Origin: Candidatus Nitrotoga sp. LAW
Lineage (GTDB): Bacteria; Pseudomonadota; Gammaproteobacteria; Burkholderiales; Gallionellaceae
DNA length: 44,552 nucleotides
Reading direction: 5' to 3'
Assembly (NCBI GenBank): GCA_003402315.1
Contig: QFXI01000008.1
Location: forward strand, 1 to 44,552
Below are positions 1 to 44,552 of this stretch, one piece after another. Position 1 is the stretch's first letter. Each line of letters opens with the position of its first letter. A program made the position numbers and the translations under genes. Under the pieces are notes generated by a model, which was not told the DNA's origin, ran no database searches, and saw only the letters and a list, made by a program, of their open reading frames with translations.

Positions 1-71
1 ATACGAATGGCTTGCTTACGTCGTTCATGCAGTACGTCTCGCGACTGCTTGCGGGCGTCTTCTTTTTCCAT
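1..71 (-). mobile_element. IS630-type transposase, N-terminus only (cut by window edge)
   Basis: Reading the minus strand from an ATG at 69-71 gives 23 residues beginning MEKEDARKQSRDVLHERRKQ, still open at the window edge. This opening (acidic start, then a Leu-His-Glu-Arg-Arg-Lys stretch just before the helix-turn-helix) resembles the N-terminus of IS630/Tc1-mariner-type transposases. The rest lies outside the window, so completeness cannot be judged. It sits immediately upstream of the chromate operon and divergent from it, which fits a mobile boundary for the metal-resistance island. Confidence 0.5.
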
Positions 72-139
72 ACCTGACAGGCATCTAAAACCAAGATAAG
101 TTCATTTATAAATCGTGCCGGATACATACAAAAATATAT

Positions 140-168
140 TTGTAGTAATATCTACCAATATGTAGAAT
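140..168 (+). promoter_or_regulatory. Promoter and probable ChrB operator of the chr operon
   Basis: A -35-like TTGTAG (140-145) and a -10-like TAGAAT (163-168) are separated by 17 nt. Two interlocked dyads occupy the same stretch: GTAG (142-145)/CTAC (152-155) and TCTAC (151-155)/GTAGA (162-166), each with a 6-nt centre. A repressor binding here would cover the promoter; ChrB, encoded immediately downstream, is the natural candidate (inference). Only 7 nt separate the -10 from the chrB ATG, so transcription should start at or next to the start codon. Confidence 0.55.
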
Positions 169-175
169 ACACTAT

Positions 176-1126
176 ATGAATAAATGGCTTTTATTTATCA
201 CTAGCCTTCCCACCGAAAACGCTACGATCCGAATGAGGGTATGGCGTGCACTCAAGGCATCTGGCGCAGTAGTGTTGCGTGATGGTGCCTATTTGATGCC
301 GGATCGCACGTCATGTCTCGACACATTGGAAGCCATCGCTGCTGACGTGCGGGCTGGTGAAGGAACAGCACTCGTGTTGCGCATTGAAGAACCAAATGGT
401 GCGAACTTCGTCAACTTATTCGAACGCAGCGAGGACTTCGCAGTGTTGCTGGCTGACGTAGCAAAGACGCATGACGCACTATTTGCAGACAACGTGCAGG
501 AGTCACTCAAACAAGTCCGCAAGCTGCGCAAAACATTCACTAGCCTTGCAGAGATTGATTTCTTTCCTGGCGAGGCCCAAAAGCAAGCAGATGCCGCATT
601 ACAGGATCTTGAACTGGCCACGGCCAGAGCACTGGCGCCAGACGAACCGCATCCGATTCAAGGCAAAATTGCGCGCCTACAAGTGGCCGACTATCAAGGC
701 CGCATCTGGGCAACACGCCGTCGCCCCTGGGTTGATCGGCTGGCCAGCGCTTGGCTGATCCGGCGTTTCATTGATCCACAAGCTCAATTGCTCTGGCTGG
801 AGTCCCCGACCGACTGCCCGGTCGATGCTCTAGGCTTCGACTTCGATGGCGCGACATTCAGCCACGTTAACACTCGCGTCACCTTTGAAGTGTTGATGGT
901 GAGCTTTGATTTGGAGTGCCCAGCGCTCAAGCGGCTAGGCGCGCTGGTGCATTACCTTGATATCGGGGGCGTTCAGCCACCCGAGGCTGCCGGTGTGGAG
1001 AGCGTGCTTGCCGGGTTGCGTGAGGTCATCCCCGACGATGATCAACTGTTGGCGAGCGTGAGCGGCGTTTTCGACGGCCTGCTCACCGCATTCGGTAAAG
1101 GAGCGCCAACCCATGAACCAACCTGA
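176..1126 (+). CDS. chrB: Chromate-responsive regulator ChrB
   Basis: 316 residues, the usual size of full-length ChrB. The N-terminal half (about 1-150) is the PaaX-like winged-helix region of the family, beginning MNKWLLFITSLPTENATIRM. The C-terminal half (about 165-310) is the ChrB C-terminal domain, with the conserved RRRPWVDRLASAWLIRRF at 181-198. Family members sense chromate and control the chr operon. It is the first gene of a four-gene plus-strand unit and overlaps chrA by 14 bases, implying translational coupling. No Shine-Dalgarno precedes the ATG because the promoter -10 box is only 7 nt away; a leaderless message is likely. Identification is firm; its action as a repressor at the dyads upstream is inferred. 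Confidence 0.92.
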   Translation: MNKWLLFITSLPTENATIRMRVWRALKASGAVVLRDGAYLMPDRTSCLDTLEAIAADVRAGEGTALVLRIEEPNGANFVNLFERSEDFAVLLADVAKTHDALFADNVQESLKQVRKLRKTFTSLAEIDFFPGEAQKQADAALQDLELATARALAPDEPHPIQGKIARLQVADYQGRIWATRRRPWVDRLASAWLIRRFIDPQAQLLWLESPTDCPVDALGFDFDGATFSHVNTRVTFEVLMVSFDLECPALKRLGALVHYLDIGGVQPPEAAGVESVLAGLREVIPDDDQLLASVSGVFDGLLTAFGKGAPTHEPT

Positions 1127-2477
1127 TGCGCGCACCATCGAGTGCACTGATACCCAACCTCAGCCGGTGAGCTTCCGGCAAGCCTTTGCCTTTTGGTTCA
1201 AGCTCGGCTTCATCAGCTTCGGTGGCCCAGCTGGACAAATATCCCTCATGCACCAGGAATTGGTCGTGAACCGACGTTGGATTTCCGAGCGGCGATTTCT
1301 GCACGCGCTGAACTACTGCATGCTCTTGCCGGGTCCGGAAGCGCAACAGCTCGCCACCTACATCGGCTGGCTGATGCAGCGCACTTGGGGTGGTATCGTC
1401 GCTGGGGCCCTGTTCGTTCTGCCTTCGCTGTTGATCCTGATTGCGCTGTCGTGGGTCTATATTGCCTTCGGTAATTTACCTCTGGTCGCGGGACTGTTCT
1501 ATGGCGTCAAGCCAGCCGTAACGGCCATCGTGGCGCAAGCGGCGTATCGCATCGGCTCGCGAGCGCTCAAGAATAATGTGCTTTGGGGAATTGCCGCTGC
1601 GTCGTTCGTTGCGATCTTTGCCCTCAATATACCGTTCCCTACCATCGTGGCAGGGGCGGCTGTCATCGGCTACCTCGGAGGCCGCATCGCACCGGGCAAA
1701 TTCAAGGCAGGTGGCGGACATGACAAGGCCGACAAATCCTTTGGCCCAGCACTGATCGATGATGATACGCCAACGCCTGAACACGCCCGCTTCAGATGGG
1801 GCAAGCTGGTCAAAATGGCCGTCATTGGCGGTGTGCTGTGGGCTGTGCCGATGGGACTGCTGACTGCCGCCTACGGCTGGCATCACACACTCACGCAAAT
1901 GGGCTGGTTCTTTACTAAGGCCGCATTGCTGACCTTTGGCGGAGCTTATGCGGTGCTGCCTTATGTATACCAGGGAGCGGTCGGACATTATGGCTGGCTC
2001 ACTCCCACGCAGATGATCGACGGCTTGGCGCTCGGTGAAACGACACCAGGGCCGCTCATCATGGTGGTGGCCTTCGTCGGCTTCGTCAGTGGTTACGTGA
2101 AAGTGCTGTTCGGGCCAGACTCCCTGTTCTTAGCCGGAGTAGTGGCGGCCACGCTGGTGACGTGGTTCACCTTCCTGCCCTCGTTCCTGTTCATTTTGGC
2201 GGGTGGTCCTTTGGTCGAATCCACGCACGGCGACCTCAAATTCACGGCGCCATTGACGGCTATCACTGCCGCTGTGGTGGGCGTGATTCTCAATCTGGCT
2301 CTGTTTTTCCTCTACCACGTACTGTGGCCGCAAGGATTTACTGGAACCTTCGATTGGATTTCGGCCGTCATCGCACTGGCAGCAGCCGTCGCTTTGTTCC
2401 GCTTCAAGCGGAATGTCATTGAGGTAATTGTCGCTTGTGCGACGGTCGGTCTGATCCTGAAAACCCTGATCCTGTGA
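1113..2477 (+). CDS. chrA: Chromate efflux transporter ChrA
   Basis: 454 residues, the length of the long-chain CHR family with two homologous CHR domains. The first domain shows FKLGFISFGGPAGQISLMHQ near residues 28-47 and LLPGPEAQQLATY near 70-82. The second shows FFTKAALLTFGGAYAVLPYV near 267-286 and LGETTPGPLIMVVAF near 310. About ten hydrophobic segments are visible, separated by a charged loop (about 195-230) between the halves. The family exports chromate from the cytoplasm, driven by the membrane potential. The ATG lies inside the end of chrB, preceded by a GTAAAGGAG-type ribosome site in the chrB coding sequence. The SFGGPAGQI and LPGPE motifs essential in the family are intact, so it should be functional. 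Confidence 0.95.
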   Translation: MNQPDARTIECTDTQPQPVSFRQAFAFWFKLGFISFGGPAGQISLMHQELVVNRRWISERRFLHALNYCMLLPGPEAQQLATYIGWLMQRTWGGIVAGALFVLPSLLILIALSWVYIAFGNLPLVAGLFYGVKPAVTAIVAQAAYRIGSRALKNNVLWGIAAASFVAIFALNIPFPTIVAGAAVIGYLGGRIAPGKFKAGGGHDKADKSFGPALIDDDTPTPEHARFRWGKLVKMAVIGGVLWAVPMGLLTAAYGWHHTLTQMGWFFTKAALLTFGGAYAVLPYVYQGAVGHYGWLTPTQMIDGLALGETTPGPLIMVVAFVGFVSGYVKVLFGPDSLFLAGVVAATLVTWFTFLPSFLFILAGGPLVESTHGDLKFTAPLTAITAAVVGVILNLALFFLYHVLWPQGFTGTFDWISAVIALAAAVALFRFKRNVIEVIVACATVGLILKTLIL

Positions 2478-2485
2478 GGTAAATT

Positions 2486-2941
2486 ATGAAGTGGATTACC
2501 CGTGAGCGCCCGAAGATCGACCGCATTGCTTGCCCTTGGCTAGTCGCACGATTCCTCGATAAAGAGCCAGAATTTCTCTACGTACCCGCCGGTGACGTAT
2601 TGCACATCGCCGACGAAACCGGCGCGATTCCCTACGACATACCGGGCGTCGAATTGACACATGACGGTGAACTCTGCAGCTTCGACGCCTTCCTGAAAAA
2701 ATATAAGCTCAAAGATGACGCCTTGCAGCAATTGGCCGTCATCGTACGCGGCGCGGACACCTCACGGCTCGATCTCACACCGCAGTCGTCAGGGCTCTAT
2801 GCCCTATCGCTCGGTCTGTCGCAAAACTTCAGTGACGACCACGAGATGCTCAAACACGGCATGGTGATGTACGACGCGCTCTACGCTTGGTGCAAGCATT
2901 GCCAAAAGGAAACGCACAACTGGCCCCCTGTAATGCGCTAA
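2486..2941 (+). CDS. Free-standing ChrB C-terminal domain protein
   Basis: 151 residues that align with only the C-terminal half of ChrB: RERPKIDRIACPWLVARFLD at the N-terminus here corresponds to the RRRPWVDRLASAWLIRRF stretch of the full-length ChrB encoded upstream. It lacks the DNA-binding region, so it is not expected to be a repressor on its own. It starts 8 nt after the chrA stop, with a GAGGTAAATT ribosome site, and belongs to the same operon. Such short proteins are annotated as chromate resistance proteins of unknown biochemical role. It could form mixed dimers with ChrB or act directly on chromate; nothing in the sequence decides between these. Two Cys-containing motifs (ACPW near 12-15 and CKHC near 138-141) could bind metal. 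Confidence 0.8.
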   Translation: MKWITRERPKIDRIACPWLVARFLDKEPEFLYVPAGDVLHIADETGAIPYDIPGVELTHDGELCSFDAFLKKYKLKDDALQQLAVIVRGADTSRLDLTPQSSGLYALSLGLSQNFSDDHEMLKHGMVMYDALYAWCKHCQKETHNWPPVMR

Positions 2942-2982
2942 TTTCCCCCGCGTCCCTATATACAAAATACAAGGAGATTCCC

Positions 2983-3906
2983 ATGTTACGTTTCATTTTT
3001 TGTAGACACGCCATCGTTGCAATAACACTCGCCCTCAATTTGGCTACGGCCCATGCAGCGGATTCAGCGAGCGTTTTGGATACTGCAAAGATTAAGCAGT
3101 TGACCGGTCTCAAAGGAAATTTTTCCAAGGAAGAAAATGTATTCAAGGTGTCCAAGCCACGCAGCGACGTCAAAATCCAGGTCGACAAATGGTCCATGCC
3201 GACCTTTATGGGGCTCACGTCATGGGCTGCCTTTACTCCGGCCCATAATGGACAGGTGATGATGATGGGCGATACGGTTGTGTTCGAGGACGAAGTCAAT
3301 CCGGCCATGAGTACTGCCTTAAATGCCGGTCTTGAAGTCACCGCGCTCCACAATCATTTCTTCTTCGATCAACCCAAGGTCTACTTCATGCACATCAACG
3401 GCATGGGCAGCGTTGATCAGTTGGCAACCGGTGTAAAGAAAGTTTATGACAAGATTGCCGAAATTCGTGCTGCCCGTCCTACGCCTGCTACAGCATTTCC
3501 AGGGGTGATCGCCAGTGACAACAAGATCACCCCCGCTCCTTTGGAAGCGGTATTTGGCATGAAGGGACAGGTAAACAATGGGATGTTCAAAGTCGTAATG
3601 GGTCGTGAAGCCAAAATGCATGGCATCGTTGTGGCCAATCAAATGGGTGTTAATACCTGGGCTGCATTTGCCGGTTCCGATGATGAAGCGGTTGTCGATG
3701 GCGATTTCGCAATGCTCGAAGACGAACTACAACCCATCCTAAAGGCCATGCGGGCCGAAGATGTCAATATTGTGGCGATTCACCAGCATATGACGCAGGA
3801 ACAACCGCACTACCTGTTCTTGCATTACTGGGGGAAGGGTAAGGCAGTCGATCTGGCAAAAAGCATTAAAAAAGCGCTGGATGTCCAAGCCGCTTTGCAT
3901 CGATAA
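2983..3906 (+). CDS. Exported DUF1259-family protein of the chr operon
   Basis: 307 residues from the ATG at 2983, chosen because AAGGAG lies 7 nt upstream and a typical signal peptide follows (cleavage probably after ...ATAHA, about residue 25). The mature protein has two homologous halves: LTSWAAFTPAHNGQVMMMGD with HNHFFFDQP in the first, and VNTWAAFAGSDDEAVVDGD with HQHMTQEQPH in the second. Histidine-rich motifs at equivalent places in both halves suggest a metal or ligand site. The family (DUF1259, related to LppY/LpqO) has no established function. It is 41 nt behind the ChrB-domain gene and probably cotranscribed, so a periplasmic role in chromate stress is plausible but unproven. Confidence 0.8.
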   Translation: MLRFIFCRHAIVAITLALNLATAHAADSASVLDTAKIKQLTGLKGNFSKEENVFKVSKPRSDVKIQVDKWSMPTFMGLTSWAAFTPAHNGQVMMMGDTVVFEDEVNPAMSTALNAGLEVTALHNHFFFDQPKVYFMHINGMGSVDQLATGVKKVYDKIAEIRAARPTPATAFPGVIASDNKITPAPLEAVFGMKGQVNNGMFKVVMGREAKMHGIVVANQMGVNTWAAFAGSDDEAVVDGDFAMLEDELQPILKAMRAEDVNIVAIHQHMTQEQPHYLFLHYWGKGKAVDLAKSIKKALDVQAALHR

Positions 3907-3943
3907 ACTCCTGCGATGGTGTGGATGGGGAGCACGCTTTGCA

Positions 3944-4999
3944 TCATTTTTTCGGGTCAGGTTTTACATCGTGTTTGTTTCCCATTTCGTACCAGCCATG
4001 GCTACGCTTGACCAGATATACCACGGACAGCATCACTGGAACCTCAATCAATACGCCGACCACGGCGGCAAGTGCCGCACCGGATTCGAAGCCGAACAAG
4101 CTGATGGCGGCAGCGACTGCCAATTCAAAGAAGTTGCTTGCTCCGATCAATGCTGACGGACCCGCTACGCAGTGCGCTTCACCGAAGCGGCGATTCAGCC
4201 AATAGGCCAAGCCGGAATTGAAATAAACCTGAATGATGATAGGCACGGCGAGCATAACAATAATAAGCGGTTGCTCGACGATGGCTTTGCCTTGAAAGGC
4301 GAATAACAATATCAGCGTGAGCAACAATGCGGAAATGGAGAGCGGGTTCAACATGGACAGGGCATGATGCAGTGCTGCCATTCCGCCGCGTGCCAACAGG
4401 TACTTGCGCCAAACCTGTGCCACCAAAACGGGCAGCACAATGTATGACACCACTGACACCAGCAGCGTATCCCAAGGCACGATGATGGATGAGATTCCCA
4501 GCAGCAGCCCCACCAGCGGCGCAAAGGCGAACACCATGATGGAATCGTTTAGCGCGACTTGGCTCAGGGTGAATAGCGGCTCACCGTTCACCAGCCGGCT
4601 CCACACGAACACCATCGCGGTGCAGGGTGCGGCGGCAAGCAGAATCAGGCCTGCAATGTAGCTGTCGAGTTGCTCCGCTGGCAGATACGATGCGAACAAT
4701 TGCCGGATGAACAACCAGCCAAGTAACGCCATGGAAAAGGGTTTGACCGCCCAGTTGACGAACAGTGTGACACCGATGCCGCGCCAGTATTTGCGTACTT
4801 CGTGCAAAGCCGTGAAATCTATGCGTAATAGCATGGGAATGATCATTACCCAAATCAGCAGCCCAACGGGGATGTTGACCTTGGCAATCTCCAATTCACC
4901 CAGCCAGTGAAACGGTGCGGGGATCAATTGTCCCAACACCACCCCGACGATAATGCACAGAAAAACCCAGACTGTCAGGTAACGCTCGAAAATGCTCAT
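3944..4999 (-). CDS. acr3: Arsenite efflux permease of the ACR3 family
   Basis: 351 residues from MSIFERYLTVW. The start at 4999 is preferred over longer readings because it lies 4 nt after the arsC stop codon. About ten hydrophobic segments are visible. The fourth contains AAPCTAMVFVWSRL, the ACR3 signature with the cysteine essential for arsenite transport; NDSIMVFAFAP and an INVGLA-type late segment (VYFNSGLAYW) also fit. The family extrudes arsenite, driven by proton motive force. It is the last gene of arsR-arsC-acr3 and converges on the chromate operon, whose last stop is only 37 nt away. No clear terminator is visible between them, so the two mRNAs may overlap at their 3' ends. Confidence 0.93.
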   Translation of the reverse strand: MSIFERYLTVWVFLCIIVGVVLGQLIPAPFHWLGELEIAKVNIPVGLLIWVMIIPMLLRIDFTALHEVRKYWRGIGVTLFVNWAVKPFSMALLGWLFIRQLFASYLPAEQLDSYIAGLILLAAAPCTAMVFVWSRLVNGEPLFTLSQVALNDSIMVFAFAPLVGLLLGISSIIVPWDTLLVSVVSYIVLPVLVAQVWRKYLLARGGMAALHHALSMLNPLSISALLLTLILLFAFQGKAIVEQPLIIVMLAVPIIIQVYFNSGLAYWLNRRFGEAHCVAGPSALIGASNFFELAVAAAISLFGFESGAALAAVVGVLIEVPVMLSVVYLVKRSHGWYEMGNKHDVKPDPKK

Positions 5000-5003
5000 G
5001 GTG

Positions 5004-5492
5004 TTAATCCTTGATGTGTCCGATTTTGGCAATCTTGTCCATTTCGGCCTTGAGCGCGGCCTTGTCATGCTTCAGCACTTCCAGATTCAGTGAAAAAAAT
5101 GCTTCGATGCGGGCACGCAAAATGCGGTAAGCCTTCATGAACGCCGCATCAATCTCTTCATCCGTGCCCGTGGCGTGCGCCGGATCTTCCACGCCCCAGT
5201 GGGTGCGCAGCACTGAGCCGAGGTAGGCCGGACAAGTTTCTCCCGCAGCACTGGCACAAACGGTGATGACTATATCGGGCGCGGCGGGTAGATTCTCCCA
5301 AGACTTACTGCAATAACCTTCGGTGGAGATGCCTTCGCTCGCCAGCAATGCCAGCGAGCGCGGATGCACCTTGCCGGTAGGCTTGCTGCCCGCGCTCATG
5401 GCACGCCAACCAGCCGGCGCAAGATGATTGAAGGTGGCTTCGCCGAGGATGGAACGGCAGGAGTTACCCGTGCAGAGAAAGAGTACGTTCAT
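5004..5492 (-). CDS. arsC: Arsenate reductase, LMW-phosphatase fold
   Basis: 162 residues, somewhat longer at the C-terminus than the ~135-residue relatives. The P-loop CTGNSCRS gives nucleophile Cys7 and Arg13. Cys79 and Cys87 (VITVCASAAGETCP) match the two resolving cysteines of the thioredoxin-coupled reductases, and Asp103 in the WGVEDPA loop is the expected general acid. The enzyme reduces arsenate to arsenite for export by Acr3. The Cys79-Cys87 spacing has one residue more than in the Staphylococcus enzyme, which is minor. It lies 14 nt downstream of arsR and 4 nt before acr3. The extra C-terminal helix (about 125-162, Lys/Glu rich) is unusual in length but carries no recognised motif. 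Confidence 0.93.
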   Translation of the reverse strand: MNVLFLCTGNSCRSILGEATFNHLAPAGWRAMSAGSKPTGKVHPRSLALLASEGISTEGYCSKSWENLPAAPDIVITVCASAAGETCPAYLGSVLRTHWGVEDPAHATGTDEEIDAAFMKAYRILRARIEAFFSLNLEVLKHDKAALKAEMDKIAKIGHIKD

Positions 5493-5506
5493 GTTCAGGG
5501 TTTAGA

Positions 5507-5866
5507 TTAAGTTGGGGGAATTGGTAAGAGAACGCCTGTGGAACAGGCCGATGCCGTTAGCAAATCAATACACTGCTGAGGATTGCCGGAACAGCATTCC
5601 TCAGTCAGGTAAGCAATCAGATCCAACATCAAGGGGATATTGGCGCGATAACGCTGGTAACGGCCTTCCTGTTGAACTGTCAGCAGGCGTGTGTGCGTCA
5701 ATGCTTTCAGGTGGAAGGAAAGATTGGTGGGCGGCAGTTCAAGCGTTGTCGCGATTTCACCCGCCACCATACCGTCTAGCCCTTTTTTGACCAGTAGCCG
5801 AAATACGTCTAACCGCACGCTGGAAGAAAGCGATTCGAATACTGAAGTTGCAGTAAGTTTATCCAT
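5507..5866 (-). CDS. arsR: ArsR-family repressor with C-terminal cysteine site
   Basis: 119 residues with the winged helix-turn-helix of ArsR/SmtB proteins (VAGEIATTLELPPTNLSFHL at about 34-53, wing LLTVQQEGRYQRY at 61-73). The classical ELCVCDL arsenite motif in the DNA-binding helix is absent. Instead cysteines cluster behind the wing: Cys91, Cys92 and Cys99 (EECCSGNPQQC), plus Cys108. This arrangement resembles the Acidithiobacillus ferrooxidans type, in which arsenite is bound at the C-terminus. It heads the arsR-arsC-acr3 operon and presumably represses its own promoter. The start codon is 6 nt from the -10 box, so it may be translated without a leader. Confidence 0.92.
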   Translation of the reverse strand: MDKLTATSVFESLSSSVRLDVFRLLVKKGLDGMVAGEIATTLELPPTNLSFHLKALTHTRLLTVQQEGRYQRYRANIPLMLDLIAYLTEECCSGNPQQCIDLLTASACSTGVLLPIPPT

Positions 5867-5872
5867 TTTTCA

Positions 5873-5901
5873 ATTGTACAACAATAGTTGAAATATTGCA
5901 A
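5873..5901 (-). promoter_or_regulatory. Promoter and probable ArsR operator
   Basis: On the minus strand a -35 TTGCAA (5896-5901) and a -10 TACAAT (5873-5878) are spaced by 17 nt, a strong sigma-70 arrangement. The spacer holds a dyad, CAAC (5879-5882), 4-nt centre, GTTG (5887-5890), positioned so that a bound ArsR dimer would block polymerase. The arsR ATG (5864-5866) begins 6 nt past the -10, leaving no room for a ribosome binding site. Confidence 0.65.
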
Positions 5902-6285
5902 TATAGCCGAAGATGCAGTCTACAGCACCCCGCACAAACCTCTACACATTACACAGCTAAATTTGCCCAGAATAAAATTTAGTTACGCAGATTAAAATCT
6001 TTCGTTAACCTTAATTTATAATTTATAGATCGTACAATATTGGGCTGTTGGCATAGCTAATTCGAACACTTTGTGCTTTATAATGGCAACACTATGTTGG
6101 CAATTAAATAATTTGGATAGCAAACGACACGATGCGACGGCCAAAATAGGCAAGGCAAAAACAATAGGCTATTTAACAATAATGAGGGCAGCGTCACGCA
6201 GCTGCGTGTAGGTAGATAGCGTAATTTAACAACATCATAACTTTTTTATACAATAACTTATGATGATATACAGGGAGATAAAGTT
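5902..6285. other. AT-rich intergenic region, no gene seen
   Basis: About 380 bases between the ars promoter and the Sel1 gene. No reading frame with a ribosome site was found. A TATAAT-like hexamer occurs at 6079-6084, but no good -35 lies at the right distance. GCAGCGTCACGCAGCTGCGT near 6188 can fold into a small hairpin. A promoter for the Sel1 gene must lie here but cannot be placed with confidence. Confidence 0.5.
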
Positions 6286-6321
6286 ATGCAGCTGGTAATA
6301 ATGATAGGCGTAATATGGTAG
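6286..6321 (+). other. Overlapping 11-codon leader reading frame (or broken signal peptide start)
   Basis: An ATG at 6286 follows a good Shine-Dalgarno (AGGGAGA, 6272-6278) at 7 nt and encodes MQLVIMIGVIW before a TAG at 6319-6321. The stop overlaps the ATG of the Sel1 gene (6315) in a different frame. The peptide is hydrophobic, like the beginning of a signal sequence. Two readings are possible: a leader peptide that couples translation to the next gene, or the original start of the Sel1 gene separated by a small frameshift. Confidence 0.4.
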
Positions 6322-6989
6322 CGCTAACACATCCAAAGTTAACTGAAGACTTTGAAGAAGGAATGAAGTTTGTCGCTAACAAGGATTACACCAGAGCGGC
6401 AGAATTATTTACGAAAATTGCAGAACAAGGACATGCGGAAGCGCAGTTCTATCTAGGGCTTATGTGCGAAGGGGGTCAAGGCCTCACAAAAAATGAGCAG
6501 CAGGCTGTGTCTTGGTGGACCAAGGCCGCAGAACAAGGGCACGTACTAGCACAAAACAATCTAGGACTTATGTACGAACAAGGGCATGGTGTTACACAAG
6601 ATTACCAGAAGGCTGCATCTTGGTTCCGTATGGCCGCAGAGCAGGGAGATGCAGAAGCCCAATATACTTTAGGATTTATGTACGCAAATGGCGAAGGCGT
6701 TTCACGGGACTACCAACAAGCTATGCTTTGGTTGAGTAAAGCCGCAGAACAGGGAGATGTAGCGGCACAATTCAAGGTGGCCAAATTGAATTTAGGATCC
6801 GTATATACACCAGACAACAACGTTCAACAGGATTTTATTGAAGCATACAAATGGTTCAGTATTGCTGGCGCAGATGGTGATGCAAATGCAAAAGACGGCT
6901 TAGAGATTGCAGAGTCGTACTTGACACCATCTGCCGTTGAAGAAGCGCAACGACGGGCAAACGAGTGGCTAGCGAAAAATAAAAAATGA
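6315..6989 (+). CDS. Sel1-repeat (SLR) protein
   Basis: 224 residues made mostly of Sel1-like repeats of 36 residues. Four regular units start near residues 34, 70, 106 and 142, each with the pattern AEQGxAxAQxxLGxMYxxGxGVxxDYQxAxxWxxKA. The last is longer and less regular (VYTPDNNVQQDFIEAYKWFSIAG). The repeats form an alpha-solenoid that binds other proteins; no catalytic residues are expected. From this ATG there is no signal peptide and only a weak ribosome site, whereas a strong one sits before an overlapping short frame at 6286. The gene stands alone, with no clear operon partner. A relative with much more uniform repeats lies at the right end of the window. Confidence 0.82.
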   Translation: MVALTHPKLTEDFEEGMKFVANKDYTRAAELFTKIAEQGHAEAQFYLGLMCEGGQGLTKNEQQAVSWWTKAAEQGHVLAQNNLGLMYEQGHGVTQDYQKAASWFRMAAEQGDAEAQYTLGFMYANGEGVSRDYQQAMLWLSKAAEQGDVAAQFKVAKLNLGSVYTPDNNVQQDFIEAYKWFSIAGADGDANAKDGLEIAESYLTPSAVEEAQRRANEWLAKNKK

Positions 6990-7152
6990 ACTTATGAATA
7001 AAACGATCGCCAATGACTATGGCAATTTTTTAAATTGAGCATTCAATTACGAACGTACTGATGGCCTACCATAAATAGCGAAACTGCAAGGCAGTGGAAT
7101 GAAGACAGTATCTACCATCGCACTACCCTGATATCAGGTGGTAAATAAACGG

Positions 7153-7512
7153 TCAAAACGTCACATTACGGTCTCGTTCGGCTACTGCCTTGATGTAATC
7201 CGGCATTCCTTTAATTGATGCGCCAGTTACTAAATCCTCTACCATAATCTGCCGAGCCACGGCGCAGGCACCGCAGACCCAAATCTGCACGCCTGCCGCC
7301 TGTACCGTAGCTAGCAGTTCTTTCAATGGAGTCAGATTCACACCGTGGATATGATCGGCCGTTCCTTTACGGCCAAGTGTCACGGCTTCGTTCCAGAGCC
7401 AGAGCACCACATCATGCCCTTGCTCCTTTGCCGTCTTCGCGGCCATGAAGGGCAATGTGGCCATCGTTGGATCATCTGTGCCTCGACTACCGGATATTAC
7501 GAAGGTTGTCAT
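7153..7512 (-). CDS. DsrE/DsrF-like small sulfur-relay family protein
   Basis: 119 residues starting MTTFVISGSRGTDDPTMATL, a single DsrE/F-type alpha/beta domain. The family covers sulfur-transfer subunits and many uncharacterised cytoplasmic proteins. Cys80 and Cys83 (VCGACAVAR) lie where family members carry their active-site cysteine. The start is supported by AAGGAGATA 6 nt upstream. It is 128 nt downstream of the catalase gene on the same strand. There is no dsrF, dsrH or tusA neighbour, so a dissimilatory sulfur pathway cannot be claimed. The company of catalase and superoxide dismutase suggests a thiol or oxidative-stress role, by inference only. Confidence 0.75.
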   Translation of the reverse strand: MTTFVISGSRGTDDPTMATLPFMAAKTAKEQGHDVVLWLWNEAVTLGRKGTADHIHGVNLTPLKELLATVQAAGVQIWVCGACAVARQIMVEDLVTGASIKGMPDYIKAVAERDRNVTF

Positions 7513-7640
7513 TATGTATCTCCTTGTTCATTTATTCGTAAAAATATATAGGCCTATCATCATAATGTTATTTATGGCGCTAGCTTTTTCTTCACGTCTT
7601 CAGAAATGGTTATCTCCGATTCACAAAATTAGCAATTCAT

Positions 7641-9101
7641 TTAGCTTTTCGGAACTTCGCTCAGCGGAATACACAGTGCCGTGGCCACTCCTTCACCATA
7701 GGCCGGATCCGCTTTCAGGCAATTTATAATATGGCGAATATGAATTTCGCGCGGTGCACTCTTAATGGAACGTGCGGTGTTCTCGAATAGCACCTGCTTC
7801 TGCGCAGGCGCCATTAGGCGAAATAAGGCACCAGGCTGCGAGAAGTAATCCGTATCTTCACGATGATTCCAATGTGCGGCAGCCCCCTCTAGGCTTAGCG
7901 GCGGCTCAGTATAATCCGGCTGTTGCTGCCATTCGTCATAGCTGTTCGGTTCATAGCCTAGGGTGCTGCCATGGTTGCCATCCACACGCATTGCACCATC
8001 ACGATGTGAACTGTGAAATGGGCAGCGTGCGGCATTGACAGGAATCAGGTGGTGATTAACCCCCAAACGATAACGCTGCGCGTCACCATAGGAAAAAAGT
8101 CTCCCTTGCAGCATTTTGTCTGGAGAAAAACTAATGCCGGGCGGCACATTGGCCGGGTTAAAAGCGGCCTGCTCGACTTCAGCGTGATAGTTTTCCGGGT
8201 TGCGGTTGAGCTCCAGAATACCAACATCAATCAGCGGATAATCCTTATGTGGCCAAACTTTGGTCAGATCAAAGGGATGGTAGGAAACCTTCGCGGCATC
8301 GGCTTCAGGCATAATTTGCACGCTCATCTTCCATTTTGGAAAATCACCGCGCTCAATGGCTTCATACAGGTCACGCTGGTGGCTTTCACGGTCTTTTCCG
8401 ACCAGCGCCTCAGCCTCGGTATCGCTAATATTCTTAATTCCCTGCTGGGTTTGCAGATGGAATTTAACCCAGTAGCGTACATTATCAGCGTTGATAAAAC
8501 TAAAAGTATGGCTGCCAAAGCCGTGCATATGGCGGTATGTGGCAGGGATTCCACGATCGCTCATTACGATGGTGATCTGGTGTAATGCCTCTGGCAACAA
8601 CGTCCAGAAATCCCAATTATTTTTTGCGCTGCGCATATTGGTGCGTGGATCGCGTTTTACCGCATGGTTTAGGTCGGGAAATTTCAGTGGGTCTCGCAGA
8701 AAGAATACCGGAGTATTATTGCCGACCAGATCCCAGTTTCCTTCCTCAGTGTAAAACTTGATTGCAAAACCCCGAATGTCACGCTCGGCGTCCGCTGCAC
8801 CGCGCTCTCCGGCTACGGTGGAAAAACGAACAAATAAATCAGTTTTTTTACCTACCTTGGAAAAAATTTTTGCCCGTGTATATTGAGTAATGTCGGAAGT
8901 TACGGTAAAGGTACCAAAAGCGGCGGAACCCTTTGCGTGCATACGCCGCTCCGGGATAACTTCGCGGTCAAAATGGGCAAGTTTCTCCAGAAACCAGACA
9001 TCCTGTAGCAATTGTGGTCCCCGTGCACCGGCAGTCATCACGTTCTGGTTATCGACTACCGGACAACCCGCATTGGTGGTCAATTTCTTTTTATCACCCA
9101 T
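7641..9101 (-). CDS. katA: Monofunctional haem catalase
   Basis: 486 residues, the size of small-subunit (clade 3) catalases. The active-site stretch [20 protein letters not shown] places the distal histidine at 55, [13 protein letters not shown] gives the distal asparagine near 128, and the proximal haem tyrosine lies in [14 protein letters not shown] near 338. The enzyme converts hydrogen peroxide to water and oxygen, and no export signal is visible. It lies 105 nt downstream of sodC on the same strand, so superoxide dismutase product could be removed by a neighbouring gene's enzyme, though the two act in different compartments. The symbol is given by family; the sequence does not separate katA from katB naming. 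Confidence 0.95.
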
Positions 9102-9206
9102 TACTTGTTCCTTATTTTTTATAAGTTGCTCTATAAAAATAATTTCATTCGAAACACAGGACGGCCATCAATCTAATAATACTCATGACAGCTCCTTCCC
9201 CCTGTC

Positions 9207-9809
9207 TTATTTTTTCAGGATTACCCCGCATGCGATCCTCGATCCGCCCGGGGCATCTTTCGTTGGTGGATCGGGAAGATACTGATCTTCGAATTCATGA
9301 ATAATAAACGCAGTCCCATCGCCATCGAACAAGGTTGTTAATCCGGGAGACAGGGTTACCCTGCTGGTAATGGTATAAAGCGTACCCTTACGGTTTTCGT
9401 CCACCACAATATTCGGGATATCGCCCAAATGGTAAGGATGATTACCTAGACCGGAATCCACATTCGCTTTCGGGTTGATCTGTGGTTCAATATTGCCATC
9501 GTAATGGCCCTTCGCTGCCGCGAACGACGGTGCACATGCGCCTGTTTCATGGAAATGAACTGCATGTTTTCCGGGCGTCAGCTTGCTGTCAGACGTACCT
9601 TGCAAGGTAATTTTTACCCGGACACGTCCTTCGAACTCCTCATACAGCTGAGCCTTACCGGTAATGCCCGGGCCTGTAATATCCGCCTCAGCATACAGCT
9701 CATTTTGCAGCTTCCCTTTGTGATAGCCGGTAGCACATCCTGACAGGACACACATACCACCCGCCAGAAGCACTGCTGTGCCTAATGCTCTTACGTTATT
9801 CTTGTTCAT
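9207..9809 (-). CDS. sodC: Cu/Zn superoxide dismutase, lipoprotein
   Basis: 200 residues. An N-terminal hydrophobic segment ends in the lipobox LSGC (Cys25), so the enzyme should be lipid-anchored in the periplasm. Metal ligands are in place: His85 and His87 (HAVHFHETGAC), His102 (KGHYDG), His124/His127 and Asp130 (GNHPYHLGD), and His171 (FIIHEFED). Cys92 and Cys194 (RIACGVI) form the conserved disulfide. It dismutates superoxide to peroxide and oxygen. It stands between the multihaem cytochrome gene (34 nt upstream) and catalase (downstream), all on the minus strand, and may be cotranscribed with the cytochrome. Confidence 0.94.
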   Translation of the reverse strand: MNKNNVRALGTAVLLAGGMCVLSGCATGYHKGKLQNELYAEADITGPGITGKAQLYEEFEGRVRVKITLQGTSDSKLTPGKHAVHFHETGACAPSFAAAKGHYDGNIEPQINPKANVDSGLGNHPYHLGDIPNIVVDENRKGTLYTITSRVTLSPGLTTLFDGDGTAFIIHEFEDQYLPDPPTKDAPGGSRIACGVILKK

Positions 9810-9843
9810 GCCATTTTTCCTTAAAAAACCACTCTCTGCTGAT

Positions 9844-11322
9844 TTAACGGGCCAGTGACCGGATGTAATGAATCAGCTGCCACACCTTGTCATCGGACAA
9901 GCCGGAAAAGGACATCATGCCGGTTCCAGGCGAACCTTTCTTGATAATCCAGAAAAGCTGGCCATCTGGAATATCCTTCATCATGGCATTGCAGGTAAAG
10001 TTTCTCGGGGATGGCACCAAAGCTGCCCCCATCATGCCCTTTCCATCGCCTTTCTCTCCATGACACATGGCGCAGGCGGCAGGCTTGGCGGATTTCTGGA
10101 ACAGCGTTTTCCCAGCCTGCAGTACTTCGGCAGAGGCAGAAAGTGGATTCGTCATAGCCAAAAAACTATCCGGTGCCTTGGCCGTCTTGCGCGGCTGCAC
10201 GCAAGCATCCGACTGGCCTCCACCTGAGGAAATTGCAGTGGCTACAGCTGGAGCGGCAATGACAGCAGCTTTAGCGGGCATTACGCTGGTAGCTGCGGCT
10301 GGCGTGGTACTGGCAGCAGCCCCACCCTTAAATGTTGCCTTGAGGTAGGCGATCACATCAGCTACGCCTTGCTGGCCAATAGTCAGATTCCAGTAGGGCA
10401 TATTCGGTGATTTACCTATCGCCGGGCCACCATGATTGATCACGTTGTACAGATATTCCATTGGTAGCTTTTCAAATGGAATATTGGCATGAATTGCCGG
10501 TTTGGGATCTAAGCCAGATGCTGCTGGCCCATCTCCTTTGCCTGTCGCCCCGTGGCATTGCGAACAATATTCCCTGTAGAGGGTTTTGCCGCGACTGACG
10601 CTAGCCTTGTCAAATTCTGCACTTGTCCAAGGCTCGTAATACTTGAAATCATTCACGCCCTGCGACATCAAGTATCCAATTACAGCGCGCAGCTGTGGAT
10701 CGGTCGCATCCGCCAAAAACTCGCCACTGTGCGGCACGAAATCCTGTGGGTTTAGCCCAAAGCGATAGAGCCAATCTTTGTCATACCGCTGCCCAGATGC
10801 TTGGAGCGCAGTACTTTGAGGTCCCCCAATGATTTTCCCATCTTCATTAATCGTATGACAGCCGAGACAGGCGTGAGCCTTAAAGGCCATTGCACCAAAA
10901 TCAGCTTCATATTTCGTCACTTTTGAAACATCAAATGCGCCGACGGTAACTCGTGGATCCTTGTTGTGCTCAGCAAAATAATCAGCGATAGCGTTAGCGT
11001 CAGACTCGGTAACAACCGGGTGTTTGGACGATACCTCGGCCAAATCCCAACGATACCCCTTAGCGTAAAGCGGCGCTTCTTTGCCCGTCAACCAGCCAAT
11101 CAACCAGGGACGCCGGTATTTGCTCCCGGCCCAGATGAGATCGGGTGCCTTGAGATTAAAGCGGGAATCGGGTTTGCCTTCTAACCGATGACATTGAATG
11201 CAGGTCTGCTGGAGAACTTCCTTTGCGCGCGATTGATCGCTCGCGGATACCCCGGAGGATAACATCAGTCCCATTAAAGCAATGAATGCACTTCCAATAA
11301 CTGTTCCTCTTCCCATATTCAT
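9844..11322 (-). CDS. Periplasmic c-type cytochrome with four haem-binding motifs
   Basis: 492 residues from the ATG at 11322, chosen because AAGGGA lies 7-8 nt upstream and a signal peptide (to about residue 27, ...GVSA) follows. Four CXXCH sites are present: CIQCH (41-45), CLGCH (152-156), CSQCH (253-257) and CAMCH (417-421), each in its own cytochrome c domain. An Ala/Pro-rich linker (about 335-365) separates the last. Candidate methionine ligands follow domains 3 (SPNMPYW) and 4 (GTGMMSF). The protein should carry electrons in the periplasm; donor and acceptor are unknown. The third and fourth domains resemble the CcoP/cytochrome c class I type. It shares strand and close spacing with sodC. 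A role in iron or peroxide electron transfer is possible but not shown. Confidence 0.85.
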   Translation of the reverse strand: MNMGRGTVIGSAFIALMGLMLSSGVSASDQSRAKEVLQQTCIQCHRLEGKPDSRFNLKAPDLIWAGSKYRRPWLIGWLTGKEAPLYAKGYRWDLAEVSSKHPVVTESDANAIADYFAEHNKDPRVTVGAFDVSKVTKYEADFGAMAFKAHACLGCHTINEDGKIIGGPQSTALQASGQRYDKDWLYRFGLNPQDFVPHSGEFLADATDPQLRAVIGYLMSQGVNDFKYYEPWTSAEFDKASVSRGKTLYREYCSQCHGATGKGDGPAASGLDPKPAIHANIPFEKLPMEYLYNVINHGGPAIGKSPNMPYWNLTIGQQGVADVIAYLKATFKGGAAASTTPAAATSVMPAKAAVIAAPAVATAISSGGGQSDACVQPRKTAKAPDSFLAMTNPLSASAEVLQAGKTLFQKSAKPAACAMCHGEKGDGKGMMGAALVPSPRNFTCNAMMKDIPDGQLFWIIKKGSPGTGMMSFSGLSDDKVWQLIHYIRSLAR

Positions 11323-11795
11323 GTCGCAATCCCTTTCACATTTAATGACCTTACCTGATCCCTCCTCTTGCAAGGGAAACTGGGTCGTTAAGGAAAATTT
11401 GAAATTTATCTGCTAAATTTATCTGCTACGAGCAAAAGCCTATCATAATTTTTAAAATTTCGTTTGTGTGATACCGCACAATGCAATGCATTAAAGCATT
11501 AGTTTGAATCAGGCTGTAAAAATGGAGCTATAGATATTTATAATAGTATTAAAAATAAATAATTTAGCTGGCGTCAATCCCGCAACAGCAGTTTCTAGAG
11601 TAAGCAGTGCGCCTGCATAAAACGGACAAAATGACGATACCCGTATCGTGCTATAGGTGGCTGCCGTCATAGAAACATCCTACAGTCCATTTCAATTCCT
11701 TACTGATGACTTTTCGGGGAATATGTGTATGCCAAGACAAATTTGTTTAAAATACACGGCGTATGCTCTAAACAAATTTTTTAAATGGAGAAAAA
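11323..11795. other. AT-rich divergent intergenic region with a tandem repeat
   Basis: About 470 bases between the divergent cytochrome genes. A perfect 13-bp tandem repeat (AAATTTATCTGCT) occupies 11402-11414 and 11415-11427. A short dyad, ACGATA/TATCGT with a 4-nt centre, lies at 11634-11649. No coding region was found. Both cytochrome promoters should be here, but none stands out. Confidence 0.5.
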
Positions 11796-12113
11796 GTGAA
11801 TTCTATTACCATAAGCATGCTCGCAACAGTAAGCTTGATTTCAGGTTTCGCACTGGCGGCAGATATGCCACCAGAAGGCAAGGCCAAGTGTGGTACTTGC
11901 CACGCCATTGATAAAAGTAGCGTTGCTCCGTCTTTTATGGAAATTTCCGAAAAATATAAAGGCGATAAAGACGCGGCACAAAAAATTGCCGCTAACATTA
12001 CCATGGGGGGCGCATTCGGCTGGGAATTTGGAGAAATGCCGGCAAAAGGCTTGAACGCAAATGATGCTGAAATTCAGTCCCTTTCAAAGTTTATTGCTGA
12101 CTTAGCAAAATAA
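11796..12113 (+). CDS. Small exported class I cytochrome c
   Basis: 105 residues starting with GTG at 11796; GGAG lies 5 nt upstream, which supports this start. A signal peptide runs to about residue 21 (...FALA). The mature ~84-residue protein has one haem site, CGTCH at 32-36, and a probable axial methionine at 81 (FGEMPAKG), the layout of cytochrome c551/c552. It should be a soluble periplasmic electron carrier. It is transcribed alone, divergent from the four-haem cytochrome and convergent with tatD; the spacer after it carries a terminator for the opposite strand. Confidence 0.9.
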   Translation: MNSITISMLATVSLISGFALAADMPPEGKAKCGTCHAIDKSSVAPSFMEISEKYKGDKDAAQKIAANITMGGAFGWEFGEMPAKGLNANDAEIQSLSKFIADLAK

Positions 12114-12140
12114 ACTTAAACATCATAGGATCAGTCTACT

Positions 12141-12168
12141 AAAAATGCTCCCACAATTCACGGGGAGC
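12141..12168 (-). terminator. Intrinsic terminator after tatD
   Basis: On the minus strand, a stem GCTCCC (12163-12168) pairs with GGGAGC (12147-12152) around a 10-nt loop and is followed by A then five T (12141-12146). It lies 31 nt past the tatD stop and closes the rpoE-to-tatD direction. Confidence 0.7.
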
Positions 12169-12198
12169 GCTGAAACAATCGTACTTACGGACTAAATT

Positions 12199-12969
12199 CT
12201 AAATAGACGTACTCAAAAATAAACGATGGAAGTTTTCCGTAGTAGCGCGTCCCACCTCTAAAAGAGAAATACCACGCAACTTGGCTATTTCTTCCGCTAC
12301 ATGCTTAACATAGGCGGGCTGGTTGAGTTTGCCGCGATAGGGCACCGGAGCGAGATAGGGTGAGTCAGTTTCAATCAAAATGCGCTCTAGTGGAATATGC
12401 CGCGCCACTTCTTTTAGCAAAGTAGCATTTTTGAAAGTGACGATGCCAGAAAAAGAAATGTAAAAGTTCATTTCAATAGCTGCTTGGGCGACCTCAAGGC
12501 TTTCGGTAAAACAGTGCATGACGCCGCCAATTTCGGCAGCGCCTTCTTCAGCCATAAGACGCAGGGTGTCCTGTGCCGCCTCACGGGTGTGAACAATCAA
12601 AGGTTTGTGGCACTCACGCGCAGCGCGAATATGGGTGCGAAAGCGCGCACGCTGCCACTCCAAATCACCTTTTAAACGAAAATAATCGAGGCCGGTTTCC
12701 CCGATGGCAATCACTTTAGGGTGTTGCGCCAGCTGTACCAATAACGCTTGCGTTGGTTCGGTATCTGATTCGTGGTCTGGGTGCACACCAACCGAAGCAT
12801 AGATGTGTTCATATTGCTCTGCGAGCATTTGAATTTGAGGAAAATCCTCTAAATTTACCGAAACGCACAGTGCATGAGAAATTTCGTTCTGGCGCATGTT
12901 TGCCAGAACTTCATCGAATATTTTGGTTAGTTCTGGAAAATTGATATGGCAGTGCGAATCTATAAACAT
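12199..12969 (-). CDS. tatD: TatD-family metal-dependent DNase
   Basis: 256 residues of the TatD/YcfH amidohydrolase fold. Metal ligands are visible: His6 and His8 (DSHCHINF), Glu in IGETGLDYFR near 92, His in IVHTREAA near 126, His in GVMHCFTE near 152, and Asp in ETDSPYLAPV near 202. Members are 3'-5' exonucleases acting on single-stranded DNA or damaged ends and also deacylate D-aminoacyl substrates in some cases. It lies 53 nt downstream of holB, the common partner of ycfH-type tatD in many bacteria. The pilZ gene usually found between them in betaproteobacteria is absent here. Confidence 0.92.
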   Translation of the reverse strand: MFIDSHCHINFPELTKIFDEVLANMRQNEISHALCVSVNLEDFPQIQMLAEQYEHIYASVGVHPDHESDTEPTQALLVQLAQHPKVIAIGETGLDYFRLKGDLEWQRARFRTHIRAARECHKPLIVHTREAAQDTLRLMAEEGAAEIGGVMHCFTESLEVAQAAIEMNFYISFSGIVTFKNATLLKEVARHIPLERILIETDSPYLAPVPYRGKLNQPAYVKHVAEEIAKLRGISLLEVGRATTENFHRLFLSTSI

Positions 12970-13022
12970 AAAGTATGATCGGGTAATAAATTGTTATGGC
13001 GCTCTTAAGTAATCATCCAGCG

Positions 13023-14108
13023 TCATCTATCAGCTCCCAACATCATGTGCCGGTAAGATAACAAAATGGATTCAAATAATAGCTTAGGATTTAAAGGATG
13101 CAACGCCTCACGTTTTGCGATTATTAACTCGTTTTGATAACGCAACAGATCAAATATAGGAACATTACTTGATAAAGTATTTATTAAATCAGCAAGATAA
13201 GGATGGTACCTAACCTTTCCCGTAAGTTTTGCGCTGCCTAGGTCGTAACACCATTGTTGCAGCCAGTGTATGACATGGGACGGTTCTGTACGTTGCAACT
13301 GTTCGGCCAAAGTAAATACATCAAATTTGGCGGGCTGTTTAATTTCCTGCAAAAAAAGACCATACTCCCCTTCCCCTGTAGCTTCCTCAGCCAGGCGTGC
13401 CGCCAGTAACGGAGCAAAGCCGGCTTGTGCCAACATCGCTACTGGATCGGCATATTTCTGCTGTTGCAGCCAAGCAGAGCTGGCCTCGAGTGATGGCATT
13501 GGAGCCGCAAGCATCAGGCAGCGGCTTACGATGGTGGGTAGCAATTGCTGTGGTTTATGGCTAACCAAAATTATCAACATCCGCTCAGGTGGCTCTTCCA
13601 ACGTTTTGAGCAGTGCATTCGCCGCATTGGCATTCATTGCTTCGGCGGGATAAATCAACACTACACGATGGCCACCCTGATGTGTGGACAGATTAATGAA
13701 ATTCGCGAGTGAGCGCACTTGATGAACAGAAATTTCTTTGCTCGGTTTTTTTCCTTTCTTTTGTTGTTCGTCTAGCGCTTCTTCAGCGATTCTCTTTGTC
13801 CAATTCTTCAGTATAAGAGATGCTTGAGCTTCACTGGATTCCTGCATTTCGATCGACTGCGCGCCCGACAGCAGCAAACGAAAATCAGGATGGGTGCCTT
13901 GTTCAAACCAGCGGCAGGAAGCGCAATCTTGGCAAGCCAATTCGCTACCAAGTGACTTTTTGCATAGCTCAGAGCGGACGAGATTCATGGCGAAATCTAA
14001 TTTGCCTATTCCTTGCGGCCCTTTCAATAAAACTGCATGTGGCAAACGTGTATGCAATCCGATCCAGCGTTGCCAAAGTTCATCTTGCCATGCGTACAGT
14101 TCATTCAT
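13023..14108 (-). CDS. holB: DNA polymerase III delta' subunit
   Basis: 361 residues, starting MNELYAWQDELW. It shows the clamp-loader AAA+ layout: a Walker A GPQGIGKLD near 30, a four-cysteine zinc module (CKK...CQDCASC, about 49-65), the GHRVVLIYPAEAMN Walker B-like region near 140 and sensor 1/SRC motif IVSRCLML near 192. HolB belongs to the clamp loader that places the sliding clamp on DNA. The gene lies 66 nt downstream of rseB on the same strand. The usual upstream tmk gene is missing, so holB here appears attached to the rpoE unit. Confidence 0.93.
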   Translation of the reverse strand: MNELYAWQDELWQRWIGLHTRLPHAVLLKGPQGIGKLDFAMNLVRSELCKKSLGSELACQDCASCRWFEQGTHPDFRLLLSGAQSIEMQESSEAQASLILKNWTKRIAEEALDEQQKKGKKPSKEISVHQVRSLANFINLSTHQGGHRVVLIYPAEAMNANAANALLKTLEEPPERMLIILVSHKPQQLLPTIVSRCLMLAAPMPSLEASSAWLQQQKYADPVAMLAQAGFAPLLAARLAEEATGEGEYGLFLQEIKQPAKFDVFTLAEQLQRTEPSHVIHWLQQWCYDLGSAKLTGKVRYHPYLADLINTLSSNVPIFDLLRYQNELIIAKREALHPLNPKLLFESILLSYRHMMLGADR

Positions 14109-14174
14109 TAACGAATTACATTAATTTCAAAATAAGTAGGAGCAATCACAATCATCCTCACTACTTCAGTATGA

Positions 14175-15149
14175 TCACTGCCCTTTATAACGAACGGAAT
14201 CGGCGACCTGCATTACTGTGCGTGGAGGTACTTCGCCAACCACCGTTACCAAATAATCGCTCTTTTCTTTACTGTAAACATGGATTGCACCTCGGCTGGA
14301 TAGACCAAGTTTTCTATTAAAATGATTCCCCAGTGTTTCGATAAACACTGAGATGCCAGCCAATCCGTCAGAAAATACAAAATGAAGTACGTCTGTCTTT
14401 TTACCAGGCAGCGGGCGACGCATTTCCATGATTTTCTTAAAACCGGAAGGAACGGCAACGACCTTCCAATCGTTCATTGCAGTCTGTGTGCTGATTTCGG
14501 ACGGCGTAGCATGGGATTGTTGTTGTAAAGTGGTAGCGGATTGACCCGTTGTCACCTGCGTACGCTCGATGTCACCGCCTATTTTCAGCTGGATAAAAGT
14601 ATATTGCTCCACCATCTGCCTACGTTCGTCCAGCACAACAGCTTTTAACAACAGGCCGGAATCCCTGTGCGCCCACATTTTATGAGTATAGCGCAGAGTA
14701 TCTTTAGGCTGGAATACAATGGCCTGAGTGTCAAAACCTGCGATGCGTGCCTGCTCGGCGGTATGAATAAAGTAATTTTCATTAAGCGCAGATAGTTGCT
14801 CCGGTAGCAGGGCAGGGAAACTCTTACCGCTATATTGCCTTTCGACCTGCACGGCTTTGTGGTCACCCAAATACCACAAAATTTCATTGTTATTACGGAT
14901 GAACTCACGACGTGGGCCTTCCAGATTTTCAAGCTTCTCGTGCTCACCGTTCTGGTCGGAAATGTGAGTAATCCGCGCGGTCTCCATATGGCCGTTATGC
15001 TGGTATACAAAAGTCCCACTGTAATCGGTTTGGTGCGTAGCAAAAGCAATAGTTTGTAGCCAATCCAAGTCAACCTGCCTGCCGGTGTCGCTGAATGCTG
15101 GAGCGACGGCAAAAAATGAAACCACGATCAGCGCAAATCTGGCCTTCAT
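14175..15149 (-). CDS. rseB: Periplasmic sigma-E regulator RseB/MucB
   Basis: 324 residues with a signal peptide (cleavage after about residue 20, ...PAFS). The N-terminal LolA-like domain (DYSGTFVYQHNGHMETARIT at about 42-61, YLGDHKAVQVER) and the C-terminal domain (about 225-320) match RseB. RseB binds the periplasmic part of RseA and protects it from proteolysis until envelope stress. It starts 3 nt after the rseA gene ends, so the pair is translationally coupled. No rseC or mucD follows; holB does. Confidence 0.93.
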   Translation of the reverse strand: MKARFALIVVSFFAVAPAFSDTGRQVDLDWLQTIAFATHQTDYSGTFVYQHNGHMETARITHISDQNGEHEKLENLEGPRREFIRNNNEILWYLGDHKAVQVERQYSGKSFPALLPEQLSALNENYFIHTAEQARIAGFDTQAIVFQPKDTLRYTHKMWAHRDSGLLLKAVVLDERRQMVEQYTFIQLKIGGDIERTQVTTGQSATTLQQQSHATPSEISTQTAMNDWKVVAVPSGFKKIMEMRRPLPGKKTDVLHFVFSDGLAGISVFIETLGNHFNRKLGLSSRGAIHVYSKEKSDYLVTVVGEVPPRTVMQVADSVRYKGQ

Positions 15150-15151
15150 GG

Positions 15152-15643
15152 TTACTTACCCTCCTGCTGGTGTGCCACTGTATGAACATAGGAAGTCATG
15201 CCATACACGTCTAAGCTAGGTGAAAATTCTTGGTGTGCAACCAGATAATCGTCCAAGCCATTTGCAGGTAGGCTAACTGAATGCACCACATTTGACTGCT
15301 GCATGGCGATTTGCGGAGCGGTTTCCGACCCAATTTGCACTGATAACCATGCTACCAATGTAAATGCCATAACCGATGCGGCGGCAGAAAGCGCGAACCA
15401 TCTGGCATTATGGCTGGCACGGCTACGCGGCGCGAGAACCGTCGGTTCGGCCTGCAAACGTTCACGTATGGCAATACTAATGTTGGCATGAACATGATCA
15501 GGTTGACGCAATACATCGCTAATCAGATGATAGGTTCGCCATTCATCATGTTTGTCAGGATTTCGCTTCAATTTGTCGAGAACTGCTTCCGCATCGTCGT
15601 CAAATAACTCGCCATCCATCAATGCTGAAATTTCCTGCTTCAT
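15152..15643 (-). CDS. rseA: Anti-sigma-E factor RseA
   Basis: 163 residues from the ATG at 15643, which follows AGAGG at 8 nt and lies 3 nt after the rpoE stop. A GTG three codons upstream is a possible alternative. The N-terminal domain (MKQEISALMDGELFDDDAEA) is the sigma-binding anti-sigma fold, with the RTYHLISDVLR motif near 36-46. One transmembrane helix lies at about 81-102, leaving a ~60-residue periplasmic tail. It holds RpoE at the membrane until cleaved under stress. Length is short compared with the 216 residues of E. coli but usual for betaproteobacteria. Confidence 0.92.
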   Translation of the reverse strand: MKQEISALMDGELFDDDAEAVLDKLKRNPDKHDEWRTYHLISDVLRQPDHVHANISIAIRERLQAEPTVLAPRSRASHNARWFALSAAASVMAFTLVAWLSVQIGSETAPQIAMQQSNVVHSVSLPANGLDDYLVAHQEFSPSLDVYGMTSYVHTVAHQQEGK

Positions 15644-15645
15644 GT

Positions 15646-16245
15646 TCACCACCTCTTGTCTTTACTAGTTCCCAGCAATGGCCGTAAATTTGTTGCAATC
15701 GCTTCACGCGCCCGAAAAATACGGGAACGCACGGTACCGACCGGGCAATTCATCGCGGCTGCAATTTCCTCATAGCTTAACTCTTCGATTTCACGCAAAG
15801 TAAGTGCGGTACGTAGATCCTCAGGCAACTCTTGCAGAGACAAGTTCACTACATCAATAACTTGTTTGCTCATTAATTGATTTTCGGGCGTACTAACTTC
15901 ATGTAACAACCCCGCATCCTCGAAGCCCTCAGACTCTTCCGCATCAAATAGGGTAGTGATCGGAATACGTCTCTTAAACACCTGCAAATGATTTTTCGCT
16001 GTATTAATACCAATACGATATAGCCAAGTGTAGAACGCGCTTTCCCCGCGAAACGTCGGCAAGGCGCGGTACGCCTTTATAAAAGCTTCTTGAGTAACGT
16101 CCTCGACCTCGACTGAATCGCGCACAAAACGCGAGATTAATCGCGCCAGCCGACGCTGGTACTTGGCGACCAACAATTCAAAGGCGTGCTTGTCTCCGCG
16201 CTGCGCGCGATCAACCAATTGCTGATCGATTTCCCTCTCGCCCAT
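15646..16245 (-). CDS. rpoE: RNA polymerase sigma-E factor
   Basis: 199 residues, an ECF sigma factor. Region 2 contains YQRRLARLISRFVRDSVEVE and DVTQEAFIKAYRALPTF (about 30-66). Region 4 contains EELSYEEIAAAMNCPVGTVR (about 150-169) with its helix-turn-helix. It directs transcription of envelope-stress genes when released from RseA. The start follows GGTAACAG, a modest ribosome site. A sigma-70-like promoter lies 19 nt upstream. rseA and rseB follow directly, with the usual 3-nt spacing. Confidence 0.95.
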   Translation of the reverse strand: MGEREIDQQLVDRAQRGDKHAFELLVAKYQRRLARLISRFVRDSVEVEDVTQEAFIKAYRALPTFRGESAFYTWLYRIGINTAKNHLQVFKRRIPITTLFDAEESEGFEDAGLLHEVSTPENQLMSKQVIDVVNLSLQELPEDLRTALTLREIEELSYEEIAAAMNCPVGTVRSRIFRAREAIATNLRPLLGTSKDKRW

Positions 16246-16263
16246 TCTGTTACCCTAAGTTCT

Positions 16264-16292
16264 ATCATACCGCCCAGAGGCGAGTCGTTTAA
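16264..16292 (-). promoter_or_regulatory. Probable promoter of rpoE-rseA-rseB
   Basis: On the minus strand TTAAAC (16287-16292) and TATGAT (16264-16269) are 17 nt apart and end 18 nt before the rpoE ATG. A sigma-E site of the GAACTT/TCAAA kind, expected for autoregulation, was not clearly found. Confidence 0.5.
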
Positions 16293-17325
16293 TACTACAT
16301 TTTCAATAATAACTCCACAGCAAGCTACTGAATATCTCGAAACAGCGCAAGCCAATGGTTCGAATGTAATTTATGATACTTATTATCTTGATCCTTGACA
16401 TACTTGCCTGTCATGGCTTCATCATCGGTACCAGCATCGTCTCCGAATTTTTCCCATCGTCGTGATCCTTTTGCCTGACTTTGCTCTGATGCACAATACC
16501 AATGCTCGACACACCATCAGCGCCCATAAAAAATGGCGATCAAAAATCACCAACGTCCCGCCGATTTTCCTGCGGTGAAATATGCTGCGGCAATTAAAGT
16601 GTCATGTAGCTGGTAGCTGCGTTTACGGAGCGCAATCATACACCATCAACGCACCCGCAATACCTGGCGTTAGGGGCATCTAAAATCGTTATTGCTTCGA
16701 CCAGTTTACTCCCCCGGCTTTGCCGACTCAGAAATCCAGCACACAGAAGAAATTTCTAATATTCCTTGCCTTCTTCGAAATATTTCTATATCAACAGCAA
16801 AATCATCGTAACTTAAAACTTCGCGCCGCTTATGTAACAATCAGCCCGCGTGAGATTTAAGCGAGGCGCGCTCCAGATCAATCGCCTATGATTTTTGAAT
16901 GCCACCAAAAACGTATAGGGGGAAAAGGCCATTTCCCATCACTACTGCTCGGTTAAAACACTAATAAATTCATATTATTGTGAAGCGCACCCTCTGATGA
17001 AATGTAGTCGCTGCCAAAAATGCTTGCTGGATGGACATTTTTCAAACAGGGTGAGCGGGCGAAAATATCTGCAACACCGTGTAGAACGAAGCGTCCAGAT
17101 TGAGGCGTTCCTTAACGACAGCGACGAGGACATAGAGCAGGTGCAAACACGATATAGGTAGCCAAGCAACTTGGCCACGCCACCATGCGATGATTTTGAC
17201 TGTTTATTCCAAATGGATTGATGGTGCAGATAAAAACCAAGAACGTGGGGAAATTGACGCGATGTTTGCGGTTAATAGCCGCAAAAACACCAAAAAACTG
17301 CTTAACACGCCTCAACTGATTAAGT
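16293..17325. other. Gene-poor kilobase upstream of rpoE
   Basis: No convincing gene. All frames are short and lack ribosome sites. The only frame with recognisable character is the cysteine-containing 54-codon frame at 16997-17161, listed separately. The region may hold worn-out genes or the rpoE regulatory region. Confidence 0.5.
16997..17161 (+). other. Possible remnant of a small zinc-ribbon protein (doubtful)
   Basis: A 54-codon frame begins MKCSRCQKCLLDGHF and ends in an acidic stretch (LNDSDEDIEQVQ). The opening looks like small CxxC zinc-ribbon proteins, but the second CxxC pair expected about 20 residues later is missing and there is no ribosome site. It is most likely a broken gene or chance. 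Confidence 0.2.
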
Positions 17326-17402
<77 letters not shown>

Positions 17403-17469
17403 AAGCTGACTATTATAGCAGAGCAAAAAGTGCACGGATAAAAAAATTGGCTAAGCACACTTCAAGAGA

Positions 17470-17543
17470 TGGAGGCGGGGGTCGGAATCGAACCGGCGTA
17501 CACGGCTTTGCAGGCCGCTGCATGACCACTCTGCCACCCCGCC
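17470..17543 (-). tRNA. tRNA-Cys (anticodon GCA)
   Basis: A 74-nt cloverleaf on the minus strand with acceptor GGCGGGG/CCCCGCC, anticodon loop CCTGCAAAG giving GCA, T-loop GGTTCGATTCC and an encoded CCA (17470-17472). It is the middle gene of the Gly-Cys-Pro tRNA set. Confidence 0.96.
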
Positions 17544-17597
17544 ATGTTGCGCATGCTTTAAGAAAAAAAGGGAAAGCCAGATACTTTCCCAAGAAGG

Positions 17598-17673
<76 letters not shown>

Positions 17674-17689
17674 AAAAATCGAAGTCCGC

Positions 17690-17717
17690 ATTATAGTGAT
17701 ATTGCTATCAGTGTCAA
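17690..17717 (-). promoter_or_regulatory. Strong promoter of the tRNA Gly-Cys-Pro operon
   Basis: On the minus strand, consensus TTGACA (17712-17717) and consensus TATAAT (17690-17695) are spaced by 16 nt. Transcription would start within about 10 nt upstream of tRNA-Gly. A GC-rich discriminator (GCGG) follows the -10, as in stringently controlled stable-RNA promoters. Confidence 0.8.
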
Positions 17718-17957
17718 GAAAACGGCATAAGTTCTTATCGCGCAAAGAAACTGTTCAGGCTTGTGGCATATAATTTGTCCGGTATAACTCAACTACAGGA
17801 ACTGTACAGGTCTGAACTCTGTAACTCAGGAAAGAGTAGGACCCAAAGGCGTACCGTTTATTTGCTGTAATACCGGAAAAATCAATTTATTGCTGACAGA
17901 AATGAGCTCAGTCAGTCACTAAATTACCCGACTTGATTGAGAAAAACTACGATGTTT
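17718..17957. other. Spacer between divergent tRNA promoters
   Basis: About 240 bases with no coding frame. A TATAAT-like hexamer occurs near 17769 without a matching -35. Nothing else was recognised. Confidence 0.4.
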
Positions 17958-17987
17958 TTGCTAACGGGGCGGGCATCTCTGTATAAT
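17958..17987 (+). promoter_or_regulatory. Promoter of tRNA-Leu
   Basis: TTGCTA (17958-17963) and consensus TATAAT (17982-17987) are 18 nt apart, with a GCGCG discriminator directly after. tRNA-Leu begins 53 nt downstream. Confidence 0.7.
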
Positions 17988-18040
17988 GCGCGTTGTGGAA
18001 TGAGTCGGTAGTAATCCTCATTCCAAACCTGCTTTATCTC

Positions 18041-18129
18041 GCCCGGGTGGTGAAATTGGTAGACACAACGGACTTAAAATCCGTCGGGGAGAAATCTCTG
18101 TACCGGTTCAAGTCCGGTCCCGGGCACCA
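18041..18129 (+). tRNA. tRNA-Leu (anticodon TAA)
   Basis: An 89-nt class II tRNA with acceptor GCCCGGG/CCCGGGC, anticodon loop ACTTAAAAT giving TAA, a long variable arm (CGGGGAGAAATCTCTGT), T-loop GGTTCAAGTCC and an encoded CCA (18127-18129). It reads the UUA/UUG leucine codons. Confidence 0.96.
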
Positions 18130-18506
18130 ACAATCAATCAGTTAGAGCGAAATTTAGACGTTATAAATTTACGTTCTGCTCCGCAAAAACAGTCTTGCTC
18201 CGCAAAAATGAACTTTCCGGTAAATCTAGGCAAAAAATAACTGCAAAAGAGAGTAACCTGTCAGCAAATACAAACAGTACAAGCGCTCACGGTACAGCAT
18301 GCAAATACAATTTATATTGTTGTGATCGTGAAAGTAGTCGGAATAAAGTCTCCATTCAATGCACAATCTGACTTTCCGCTGTAACTTTGCTCAGCCCACC
18401 AAAACGTTCCGTTAATCCGATCTTTTTAATCGCTGAATGTTGTCGCAAACAGCCATTTTTCTCAACGTCAGCAGGAATGAAATTTGGATTTTTTAGAGTT
18501 GGTCTA
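18130..18506. other. Spacer between tRNA-Leu and rep
   Basis: About 375 bases without a supported gene. A 12-bp direct repeat, GCTCCGCAAAAA, occurs at 18178-18189 and 18197-18208. The longer upstream frame reaching into rep lacks family similarity and is not counted as part of it. Confidence 0.4.
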
Positions 18507-20495
18507 ATGCTAAGTAAACTCAATCCCTCACAATACGAAGCAGTTAAATATCTGGATGGCCCCCTGTTAGTGCTGGCTGGCGCAGGCAGCGGAAAAACGC
18601 GTGTTATCACCCATAAGCTAGCCTATCTGATCGAGCAATGCGGTTACGCACCACGCAACATCGCCGCAATCACCTTTACCAACAAAGCTGCGAATGAAAT
18701 GCGTGAGCGTGTGGGTAAACTATTAACTGGGCACAATGCCAAAGGTTTAACCATTTGCACCTTTCATGCGCTGGGTATGCAAATCTTGCGTGAAGAGGCT
18801 GTTCTGCTCGGTTACAAAAAACAGTTTTCTATCTTCGACGGTGCTGACACAGCAAAAATCATTAGTGAGCTGCTGGGTGCACCGGACAAGCAAGATATCC
18901 GTATCGCACAAAGTGTCATGTCCAAATGGAAATCCTCTTTCATCTCGCCGGAACAAGCGTTAAGCCTGGTAGAAAACGAGGCAGAGCAACGCACAGCACT
19001 ACTTTATGCGCGTTATCAGGAAACATTACGCGCCTATCAGGCGATGGATTTTGATGACTTGATCCGTTTGCCAGTGGATTTATTTCAGGGTTTTCCGGAA
19101 GCCCTGCTGCGCTGGCAGCAACGTTTTCGTTATTTGTTGATCGATGAATACCAGGATACCAACGATTGCCAATATCAAATGACTCGCTTGTTGGCGGGCA
19201 GTCGCGCAGCACTGACGGCAGTGGGCGACGATGATCAAGCGATCTATGCTTGGCGTGGTGCAAGCACTGCGAATTTACAGAACTTACAAAATGACCACGT
19301 GAACTTGCGCGTCATCAAGCTGGAACAGAACTACCGTTCTTCGCAACGCATTTTGACCTGTGCCAATTATTTAATACGCAATAACACCAAGCTATTCGAA
19401 AAAAAATTGTGGAGCGACCATGGACCTGGCGACCCTATCCGCGTATTTGCAGCCAAAGACGGCGAGAACGAAGCAGAATCTGTAGTAATGCGTTTGCTGG
19501 CCCATAAATTTGAACACAATACACGTTTTTCTGACTACGCCATCCTGTATCGCAGCAATCACCTATCGCGTACTTTTGAGGAACAATTACGTGGACAAAA
19601 AATACCCTATACCGTCAGTGGTGGCAGCTCTTTCTTCGATCGAGCCGAAATCAAGGATCTCACTGCCTATTTGCGTTTGATTGCAAACACGGATGATGAC
19701 CCGGCCTTCATTCGCGCCATTACCACGCCTAAACGGGGTATTGGCAACCAGACACTGGAGAAGCTTGCAGGCTATGCCGGCACACGCAACATCAGCCTGT
19801 TCGCAGCGGCTTTCGAAAGCGCCATGGCACATCAACTTCCCGCGCGGCAGCACGAAGAATTACTAACCTTTTGCAATTTCATTAATCGCATGGAAGCGCG
19901 CGCTGGCAAGGAGGAGTGCGCGACGGTGATCGCAGATTTAATGAGCGCGATCGATTACGAGGCATGGCTGTTCGACAGCCATGAACCGCGTCAGGCGGAA
20001 AGCAAATGGGCAAACGTTACGGATTTTGTCGGCTGGATCAACCGCAAATCGGAAGCCGACGACAAAACGTTGCTGGCGATGACACAAACCATCGCACTGA
20101 TGAATCTTCTCGAATCCCGCGAAGAAGAAGTGGATGCAGTCTCATTATCCACTCTGCATGCCGCCAAGGGCCTGGAATTCGGCCATGTGTTCATGGTTGG
20201 CGTGGAAGAAGGCACCCTGCCGCACCACCAAAGCGAGCAACCGGAACAGATTGAAGAAGAACGTCGGCTGATGTACGTGGGCATAACTCGCGCGGAGCGT
20301 TCGCTGCAAATCAGCTACTGCACCAAACGCAAACAGGGAAAAGAATGGCAGGCGTGCAAAGCAAGCCGCTTTCTGCAAGAATTACCCGCAGATGAACTAA
20401 TCTATTCGGGTGTATTACCAGCAGGTAGTACACCCGAAGTCAGTAAGGATGCGGGGATGGCGAAATTAGCGCGGTTGAAGGCGATGCTAGGTTGA
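18507..20495 (+). CDS. rep: ATP-dependent DNA helicase Rep
   Basis: 662 residues from the ATG at 18507 (MLSKLNPSQYEAVKYLDGPL), which matches the family N-terminus; an ATG at 18477 is an alternative. UvrD/Rep superfamily 1A motifs appear in order: Walker A AGAGSGKTRVITHKLAYLI near 24, ITFTNKAANEM near 58, LLIDEYQDTND near 210, DDQAIYAWRGA near 240, LEQNYRSSQRIL near 270, TLHAAKGLEFGHVFMVG near 550 and RRLMYVGITRAE near 588. The protein unwinds DNA 3' to 5' and helps replication pass bound proteins. Similarity to Rep rather than UvrD rests on the length and the N-terminus. It converges on ybdD-cstA. Confidence 0.92.
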   Translation: MLSKLNPSQYEAVKYLDGPLLVLAGAGSGKTRVITHKLAYLIEQCGYAPRNIAAITFTNKAANEMRERVGKLLTGHNAKGLTICTFHALGMQILREEAVLLGYKKQFSIFDGADTAKIISELLGAPDKQDIRIAQSVMSKWKSSFISPEQALSLVENEAEQRTALLYARYQETLRAYQAMDFDDLIRLPVDLFQGFPEALLRWQQRFRYLLIDEYQDTNDCQYQMTRLLAGSRAALTAVGDDDQAIYAWRGASTANLQNLQNDHVNLRVIKLEQNYRSSQRILTCANYLIRNNTKLFEKKLWSDHGPGDPIRVFAAKDGENEAESVVMRLLAHKFEHNTRFSDYAILYRSNHLSRTFEEQLRGQKIPYTVSGGSSFFDRAEIKDLTAYLRLIANTDDDPAFIRAITTPKRGIGNQTLEKLAGYAGTRNISLFAAAFESAMAHQLPARQHEELLTFCNFINRMEARAGKEECATVIADLMSAIDYEAWLFDSHEPRQAESKWANVTDFVGWINRKSEADDKTLLAMTQTIALMNLLESREEEVDAVSLSTLHAAKGLEFGHVFMVGVEEGTLPHHQSEQPEQIEEERRLMYVGITRAERSLQISYCTKRKQGKEWQACKASRFLQELPADELIYSGVLPAGSTPEVSKDAGMAKLARLKAMLG

Positions 20496-20533
20496 CCAAA
20501 ATATTAAGAATACACAATAACTGATAGTGATAT

Positions 20534-20863
20534 TCAGCAGCAACGTTGAATGCCACTCCATTTTTTCCGTTGCTGGTAAAGATAGAAATCTTTGCGCGTC
20601 AGCGGCGTAATGCTAGGGGAACTGGTGGTATATTGAGCGATGTAACGTTCGTAAGCATCATCCCCACTCAATTCACGTATCACACGCCATATATATGACA
20701 ATAACTGAAACGGTTTGACACAAACTCCTTCGTTTGCTGTGATTATACCGCTTTGCGCGACACACCGATTTATATCCCGGCCAGTTTCAAACACCGGCAA
20801 ACTAGAATCACTTACCACAGAAAATGATTCACTCACGCTTTTCTCAATCAATCCCGTACCCAT
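20534..20863 (-). CDS. ybdD: YbdD/YjiX family small protein, N-terminally extended
   Basis: 109 residues. The C-terminal ~60 match the YbdD/YjiX (DUF466) family: YIWRVIRELSGDDAYERYIA near 57-76, then PLTRKDFYLYQQRKKWSG and the terminal IQRCC. The family is normally about 65 residues and always accompanies CstA/BtsT-type transporters, where it is needed for transport. The first ~50 residues here have no recognisable counterpart. The start at 20863 overlaps the end of cstA by 16 bases and has GGAG 6 nt upstream, supporting coupled translation. A shorter product from an internal start cannot be excluded, since AAGGAG lies near 20730, but no in-frame ATG follows it. Confidence 0.8.
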   Translation of the reverse strand: MGTGLIEKSVSESFSVVSDSSLPVFETGRDINRCVAQSGIITANEGVCVKPFQLLSYIWRVIRELSGDDAYERYIAQYTTSSPSITPLTRKDFYLYQQRKKWSGIQRCC

Positions 20864-22920
20864 ACTTTCTCCATTCTAGTCAACTGGTGCGATACCTCGG
20901 ATAGCGGAGGTACCGGCTTGCCATTTAGGTAACGGACGCAGACACGCAACATATCGAACACGATCAGCCATAACATGCAGACAAAAAACAAGGTCAGCAC
21001 TGCATCAAGGCGCTGGTTGAAAATGAGCTGTGGTGCGATGGCCGCCTTTTCTGGGGAAAGAAGACCTGATGCGAGTTTTGTGGCGAGGTCATTGGCAGCA
21101 GCGAGGAAGCCAATACGTACATCAGTGCTGGTGATTTTTTCCCACACGGCACTGCTGGTAATTATAGCCAGCCAAGCAAGCGGCAAAGCCGTGATCCAGG
21201 CATATTTTAGTTTGTCAGATTTAACCAAGATACCCGTGGCAACGCACAACGCGATGGCAGCTAGAATTTGATTCGAGATACCGAACAACGGCCACAGGAT
21301 GTTGACACCGCCATTGGGATCAATCACGCCAATATATAAAAAATAGCCCCAGGCAGCCACAATAATACCGCTACTCAACAACACTGATGGATACCACGAG
21401 GTGTGGCCCAGCGGTTTCCAAACATTGCCTAGCATGTCTTGCAACATGAAGCGGCCGACACGCGTACCTGCATCCAGCGTTGTGAGAATAAAGATGGCCT
21501 CAAACATAATAGCGAAGTGATACCACATGGCAAGCATACCTTGACCAAAGGCACTACCAAAAATACTGGCCATGCCAACCGCCAGCGAGGGCGCACCGCC
21601 AGTACGCGCGAACAGGGTAGCTTCACCCATCTGCTGCGCCAACAAATTCATCTGCGCCACCGTAACTGGAAAGCCCCAGCTGGAAATTTTGGCCACCGCA
21701 TCTGCCGCTTCTTTGCCAACGACACCCGCAGGAGAATTGATAGCAAAGAACACGCCAGGATCTAACACCGTAGCTGCAATGATCGCCATTATTGCAACGA
21801 AAGATTCCAGCGCCATGCCGCCGAAGCCGATCATGCGGATGTCGCGCTCATTGCTGAGCAACTTAGGCGTAGTGCCGGAAGCGATCAGTGCATGAAAGCC
21901 AGAAATTGCGCCACAAGCGATGGTGATAAACACGAAAGGAAATAATTTACCTCCAAAAATAGGGCCGGTCCCGTCGACGAACTGGGTGAATGCGGGCATT
22001 TTTACGCTCGGTTGCATCCACACAATGGCCAGCATCAATAGGATGATCGTACCGAGTTTCATGTAGGTAGACAGGTAATCGCGTGGCGCGAGCAACAACC
22101 ATACCGGCAGGATAGCCGCTGCAAAACCGTAAGCGATTACCATCCAAGCCAATGGCAGACCGGGATAATCAAAAAACTCGCGTAGGTTTTGTTGGTGCTC
22201 AATCCATCCACCACCCGCCACAGCTAACAGTAACAAGATGACGCCCAATAACGAACCTTCAAGCACACGGCCCGGGCGGATAGAACGCATGTATAGGCCT
22301 ACCAACATAGCGATGGGGATAGTGGCAGCCACAGTAGAAGTAGCCCAGGGGCTATGTTTCATGGCATTGACCACTACCAAACCGAGCACCGCGATGAGAA
22401 TAATCATGATAAACAGCGTGGTGGTTAGCGCAGCAACACCACCAATAGCGCCCAGTTCGTCTCGCGCCATTTGACCCAAACTACGGCCATTACGGCGGGT
22501 GGAACAAAACAACGTAACCATGTCTTGCACACAACCGCCGAGTACTGCGCCGAACAATATCCACAGCGTACCTGGCAAGTAACCAAACTGTGCAGCCAGA
22601 GTCGGTCCGACCAATGGCCCTGGTCCCGCAATAGCGGCGAAATGGTGTCCAAATACGATCCAGCGATTGGTTGGAATATAATCCCGGCCATTATCGAGTC
22701 GCTCTGCGGGTGTAGCGCGAGTCGGATCAATGAGCAAGACTTTGGTGGCAATCCATGTTGCGTAGAAACGATAGGCAATCGCATATACGCACAGCGCGGC
22801 TGTAACAAACCACAGCGCGTTGACCGACTCGCCGCGATTCAGCGCTATACCGCCCAATGCGGCAGATCCAAGCAAGGCAACGGCAATCCAAACAAAGATA
22901 GCCACCAATGAATTTTTCAT
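20848..22920 (-). CDS. cstA: CstA-family pyruvate/peptide transporter
   Basis: 690 residues from MKNSLVAIFVW at 22920; the alternative 10 codons upstream begins with TTG and is less likely. The chain has many hydrophobic segments (about 16-18) and the family's conserved blocks: FGHHFAAIAGPGPLVGPTLA near 92, STRRNGRSLGQMARDELG near 140, WLLLAPRDYLSTYMKLGTI near 265 and FITIACGAISGFHALIASGT near 322. E. coli relatives import pyruvate or peptides under carbon limitation. ybdD overlaps its 3' end, reproducing the standard cstA-ybdD pair. No regulator gene is adjacent. Substrate is not determined by sequence. Confidence 0.93.
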   Translation of the reverse strand: MKNSLVAIFVWIAVALLGSAALGGIALNRGESVNALWFVTAALCVYAIAYRFYATWIATKVLLIDPTRATPAERLDNGRDYIPTNRWIVFGHHFAAIAGPGPLVGPTLAAQFGYLPGTLWILFGAVLGGCVQDMVTLFCSTRRNGRSLGQMARDELGAIGGVAALTTTLFIMIILIAVLGLVVVNAMKHSPWATSTVAATIPIAMLVGLYMRSIRPGRVLEGSLLGVILLLLAVAGGGWIEHQQNLREFFDYPGLPLAWMVIAYGFAAAILPVWLLLAPRDYLSTYMKLGTIILLMLAIVWMQPSVKMPAFTQFVDGTGPIFGGKLFPFVFITIACGAISGFHALIASGTTPKLLSNERDIRMIGFGGMALESFVAIMAIIAATVLDPGVFFAINSPAGVVGKEAADAVAKISSWGFPVTVAQMNLLAQQMGEATLFARTGGAPSLAVGMASIFGSAFGQGMLAMWYHFAIMFEAIFILTTLDAGTRVGRFMLQDMLGNVWKPLGHTSWYPSVLLSSGIIVAAWGYFLYIGVIDPNGGVNILWPLFGISNQILAAIALCVATGILVKSDKLKYAWITALPLAWLAIITSSAVWEKITSTDVRIGFLAAANDLATKLASGLLSPEKAAIAPQLIFNQRLDAVLTLFFVCMLWLIVFDMLRVCVRYLNGKPVPPLSEVSHQLTRMEKVWVRD

Positions 22921-23148
22921 AGTAATTTCTATGCAAGAAGGCAACCGCAAATTATGACATGCCTCACCACTTAGATGGAGTTGATAAAAATTATTATCTT
23001 TAATGTTTATATTAAATTCAATTTAATATAAACGTATTTTGATCGGCATTAAACTGAACTTTAGCCCAAATTCTTGAGCGCCCCCCTTTGCCTGACTAAC
23101 AAACACTGTCAGAATGTCCACATAATTCATCGCGTAGGAGACATTGCT

Positions 23149-24132
23149 ATGAAAGCACCTATCCGCATCGCCATCACTGGTGCTGCTGGTCAGATTAGTT
23201 ACAGCCTGTTGTTTCGCATTGCCAATGGCGAGATGCTGAAACACGAACAACCCATCATCCTGCAACTGCTGGACATACCACAAGCGCAGCAAGCGTTGCG
23301 TGGCATAGCGATGGAGTTGGAAGACTGCGTATTTCCCATGTTGCAGCAGGTTATCATTACCGATGACCCCAAGGTCGCCTTTCGCGACGCAGAAATTGTC
23401 CTGCTGGTTGGCGCGCGTCCGCGTAGCAAAGGCATGGAACGCAGTGAACTAATCGAGATTAACGCTGGTATTTTTGCCGAACACGGCAAGATTCTGAATG
23501 CATTCGCCGCACCACATGTCAAAGTTTTAGTGGTAGGCAATCCGGCTAATACTAACGCACTCATTGTCATACATAATGCCCCCGACCTTAATCCAAAAAA
23601 TATCAGCTCTATGATGCGGCTTGATCACAACCGCGCTATCGCGCAGGTAGCGCGTAAACTTTCCCAGCCCATAGGTAACATCAAAAAAATGGTAGTGTGG
23701 GGCAACCATTCCTGCACACAATATCCCGATCTGTCCTATGCCGAAATACAAGGACGCAAAGTCCTCGACATTCTGCCGGATCATAATTGGGTTGAAAGCG
23801 AATTTATCCCGACTGTGCAAAAGCGCGGCACAGTGGTGATCGAAGCGCGCGGCTTGAGTAGCGCTGCCAGCGCTGCCAACGCAGCCATCGGCCATATGCA
23901 TGATTGGATATTTGGTTCGCGCCATGATGACTGGGTCACCATGAGCGTACTATCGGATGGTAGTTACGATATACCAGCAGGCGTGGTGTATGGCTTTCCG
24001 GTCGTTTGTCACAACGGCGACTATCAAATTGTGCAGAACCTACCCATAAATGAAATCGGCCGCCAACATATGCTGGAAAACTATCGTGAGTTATCGAAAG
24101 AAAGAGAACAAATCAAACATCTACTAGGATAA
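23149..24132 (+). CDS. mdh: NAD-dependent malate dehydrogenase
   Basis: 327 residues from the ATG at 23149, with AGGAG 8 nt upstream. The Rossmann motif [19 protein letters not shown] (about 9-27), the substrate loop [14 protein letters not shown] near 90-103 (two arginines), [11 protein letters not shown] near 130 and catalytic [13 protein letters not shown] near 188 are intact. The enzyme interconverts malate and oxaloacetate in the TCA cycle. Its length and sequence fit the MDH type of actinobacteria and betaproteobacteria rather than the shorter enterobacterial one. It is monocistronic, divergent from cstA. Confidence 0.95.
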
Positions 24133-24728
24133 ATAATAAATACTATCCATATAGTTATATTTATTTAACCCCGCTATCTAAATACACAAACGCTAAAAAA
24201 TTACAAAATGGGGCCGCATTCCTATTTTTACGCTAGCTCAACTACCACCTACTAAAAACAGTATCAGTTTACTGGCGTTGAATACCAATGGCTGGCAATC
24301 AAGGAAGCCACTATCTCCAGCCTAAGCGGCATTGCTGTACTTTATTGTACCTGTTCACATTATTCGCTGATCAGGACATTTCTGTACAACCCAGCCATTA
24401 TTAATGTTGAAAAATCACACAAAAACTCGTTTAAAATGACAATACTGAAATCTTTAAAACCCGTTTATTAAATGCCACCTACCTACTTGGCGCTACTTTT
24501 TTATTTTCTTCGGGGATAAACTACATCCTCGCAAAGTGGGCTGTTGTCAGCCCTGTAGGTAGTGTTGCCTTACAATGAAGCATTGGACAACTAACTTTGT
24601 TAAGTTATCCAGTGATCGCAATTCCTTCATGAGGATGATTTCTTATTATTTGTGGCATACCATTTCCAGCATGGTTGGGCTTGCTCTGGACGATGTGCTC
24701 GCATCCAAAAAACTTAAAGGAGAAAAAC
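24133..24728. other. Intergenic region after mdh, no gene seen
   Basis: About 600 bases with no supported frame. The last part (about 24620-24715) presumably carries the promoter of the small membrane protein gene, but no clean -35/-10 pair was recognised. Confidence 0.4.
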
Positions 24729-24848
24729 ATGAGTAGCGTATTGCGTAGCGTTTGGGCCTTCATCATGCTGATTGCTGTAATCATCACGATTTTTGTGCTA
24801 ATCGGCGTGCTTAGTCTTATCGTTTTCCCGTCACACTGGCTCTCTTAA
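24729..24848 (+). CDS. 39-residue single-span membrane protein
   Basis: A short frame with an excellent ribosome site (AAAGGAG at 24716-24722, 6 nt before the ATG). The product begins MSSVLRSVWAFIMLIAVI, has one long hydrophobic stretch covering about residues 8-33, and ends FPSHWLS. Arg6 before the span predicts an inside N-terminus. No family is recognised. It is flanked by non-coding DNA on both sides, so it has its own transcript. Small membrane proteins of this size often modulate larger membrane complexes, but no partner is indicated. The combination of perfect Shine-Dalgarno and an uninterrupted membrane span makes it more likely real than chance. Confidence 0.65.
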   Translation: MSSVLRSVWAFIMLIAVIITIFVLIGVLSLIVFPSHWLS

Positions 24849-25029
24849 TGTCTATTTAAAGTATGGGCTTAAACGATGCCCAATTTTGAGTGAACGGAAA
24901 GCTAGCTGTCGCCAGCGCCGGTCTTACGGCTGCAACGCGGCCCTGATTTACCGTGCATCGACGGGCAGAACTCGAATACCAACAGCCTTTTAACGAACAA
25001 TGCCACTATAAAATAACGTACAAGCCGAC

Positions 25030-28000
25030 TTAATCCAACACTGGATGACCATTAACAAATACCGCAAATTCTTCAGCTGGCAGTGGATGGCTATAATAAT
25101 AGCCTTGGATCTCATCACAGCCTCGAGCGCGTAAAAAATCCAGTTGTTCCAACGTTTCTACTCCTTCCGCAATGACCTGTAATTTAAACTGGTGACCCAA
25201 ACTAATAATGGAACGCACGATAGCTGCGTCATTTTCATCAATAGCGACGTCACGTACGAAGGATTGATCCACCTTCAGTCGATCGAGTGGCATTTTCTTC
25301 AAGTAACTAAGGCTAGAATAACCAGTACCAAAGTCGTCTATGGCCAATTGCACTCCGAGCTCATGCATCTGGGTCAGAAAAGCCATTGACGCTTGAGCCT
25401 CGTTCATCATGACGCCTTCAGTAATTTCCAACTCCAAATCCTTTGGATGCAGCCCCGTTTCTTCTAATACGGCGATGATCATTTGCGCAAGCTGAGGTTG
25501 ACGTAATTGACTGGTGGATAAATTTATAGATATCGGGAATATGGATATCCCTTGCCGCCTCCATTCGGCTAGTTGCGCGCAAGCTGAGCGCAACACCCAT
25601 TCTCCTATGGGTATAATCTGCCCGGTCTCCTCAGCCACGGGAACAAATTCTGCTGGCGCAACAAAGCCCTTCTCTGGATGTTTCCAGCGCAGTAATGCCT
25701 CTGCACCGCACACCATTCCATTGACCAAGTTTACCTGGGGCTGATAATGCAATGTGAACTCATTGCGCTCCAACGCTAGGCGCATGTCATTTTCCATAGA
25801 AAACAGTTGATGGGCACGAAAATTCATTTCCGGCGCAAAAAACAGAAAATTGCTGCGGCCCTCAGCTTTTACACGATACATCGCCACATCCGCATGCTTG
25901 ATCAACGTATTGATTTCGTCTTCACTATCCGCATTGTCAGGATAAATACTGATGCCGATACTGGCATGAGTGGCGATTTGCATCGTGCCAACATCGCAAG
26001 GAGTAGTCATCGCCTTGAGTATCTTGCCCGCCACACGTGCCGCACCGCTTGCATCAGTCTCTCGCAGCAACACGATAAATTCGTCGCCACTGATACGCGA
26101 CACAGTGTCTACCTCACGCACACATTCCTGCAAACGCAACGCCACCGCCTGCAATAATTTATCGCCCACCGCATGCCCCATCGAATCATTTACATACTTA
26201 AAGCGATCAAGATCAATGAATAGCAATGCAAATTTATGCTCATCACGGTGTGATTCAGCGATCAACTGCCCGAGACGGTCATGCAGCAAAGTACGGTTGG
26301 GCAGACCAGTCAACACATCGAAATAAGCAAGGGACTGAATATGCTGCTCAGATTCCTTACGCTTGGTGATATCAACCCTAACAGATATGTAACGTACAAC
26401 TTGCCCGTTCGCATCTTTGAGTGGCACGATAGTGCTATCCACCCAATACAGTGCGCCGCTTTTTGCGCGGTTACAAATTTCACCGCGCCAGATGTCACCT
26501 CGGGCGATGGTAGCCCACATTTCGGCGAAAAAGGCGCTTGAATGCATCCCGGAATTAACAATACGGTGATCATGACCGACCATTTCCTCCCGGCTGTAAC
26601 CGCTTACTTCACAAAATTTATCATTGGCCTGAATAATGCGCCCGGAAGGGTTGGCAACGGAAACGAGGGCGTGCTGGTCAATCGCTTGGATATAGCTGAT
26701 TAACTCTGCGGAACTGCGCTCGGCGTCTTCTTTGGCACGCAGCAGCAAGCTTTGAGTTTCCTTGCGGGCTGTGATGTCATGGATAAAGGCGCAAAACTCA
26801 TACTTACCCTTTTGCTTGACCGGGGATATTGCCAATTCAATGGCAAATTGGTGGCCATCGCGATGCAAGCCCGTTATCTCTATACGTTTATTCAGTACAG
26901 CTCCCTCGCCGGAAGCCAGAAAATGTTTCAAACCCTGAATATGCGCATTACGATACTGCGGTGGGATGATCATATCGTGTAGCATGTGTCCGATGGTTTC
27001 TTCCCGTGCCCAACCAAAAATCTTTTCTGCCTGACCATTCCATCCGGTGAGAATACCCTCTGAATTCATTAGTATTACGGCATCCGGGGCGGCGTCAATA
27101 ATGGTGTGCAATCTCGTATCAATCTCGACCAGCTCCATTTCCTCCAGCTTTCGGCTGGTCACGTCCTGAACGACACCCAGCATTTTCAGCGGAATTCCAT
27201 CTGTATCACGTATTACACCGCCACGCTGGTGTAACCAACGTACCGTACCATCTGGCCAAATAACCCGGTGTTCTATGTCGTATTTAGTATTTTCTTCAAC
27301 ACAGCTCTTCATGGAATTGATCATATACTGACGGTCATCAGAATGTATGCCGCTCAGGAAATCATCATAAGTACCATTCTGTTTTCCTGCAGGACAGGCC
27401 ATAAGGACAGAAATATGGTCGCACCAATACAGTTCACTAGTGCGAATATCCCAATCCCAAGTGCCGATCTCGCCATACATCAAACTAAGGCGTAAACGCT
27501 CCTCACTCTCAATCAATCGTTCATTTATCTTCCGCGCAGTTCGAAGAGCGTGTTCCCGACCCTGCACCAGCAATCCTGTGAATAACCCTAGCAATATACT
27601 CACGGCTAAGCCAGCCACGACAATGGATTGCGATTTTTCTTCGGCCAGCTGCGCCTCAAAACTAGGGAGAGAGCTAGCAGCCATTGTCCAGGTGTGTCCA
27701 GCAATTTCAAGGTGTTTGGAAGCGCGAAAGAACGAATCTACAGCACTAATTTTGTTGGTGCTGTCGGCAGCATACATGAGCATTTTGCTCGACATGTTTT
27801 CGCCATCGTAGATTTTGATGTCGATGTCAAGAACACGTGCACCGAGAATGCCACGTATAAAATCATCCGTCCGAAATAGAGCACTAACCCAGCCAATAAG
27901 ATTGGCGCGGCGCTCAGCCAAAGTAGCATATAGCGCACCGTTTTTATAAACAGGTAAATACATCAAAAAACCAGTCTGCGCGCTTTCACCATGTTTTTGT

Positions 28001-28605
28001 ATCAGCTTTGTCTTGCCAGTGATAACAGCTTTATCGTTATCACGCGCTTGCTCCATTGGAACGCGCCGTACTGGATCGGAATACATGTCGTCACCAAAAG
28101 CACGTTGAATACCCTCTGAGAATGGCTCGATGAAGATAACAGAGGTAGTGATATATCGCTTCCCACCAGGACTGATGGTGTATGCGGGAATGCCTTCCTT
28201 GTAAACGGTGGCGGCAATGTGTTTGTCTTGCTTCGCCGCGGGTACGATTAGCGAAAAACCCACACCCTGTATACCGGGAAAACTCTCCACAATATGTTGA
28301 GCGACGATGTAAGCATGAAATTCGTCGCGCTCTACGCTAGTGGAAGCGGCGAATAAACCTTGCACGCCCCGCAGCGCTTGTTCCAAAGATTGCATACGTT
28401 GTTCAATGCGGTTACTGACATCCAGCAAACGAAAATCGAAATCATATTGCAATTCCCGTACCGCTTCATAGCGTGCATTTTTCCACAACTGATGGGTTAC
28501 AACTAAAGAAACAATCACGACCAACCATGGTAAAAATCGGACAGCAGGGGACCATGATAGTAGCTGCTGAATGGGATTAATGCGTGATGTTGATGAGGTC
28601 ACCAC
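25030..28605 (-). CDS. CHASE-PAS-GGDEF-EAL cyclic-di-GMP signalling protein
   Basis: 1191 residues. Membrane spans at about 23-39 and 328-347 bracket a periplasmic CHASE sensor domain (about 75-310). Three PAS/PAC domains follow (about 370-485 with GTWDWDI and a PAC WPDGTVRWLHQRGG, 495-610, 640-750), then GGDEF (about 760-920) and EAL (about 935-1180). The diguanylate cyclase signature reads SGDEF in SRISGDEFIVLL. The phosphodiesterase residues look complete: EALLRW, NLSTSQL, ELEITEG, DDFGTGYSSL, KVDQSFVRD and VIAEGVET. The protein probably degrades cyclic-di-GMP and may also make it; the Ser-for-Gly change does not by itself abolish synthesis. The ligand is unknown. It is monocistronic. Confidence 0.9.
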   Translation of the reverse strand: MVTSSTSRINPIQQLLSWSPAVRFLPWLVVIVSLVVTHQLWKNARYEAVRELQYDFDFRLLDVSNRIEQRMQSLEQALRGVQGLFAASTSVERDEFHAYIVAQHIVESFPGIQGVGFSLIVPAAKQDKHIAATVYKEGIPAYTISPGGKRYITTSVIFIEPFSEGIQRAFGDDMYSDPVRRVPMEQARDNDKAVITGKTKLIQKHGESAQTGFLMYLPVYKNGALYATLAERRANLIGWVSALFRTDDFIRGILGARVLDIDIKIYDGENMSSKMLMYAADSTNKISAVDSFFRASKHLEIAGHTWTMAASSLPSFEAQLAEEKSQSIVVAGLAVSILLGLFTGLLVQGREHALRTARKINERLIESEERLRLSLMYGEIGTWDWDIRTSELYWCDHISVLMACPAGKQNGTYDDFLSGIHSDDRQYMINSMKSCVEENTKYDIEHRVIWPDGTVRWLHQRGGVIRDTDGIPLKMLGVVQDVTSRKLEEMELVEIDTRLHTIIDAAPDAVILMNSEGILTGWNGQAEKIFGWAREETIGHMLHDMIIPPQYRNAHIQGLKHFLASGEGAVLNKRIEITGLHRDGHQFAIELAISPVKQKGKYEFCAFIHDITARKETQSLLLRAKEDAERSSAELISYIQAIDQHALVSVANPSGRIIQANDKFCEVSGYSREEMVGHDHRIVNSGMHSSAFFAEMWATIARGDIWRGEICNRAKSGALYWVDSTIVPLKDANGQVVRYISVRVDITKRKESEQHIQSLAYFDVLTGLPNRTLLHDRLGQLIAESHRDEHKFALLFIDLDRFKYVNDSMGHAVGDKLLQAVALRLQECVREVDTVSRISGDEFIVLLRETDASGAARVAGKILKAMTTPCDVGTMQIATHASIGISIYPDNADSEDEINTLIKHADVAMYRVKAEGRSNFLFFAPEMNFRAHQLFSMENDMRLALERNEFTLHYQPQVNLVNGMVCGAEALLRWKHPEKGFVAPAEFVPVAEETGQIIPIGEWVLRSACAQLAEWRRQGISIFPISINLSTSQLRQPQLAQMIIAVLEETGLHPKDLELEITEGVMMNEAQASMAFLTQMHELGVQLAIDDFGTGYSSLSYLKKMPLDRLKVDQSFVRDVAIDENDAAIVRSIISLGHQFKLQVIAEGVETLEQLDFLRARGCDEIQGYYYSHPLPAEEFAVFVNGHPVLD

Positions 28606-28806
28606 GTTAATAATTTGGCATCATAATTTTTACATGAAAAATTCATAATTGCAGTATGGCTGGACATAGTTATGCCGGGCTGCCTCTATAATTTGCGACA
28701 ATCTATAACAACACTTTAAAGTCCCCCACTACATTACGTTACTCAAAGACGGTTATAACACTAAGACCGATCAGTACAAAACTCTAAGCCTTTAGCAGTA
28801 CCCTAA

Positions 28807-28836
28807 ATAAATATCCCGGCATGCCGGGATATTTAT
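28807..28836 (-). terminator. 30-bp perfect palindrome, terminator after pntB
   Basis: Positions 28807-28836 equal their own reverse complement, centred on CCCGGCATGCCGGG with AT-rich flanks (ATAAATAT...ATATTTAT). It lies 24 nt after the pntB stop on the minus strand. The symmetric A/T arms let it terminate transcription from either side, although the T-run is interrupted. Confidence 0.6.
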
Positions 28837-28860
28837 GTTGAAATAAAATCACGTAACAAC

Positions 28861-30243
28861 TTAATGCTGCAACGATTTGATTATATCCTCGACTACCTTT
28901 TTCGCATCGCCAAACACCATCATGGTTTTGTCTAAATAGAACAAATCATTATCCAATCCAGCATAACCAACAGCCATACTGCGCTTAACCACCAGAATAG
29001 TGCGCGCCTTATGCGCATCAATAATTGGCATACCATAAATAGGACTGTTCGGGTCGGTTTTAGCTGCAGGATTCACCACGTCGTTGGCGCCAATAACCAA
29101 CACTACATCAGTATCGGCAAATTCGTTATTGATCTCATCCATTTCTAATACCTGATCGTAAGGTACTTCAGCCTCAGCCAGCAACACGTTCATATGTCCC
29201 GGCATACGTCCGGCCACAGGATGGATGGCATAACGCACTTTGACGCCCTTCCCGATTAAATGCTCGGCCATTTCGTTGATGGCATGTTGTGCCCGCGCCA
29301 CCGCCAGACCATAGCCCGGCACGATAATGACGCTATCCGCATTCCCCATCAGGAACGCAGCGTCATCCGCACTACCGCTACGCACCGGTCGTTGTTCAAC
29401 CTCACCAGCCCCCCCCGCTTCACCATCACCACCGCCAAAGCCACCAAGAATCACATTAAAAAAGGAGCGGTTCATCGCCTTGCACATAATGTAGGAGAGA
29501 ATCGCGCCAGAACTACCCACTAACGAACCAGCAATAATCAGCATATTATTATTTAGGGTAAAGCCAATGCCCGCCGCTGCCCACCCAGAATAGGAGTTAA
29601 GCATGGATACCACGACTGGCATGTCCGCCCCGCCAATCGGCATAATCAGTAATACGCCGAGCAATAGCGCCAAAGCAATCATGATCAGGAATGGCGTCCA
29701 GCTTTCCGTAAAAATGAACATGATGCCGAAGGCGATCATCACAACACCCAACAACAGGTTGAACCAGTGCTGTCCAGCAAAATGAAGCGGCTTGCTGCCG
29801 AGTTTACCGGATAATTTTCCGAAAGCGATGATAGAACCGGTGAATGTAATCGCACCAACAAACGTGCCGATGAATAACTCAATCAGGTTGCTGGCGTGCA
29901 GCGGTGCGATGCCATAAGCGACTGGATTATAAAACGCAGACATAGCAACCAACACCGCCGCAAGGCCGACCAGCGAGTGCATTGCCGCCACCAATTCCGG
30001 CATGGCAGTCATTTGAATGCGCCGGGCGACCACGGCACCTACCGCTCCGCCCACGATGATGGCAAGCGCAATATAAATCAGGTTCTGGGTGATAGTCAGT
30101 GTGGTGAGCACCGCAATGGCCATACCTATCATGCCAAACATGTTTCCGCGCCGCGCGGAAATTGGAGAACTCAAGCCTTTCAGCGCCAGAATGAAAAGAA
30201 CTGCGGCGATCAGATAGGCTAATGCAACAAAATTTGCCGACAT
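28861..30243 (-). CDS. pntB: NAD(P) transhydrogenase subunit beta
   Basis: 460 residues. The N-terminal ~265 form the membrane domain dII with about nine spans (MSANFVALAYLIAAVLFILA onward). The C-terminal part (about 290-460) is the NADP(H)-binding domain dIII, with SVIIVPGYGLAVARAQHAIN, HPVAGRMPGHMNVLLAEA and VLVIGANDVVNPAA. A Gly-rich linker (GGFGGGDGEAGGAGE) joins them. With PntAA and PntAB it forms the proton-driven enzyme that moves hydride from NADH to NADP+. It lies last in pntAA-pntAB-pntB, with a 150-nt gap to pntAB. Confidence 0.95.
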   Translation of the reverse strand: MSANFVALAYLIAAVLFILALKGLSSPISARRGNMFGMIGMAIAVLTTLTITQNLIYIALAIIVGGAVGAVVARRIQMTAMPELVAAMHSLVGLAAVLVAMSAFYNPVAYGIAPLHASNLIELFIGTFVGAITFTGSIIAFGKLSGKLGSKPLHFAGQHWFNLLLGVVMIAFGIMFIFTESWTPFLIMIALALLLGVLLIMPIGGADMPVVVSMLNSYSGWAAAGIGFTLNNNMLIIAGSLVGSSGAILSYIMCKAMNRSFFNVILGGFGGGDGEAGGAGEVEQRPVRSGSADDAAFLMGNADSVIIVPGYGLAVARAQHAINEMAEHLIGKGVKVRYAIHPVAGRMPGHMNVLLAEAEVPYDQVLEMDEINNEFADTDVVLVIGANDVVNPAAKTDPNSPIYGMPIIDAHKARTILVVKRSMAVGYAGLDNDLFYLDKTMMVFGDAKKVVEDIIKSLQH

Positions 30244-30396
30244 AATTTTTCCTTGATTATTTTTTTTGTAACTGCTTTACCTCGCAAATCAGGTGAAGCA
30301 TAGTGATGCTCAACAAAAAAATAGGGAGCCATTCCAAATTAATGGCTGATATCGCTCCACCGTACCTCTTTGCGTCTGAACATCGACGTTCTGGGC

Positions 30397-30693
30397 TTAT
30401 TTACTTTTCTTCTTGAACATGCTCAGCATGCGCTGTGTTACCAGAAAACCACCGAACACATTAACTGCCGCCAGCATAACTGCGATTAACCCCATTACTG
30501 TGCCGACGTCGAGTTGCTCAGGCCCCGCCGCCAGCATGGCACCAACGATGATAATGCCGCTAATTGCGTTGGTCACTGCCATAAGCGGTGTATGCAGCGC
30601 AGGCGTAACATTCCATACCACGTGATAACCGACCACCACGGCCAGTACAAATACGGTTAGATTGATAATGACAGGATCAACTGCACTACTCAT
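30397..30693 (-). CDS. pntAB: NAD(P) transhydrogenase subunit alpha, membrane part
   Basis: 98 residues from [15 protein letters not shown] at 30693, chosen because AGGAG lies 7 nt upstream; longer in-frame readings have no family similarity. Three membrane spans are visible (about 9-27, 40-60, 64-85), with the typical [20 protein letters not shown]. This is the small separate membrane subunit of the split transhydrogenase known from Rhodospirillum-type systems; in E. coli it is fused to the C-terminus of PntA. Confidence 0.94.
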
Positions 30694-30769
30694 TTCAAAA
30701 CTCCTATGTTGAGATTGGCAAGCCTTAACCTTTCCCAGCTCACTTTCTGAGGGGGAAAGATTAATGTAT

Positions 30770-31894
30770 TTATTTAATAACCACTTCTCCGTCGATACAC
30801 AACAACGATCCGGCAATAATGTCGTCAGCACGGTTGATGTTCATCTGTCCGCCGCTTTTGGGGTCGCACAGTAAATTCAGGAAATTCAACAAATTGCGTG
30901 CATACAAAGCGCTAGCATCTGTAGCAACCAAAGCAGGCAGGTTGTCTTCACCCACCAGCGTGATGCCATGCTTGACCACCGTCTTCCCCAACTCGGACAA
31001 CGGGCAATTTCCGCCTGCCTCAACAGCCATATCCACGATCACAGAGCCTGGCTTCATGGATTTGACCATATCTTCAGTCACCAGCACGGGGGCGGCTTTA
31101 CCCGGAATCAATGCAGTGGTTATCACAATATCGGCTTGTGCCACACGTTTGGCAACCTCCCCCTTCTGACGTTCCATCCAGCTGGCCGGCATGGAGCGGG
31201 CATAGCCGCCAACGCCTTGGGCGATCTCCCGCTCCTCATCAGTTTCATAAGGCACATCAATGAACTTGGCACCCAAGGACTCCACTTGCTCTTTTACTGC
31301 AGGACGCACATCGGAGGCCTCAATTACCGCACCCATGCGCTTGGCAGTGGCGATAGCCTGCAGACCAGCGACACCCACGCCTAATATCACCACGCGCGCA
31401 GCCTTCACAGTTCCGGCAGCGGTCATCAACATCGGCATAAACCGTTTATACAAATTAGCCGCCACCAGCACCGCCTTATATCCGGCAATATTAGCTTGCG
31501 AGGACAAAACATCCATAGCTTGCGCACGTGACGTGCGCGGCAGCTTTTCCATGGCAAAAGCGGTAATGCCCTGTTTAGCATAAGCTGCAACCAAGTCCGC
31601 CTGAAAAGGTGAAAGCAAGCCGATCAACACGGTTTTGGCAGCCAGCTTTGCCAGCTCGTCCCCAGTCGGGGCTTTCACCCTAAGCATGATTTCCGCTTGA
31701 GCATAAACTTCCGCAGCGCTGACCAAGGTGGCACCTGCCGCCTGATAGTCGGCATCGGGAATACTTGCTCCCGCTCCCGCTCCCTGCTGTACCATGACTA
31801 CATGGCCAGCGGCCAACATTTTTTTCACCGTTTCTGGCGTTGCCGCGACACGTGTTTCACCTGCGCGCGTTTCCGTAGGAATGCCTATACGCAT
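30770..31894 (-). CDS. pntAA: NAD(P) transhydrogenase subunit alpha, NAD-binding part
   Basis: 374 residues: the soluble dI domain that binds NAD(H). It starts [20 protein letters not shown], has [13 protein letters not shown]-like [20 protein letters not shown], the Rossmann motif [20 protein letters not shown] near 168, and ends before any membrane span, which is supplied by pntAB. GGGAG stands 8 nt before the ATG. A short CCCGG hairpin with a T-run sits immediately upstream (31912-31934), an unusual place. The gene heads pntAA-pntAB-pntB. Confidence 0.95.
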
Positions 31895-31910
31895 GAAACA
31901 TCTCCCATTT

Positions 31911-31934
31911 TAAAAAGACCCGAATATGCCGGGC
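31911..31934 (-). terminator. CCCGG hairpin with T-run directly before pntAA
   Basis: On the minus strand CCCGG pairs with TCGGG (one G-T pair) around CATAT, then TCTTTTT follows (to 31912). It ends 17 nt before the pntAA ATG and overlaps the region just upstream of its ribosome site. It could be the late terminator of the fused flavoprotein gene or an attenuator in the pntAA leader. A closely similar element precedes the flavoprotein gene at 35796-35816. Confidence 0.5.
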
Positions 31935-32085
31935 AGAAGTAACTGTTCAAGTCACGCAAACATAATTCCCGTTCCCACAGGTTAAAGAAGCCTTGAGTGG
32001 CCACGGCTTTTCCTACAGGTTGAATTATTTTGGCAAAAAAATTTTTAATTGTTTGCCGCAAACCCATAACCGAATAATTTTATCA

Positions 32086-35000
32086 TCAAGATGTACTTGT
32101 TATCATGCCATCTCGTTCGAGGCAATGTGCTATCCATTGCGCTGTAAGTTTTTCCTGCACGGTATTTTGTTTGAGCCGTGCATTCAAACCGGGGAAATTT
32201 ACGCAGTCTAGTCTTTGATCCTGGTTGAAACAGGAGAATACATAAGTCTTTTCCCCGGTTACGATATCAAAGTGCTCCTGAATGCACTGGCCGCAAATCT
32301 CTTTCATCATGCATTGCATTGGTGAGTTGATGGAACCATATGCATGGTGATCCGGTTTCATATAGGGCTTCAGCTCGCCATGGCGGGCCGCCGCAACCGC
32401 AGCCATCATCCTATCTGAACCAATCGCAATAATACGGTCGACCTGATTCACCTCAATTTCTGGCCGCCCTAATTCACCGCTGGCATAAGCTTTAATGGCC
32501 TGCACAATGTTGCCTACATAAGTTCGATCTTGGGGGCGACTCGGTATAAAGCCGGGAGCTTCATCGCTGCACCAAATCACCACATCAGCGGCCAACTCGA
32601 TGTCGTCCACCTTATAGCGGTCTATCATTTTTTTATAGCCAGCAAAGTAAAGTACTTTAGAGCCAACACTTCTAAATGCCTTACCGATAGAAAATAATAC
32701 GGCGTTACCCAATCCCCCACCAACCAACAATACAGTTTCTTCCGGAGCAATTTCAGTAGGGGTGCCGGTTGGCCCCATAAGCACTACGGGTTCACCATGT
32801 TCCAGCTTGGCGCATAGTTGCGACGAGCCACCCATTTCCAAAACGATGGTGGAAAGCAATCCTTGTTCCGCATCAACCCAGGCTCCGGTCAAAGCTAAAC
32901 CTTCCATGACCATGCGCGTACCCTCTACTTGTGCAGCATGCGTCTCAAAATTCTGCAAACGATAAAATTGCCCTGGCTGGAAGCTGCGCGCCGCAGCAGG
33001 AGCCTTGACGATTACTTCAACAATATTAGGGGTAAGACGGACCACTTTGTGTATCGTGGCACGCAGATCATTGCCCAATCTGGCAAGGAATACATCATCA
33101 TTTTCTTTGCTTGCTGCGGCAACTTGTGACAACACCCTGCTCAACACGGGATAGCCCTGCTTGGCACTACCCATAGCCTTGACCACGTTGCCCGAATAAG
33201 AAGGATGCAGGTCACCGAAAAAGCTGACGAAACGGCCATCATGGTACTTATACTGAAGCACGTGTGCCTTAGCCGGCTTGGCATTGCTCCGCTCCGGCTT
33301 GACTGGTTCTCCCTGCTCGTCACATGCTTGGAAATAGCGCCCGTCCAACTTGAACTGTTCGGGAAACTCGCGTGCCAGCACGGTATTCGGCTGGGTACCC
33401 GCAGCCACAAAAATAGTACGCGCCGGCAGATGGATTTGTCCGGTTTTCTGCCAGACTCCCTCGGCATCTAATACCTGGTTCATCACTACCATGGCAGTCG
33501 CATCGCCGTTTGTATCGATCTCTACCCGCACCGGCGTCATACCTTCGGCAAAATAAATTCCTTCCTCTAAGGCTTTCTCCACTTCCTCATGATTGAGGGT
33601 ATAGGAGGGACTATCGATCAGTCGCTTGCGATAGGCCAAAGTAACACCTCCCCAGGATTTGATAAGCTGAAGGATATTGGGTTTTCGTCCTTCAATTGCG
33701 GCCTGGGTCCGCTCCACACGTATAGCCCGGGCATGGTTCAAAAATTCTTCGCCAACAATGGCTTCTGCCGCCGACCACATACCGCGCACTGCCGCCTCTC
33801 CCTTTTCTGCTACTAACGTTTCATAGCGGCAAAGAAATTTTTCAACTTGTACCGGATAATAGGCGAGTGACTCAGTGGCTGTGTCAATCGCAGTCAAGCC
33901 ACCGCCAATTACCACAACCGGCAAGCGAACTTGCATATTGGCGATGGAATCTGGTTTTGCGGCTCCAGTCAATTGCAATGCCATAAGAAAATCCGACGCA
34001 GTGCGCACACCACATGCCATACCGTTTGGTATATCAAGCAATGTAGGGCGACCAGCGCCCGCAGCCAGTGCGATATGATCAAAGCCCAGCCCAAAAGCAC
34101 TTTCGGCCGTAATGGTTCCACCGAAGCGCACCCCCCCAAACAGCGCAAACTGTGCACGCCGCTCAAGTAACAGGCGAATAATTTTGAGAAAATTCTTATC
34201 CCATCGAACCGTAATACCGTATTCGGCCACCCCGCCAAAACCGGCCATAACCCTATTATCCAGCGGCTCCGTCAATATGCTTGCATCATAGACTGGGCTA
34301 AACGCCACTCGATTGCCGCCCGCGTCCACACCGGACAACTCACCCGGCAATGGTTCAATCTTCAACCCATCGACACCGACAACGGTATGCCCGTCATTCA
34401 TCAAATGGTGCGCCAGCGTAAAGCCGGCGGGACCCATACCAACGACAAGCACACGCTTACCGGTGCCTGTTTTCGGATAGGGACGCCAGAAATTAAGTGG
34501 ATTCCACCTGGTAAGCAGACTGTAAATCTCAAAGCCCCACGGCAGTTCCAGAACATCCTTCAATGACCGGGTTTCAGCCTGTGGAATGTTTACCGACTCT
34601 TGTTTTTGATAAATGCAAGATTTCATGCAGTCATTACATATACGATGCCCCGTTGCAGCACACATCGGGTTATCCACCGCGATGATAGCCAAAGCACCCA
34701 ATGCAAAACCGGACGCTTTAACTTTATGAAATTCTGAAATTTTCTCATCCACAGGACAACCCGCCAGTGGAATGCCGAAAATACTTTTCTTAAATGGCGG
34801 AAGAGAACCATCAACCCCGGCTTTTTCCCGCATACCGACCGAGCAGGAATCCTTGCCTTGCTCATGGCACCAAATGCAGTAATTCGCTTCACCCAAGGCA
34901 CCAGCCAAGTCTGTACCTTTATCTGTAAGGGCAAAACCCTCGCGATGGCGGAGATGGCTATCCGCGAGGCGATGCGCAGTGTAAGGAACATTCTCAACAG

Positions 35001-35670
35001 GAACGATAGGCACCAGGCGCTGGAAATCAAGCTTAGCAGGAACCCTGAACAATACACCCTGCCCATGACGCTTTTTTCCGGCAGTAGTATGCACAGCCCA
35101 AGCCGCATATCGCATGGCGATATCGATCCGGTCAATATTTTCTGCCTCAGCGTCAAGCCAACTGTTAACTTTTCGGGCGAAAAGTAATTCACTCATTTCA
35201 CTGGTAGAATCACCGAAAGCCTGCAACAACTCGGTTCTGAGGATATCGCCATCAAAAGCCGCGGCATCCGCCGCCTTATATTTCTGTACTGCCTTGCGCT
35301 GGACAAAAATACGTTTGCAGTGAAATAACGGCGCTAACTCATTGTGTCGCTCTGCTAACTCCCGAACTGCGATCTGAATATTAAATAGTTGACCCAGAAA
35401 ATCTTCCAAATGTGGAGCCAGCTCGATAATGAGCTTTGATTCTTCCAGATGCGACATGCGATCTGGAGCATTACGCGCTGCCGCCAGCTTTTCTGCCAGC
35501 AATGGTTCGCCTTTAGCAAGTTCAGTCAAAAAACAGGAGTCGATGCTGGGTAACCCATCGCAGCTGTAGAGATATTCAAATTTCATTCCAAATCCCAGTT
35601 TTAAAACTGGGGGTGGAATTATTCCAGTATCAGCACCTGTGCTACGTTGCTGAGAATTTAAGCTTTCCAT
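32086..35670 (-). CDS. Fused Nfn-like flavoprotein: GltD-type plus PyrK/NfnA-type halves
   Basis: 1194 residues from the ATG at 35670 (AGGAG 9 nt upstream; a TTG one codon earlier is possible). Residues 1-260 are unrecognised. Two cysteine groups follow: about 266, 269, 277, 306 (CIWCHEQGKDSC, GCPVDE) and about 338, 346, 349, 353 (CAATGHRICNDCMKSC), resembling the 4Fe-4S module of GltD/NfnB. An FAD motif VGMGPAGF lies near 411 and a second dinucleotide motif VVVIGGGLTAID near 595. From about 850 a ferredoxin-reductase-like domain (FQPGQFYRLQN, VLLVGGGLGNAVLF) ends in a PyrK-type 2Fe-2S cluster (Cys 1121, 1127, 1130, 1148). The order matches NfnB and NfnA joined. It likely transfers electrons between NAD(P)H and another carrier; partners are unknown. 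pntAA lies 190 nt downstream. Confidence 0.8.
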   Translation of the reverse strand: MESLNSQQRSTGADTGIIPPPVLKLGFGMKFEYLYSCDGLPSIDSCFLTELAKGEPLLAEKLAAARNAPDRMSHLEESKLIIELAPHLEDFLGQLFNIQIAVRELAERHNELAPLFHCKRIFVQRKAVQKYKAADAAAFDGDILRTELLQAFGDSTSEMSELLFARKVNSWLDAEAENIDRIDIAMRYAAWAVHTTAGKKRHGQGVLFRVPAKLDFQRLVPIVPVENVPYTAHRLADSHLRHREGFALTDKGTDLAGALGEANYCIWCHEQGKDSCSVGMREKAGVDGSLPPFKKSIFGIPLAGCPVDEKISEFHKVKASGFALGALAIIAVDNPMCAATGHRICNDCMKSCIYQKQESVNIPQAETRSLKDVLELPWGFEIYSLLTRWNPLNFWRPYPKTGTGKRVLVVGMGPAGFTLAHHLMNDGHTVVGVDGLKIEPLPGELSGVDAGGNRVAFSPVYDASILTEPLDNRVMAGFGGVAEYGITVRWDKNFLKIIRLLLERRAQFALFGGVRFGGTITAESAFGLGFDHIALAAGAGRPTLLDIPNGMACGVRTASDFLMALQLTGAAKPDSIANMQVRLPVVVIGGGLTAIDTATESLAYYPVQVEKFLCRYETLVAEKGEAAVRGMWSAAEAIVGEEFLNHARAIRVERTQAAIEGRKPNILQLIKSWGGVTLAYRKRLIDSPSYTLNHEEVEKALEEGIYFAEGMTPVRVEIDTNGDATAMVVMNQVLDAEGVWQKTGQIHLPARTIFVAAGTQPNTVLAREFPEQFKLDGRYFQACDEQGEPVKPERSNAKPAKAHVLQYKYHDGRFVSFFGDLHPSYSGNVVKAMGSAKQGYPVLSRVLSQVAAASKENDDVFLARLGNDLRATIHKVVRLTPNIVEVIVKAPAAARSFQPGQFYRLQNFETHAAQVEGTRMVMEGLALTGAWVDAEQGLLSTIVLEMGGSSQLCAKLEHGEPVVLMGPTGTPTEIAPEETVLLVGGGLGNAVLFSIGKAFRSVGSKVLYFAGYKKMIDRYKVDDIELAADVVIWCSDEAPGFIPSRPQDRTYVGNIVQAIKAYASGELGRPEIEVNQVDRIIAIGSDRMMAAVAAARHGELKPYMKPDHHAYGSINSPMQCMMKEICGQCIQEHFDIVTGEKTYVFSCFNQDQRLDCVNFPGLNARLKQNTVQEKLTAQWIAHCLERDGMITSTS

Positions 35671-35795
35671 CAATGCAAACTCCTGAATTTATCATACGCT
35701 GTGAATTTAAAACCGGGATGTCATGCACCCAGCGGCAAGCGAGGCATCTTGCTTACATACGGGCAAAAATTCTGCGCTCCAATCACTAATATATT

Positions 35796-35816
35796 AAAAA
35801 ACCCGGCTATACCGGG
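35796..35816 (-). terminator. Terminator-like hairpin in the leader of the fused flavoprotein gene
   Basis: On the minus strand CCCGG (35812-35816), loop TATAG, CCGGG (35802-35806), then six T (35796-35801). It lies about 126 nt upstream of the flavoprotein ATG and 26 nt downstream of a TATAAT (35842-35847) on the same strand. It therefore sits inside the presumed leader and could attenuate transcription. No opposite-strand gene needs it: mutL points away. Confidence 0.55.
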
Positions 35817-35841
35817 CAGTAATAATTTTTATTAACTTGAG

Positions 35842-35847
35842 ATTATA
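35842..35847 (-). promoter_or_regulatory. Candidate -10 box for the fused flavoprotein gene
   Basis: TATAAT on the minus strand, the only consensus -10 in the 253-bp divergent spacer with mutL. No good -35 is found 16-18 nt upstream, so an activator may be needed. Confidence 0.35.
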
Positions 35848-35923
35848 CGATTTTATCTCCGCCACCGCACTGCCATAGCATGAAAAAGTTATAATTCAGT
35901 ACCTGCAACCTGAAGCACTTTAT

Positions 35924-37801
35924 ATGTCCGCCATACAGCTATTACCTGATCTGCTCATCAACCAAATCGCTGCTGGCGAAGTTATCGAACGTCCTGCCGC
36001 CGCGCTTAAGGAGATGCTGGAAAACAGCCTGGATGCAGGTGCCACCGAAATAATCGTGCAACTGGAAGGTGGCGGCGTGAAATTGCTGCGTGTGCGCGAC
36101 AATGGCAGTGGCATCGCGCCAAACGAGCTGCCGTTCGCCCTGATGCGCCATGCGACTAGTAAGATTGCCTCACTAGCCGACTTGCAGCGCGTCGCCAGCA
36201 TGGGCTTTCGCGGCGAGGCTTTAGCCAGCATGGCGGCAGTAGCACAGGTAACCCTTACCAGCCGCAAGACGGAAAGCTCACATGCTTGGCAGATTCAATC
36301 CGGGGATGGCACACAAAGTGAAGTTACTCCTGCTGCGCACGCTCAGGGCACCAGCGTGGAAATACGCGAACTGTATTTCAACACCCCGGCACGGCGCAAA
36401 TTCCTCAAGTCCGAAGCCACCGAACTCGCATACTGTGAAGAAACCTTCAAGCGCATCGCACTGTCACGCCTGGATGTCGCCTTCAGTATGCAACACAATA
36501 ACCGCATGATGTGGCAATTACCCACACTATCACGCTCAAGCCATGCATCCTTTACATCGATCTCCCAGCTTCCTGAAGTAAGCTGGGAAGAAAAAGCAGA
36601 CGCATTACCAAAGCGCATCGAAGCCATGCTCAGCAAAGAATTTGCGCAAAGTGCGGTGCCTGTCTCTCGTAAGACAGCTGGATTGCATTTATATGGCATG
36701 GCTTCCCTGCCCGCTTATTCGAAAGCATCACGCGAAGCTCAATATTTTTTTGTGAATGGACGTTTTATCCGCGACAAGATAGTCGCCCATGCCATCCGAC
36801 AAGCCTATCAGGATATTCTTCACCACCAGCGCCATCCAGCCTTTGTGCTATTTCTCGATATGCCGCCAGAATTGGTGGACGTGAATGTGCATCCTGCCAA
36901 GAGCGAAGTCCGCTTTCGTGAAAGCCAGGCCATTCATCAATTCGTGTTTCACACGCTGCAACAAGTGTTGAGCACGCCCGTGGCTCTGACAGAAAACGCG
37001 TCTAACCTATCGGAGCAACTAGCCCAGGTTCCACCCGCGCAACGAACCACATCGATACAGCAACCTATGCGGTTGCACATGGCATCACAGCCGCTGGCTT
37101 TTTACGATGCTCTTTTTGGCAAGAAAGAAAACAGGGGAAAAGAAGAGGAAAAGTTCAATGACGTGCCCTTTTCAAACATTCAACCTCACGCTCAATCTTC
37201 TACGTCAGAAACTGAAATTCCACCGCTTGGCTTTGCCCTGGCACAGCTTGCCGGTATCTACATTCTGGCGCAAAACGTACATGGATTGGTAGTAGTGGAC
37301 ATGCATGCCGCCCACGAGCGTATCGTATACGAAAGACTTAAAGCGACATTTGATGGACAACAAATTCCTATGCAACCGCTGCTAATCCCGGTGAGCTTTA
37401 CTGTCGAGGCATTGGACATTGCCACAGCCGAAGAAGAGCACGCAGCCATGGCACAACTCGGTTTTGATATCGCTCCATTGTCGCCGACAACACTGGCAGT
37501 GCGGGCCATGCCTGCTATGCTTAAACAGACTCACGCCGAAGCTGCCGCACGTGATGTATTGCATGAAATGCGTGAATACGGCGCCACTCGAGTGTTGACC
37601 GAACGACGCAATGAACTGTTATCCACACTGGCCTGCCATTCCGCGGTGCGCGCCAATCAAATCCTTTCCGTGCCTGAGATGAATAATATTCTGCGTGAAA
37701 TGGAACGCACAGAACGCTCCGGCCAGTGCAATCATGGTCGCCCAACTTGGTTTCAAATGAGTATTGCAGAATTGGATACGCTGTTCATGCGGGGAAAATG
37801 A
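35924..37801 (+). CDS. mutL: DNA mismatch repair protein MutL, endonuclease type
   Basis: 625 residues. The N-terminal GHKL ATPase is complete: [20 protein letters not shown] near 16-35, DAGATEI near 37, [13 protein letters not shown] near 57 and [14 protein letters not shown] near 90-103. The C-terminal dimerisation domain begins near 430. It contains [12 protein letters not shown], matching the DQHA(X)2E(X)4E metal-binding endonuclease motif with Met for Gln, as well as [10 protein letters not shown] and CNHGRPT. This is the pattern of nicking MutL proteins (for example Neisseria) and not of E. coli. A low-complexity linker lies at about 345-425. It overlaps miaA by four bases (ATGA). Confidence 0.95.
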
Positions 37802-38736
37802 ACACACTGCCTCCCGCTCTTTTTCTTATGGGTCCTACTGCCAGCGGAAAGACCCAGGTGGCTGTAGAACTGGCACAACAGCTGCCAATAGAAATTATTA
37901 GCGTTGATTCCGCGTTGGTGTATCGGGATATGAATATCGGTACTGCCAAACCCGAGGCTGCCGTCCTCGTTCATGCGCCGCACCACCTGATCAATATAAT
38001 TGACCCAACCGATGCTTATTCCGCCGCCGCTTTTCGCCATGACGCATTGCGCTTGATGAATGACATCACCCAACGCGGACGCATTCCTTTGCTGGTGGGC
38101 GGCACCATGTTGTATTTCCGCGCCTTGCGCTTTGGCCTGAATGAACTACCGCAGGCCGACCCAAAAGTGCGTGCCGCTTTGAACAAACAGTCCGACCGTA
38201 TCGGCTGGCCTGCACTGCATGCCGAATTGGCCCAGGTTGACCCAGAAACCGCTGCACTGCTAAAGCCAAATGATGCGCAGCGTATCCAGCGTGCGCTGGA
38301 AGTTTATCAACTCTCCGGCCAACCGATATCCGCGCTGTTCAAACAGCAAAACAAATATCCGCTGCCTTATCACGTCATGCAGATTGCGCTCATTCCGAGT
38401 GAACGCAGCAAGTTACATGCACGTATCGCCTCACGATTTGTTGCCATGCTTAAACTCGGCTTGGTAGATGAATTACTCGCACTTAAAGAAAAATATTCGT
38501 TGCATCCCGACCTGCCTTCCATGCGTTGCGTAGGCTATCGTCAGGCATGGCAATTCCTCGCCAGAGAAATTAACGAAACAGAGTTATTGGACAAAGGTAT
38601 CACGGCTACGCGCCAACTGGCTAAGCGTCAGCTTACCTGGTTGCGCGGCATGCCGGAAATCATCGAATTTGATTGCCTATCCCACAATCTTGCGCAGCAA
38701 GTACTCACCACCGTGCGGCAGCTACACAATATCTGA
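37798..38736 (+). CDS. miaA: tRNA dimethylallyltransferase
   Basis: 312 residues starting at the ATG that overlaps the mutL stop (ATGA); the mutL-miaA order is widespread. The P-loop [15 protein letters not shown] (about 11-25), [16 protein letters not shown] near 39-54, [12 protein letters not shown] near 99 and the tRNA-binding [10 protein letters not shown] and [15 protein letters not shown] near 245-295 are all present. It adds the dimethylallyl group to A37 of tRNAs reading UNN codons, such as the tRNA-Leu and tRNA-Cys found in this window. A small ACCCAC/GTGGGT hairpin begins on its stop codon. Confidence 0.96.
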
Positions 38737-38807
38737 CCCACAGAGTGGGTGAGGGATTTTGCATTAAAAAATATCAAGGACACAATTTATCAGGAGCACA
38801 TAAGGCT

Positions 38808-39626
38808 TTACTCTTGCACACCAAGCATAACCTTTACGTCTTCTGGATGCATGTGCAGAAGCTTACCAATATCCTTATAATCATCAGGTAGGGCCGCATC
38901 GGCCCAGCCATTGGCAGAATGACGCGCAAGATTGACGGCAAGTACGACATTACGCACACGCTGTTGATTTGCACACTCAGCATCCATCAACGTGATTAGC
39001 AACTTGGGTAATGACCATTTAAGTGCCAATGCAGATTGCAAATGAAACAATGTAAAGCCCAATATCCGTTCCTGCGCAACATTACTACGTAATGTTTTAT
39101 CCTGTTGTTGCATGGCACGGATTTTCAACATATCTACAGGTGCAAAACACCACATTAGCAGTTCGGCAATATCGAATAACAACGCAGCGATACGTACTTC
39201 TTCAAAATGCATATCGTTCAAGCGGACCGCCCAATCCACAGCGAAAGTGGACGCACGGTTTGAACGGTTCATTACGCGTAACAAACAACTCAAGGCATCT
39301 ATCTGCCCGCTTAACACTGTTTCTGCCAACAGTTCTGCCGGCACTTTTTTAAAAAATACATCAAGACCTAACATCATTAATGCCTGATCGATCTGCAACA
39401 CCTCATGCTCTTGTCTAGAATGCTTTTTCTGTTGCAGATAACGCAGTAACTTAACGGTCATCATTGAATCATGCCTGATAACATAAGCAACACCCCGCGC
39501 ACTAAGATTTTTTTCATCTTGCTGCAACACAGACAAATTCCGCGCAGTTTGCTTCAATACTGGAATATCAACTTGACTGAGAAACTCCACCCACTCGACT
39601 AATTCCCGCATTTTATGATGTTGCAT
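38808..39626 (-). CDS. HDOD-domain protein
   Basis: 272 residues from the ATG at 39626, selected because AAAGGAG is 5 nt upstream. The protein is a single HDOD domain: FLSQVDIPVLKQTARNLSVL near the N-terminus, then IRHDSMMTVKLLRYLQ and LQIDQALMMLGLDVFFKKVP, with a central helical region (VDWAVRLNDMHFEEVRIAAL). HDOD domains look like HD phosphohydrolases without the metal residues and act in signalling, stress or motility regulation. No output domain is attached. It is monocistronic and converges on miaA. Confidence 0.8.
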   Translation of the reverse strand: MQHHKMRELVEWVEFLSQVDIPVLKQTARNLSVLQQDEKNLSARGVAYVIRHDSMMTVKLLRYLQQKKHSRQEHEVLQIDQALMMLGLDVFFKKVPAELLAETVLSGQIDALSCLLRVMNRSNRASTFAVDWAVRLNDMHFEEVRIAALLFDIAELLMWCFAPVDMLKIRAMQQQDKTLRSNVAQERILGFTLFHLQSALALKWSLPKLLITLMDAECANQQRVRNVVLAVNLARHSANGWADAALPDDYKDIGKLLHMHPEDVKVMLGVQE

Positions 39627-39729
39627 AACATCTCCTTTCCTTACCATTACTAATCTATCGGGTATCTCGACACACCAAAGTAAATCTTTAAGAATCAACT
39701 AAAGAACCGCTGAATAAGTCCACGCGATA

Positions 39730-39760
39730 ACGCCCCCATACATAAACGCCCCCATACATA
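39730..39760. repeat. 15-bp direct repeat, two copies
   Basis: ACGCCCCCATACATA occurs at 39730-39744 and 39746-39760, one base apart. It lies between the HDOD gene promoter region and the IS5 remnant and may be a short duplication beside the old insertion. Confidence 0.6.
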
Positions 39761-39790
39761 TAGGCGAAGGCCAGCGACAGAGAACCGGAG

Positions 39791-39995
39791 ATGAGGCAAC
39801 AAACACTGGCAACAGGCGGATTTGAGGCATACCGCAAGACCACCCACAAAACGAAATGCTGTCGCGCATGGGCAAATTTGTGCCATGGACTGAATTCTGT
39901 GACGTCATTGAATCCCACTATCCTAAAGCGGGAAACGGACCAGTCGGACTGGAACGAATGTGACGCATGTACTTCGTCTGACGGGTTATGGCAAT
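39791..39995 (+). pseudogene. Decayed IS5-family transposase N-terminus
   Basis: From the ATG at 39791 the reading MRQQTLATGGFEAYRKTTHK continues, after a one-base frameshift near 39862, as MLSRMGKFVPWTEFCDVIES and then HYPKAGNGPVGLERM, RMYFV. This is the conserved N-terminus of IS5-family transposases (phospho-transfer DDE type). Two in-frame stops (near 39959 and 39977) and loss of everything after the first ~65 residues show it is dead. No inverted repeats were identified. Confidence 0.75.
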
Positions 39996-40857
39996 ACACG
40001 CTACGAACGGTTAGTCACGCTGTCGGTCGCACTTGTACAACCTGCGCAAAAGCACGGGATATCAAGCTTTGCAGGCAAGACGCACCCCGTATTCAATCCC
40101 ATCTGGGTACGCAAAGTATCACGGCCCGGCTGTGTGCCAGTGACAGCTCGAGGCGTGCGTGCAAGTCATTAGTGAGACATTTTTGTCTGTCCGTATTGAA
40201 GCTGAACTACGATTCGTTTTCAAGTCACTCTTCAACTGCCTGATCCAATTCTCCGCCTACCGAAACACCAGCAAAAACAAATAGCAGCAGTGGTCATAAT
40301 GTCGGCTGTAAAAGGAATGCTCCTGCTGCCCATAGGTGGCGACGGCGCTATGGTCTAAATCAAGGGGGATCATCTACTCTGTATCCACAGATCGCGCAGG
40401 ACGTGTTTGATGTAGCTGGGTGTGATGGAAGTTAGAAATAGCTGCGGTCAAGCGGTCAATTAGACCAAAACGGCAACTTACAGCGAAAAATAGAATGCAC
40501 TCAACTAGAGGATATCTCCCCGCTCGTGCAGTCGGCGCGAATTGCGTAGCCAGCAGCAGAAAGATCGGAATTGTTCTGGGATAGAATTAGCAGCATATTA
40601 TGATAAGTACAAACAATCATTTTTATCAATTTGTTTGTATACAACCAGAACCATATCAAATGGTTACTTTGCTATTCGTCATCTTCATGAAAAACTCAGG
40701 CTAGGCGCTTGTCGGACTTTTATCATAACCCATCGACTGCATTACATACGCCTACTTATTATTCATATCTACCAAAAATATACTATACAACCACAAAACT
40801 CGAAACCCGACAGTCAAGTCCACTAGAGCAGTTGATTTACTCGCCATAAACAAACAA
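39996..40857. other. Gene-poor stretch between IS5 remnant and rpsT
   Basis: About 860 bases in which every frame is short, without ribosome sites or known motifs. The composition becomes AT-rich after about 40560. It is probably degenerate mobile DNA; nothing specific was recognised. Confidence 0.4.
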
Positions 40858-40886
40858 TTGCTAAAGTTAGCAAGCCTTCGTATAAT
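40858..40886 (+). promoter_or_regulatory. Promoter of rpsT
   Basis: TTGCTA (40858-40863) and consensus TATAAT (40881-40886) are spaced by 17 nt, with the rpsT ATG 38 nt downstream. Confidence 0.75.
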
Positions 40887-40924
40887 TCACCTTTTATTGC
40901 AAGAGAAATTATCAAGGAGTTGCC

Positions 40925-41188
40925 ATGGCAAACACTGCACAAGCTAGGAAACGCGCGAGGCAAGCAAACAAACAGCGCGAACATAACACGAGCTTACGCT
41001 CTGAACTTCGTACTGCGATTAAAAAAGTGGCAAAAGCTATTGAAACAGGCGATAAAGCTGTGGCACGAGCTGTTTTCATCGAATCCACCAGCATCGTTGA
41101 CTCTATCGCTGACAAGAAGATCATTCATAAAAATAAAGCTGCGCGGCACAAAAGCCGTCTGTCTGCTGCCATCAAGGCAATGGCCTAA
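40925..41188 (+). CDS. rpsT: 30S ribosomal protein S20
   Basis: 87 residues, the standard S20 length. It starts [20 protein letters not shown] and is rich in Lys, Arg and Ala throughout, with [20 protein letters not shown] near the C-terminus. S20 binds 16S rRNA early in small-subunit assembly. AAGGAG lies 6 nt upstream of the ATG. It has its own promoter and terminator, as usual. It is an intact housekeeping gene set between two dead insertion sequences. Confidence 0.97.
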
Positions 41189-41206
41189 TAAGCTGCACGC
41201 ATTCCC

Positions 41207-41238
41207 AATAAAGCCGACAGCACATGCTGTCGGCTTTA
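41207..41238 (+). terminator. rpsT terminator
   Basis: A 32-bp near-perfect dyad (AAAGCCGACAGCA paired with TGCTGTCGGCTTT, CA between) begins 18 nt after the rpsT stop and is followed by GTTTTA. Confidence 0.85.
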
Positions 41239-41343
41239 TGTTTTAGGCGGATTCAAGCTCAAAGCGCAACGGCTAATGATGGCTTATTCCGCCCCGAATA
41301 ATACTGAGGTCAGTTGTCATGTCAGTAGGGAACACACGTAGGT
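41239..41343. other. Spacer between rpsT terminator and IS3 remnant
   Basis: About 100 bases without recognisable content; it may include the worn end of the IS3-family element. Confidence 0.3.
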
Positions 41344-41790
41344 TCATGCCGCCAACCAATTTTCATAAAATTGGTACTCAAATGCGACAGGAGACAGACA
41401 CCCCAAGCGTGCCCGTTTGCACTACTGCCAGCAATATGTATCTGTGATGACCTAATGGCCTTGGCGCAAATTTTGAAGCACCATGCTAATCGAGCAATTT
41501 TCTGTACTCATGGGCGCGATACTGACTACCCCAACAAGTCTTCCTGGAGTCACTTTGGACTATGGATCTCTCCAGTTTGGTCTTGGCCACCAGTTCGAGT
41601 CCAATCCAGGTTTAGCGCAGCTTTCCTATCTACTCTACGCGGCCTTTAACCCAGTACTCCAATGATGTGGCGACATGCATATCAACAAGCGCCGCTGCAC
41701 CGCTTCCTTCTGGTTTAATCCTTCTTCTGAAACTTGCTTCACCGCTTGTTCACGAAATTCTTTGCTGTAAATTGCGCTTAGTACTTTCTG
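41344..41790 (-). pseudogene. Decayed IS3-family element (orfA and orfB fragments)
   Basis: Minus-strand fragments appear in the correct order but in different frames. First, about 41690-41790, an OrfA-like helix-turn-helix KEFREQAVKQVSEEGLNQKE, continuing in another frame as MHVATSLEYWVKGRVE. Then about 41480-41570, WGSQYRAHEYRKLLD, like the HSDRGSQYxSxxY block of OrfB's integrase core. Finally, 41344-41410, RLGCLSPVAFEYQFYENWLA and a TGA stop, the typical OrfB C-terminus. Stops and frameshifts break it and most of OrfB is deleted, so it cannot transpose. Confidence 0.75.
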
Positions 41791-41944
41791 TTTTATCCCG
41801 CCCCCTCATTTTCAAACTTAACAAAACGTGGGAGTCCATTTTTCCCAACCTACCTTAAGAAAGAATACCGAACACATCACCACAATATTGGCCAACAGCA
41901 ACAACATCAGCACAAAAAATAATTAAAGCACCTTACACAAGGCA

Positions 41945-41984
41945 TGAACTACAAGGCCAGCATTACTGCTGGCCTTGTAGTTCA
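41945..41984 (+). terminator. Perfect 18-bp stem hairpin with T-run
   Basis: Arms 41945-41962 and 41967-41984 are exact reverse complements around TTAC, followed by ATTTTT (41985-41990). The T-run makes it a plus-strand terminator, yet the nearest intact plus-strand gene is rpsT, which has its own. It lies 36 nt past the stop of the minus-strand gene at 42021 and may also end or stabilise that message. Confidence 0.6.
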
Positions 41985-42020
41985 ATTTTTACATAACATC
42001 TTAATGCTCGCCACCCAAAA

Positions 42021-42446
42021 TTACCTTGGGCTATATCCCTTACCATAACCACTCATGAAACGATTATACGTGCTTCCTGATGGATTATTCGTGCCAACCA
42101 TATCCCAGAAATGAGGAGATTCAACGTGTGGCTTGGGTTCATTAAGCTTTACGTAATAGGGATTAGCTTGCCCATAAACTTGCCTTACCCCATGCTCTCT
42201 ATCACCTACACTTGGCATATCTTCAGCCATATTATAGGGAAGACGGACGCCCTTAGCATCAACCTTGATGTTTTGTGTCTGACCACTTATCGTTGCTTTT
42301 TTGAAATAATCATCCGAAGTAGCATGAGCATGCCCATCATCAGTACTGGCAGCTTCATGCCCATTCCCATGGCTAGAAGCTTGTGCTAATGAAACACCAA
42401 ATGCAAAACAGGAAACGATAGCTAAATTCATAACAGTTTTTTTCAT
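42021..42446 (-). CDS. Small secreted protein of unknown function, His-rich N-terminus
   Basis: 141 residues. AAAGGAG 7 nt before the ATG and a clear signal peptide (cleavage after about residue 23, ...LAQA) support it. The mature N-terminus is rich in His, Gly and Asp (SSHGNGHEAASTDDGHAHAT), a pattern that can bind metal ions. The remainder is polar (GVRLPYNMAEDMPSVGDREH, PHFWDMVGTNNPSG) without cysteines or haem sites. No family is recognised. It stands alone between IS debris and a gene-poor stretch. A periplasmic metal-binding role is a guess from composition alone. Confidence 0.7.
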   Translation of the reverse strand: MKKTVMNLAIVSCFAFGVSLAQASSHGNGHEAASTDDGHAHATSDDYFKKATISGQTQNIKVDAKGVRLPYNMAEDMPSVGDREHGVRQVYGQANPYYVKLNEPKPHVESPHFWDMVGTNNPSGSTYNRFMSGYGKGYSPR

Positions 42447-43870
42447 TATTAAGCTCCTTTAATATCAAATCTTACGAGGATAATTGAGTGGGGTGAAATG
42501 TGCCTCACTCCTACAAGCTTTCACTGCTACTGCGTTAAGTGTGCAAATAATCATCATGGAAGTAAATCAATATACAAGCTCACCGTAGTACCAAACAATA
42601 TTTATTGATTAATAATCAACCTGACTAAATTTTGATACTAAAATTAAGATTCACCGGGTACAGAAAAAAACATACGTATAAAGTATTCTCCTGACAAATC
42701 CCTATTCCATTTTATATTAAATGCACAATACATAACATCTTGTTTCAATTAACATACCATATCCATTTTATGAAACCACTATAGACCATATGGATTATTA
42801 GTACATTAGCCGCCCACAAGCGGCATTTTACAGCCCCTCCGTCTACAGCAACCGTTACAACTTCCACGCCACAATCAACTTCATGGAACTTCCGGTAAGT
42901 GCCTTTAATCGTTTAATTAAGACAACCAATCGTCAACTTTAATCCCGCTCAGTTTCGTGCGCCCCACCTTTACTTACTCATACCGATGAGAGCCGCATAA
43001 TAGGACGATGTCTATAAAAAGTAAATAAGCAAATCATTTAAGCCACACGAATATCACTACCATATAAAGATGAATCATAAAATTTATATTCACTAGACCG
43101 AGGAGCACGTGGATTCCACAGTAGCAGTGAACTAATCTTCATCAGAAAGGATTGAAAAATCTTTGAGGCTGGTTGACGACAAAATTGTTCAACAGATTAA
43201 GCAACAAGCTTTTTTAAAATATCGCTGCGTAGGTCTGGCAATCGTGTGTACAGACAGTATAGGCGACCTTAATCCAAGTAGAGAATCAGCATGCTAGCTA
43301 AGCGCTTTGTGGAACCTCTCGGTAATGCTTGCAGAACCAGATTTGTCATCATCCGCTCGCTCATGGAAGTACAGGTCAGTCAGCCGCTTGCCCGGTTAGG
43401 CGCTGCCCACAGCGACACTCCGCTGTAGTAGGACTCGATGTCACTAATAGTGTGTAATGGGTGACCCGGTGTACCGCTCAAACCTCAGCTTCCAGCCAGG
43501 TATCTTACTTGCCTTGGATGACAACGGACGATCCGATCAGGTGTAAACTCGGCTCTTCAACGCCACGGGAATATGTTGTCAACATTCTGCCATTCCTCTC
43601 TACTTCACTGCAACTCCTTTACATAGTAGGTCGCCATTTTTTAATGGGTATCCTACAATTTACTCACTCGAAAATTTAGACAATTAGGGAATACAAAGCA
43701 ATACAATAAGACTCTAAGGCGCAAATATTTTAGGAGTAACAAATCTTTTACAGAGTGCTGCACAAAACCAATATGAATACTATATTTATAGTCACCATTA
43801 ATCCTCACTGGTTCTTAATTAATTCTACCTATATGAGGTTCGTGATGCACCATCATTAGCTATTCGCACA
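42447..43870. other. 1.4 kb without a convincing gene
   Basis: AT-rich to about 43100, more balanced after. GAGTGGGG/CCTCACTC near 42486-42510 can form a hairpin upstream of the secreted-protein gene. A stretch around 42790-42900 recalls the 3' end of 23S rRNA in reverse orientation (weak, see findings). A frame at about 43150-43290 (containing RLVDDKIVQQIKQQAFLKYR) has no ribosome site or known relative. The last ~200 bases should carry the promoter of the Sel1 gene. Confidence 0.4.
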
Positions 43871-44552
43871 ATGAGACAACCAATGAGACAACAACTGCTC
43901 TGTATATTTACTACGCTACTATTAAGCGTTGGTGCAACGTGGGCCGCCCCATTCAAAAACGGCTTAACTACACATACACACGGCAACCCCATAGATGCAG
44001 TGGATAATTACCATATAGCCGTAGCGCGTGGGAATGCAAACGCACAATTCAATCTTGGCCGTATGTATGACAAAGGAAAAGGCGTTTCGCAGAGCTACGC
44101 AAAAGCAATTACATTGTATCGATTAGCAGCAGCCCAAGGGCACGCGAATGCCCAATTCAATCTTGGTTATATGTATGACAAAGGAAAAGGCATTCCACAG
44201 GACTACGCAGAAGCAGTGAAATGGTACCGTCTAGCAGCGGCCCAAGGCAATGCAAATGCGCAATACGAACTTGGTTTGAAATATGCCAGCGGACAAGGTC
44301 TTACGCAGGACCATGTGGAAGCGGTGAAATGGTATCGTCTAGCAGCGGCCCAAGGCAATGCAAATGCGCAATACGAACTTGGTTATATGTATGACAAAGG
44401 AAAAGGCATTCCACAGGACTACGCAGAAGCAGTAAAATGGTACCGTCTAGCAGCGGCCCAAGGCAATGCAAATGCGCAATACGAACTTGGTTTGAAATAT
44501 GCCAGCGGACAAGGTCTTACGCAGGACCATGTGGAAGCGGTGAAATGGTATC
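43871..44552 (+). CDS. Exported Sel1-repeat protein, cut by window edge
   Basis: The frame opens at an ATG at 43871 (a second in-frame ATG at 43883 follows four codons later) and is still open at the window end, giving at least 227 residues. A signal peptide is clear (RQQLLCIFTTLLLSVGATWA). It is followed by uniform 36-residue Sel1 repeats of the type GNANAQYELGYMYDKGKGIP, QDYAEAVKWYRLAAAQ. At least five units are visible. The repeats form a protein-binding solenoid, here in the periplasm or outside. No strong ribosome site precedes either ATG. Repeats alternate between a YMYDKGKGIPQDYAE and a LKYASGQGLTQDHVE version, with almost no DNA divergence between pairs. Confidence 0.88.
   Translation, partial: MRQPMRQQLLCIFTTLLLSVGATWAAPFKNGLTTHTHGNPIDAVDNYHIAVARGNANAQFNLGRMYDKGKGVSQSYAKAITLYRLAAAQGHANAQFNLGYMYDKGKGIPQDYAEAVKWYRLAAAQGNANAQYELGLKYASGQGLTQDHVEAVKWYRLAAAQGNANAQYELGYMYDKGKGIPQDYAEAVKWYRLAAAQGNANAQYELGLKYASGQGLTQDHVEAVKWY
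44165..44552 (+). repeat. 216-bp tandem duplication inside the Sel1 gene
   Basis: The sequence from 44165 recurs from 44381 with a period of 216 bases (two Sel1 units). Over the 172 bases visible of the second copy I see one difference (GTGAAATGG versus GTAAAATGG). The second copy is still running at the window end, so more copies may follow. Confidence 0.9.

Follow-up and report, generated by a model that had tools for sequence, protein, structure and literature searches.

The 1194-residue protein described here is an Nfn-like single chain, as judged by its fold and by the alignment of its cofactor ligands. Nfn is a two-part enzyme with which anaerobes charge the electron carrier ferredoxin. 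Its gene lies in a 44,552-nucleotide stretch of Candidatus Nitrotoga sp. LAW DNA that was analysed as a whole (hereafter, the window). We give roughly even odds (about 0.5) to the reading that this fusion protein is an Nfn-type NAD(P)H:ferredoxin oxidoreductase that bifurcates electrons, feeds sulfite reductase through the ferredoxin FdxA and, in its own clade, is paired with the transhydrogenase Pnt. Some relatives in other bacteria adjoin ferredoxin and sulfur-assimilation genes, which suggests a route by which aerobes may gain electrons of very low potential.

Table 1 Features of the fusion gene and its neighbours in the window
Feature	Position	Strand	Remarks
Fusion gene, 1194 aa	32086..35670	minus	stop codon included
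All-helical N-terminal domain, residues 31–201	35068..35580	minus	structural models
Two predicted [4Fe-4S] clusters, residues 265–366	34573..34878	minus	C265, C268, C276, C305, C345, C348, C352, E366
GltD/NfnL-like FAD and NADP(H) module, residues 405–860	33091..34458	minus	
NfnS/PyrK-like FAD and NAD module, residues 868–1110	32341..33069	minus	GGGLGNA motif (984–990) intact
Predicted [2Fe-2S] site, residues 1120–1147	32230..32313	minus	C1120, C1126, C1129, C1147
pntAA	30770..31894	minus	3′ of fusion
pntAB	30397..30693	minus	3′ of fusion
pntB	28861..30243	minus	3′ of fusion
mutL	35924..37801	plus	divergent neighbour of fusion
Terminator-like stem and T-run	31918..31934	minus	between fusion and pntAA
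Terminator-like stem and T-run	35801..35817	minus	upstream of fusion

Fold, cofactor sites and family of the fusion protein

The open reading frame has start codons at 35670 (ATG) and 35673 (TTG) and a stop codon at 32088–32086. The gene has a match in all 19 genomes of the genus, the window's own included, and the protein aligns along its length with 18 homologues, at 57–92% identity in 17 and 38% in the remaining one. This conservation shows that the single-chain frame, as originally predicted, is real and not a chance ORF. The structural model (pLDDT 87.6, pTM 0.90) finds NfnI chains as the best PDB matches to both modules, with NfnI-L matching the fusion model (E 7e-21, TM 0.80 by target) and NfnI-S the C-terminal module (E 6.6e-18, TM 0.86). 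In Pfam, Pyr_redox_2 covers residues 406–787 above its cut-off and Fer4_20 residues 303–366 just below. Together with the invariant cysteines, these matches bear out the proposed fusion of a GltD-type 4Fe-4S/FAD/NAD module to a reductase-like module with a Cys cluster.

Alignment to Nfn places the expected Fe-S ligands, which are essentially invariant. These residues, the Glu ligand among them, together with the Arg at flavin N5, identify the chain as Nfn-like. Eleven cysteines and E366 are conserved in 112–113 of 113 rows (E366 in 112), R489 in all 113, and the four cysteines of the [2Fe-2S] site in all of a set of 72. Fold and ligand alignment thus recover a GltD-like module with predicted FAD and two [4Fe-4S] sites, carrying Y680-R681 in its NADPH loop; fold, GGG motif and four cysteines likewise recover an NfnA/S module with FAD, [2Fe-2S] and NAD(H) sites. 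We assign the [4Fe-4S] ligands to individual clusters by presumed analogy with DPD/NfnL. E366 aligns with a Glu of NfnI-L, probably the ligand to the proximal [4Fe-4S] cluster, and R489 with NfnI-L R201, the Arg at N5 of the bifurcating FAD. Both the Glu ligand and R201 are described for NfnB in the available text of PMC10482914, and E366 is, by alignment, probably that same ligand.

In P. furiosus Nfn the [2Fe-2S] cluster has Asp(Cys)3 ligation, whereas the fusion has a fourth Cys in place of the Asp. The first ligand, Cys in the fusion, is reportedly Asp in P. furiosus sulfide dehydrogenase. PyrK has four cysteines, and we are unsure that Asp(Cys)3 ligation is a defining trait of the Nfn family. 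An apparent resemblance between NfnA and the C-terminal tail was dropped, as that stretch scores 2.1 bits.

Sequence by itself does not prove bifurcation, because P. furiosus NfnII does not bifurcate, according to the available text of PMC8097209, and because the NAD glycine motif is lost in three homologues (L190, L150 and L034) and altered in a fourth (L189), all of which keep the [2Fe-2S] cysteines. By these lights the protein could be a non-bifurcating, NfnII-like NADPH:ferredoxin oxidoreductase whose C-terminal module is a relic or works with another acceptor. We consider this a real possibility, if an improbable one: the window protein retains an intact NAD motif, G984–G986 are invariant in 72 of 72 rows, and pnt adjoins the fusion in two nitrifier groups, fitting the use of both nucleotides.

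The original prediction left about 260 N-terminal residues unrecognised, and residues 1–257 indeed have no Pfam match; however, the uncharacterised NCBIfam family NF005128/PRK06567 already covers residues 23–737, and thus the N-terminal domain together with the GltD part. Structure prediction and structural search, the check proposed for this region, gave an all-helical model for which Foldseek found no relative (best E 2.8). PDB sequences yielded no relative either (best E 0.22), and a Pfam search with 72 rows of the domain hit four unrelated families, one row each (best E 0.02) and none for the window. Our guess is that the domain docks ferredoxin or sulfite reductase.

At least 563 pattern-matched stretches of GTDB genomes were confirmed as members of the family, a count in which one gene may appear twice. 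Six relatives were scanned, and for each NF005128 is the sole match at E 1e-60; the window protein scores 754.6 bits to it. All proteins tested fall below the curated cut-off of 1072 bits, so the window's lineage lies outside the curated equivalog. None of the papers searched names PRK06567, which is labelled ‘putative bifunctional glutamate synthase subunit beta/2-polyprenylphenol hydroxylase’. That name would make the fusion a glutamate synthase beta subunit, an identity that we regard as refuted on present evidence: the genome encodes a separate GltD (475 aa, 760 bits, at G000:C28), and with TIGR01317, the model of the GOGAT small subunit, the fusion reaches 42.9 bits against a cut-off of 447.7. 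Nor do the recurrent neighbour families include any recognisable gltB-like gene.

Pnt and Rnf

As the original prediction stated, pntAA, pntAB and pntB follow the fusion on its strand. The same arrangement, with pnt directly 3′, occurs in 13 of 13 genomes of the genus that were tested, the window's own included. In GTDB, pnt lies downstream in 11 of 61 loci with at least 2.5 kb of downstream sequence; ten are titled Nitrosomonas, Nitrosospira, Nitrosovibrio or Nitrosomonadaceae, and one is a near relative. The start of pntAA is also visible in a shorter locus (L037). Loci of another class show no pnt, either in the 34 with at least 2.5 kb downstream or in 6 shorter ones. The survey of pnt co-occurrence proposed with the original prediction therefore finds a link that is real but limited to the window's genus and Nitrosomonadaceae, which do not group together on the tree, where the intervening forks are weak. 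At the genome level Pnt is near-universal and does not discriminate (24 of 26 genomes with the fusion versus 12 of 13 without). Genome-level co-occurrence was rejected as support altogether, as none of Pnt, FdxA, sulfite reductase or CysJ separates fusion-bearing from fusion-free genomes.

The terminator-like stem ahead of pntAA makes it doubtful that fusion and pnt form a single operon. The region holds no excess of stems of this kind (10 observed versus 8.7 expected from shuffles), and secondary structure in the fusion–pnt gap is not above shuffles (z −0.81). On the other side, mutL is also found upstream of the cys–fusion–pnt locus in L045, L049, L051 and L057.

RnfC exceeded its cut-off in none of 19 fusion-bearing genomes of the genus and in all six fusion-free genomes of sister genera, a pattern that amounts to about one evolutionary contrast. 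This exclusion between fusion and Rnf holds within the family and not outside it: in the rest of the order, RnfC is present in 2 of 9 genomes with the fusion and 1 of 7 without it, and in another class it is present in 7 of 289 genomes and in none of the 68 with the fusion, too few to count.

The original prediction saw a possible cofactor-balancing locus. On such a reading the enzyme would work with Pnt in the NADPH-forming direction. The adjoining pnt genes in the 13 genomes of the genus and the ten Nitrosomonadaceae-type loci favour that idea. Most homologues, however, have no pnt nearby, and Pnt is as common in genomes without the fusion as in those with it. Of the possible sources of reduced ferredoxin, the one searched for, RnfC, is absent from the genus genomes. 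We think this reading very improbable. The neighbourhoods speak for ferredoxin supply, often for sulfate assimilation, more than for plain NAD(P)H balancing.

FdxA and sulfate assimilation

Outside the pnt clade, the genes that recur beside the fusion are those of sulfate assimilation, fdxA (immediately upstream) and one resembling heme A synthase, although most fusion loci have none of these, nor pnt. An unbiased list of neighbour families is headed by sulfate-assimilation genes and pnt. Of 65 GTDB loci that include at least 3 kb of upstream sequence, 4 (L076, L085, L096 and L105) have fdxA 7–88 bp ahead of the fusion. The gene also precedes the fusion in 2 of 9 same-order loci, by about 64 bp in L164 and about 17 bp in L165, and is the next gene upstream on the A. 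caldus plasmid pTcM1. Sulfate-assimilation genes are found upstream, on the strand of the fusion, in 14 of the 65 GTDB loci, in 2 of the 9 same-order loci and in 10 of the 37 loci from another class that extend at least 3 kb upstream (40 fetched; L195 duplicates L086, and two positives have only a cysG-like gene). With L105 included, this linkage requires at least eight changes on the tree.

A six-frame motif scan of the window found no ferredoxin gene, as the original prediction had noted; its single CxxCxxCxxxC match is interrupted by a stop codon. Elsewhere in the genome, on contigs other than that of the fusion, are one FdxA over the cut-off and a sulfite reductase–DUF934–cysH–cysD–cysN operon (L161). 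The missing third partner is most likely this FdxA, although fdxA-type and sulfite/nitrite-reductase-type genes occur in 33 of 33 genomes tested, fusion or not.

The window genome has no CysJ match, and the fusion might itself substitute for CysJ as a dedicated reductase that docks on sulfite reductase through its N-terminal helical domain, with no ferredoxin. L086/L195 and L170, where a sulfite reductase-like gene immediately precedes the fusion, fit this arrangement, as do several groups with cysHDN upstream. We nevertheless think it unlikely, given the seven loci with fdxA directly upstream and the small genomes L190 and L191, which keep the fusion with no cys gene within about 6 kb on each side. 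CysJ, which is the flavoprotein that partners sulfite reductase, exceeds its family cut-off in 1 of 33 genomes tested, and its absence does not discriminate. To our knowledge, the electron donor to sulfite reductase in CysJ-less bacteria is poorly settled.

Proposed electron path and known systems

In the bifurcating, FdxA-linked reading that we prefer, the GltD-like FAD would oxidise NADPH. One electron would pass through the [2Fe-2S] cluster and the second FAD to NAD+, and the other through the Glu-ligated and all-Cys [4Fe-4S] clusters to FdxA. Reduced ferredoxin would then serve sulfite reductase, its presumed main user, and probably other ferredoxin users too. In the genus and in Nitrosomonadaceae, the neighbouring proton-translocating Pnt would spend the proton gradient to turn NADH back into NADPH, keeping NADPH high, and together the two enzymes could drive ferredoxin reduction in an aerobe that lacks Rnf. 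The least certain steps of this scheme are the bifurcation itself and the link to Pnt. More tentatively still, and against the odds as we see them, this Pnt–Nfn cycle with its new N-terminal domain may be how the proton gradient charges ferredoxin without Rnf in aerobic nitrifiers, having replaced Rnf when the genus left its iron-oxidising relatives and powering sulfite reduction in CysJ-less bacteria.

The family offers a concrete, widespread candidate donor for sulfite reductase in CysJ-less bacteria, with FdxA as a testable partner. Should the fusion bifurcate, aerobes would be using electron bifurcation for ordinary sulfur assimilation, and ferredoxin reduction would become a further role of Pnt in chemolithoautotrophs living on reverse electron flow. 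Many hosts of the fusion are presumably aerobic; that of the window is a probable nitrite-oxidising bacterium.

Like NfnI, the fusion has both modules by fold and, by alignment, the [4Fe-4S] ligand set with its Glu and the flavin-N5 Arg, at 21–24% identity in structural alignments. It differs in being a single chain with the large module first, in its extra helical N-terminal domain and in a helical insertion at about residues 603–672 within the GltD/NfnL-like module. The original view that NfnA and NfnB are normally separate is only partly right: the available text of PMC6405883 describes three kinds of fused Nfn, none of them there with such an N-terminal domain, and the domain make-up of its patterns A–D does not include one. 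Pattern C, from Actinobacteria, Alpha- and Gammaproteobacteria, is similarly a single chain with the FAD/NAD/[2Fe-2S] module at the C terminus; it is about 200 aa longer than other fused Nfn, one of which is encoded by a 2,274-bp gene (same text). The window chain exceeds that gene's product by about 430 aa. The window protein scores 92 bits to NF009415 versus 755 to NF005128. We take NF009415 (PRK12779) to be pattern C.

The NfnABC and StnABC transhydrogenases also carry a GltD-like NADPH module in their large chain. Stn, however, bifurcates in separate StnAB subunits, a module that the fusion chain lacks, and NfnABC likewise bifurcates in separate subunits. Rnf, a membrane complex unrelated to the fusion and mutually exclusive with it in this family only, shares its proposed output, ferredoxin reduction driven by an ion gradient.

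A single chain carries the Nfn-like fold and ligand set

Our AlphaFold2 model of the fusion, computed from the window's protein with 71 homologues, has a mean pLDDT of 87.6 and a pTM of 0.90. In a Foldseek search with this model, the top match is the large subunit of NfnI (5jca_L, E = 7e-21, TM-score 0.80 by target) and the small subunit comes seventh (5jca_S, E = 6.6e-18, TM-score 0.86), above the glutamate synthase chains, with DPD chains at many of the remaining top ranks. A profile search against PDB sequences concurs, placing XfnL (E = 1.1e-18) and NfnI-L (2.2e-16) on top, followed by NfnA and NfnI-S. Residues C265, C268, C276, C305, C345, C348, C352 and E366, as well as C1120, C1126, C1129 and C1147, are conserved in 112–113 of 113 rows, each exception being a gap or a single row. 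In the profile alignment, E366 pairs with an NfnI-L Glu and R489 with R201 of NfnI-L, while the GGGLGNA retained by the small module pairs with GGGVGVA of NfnI-S. Passages of the Stn paper describe the proximal cluster of NfnB as Glu-ligated and R201 as bonded to flavin N5, a contact deemed crucial for bifurcation (PMC10482914). Best fold match and ligand conservation together support the original prediction of an Nfn-like enzyme. At the GltD-like module, alignment of Y680-R681 with the YRR of the matching XfnL loop favours NADP(H) as the probable nucleotide. The NCBIfam label, glutamate synthase beta/polyprenylphenol hydroxylase, is unfit because the genome has a separate GltD.

Residues 31–201 are all helical in the structural model, most blocks exceeding a pLDDT of 90. 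That residues 1–260 were unrecognised holds in so far as Pfam (with the window sequence), PDB sequence and PDB fold searches returned no relative of this domain. It is alignable in divergent relatives too, some conserved residues being gone in L190 and L191, loci from genomes of 1.3–1.4 Mb. The domain is unexplained yet not unlisted, because the existing model NF005128 spans it.

Occurrence and gene neighbourhoods

In its own 2.81 Mb genome, the fusion is the sole match at E 0.001. Among 41 genomes searched, matches occur in all 19 of the genus (own included, some in pieces), in none of six from sister genera (six genera of the Gallionellaceae) and in 9 of 16 from other families of the order. 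Elsewhere the protein is scattered: across the phylum, NF005128 matches 15 of 299 genomes, own included, and in another class (that of genome G178, taken for Alphaproteobacteria) 68 of 289 genomes have the fusion. GTDB genomes contain at least 563 confirmed pattern-matched stretches. We retained 80 loci, with record titles (some MAG titles being doubtful) that include Nitrosomonas, Nitrosovibrio, Ca. Gallionella acididurans, Azospirillum, Dongia, Bryobacterales and Planctomycetota.

Features of the window and of related loci
Feature	Location	Strand or orientation	Remark
Fusion ORF	window 35670–32086	minus	ATG start, 1194 aa
pntAA, pntAB, pntB	3′ of fusion	minus, as fusion	
CHASE-PAS-GGDEF-EAL protein	window 25030–28605, directly 3′ of pntB	minus	1191 aa
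mutL, miaA	upstream of fusion	divergent	
ctaA-like gene	L172–L211 (14 of 40); L078, L081, L086, L090, L094, L113	divergent from fusion	presumed name
Plasmid cluster with fusion	L150 (pTcM1) 3809–11483		
Nitrite-oxidoreductase-like operon	G000:C33 (L215) 1633–8315		type II DMSO-reductase family

We predicted genes in the window and in all 80 GTDB loci and clustered them into families, none named beforehand. Besides the fusion, the families present in most loci are CysH (14), CysD (12), CysN (11) and CysB (11); PntAA, PntAB and PntB occur in 12 loci each, window included, and a paralogue-rich ABC ATPase family in 12. Neighbour names are our presumed assignments, with three exceptions: Pfam identifies Pnt in the window, NCBIfam identifies FdxA on the plasmid and in whole genomes, and PF01077 identifies the sulfite/nitrite reductase superfamily in the genomes scanned with it.

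Twelve Nitrosomonas/Nitrosospira-type loci share, with gaps, the order cysB (divergent), sulfite reductase, (DUF934), cysH, cysD, cysN and fusion, although neither cysD nor cysN was seen in L068 or L074. In 10 of the 12, the pnt genes come after the fusion; L054 ends too early, and L074 is without them. The proposed link to pnt holds as adjacency in the window and in these ten loci; a tight unit is argued against by its restriction to a clade and by a terminator-like stem ahead of pntAA. Because mutL lies past cysB in four such loci (L045, L049, L051, L057) and directly before the fusion in the window, the window looks like a mutL-cys-fusion-pnt locus of this type minus the cys block, which the own genome carries as an operon on another contig, C9 (L161). 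Simple descent is counted against by the tree, in which the window's clade is not grouped with Nitrosomonadaceae, at weak forks.

With L086 and L112, which also have cys genes upstream on the strand of the fusion, the count reaches 14 out of the 65 GTDB loci whose upstream sequence spans 3 kb or more; it leaves out L105, with convergent cys genes, and L107, with cys genes at 6–9 kb on the opposite strand. Such neighbours are present in 10 of 37 other-class loci that satisfy the same 3 kb minimum and, among nine same-order loci, in those of two genomes (G039 and G030; L163, L170). A FastTree tree of 111 rows, 14 of them without a known state, requires at least eight changes in the cys state (L105 counted) and five for adjacent fdxA, which five rows have; the direction of change is not known, and many forks are weak.

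fdxA is the gene immediately upstream of the fusion in 4 of the same 65 GTDB loci, on pTcM1, a mobilizable plasmid of Acidithiobacillus caldus, and in 2 of 9 same-order loci; this arrangement occurs in none of the 40 other-class loci. In L047, L056 and L075 it is about 4 kb upstream. The pTcM1 cluster joins the fusion and fdxA with genes for a GntR regulator, an AprA-like flavoprotein (NF006131), a small 4Fe-4S protein and a HEAT-repeat protein; beyond them, the opposite strand encodes a porin and a nitrate/taurine/sulfonate-type ABC transporter. Gene sets in L047, L056, L059 and L075 are partly similar. The plasmid cluster is possibly an uncharacterised sulfur-acquisition cluster.

A divergent upstream gene, which we take to be ctaA-like (heme A synthase), is found in 14 of 40 other-class and 6 of 80 GTDB loci, L086 and L195 being one genome; heme A synthase likewise requires ferredoxin-type electrons. 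In L175 and L176, the fusion adjoins genes that we presume to encode a pyruvate:ferredoxin oxidoreductase (1228 aa in one example) and formylmethanofuran-dehydrogenase-like C1 proteins.

Host genomes, Rnf and proposed electron flow

The own genome carries on contig C33 a type II DMSO-reductase-family operon (1169, 385, 373 and 246 aa), and PMC6050957 places nitrite oxidoreductase in that family; its 8.7 kb contig is perhaps a collapsed repeat. On a protein-size reading, a Dsr-sized sulfite reductase pair is present in none of 13 genus genomes tested and in 4 of 5 sister-genus genomes, the same contrast as PMC10734462 describes between Ca. Nitrotoga and iron-oxidising Gallionellaceae, so the genus is probably Ca. 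Nitrotoga. The same paper lists Rnf and a ferredoxin in the iron oxidisers' gene clusters, and we therefore tested RnfC. None of the 19 genus genomes has it above the curated cut-off, against 6 of 6 sister-genus genomes, with weak matches below the cut-off also present in other genomes of the same search; the difference is close to one evolutionary contrast. In the rest of the order, 2 of the 9 genomes with the fusion have RnfC, as does 1 of the 7 without it. Five further fusion-bearing genomes have none, and in the other class RnfC occurs in 7 of 289 genomes, all of them outside the 68 that carry the fusion. The exclusion between fusion and Rnf is confined to the family and does not generalise outside it.

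By analogy with Nfn biochemistry, NADPH would enter the fusion and electrons would pass to NAD+ and ferredoxin. The neighbourhoods suggest FdxA as the working partner, often serving sulfate assimilation, which consumes six low-potential electrons per sulfite. In the window's clade, Pnt could convert NADH to NADPH at the expense of the proton gradient. The original observation is sound, and its interpretation half right.

Two observations speak against bifurcation. PMC8097209 reports P. furiosus NfnII, a close NfnI relative, to be without bifurcation, and three divergent members of the family (L190, L150, L034) have lost the small module's NAD glycine motif, which is altered in a fourth (L189). 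L191 retains these glycines, and all five keep their Fe-S ligands, so that together they offer a natural series for testing which of the modules is essential.

Comparison with known Nfn systems

Fused Nfn proteins are described as patterns B, C and D in sections of PMC6405883, so a single chain by itself is not new. The N-terminal domain and the insertion of the fusion seem new to us, as does a four-Cys [2Fe-2S] site inside an Nfn-like chain. Also new to us is the recurring link to fdxA and sulfate assimilation.
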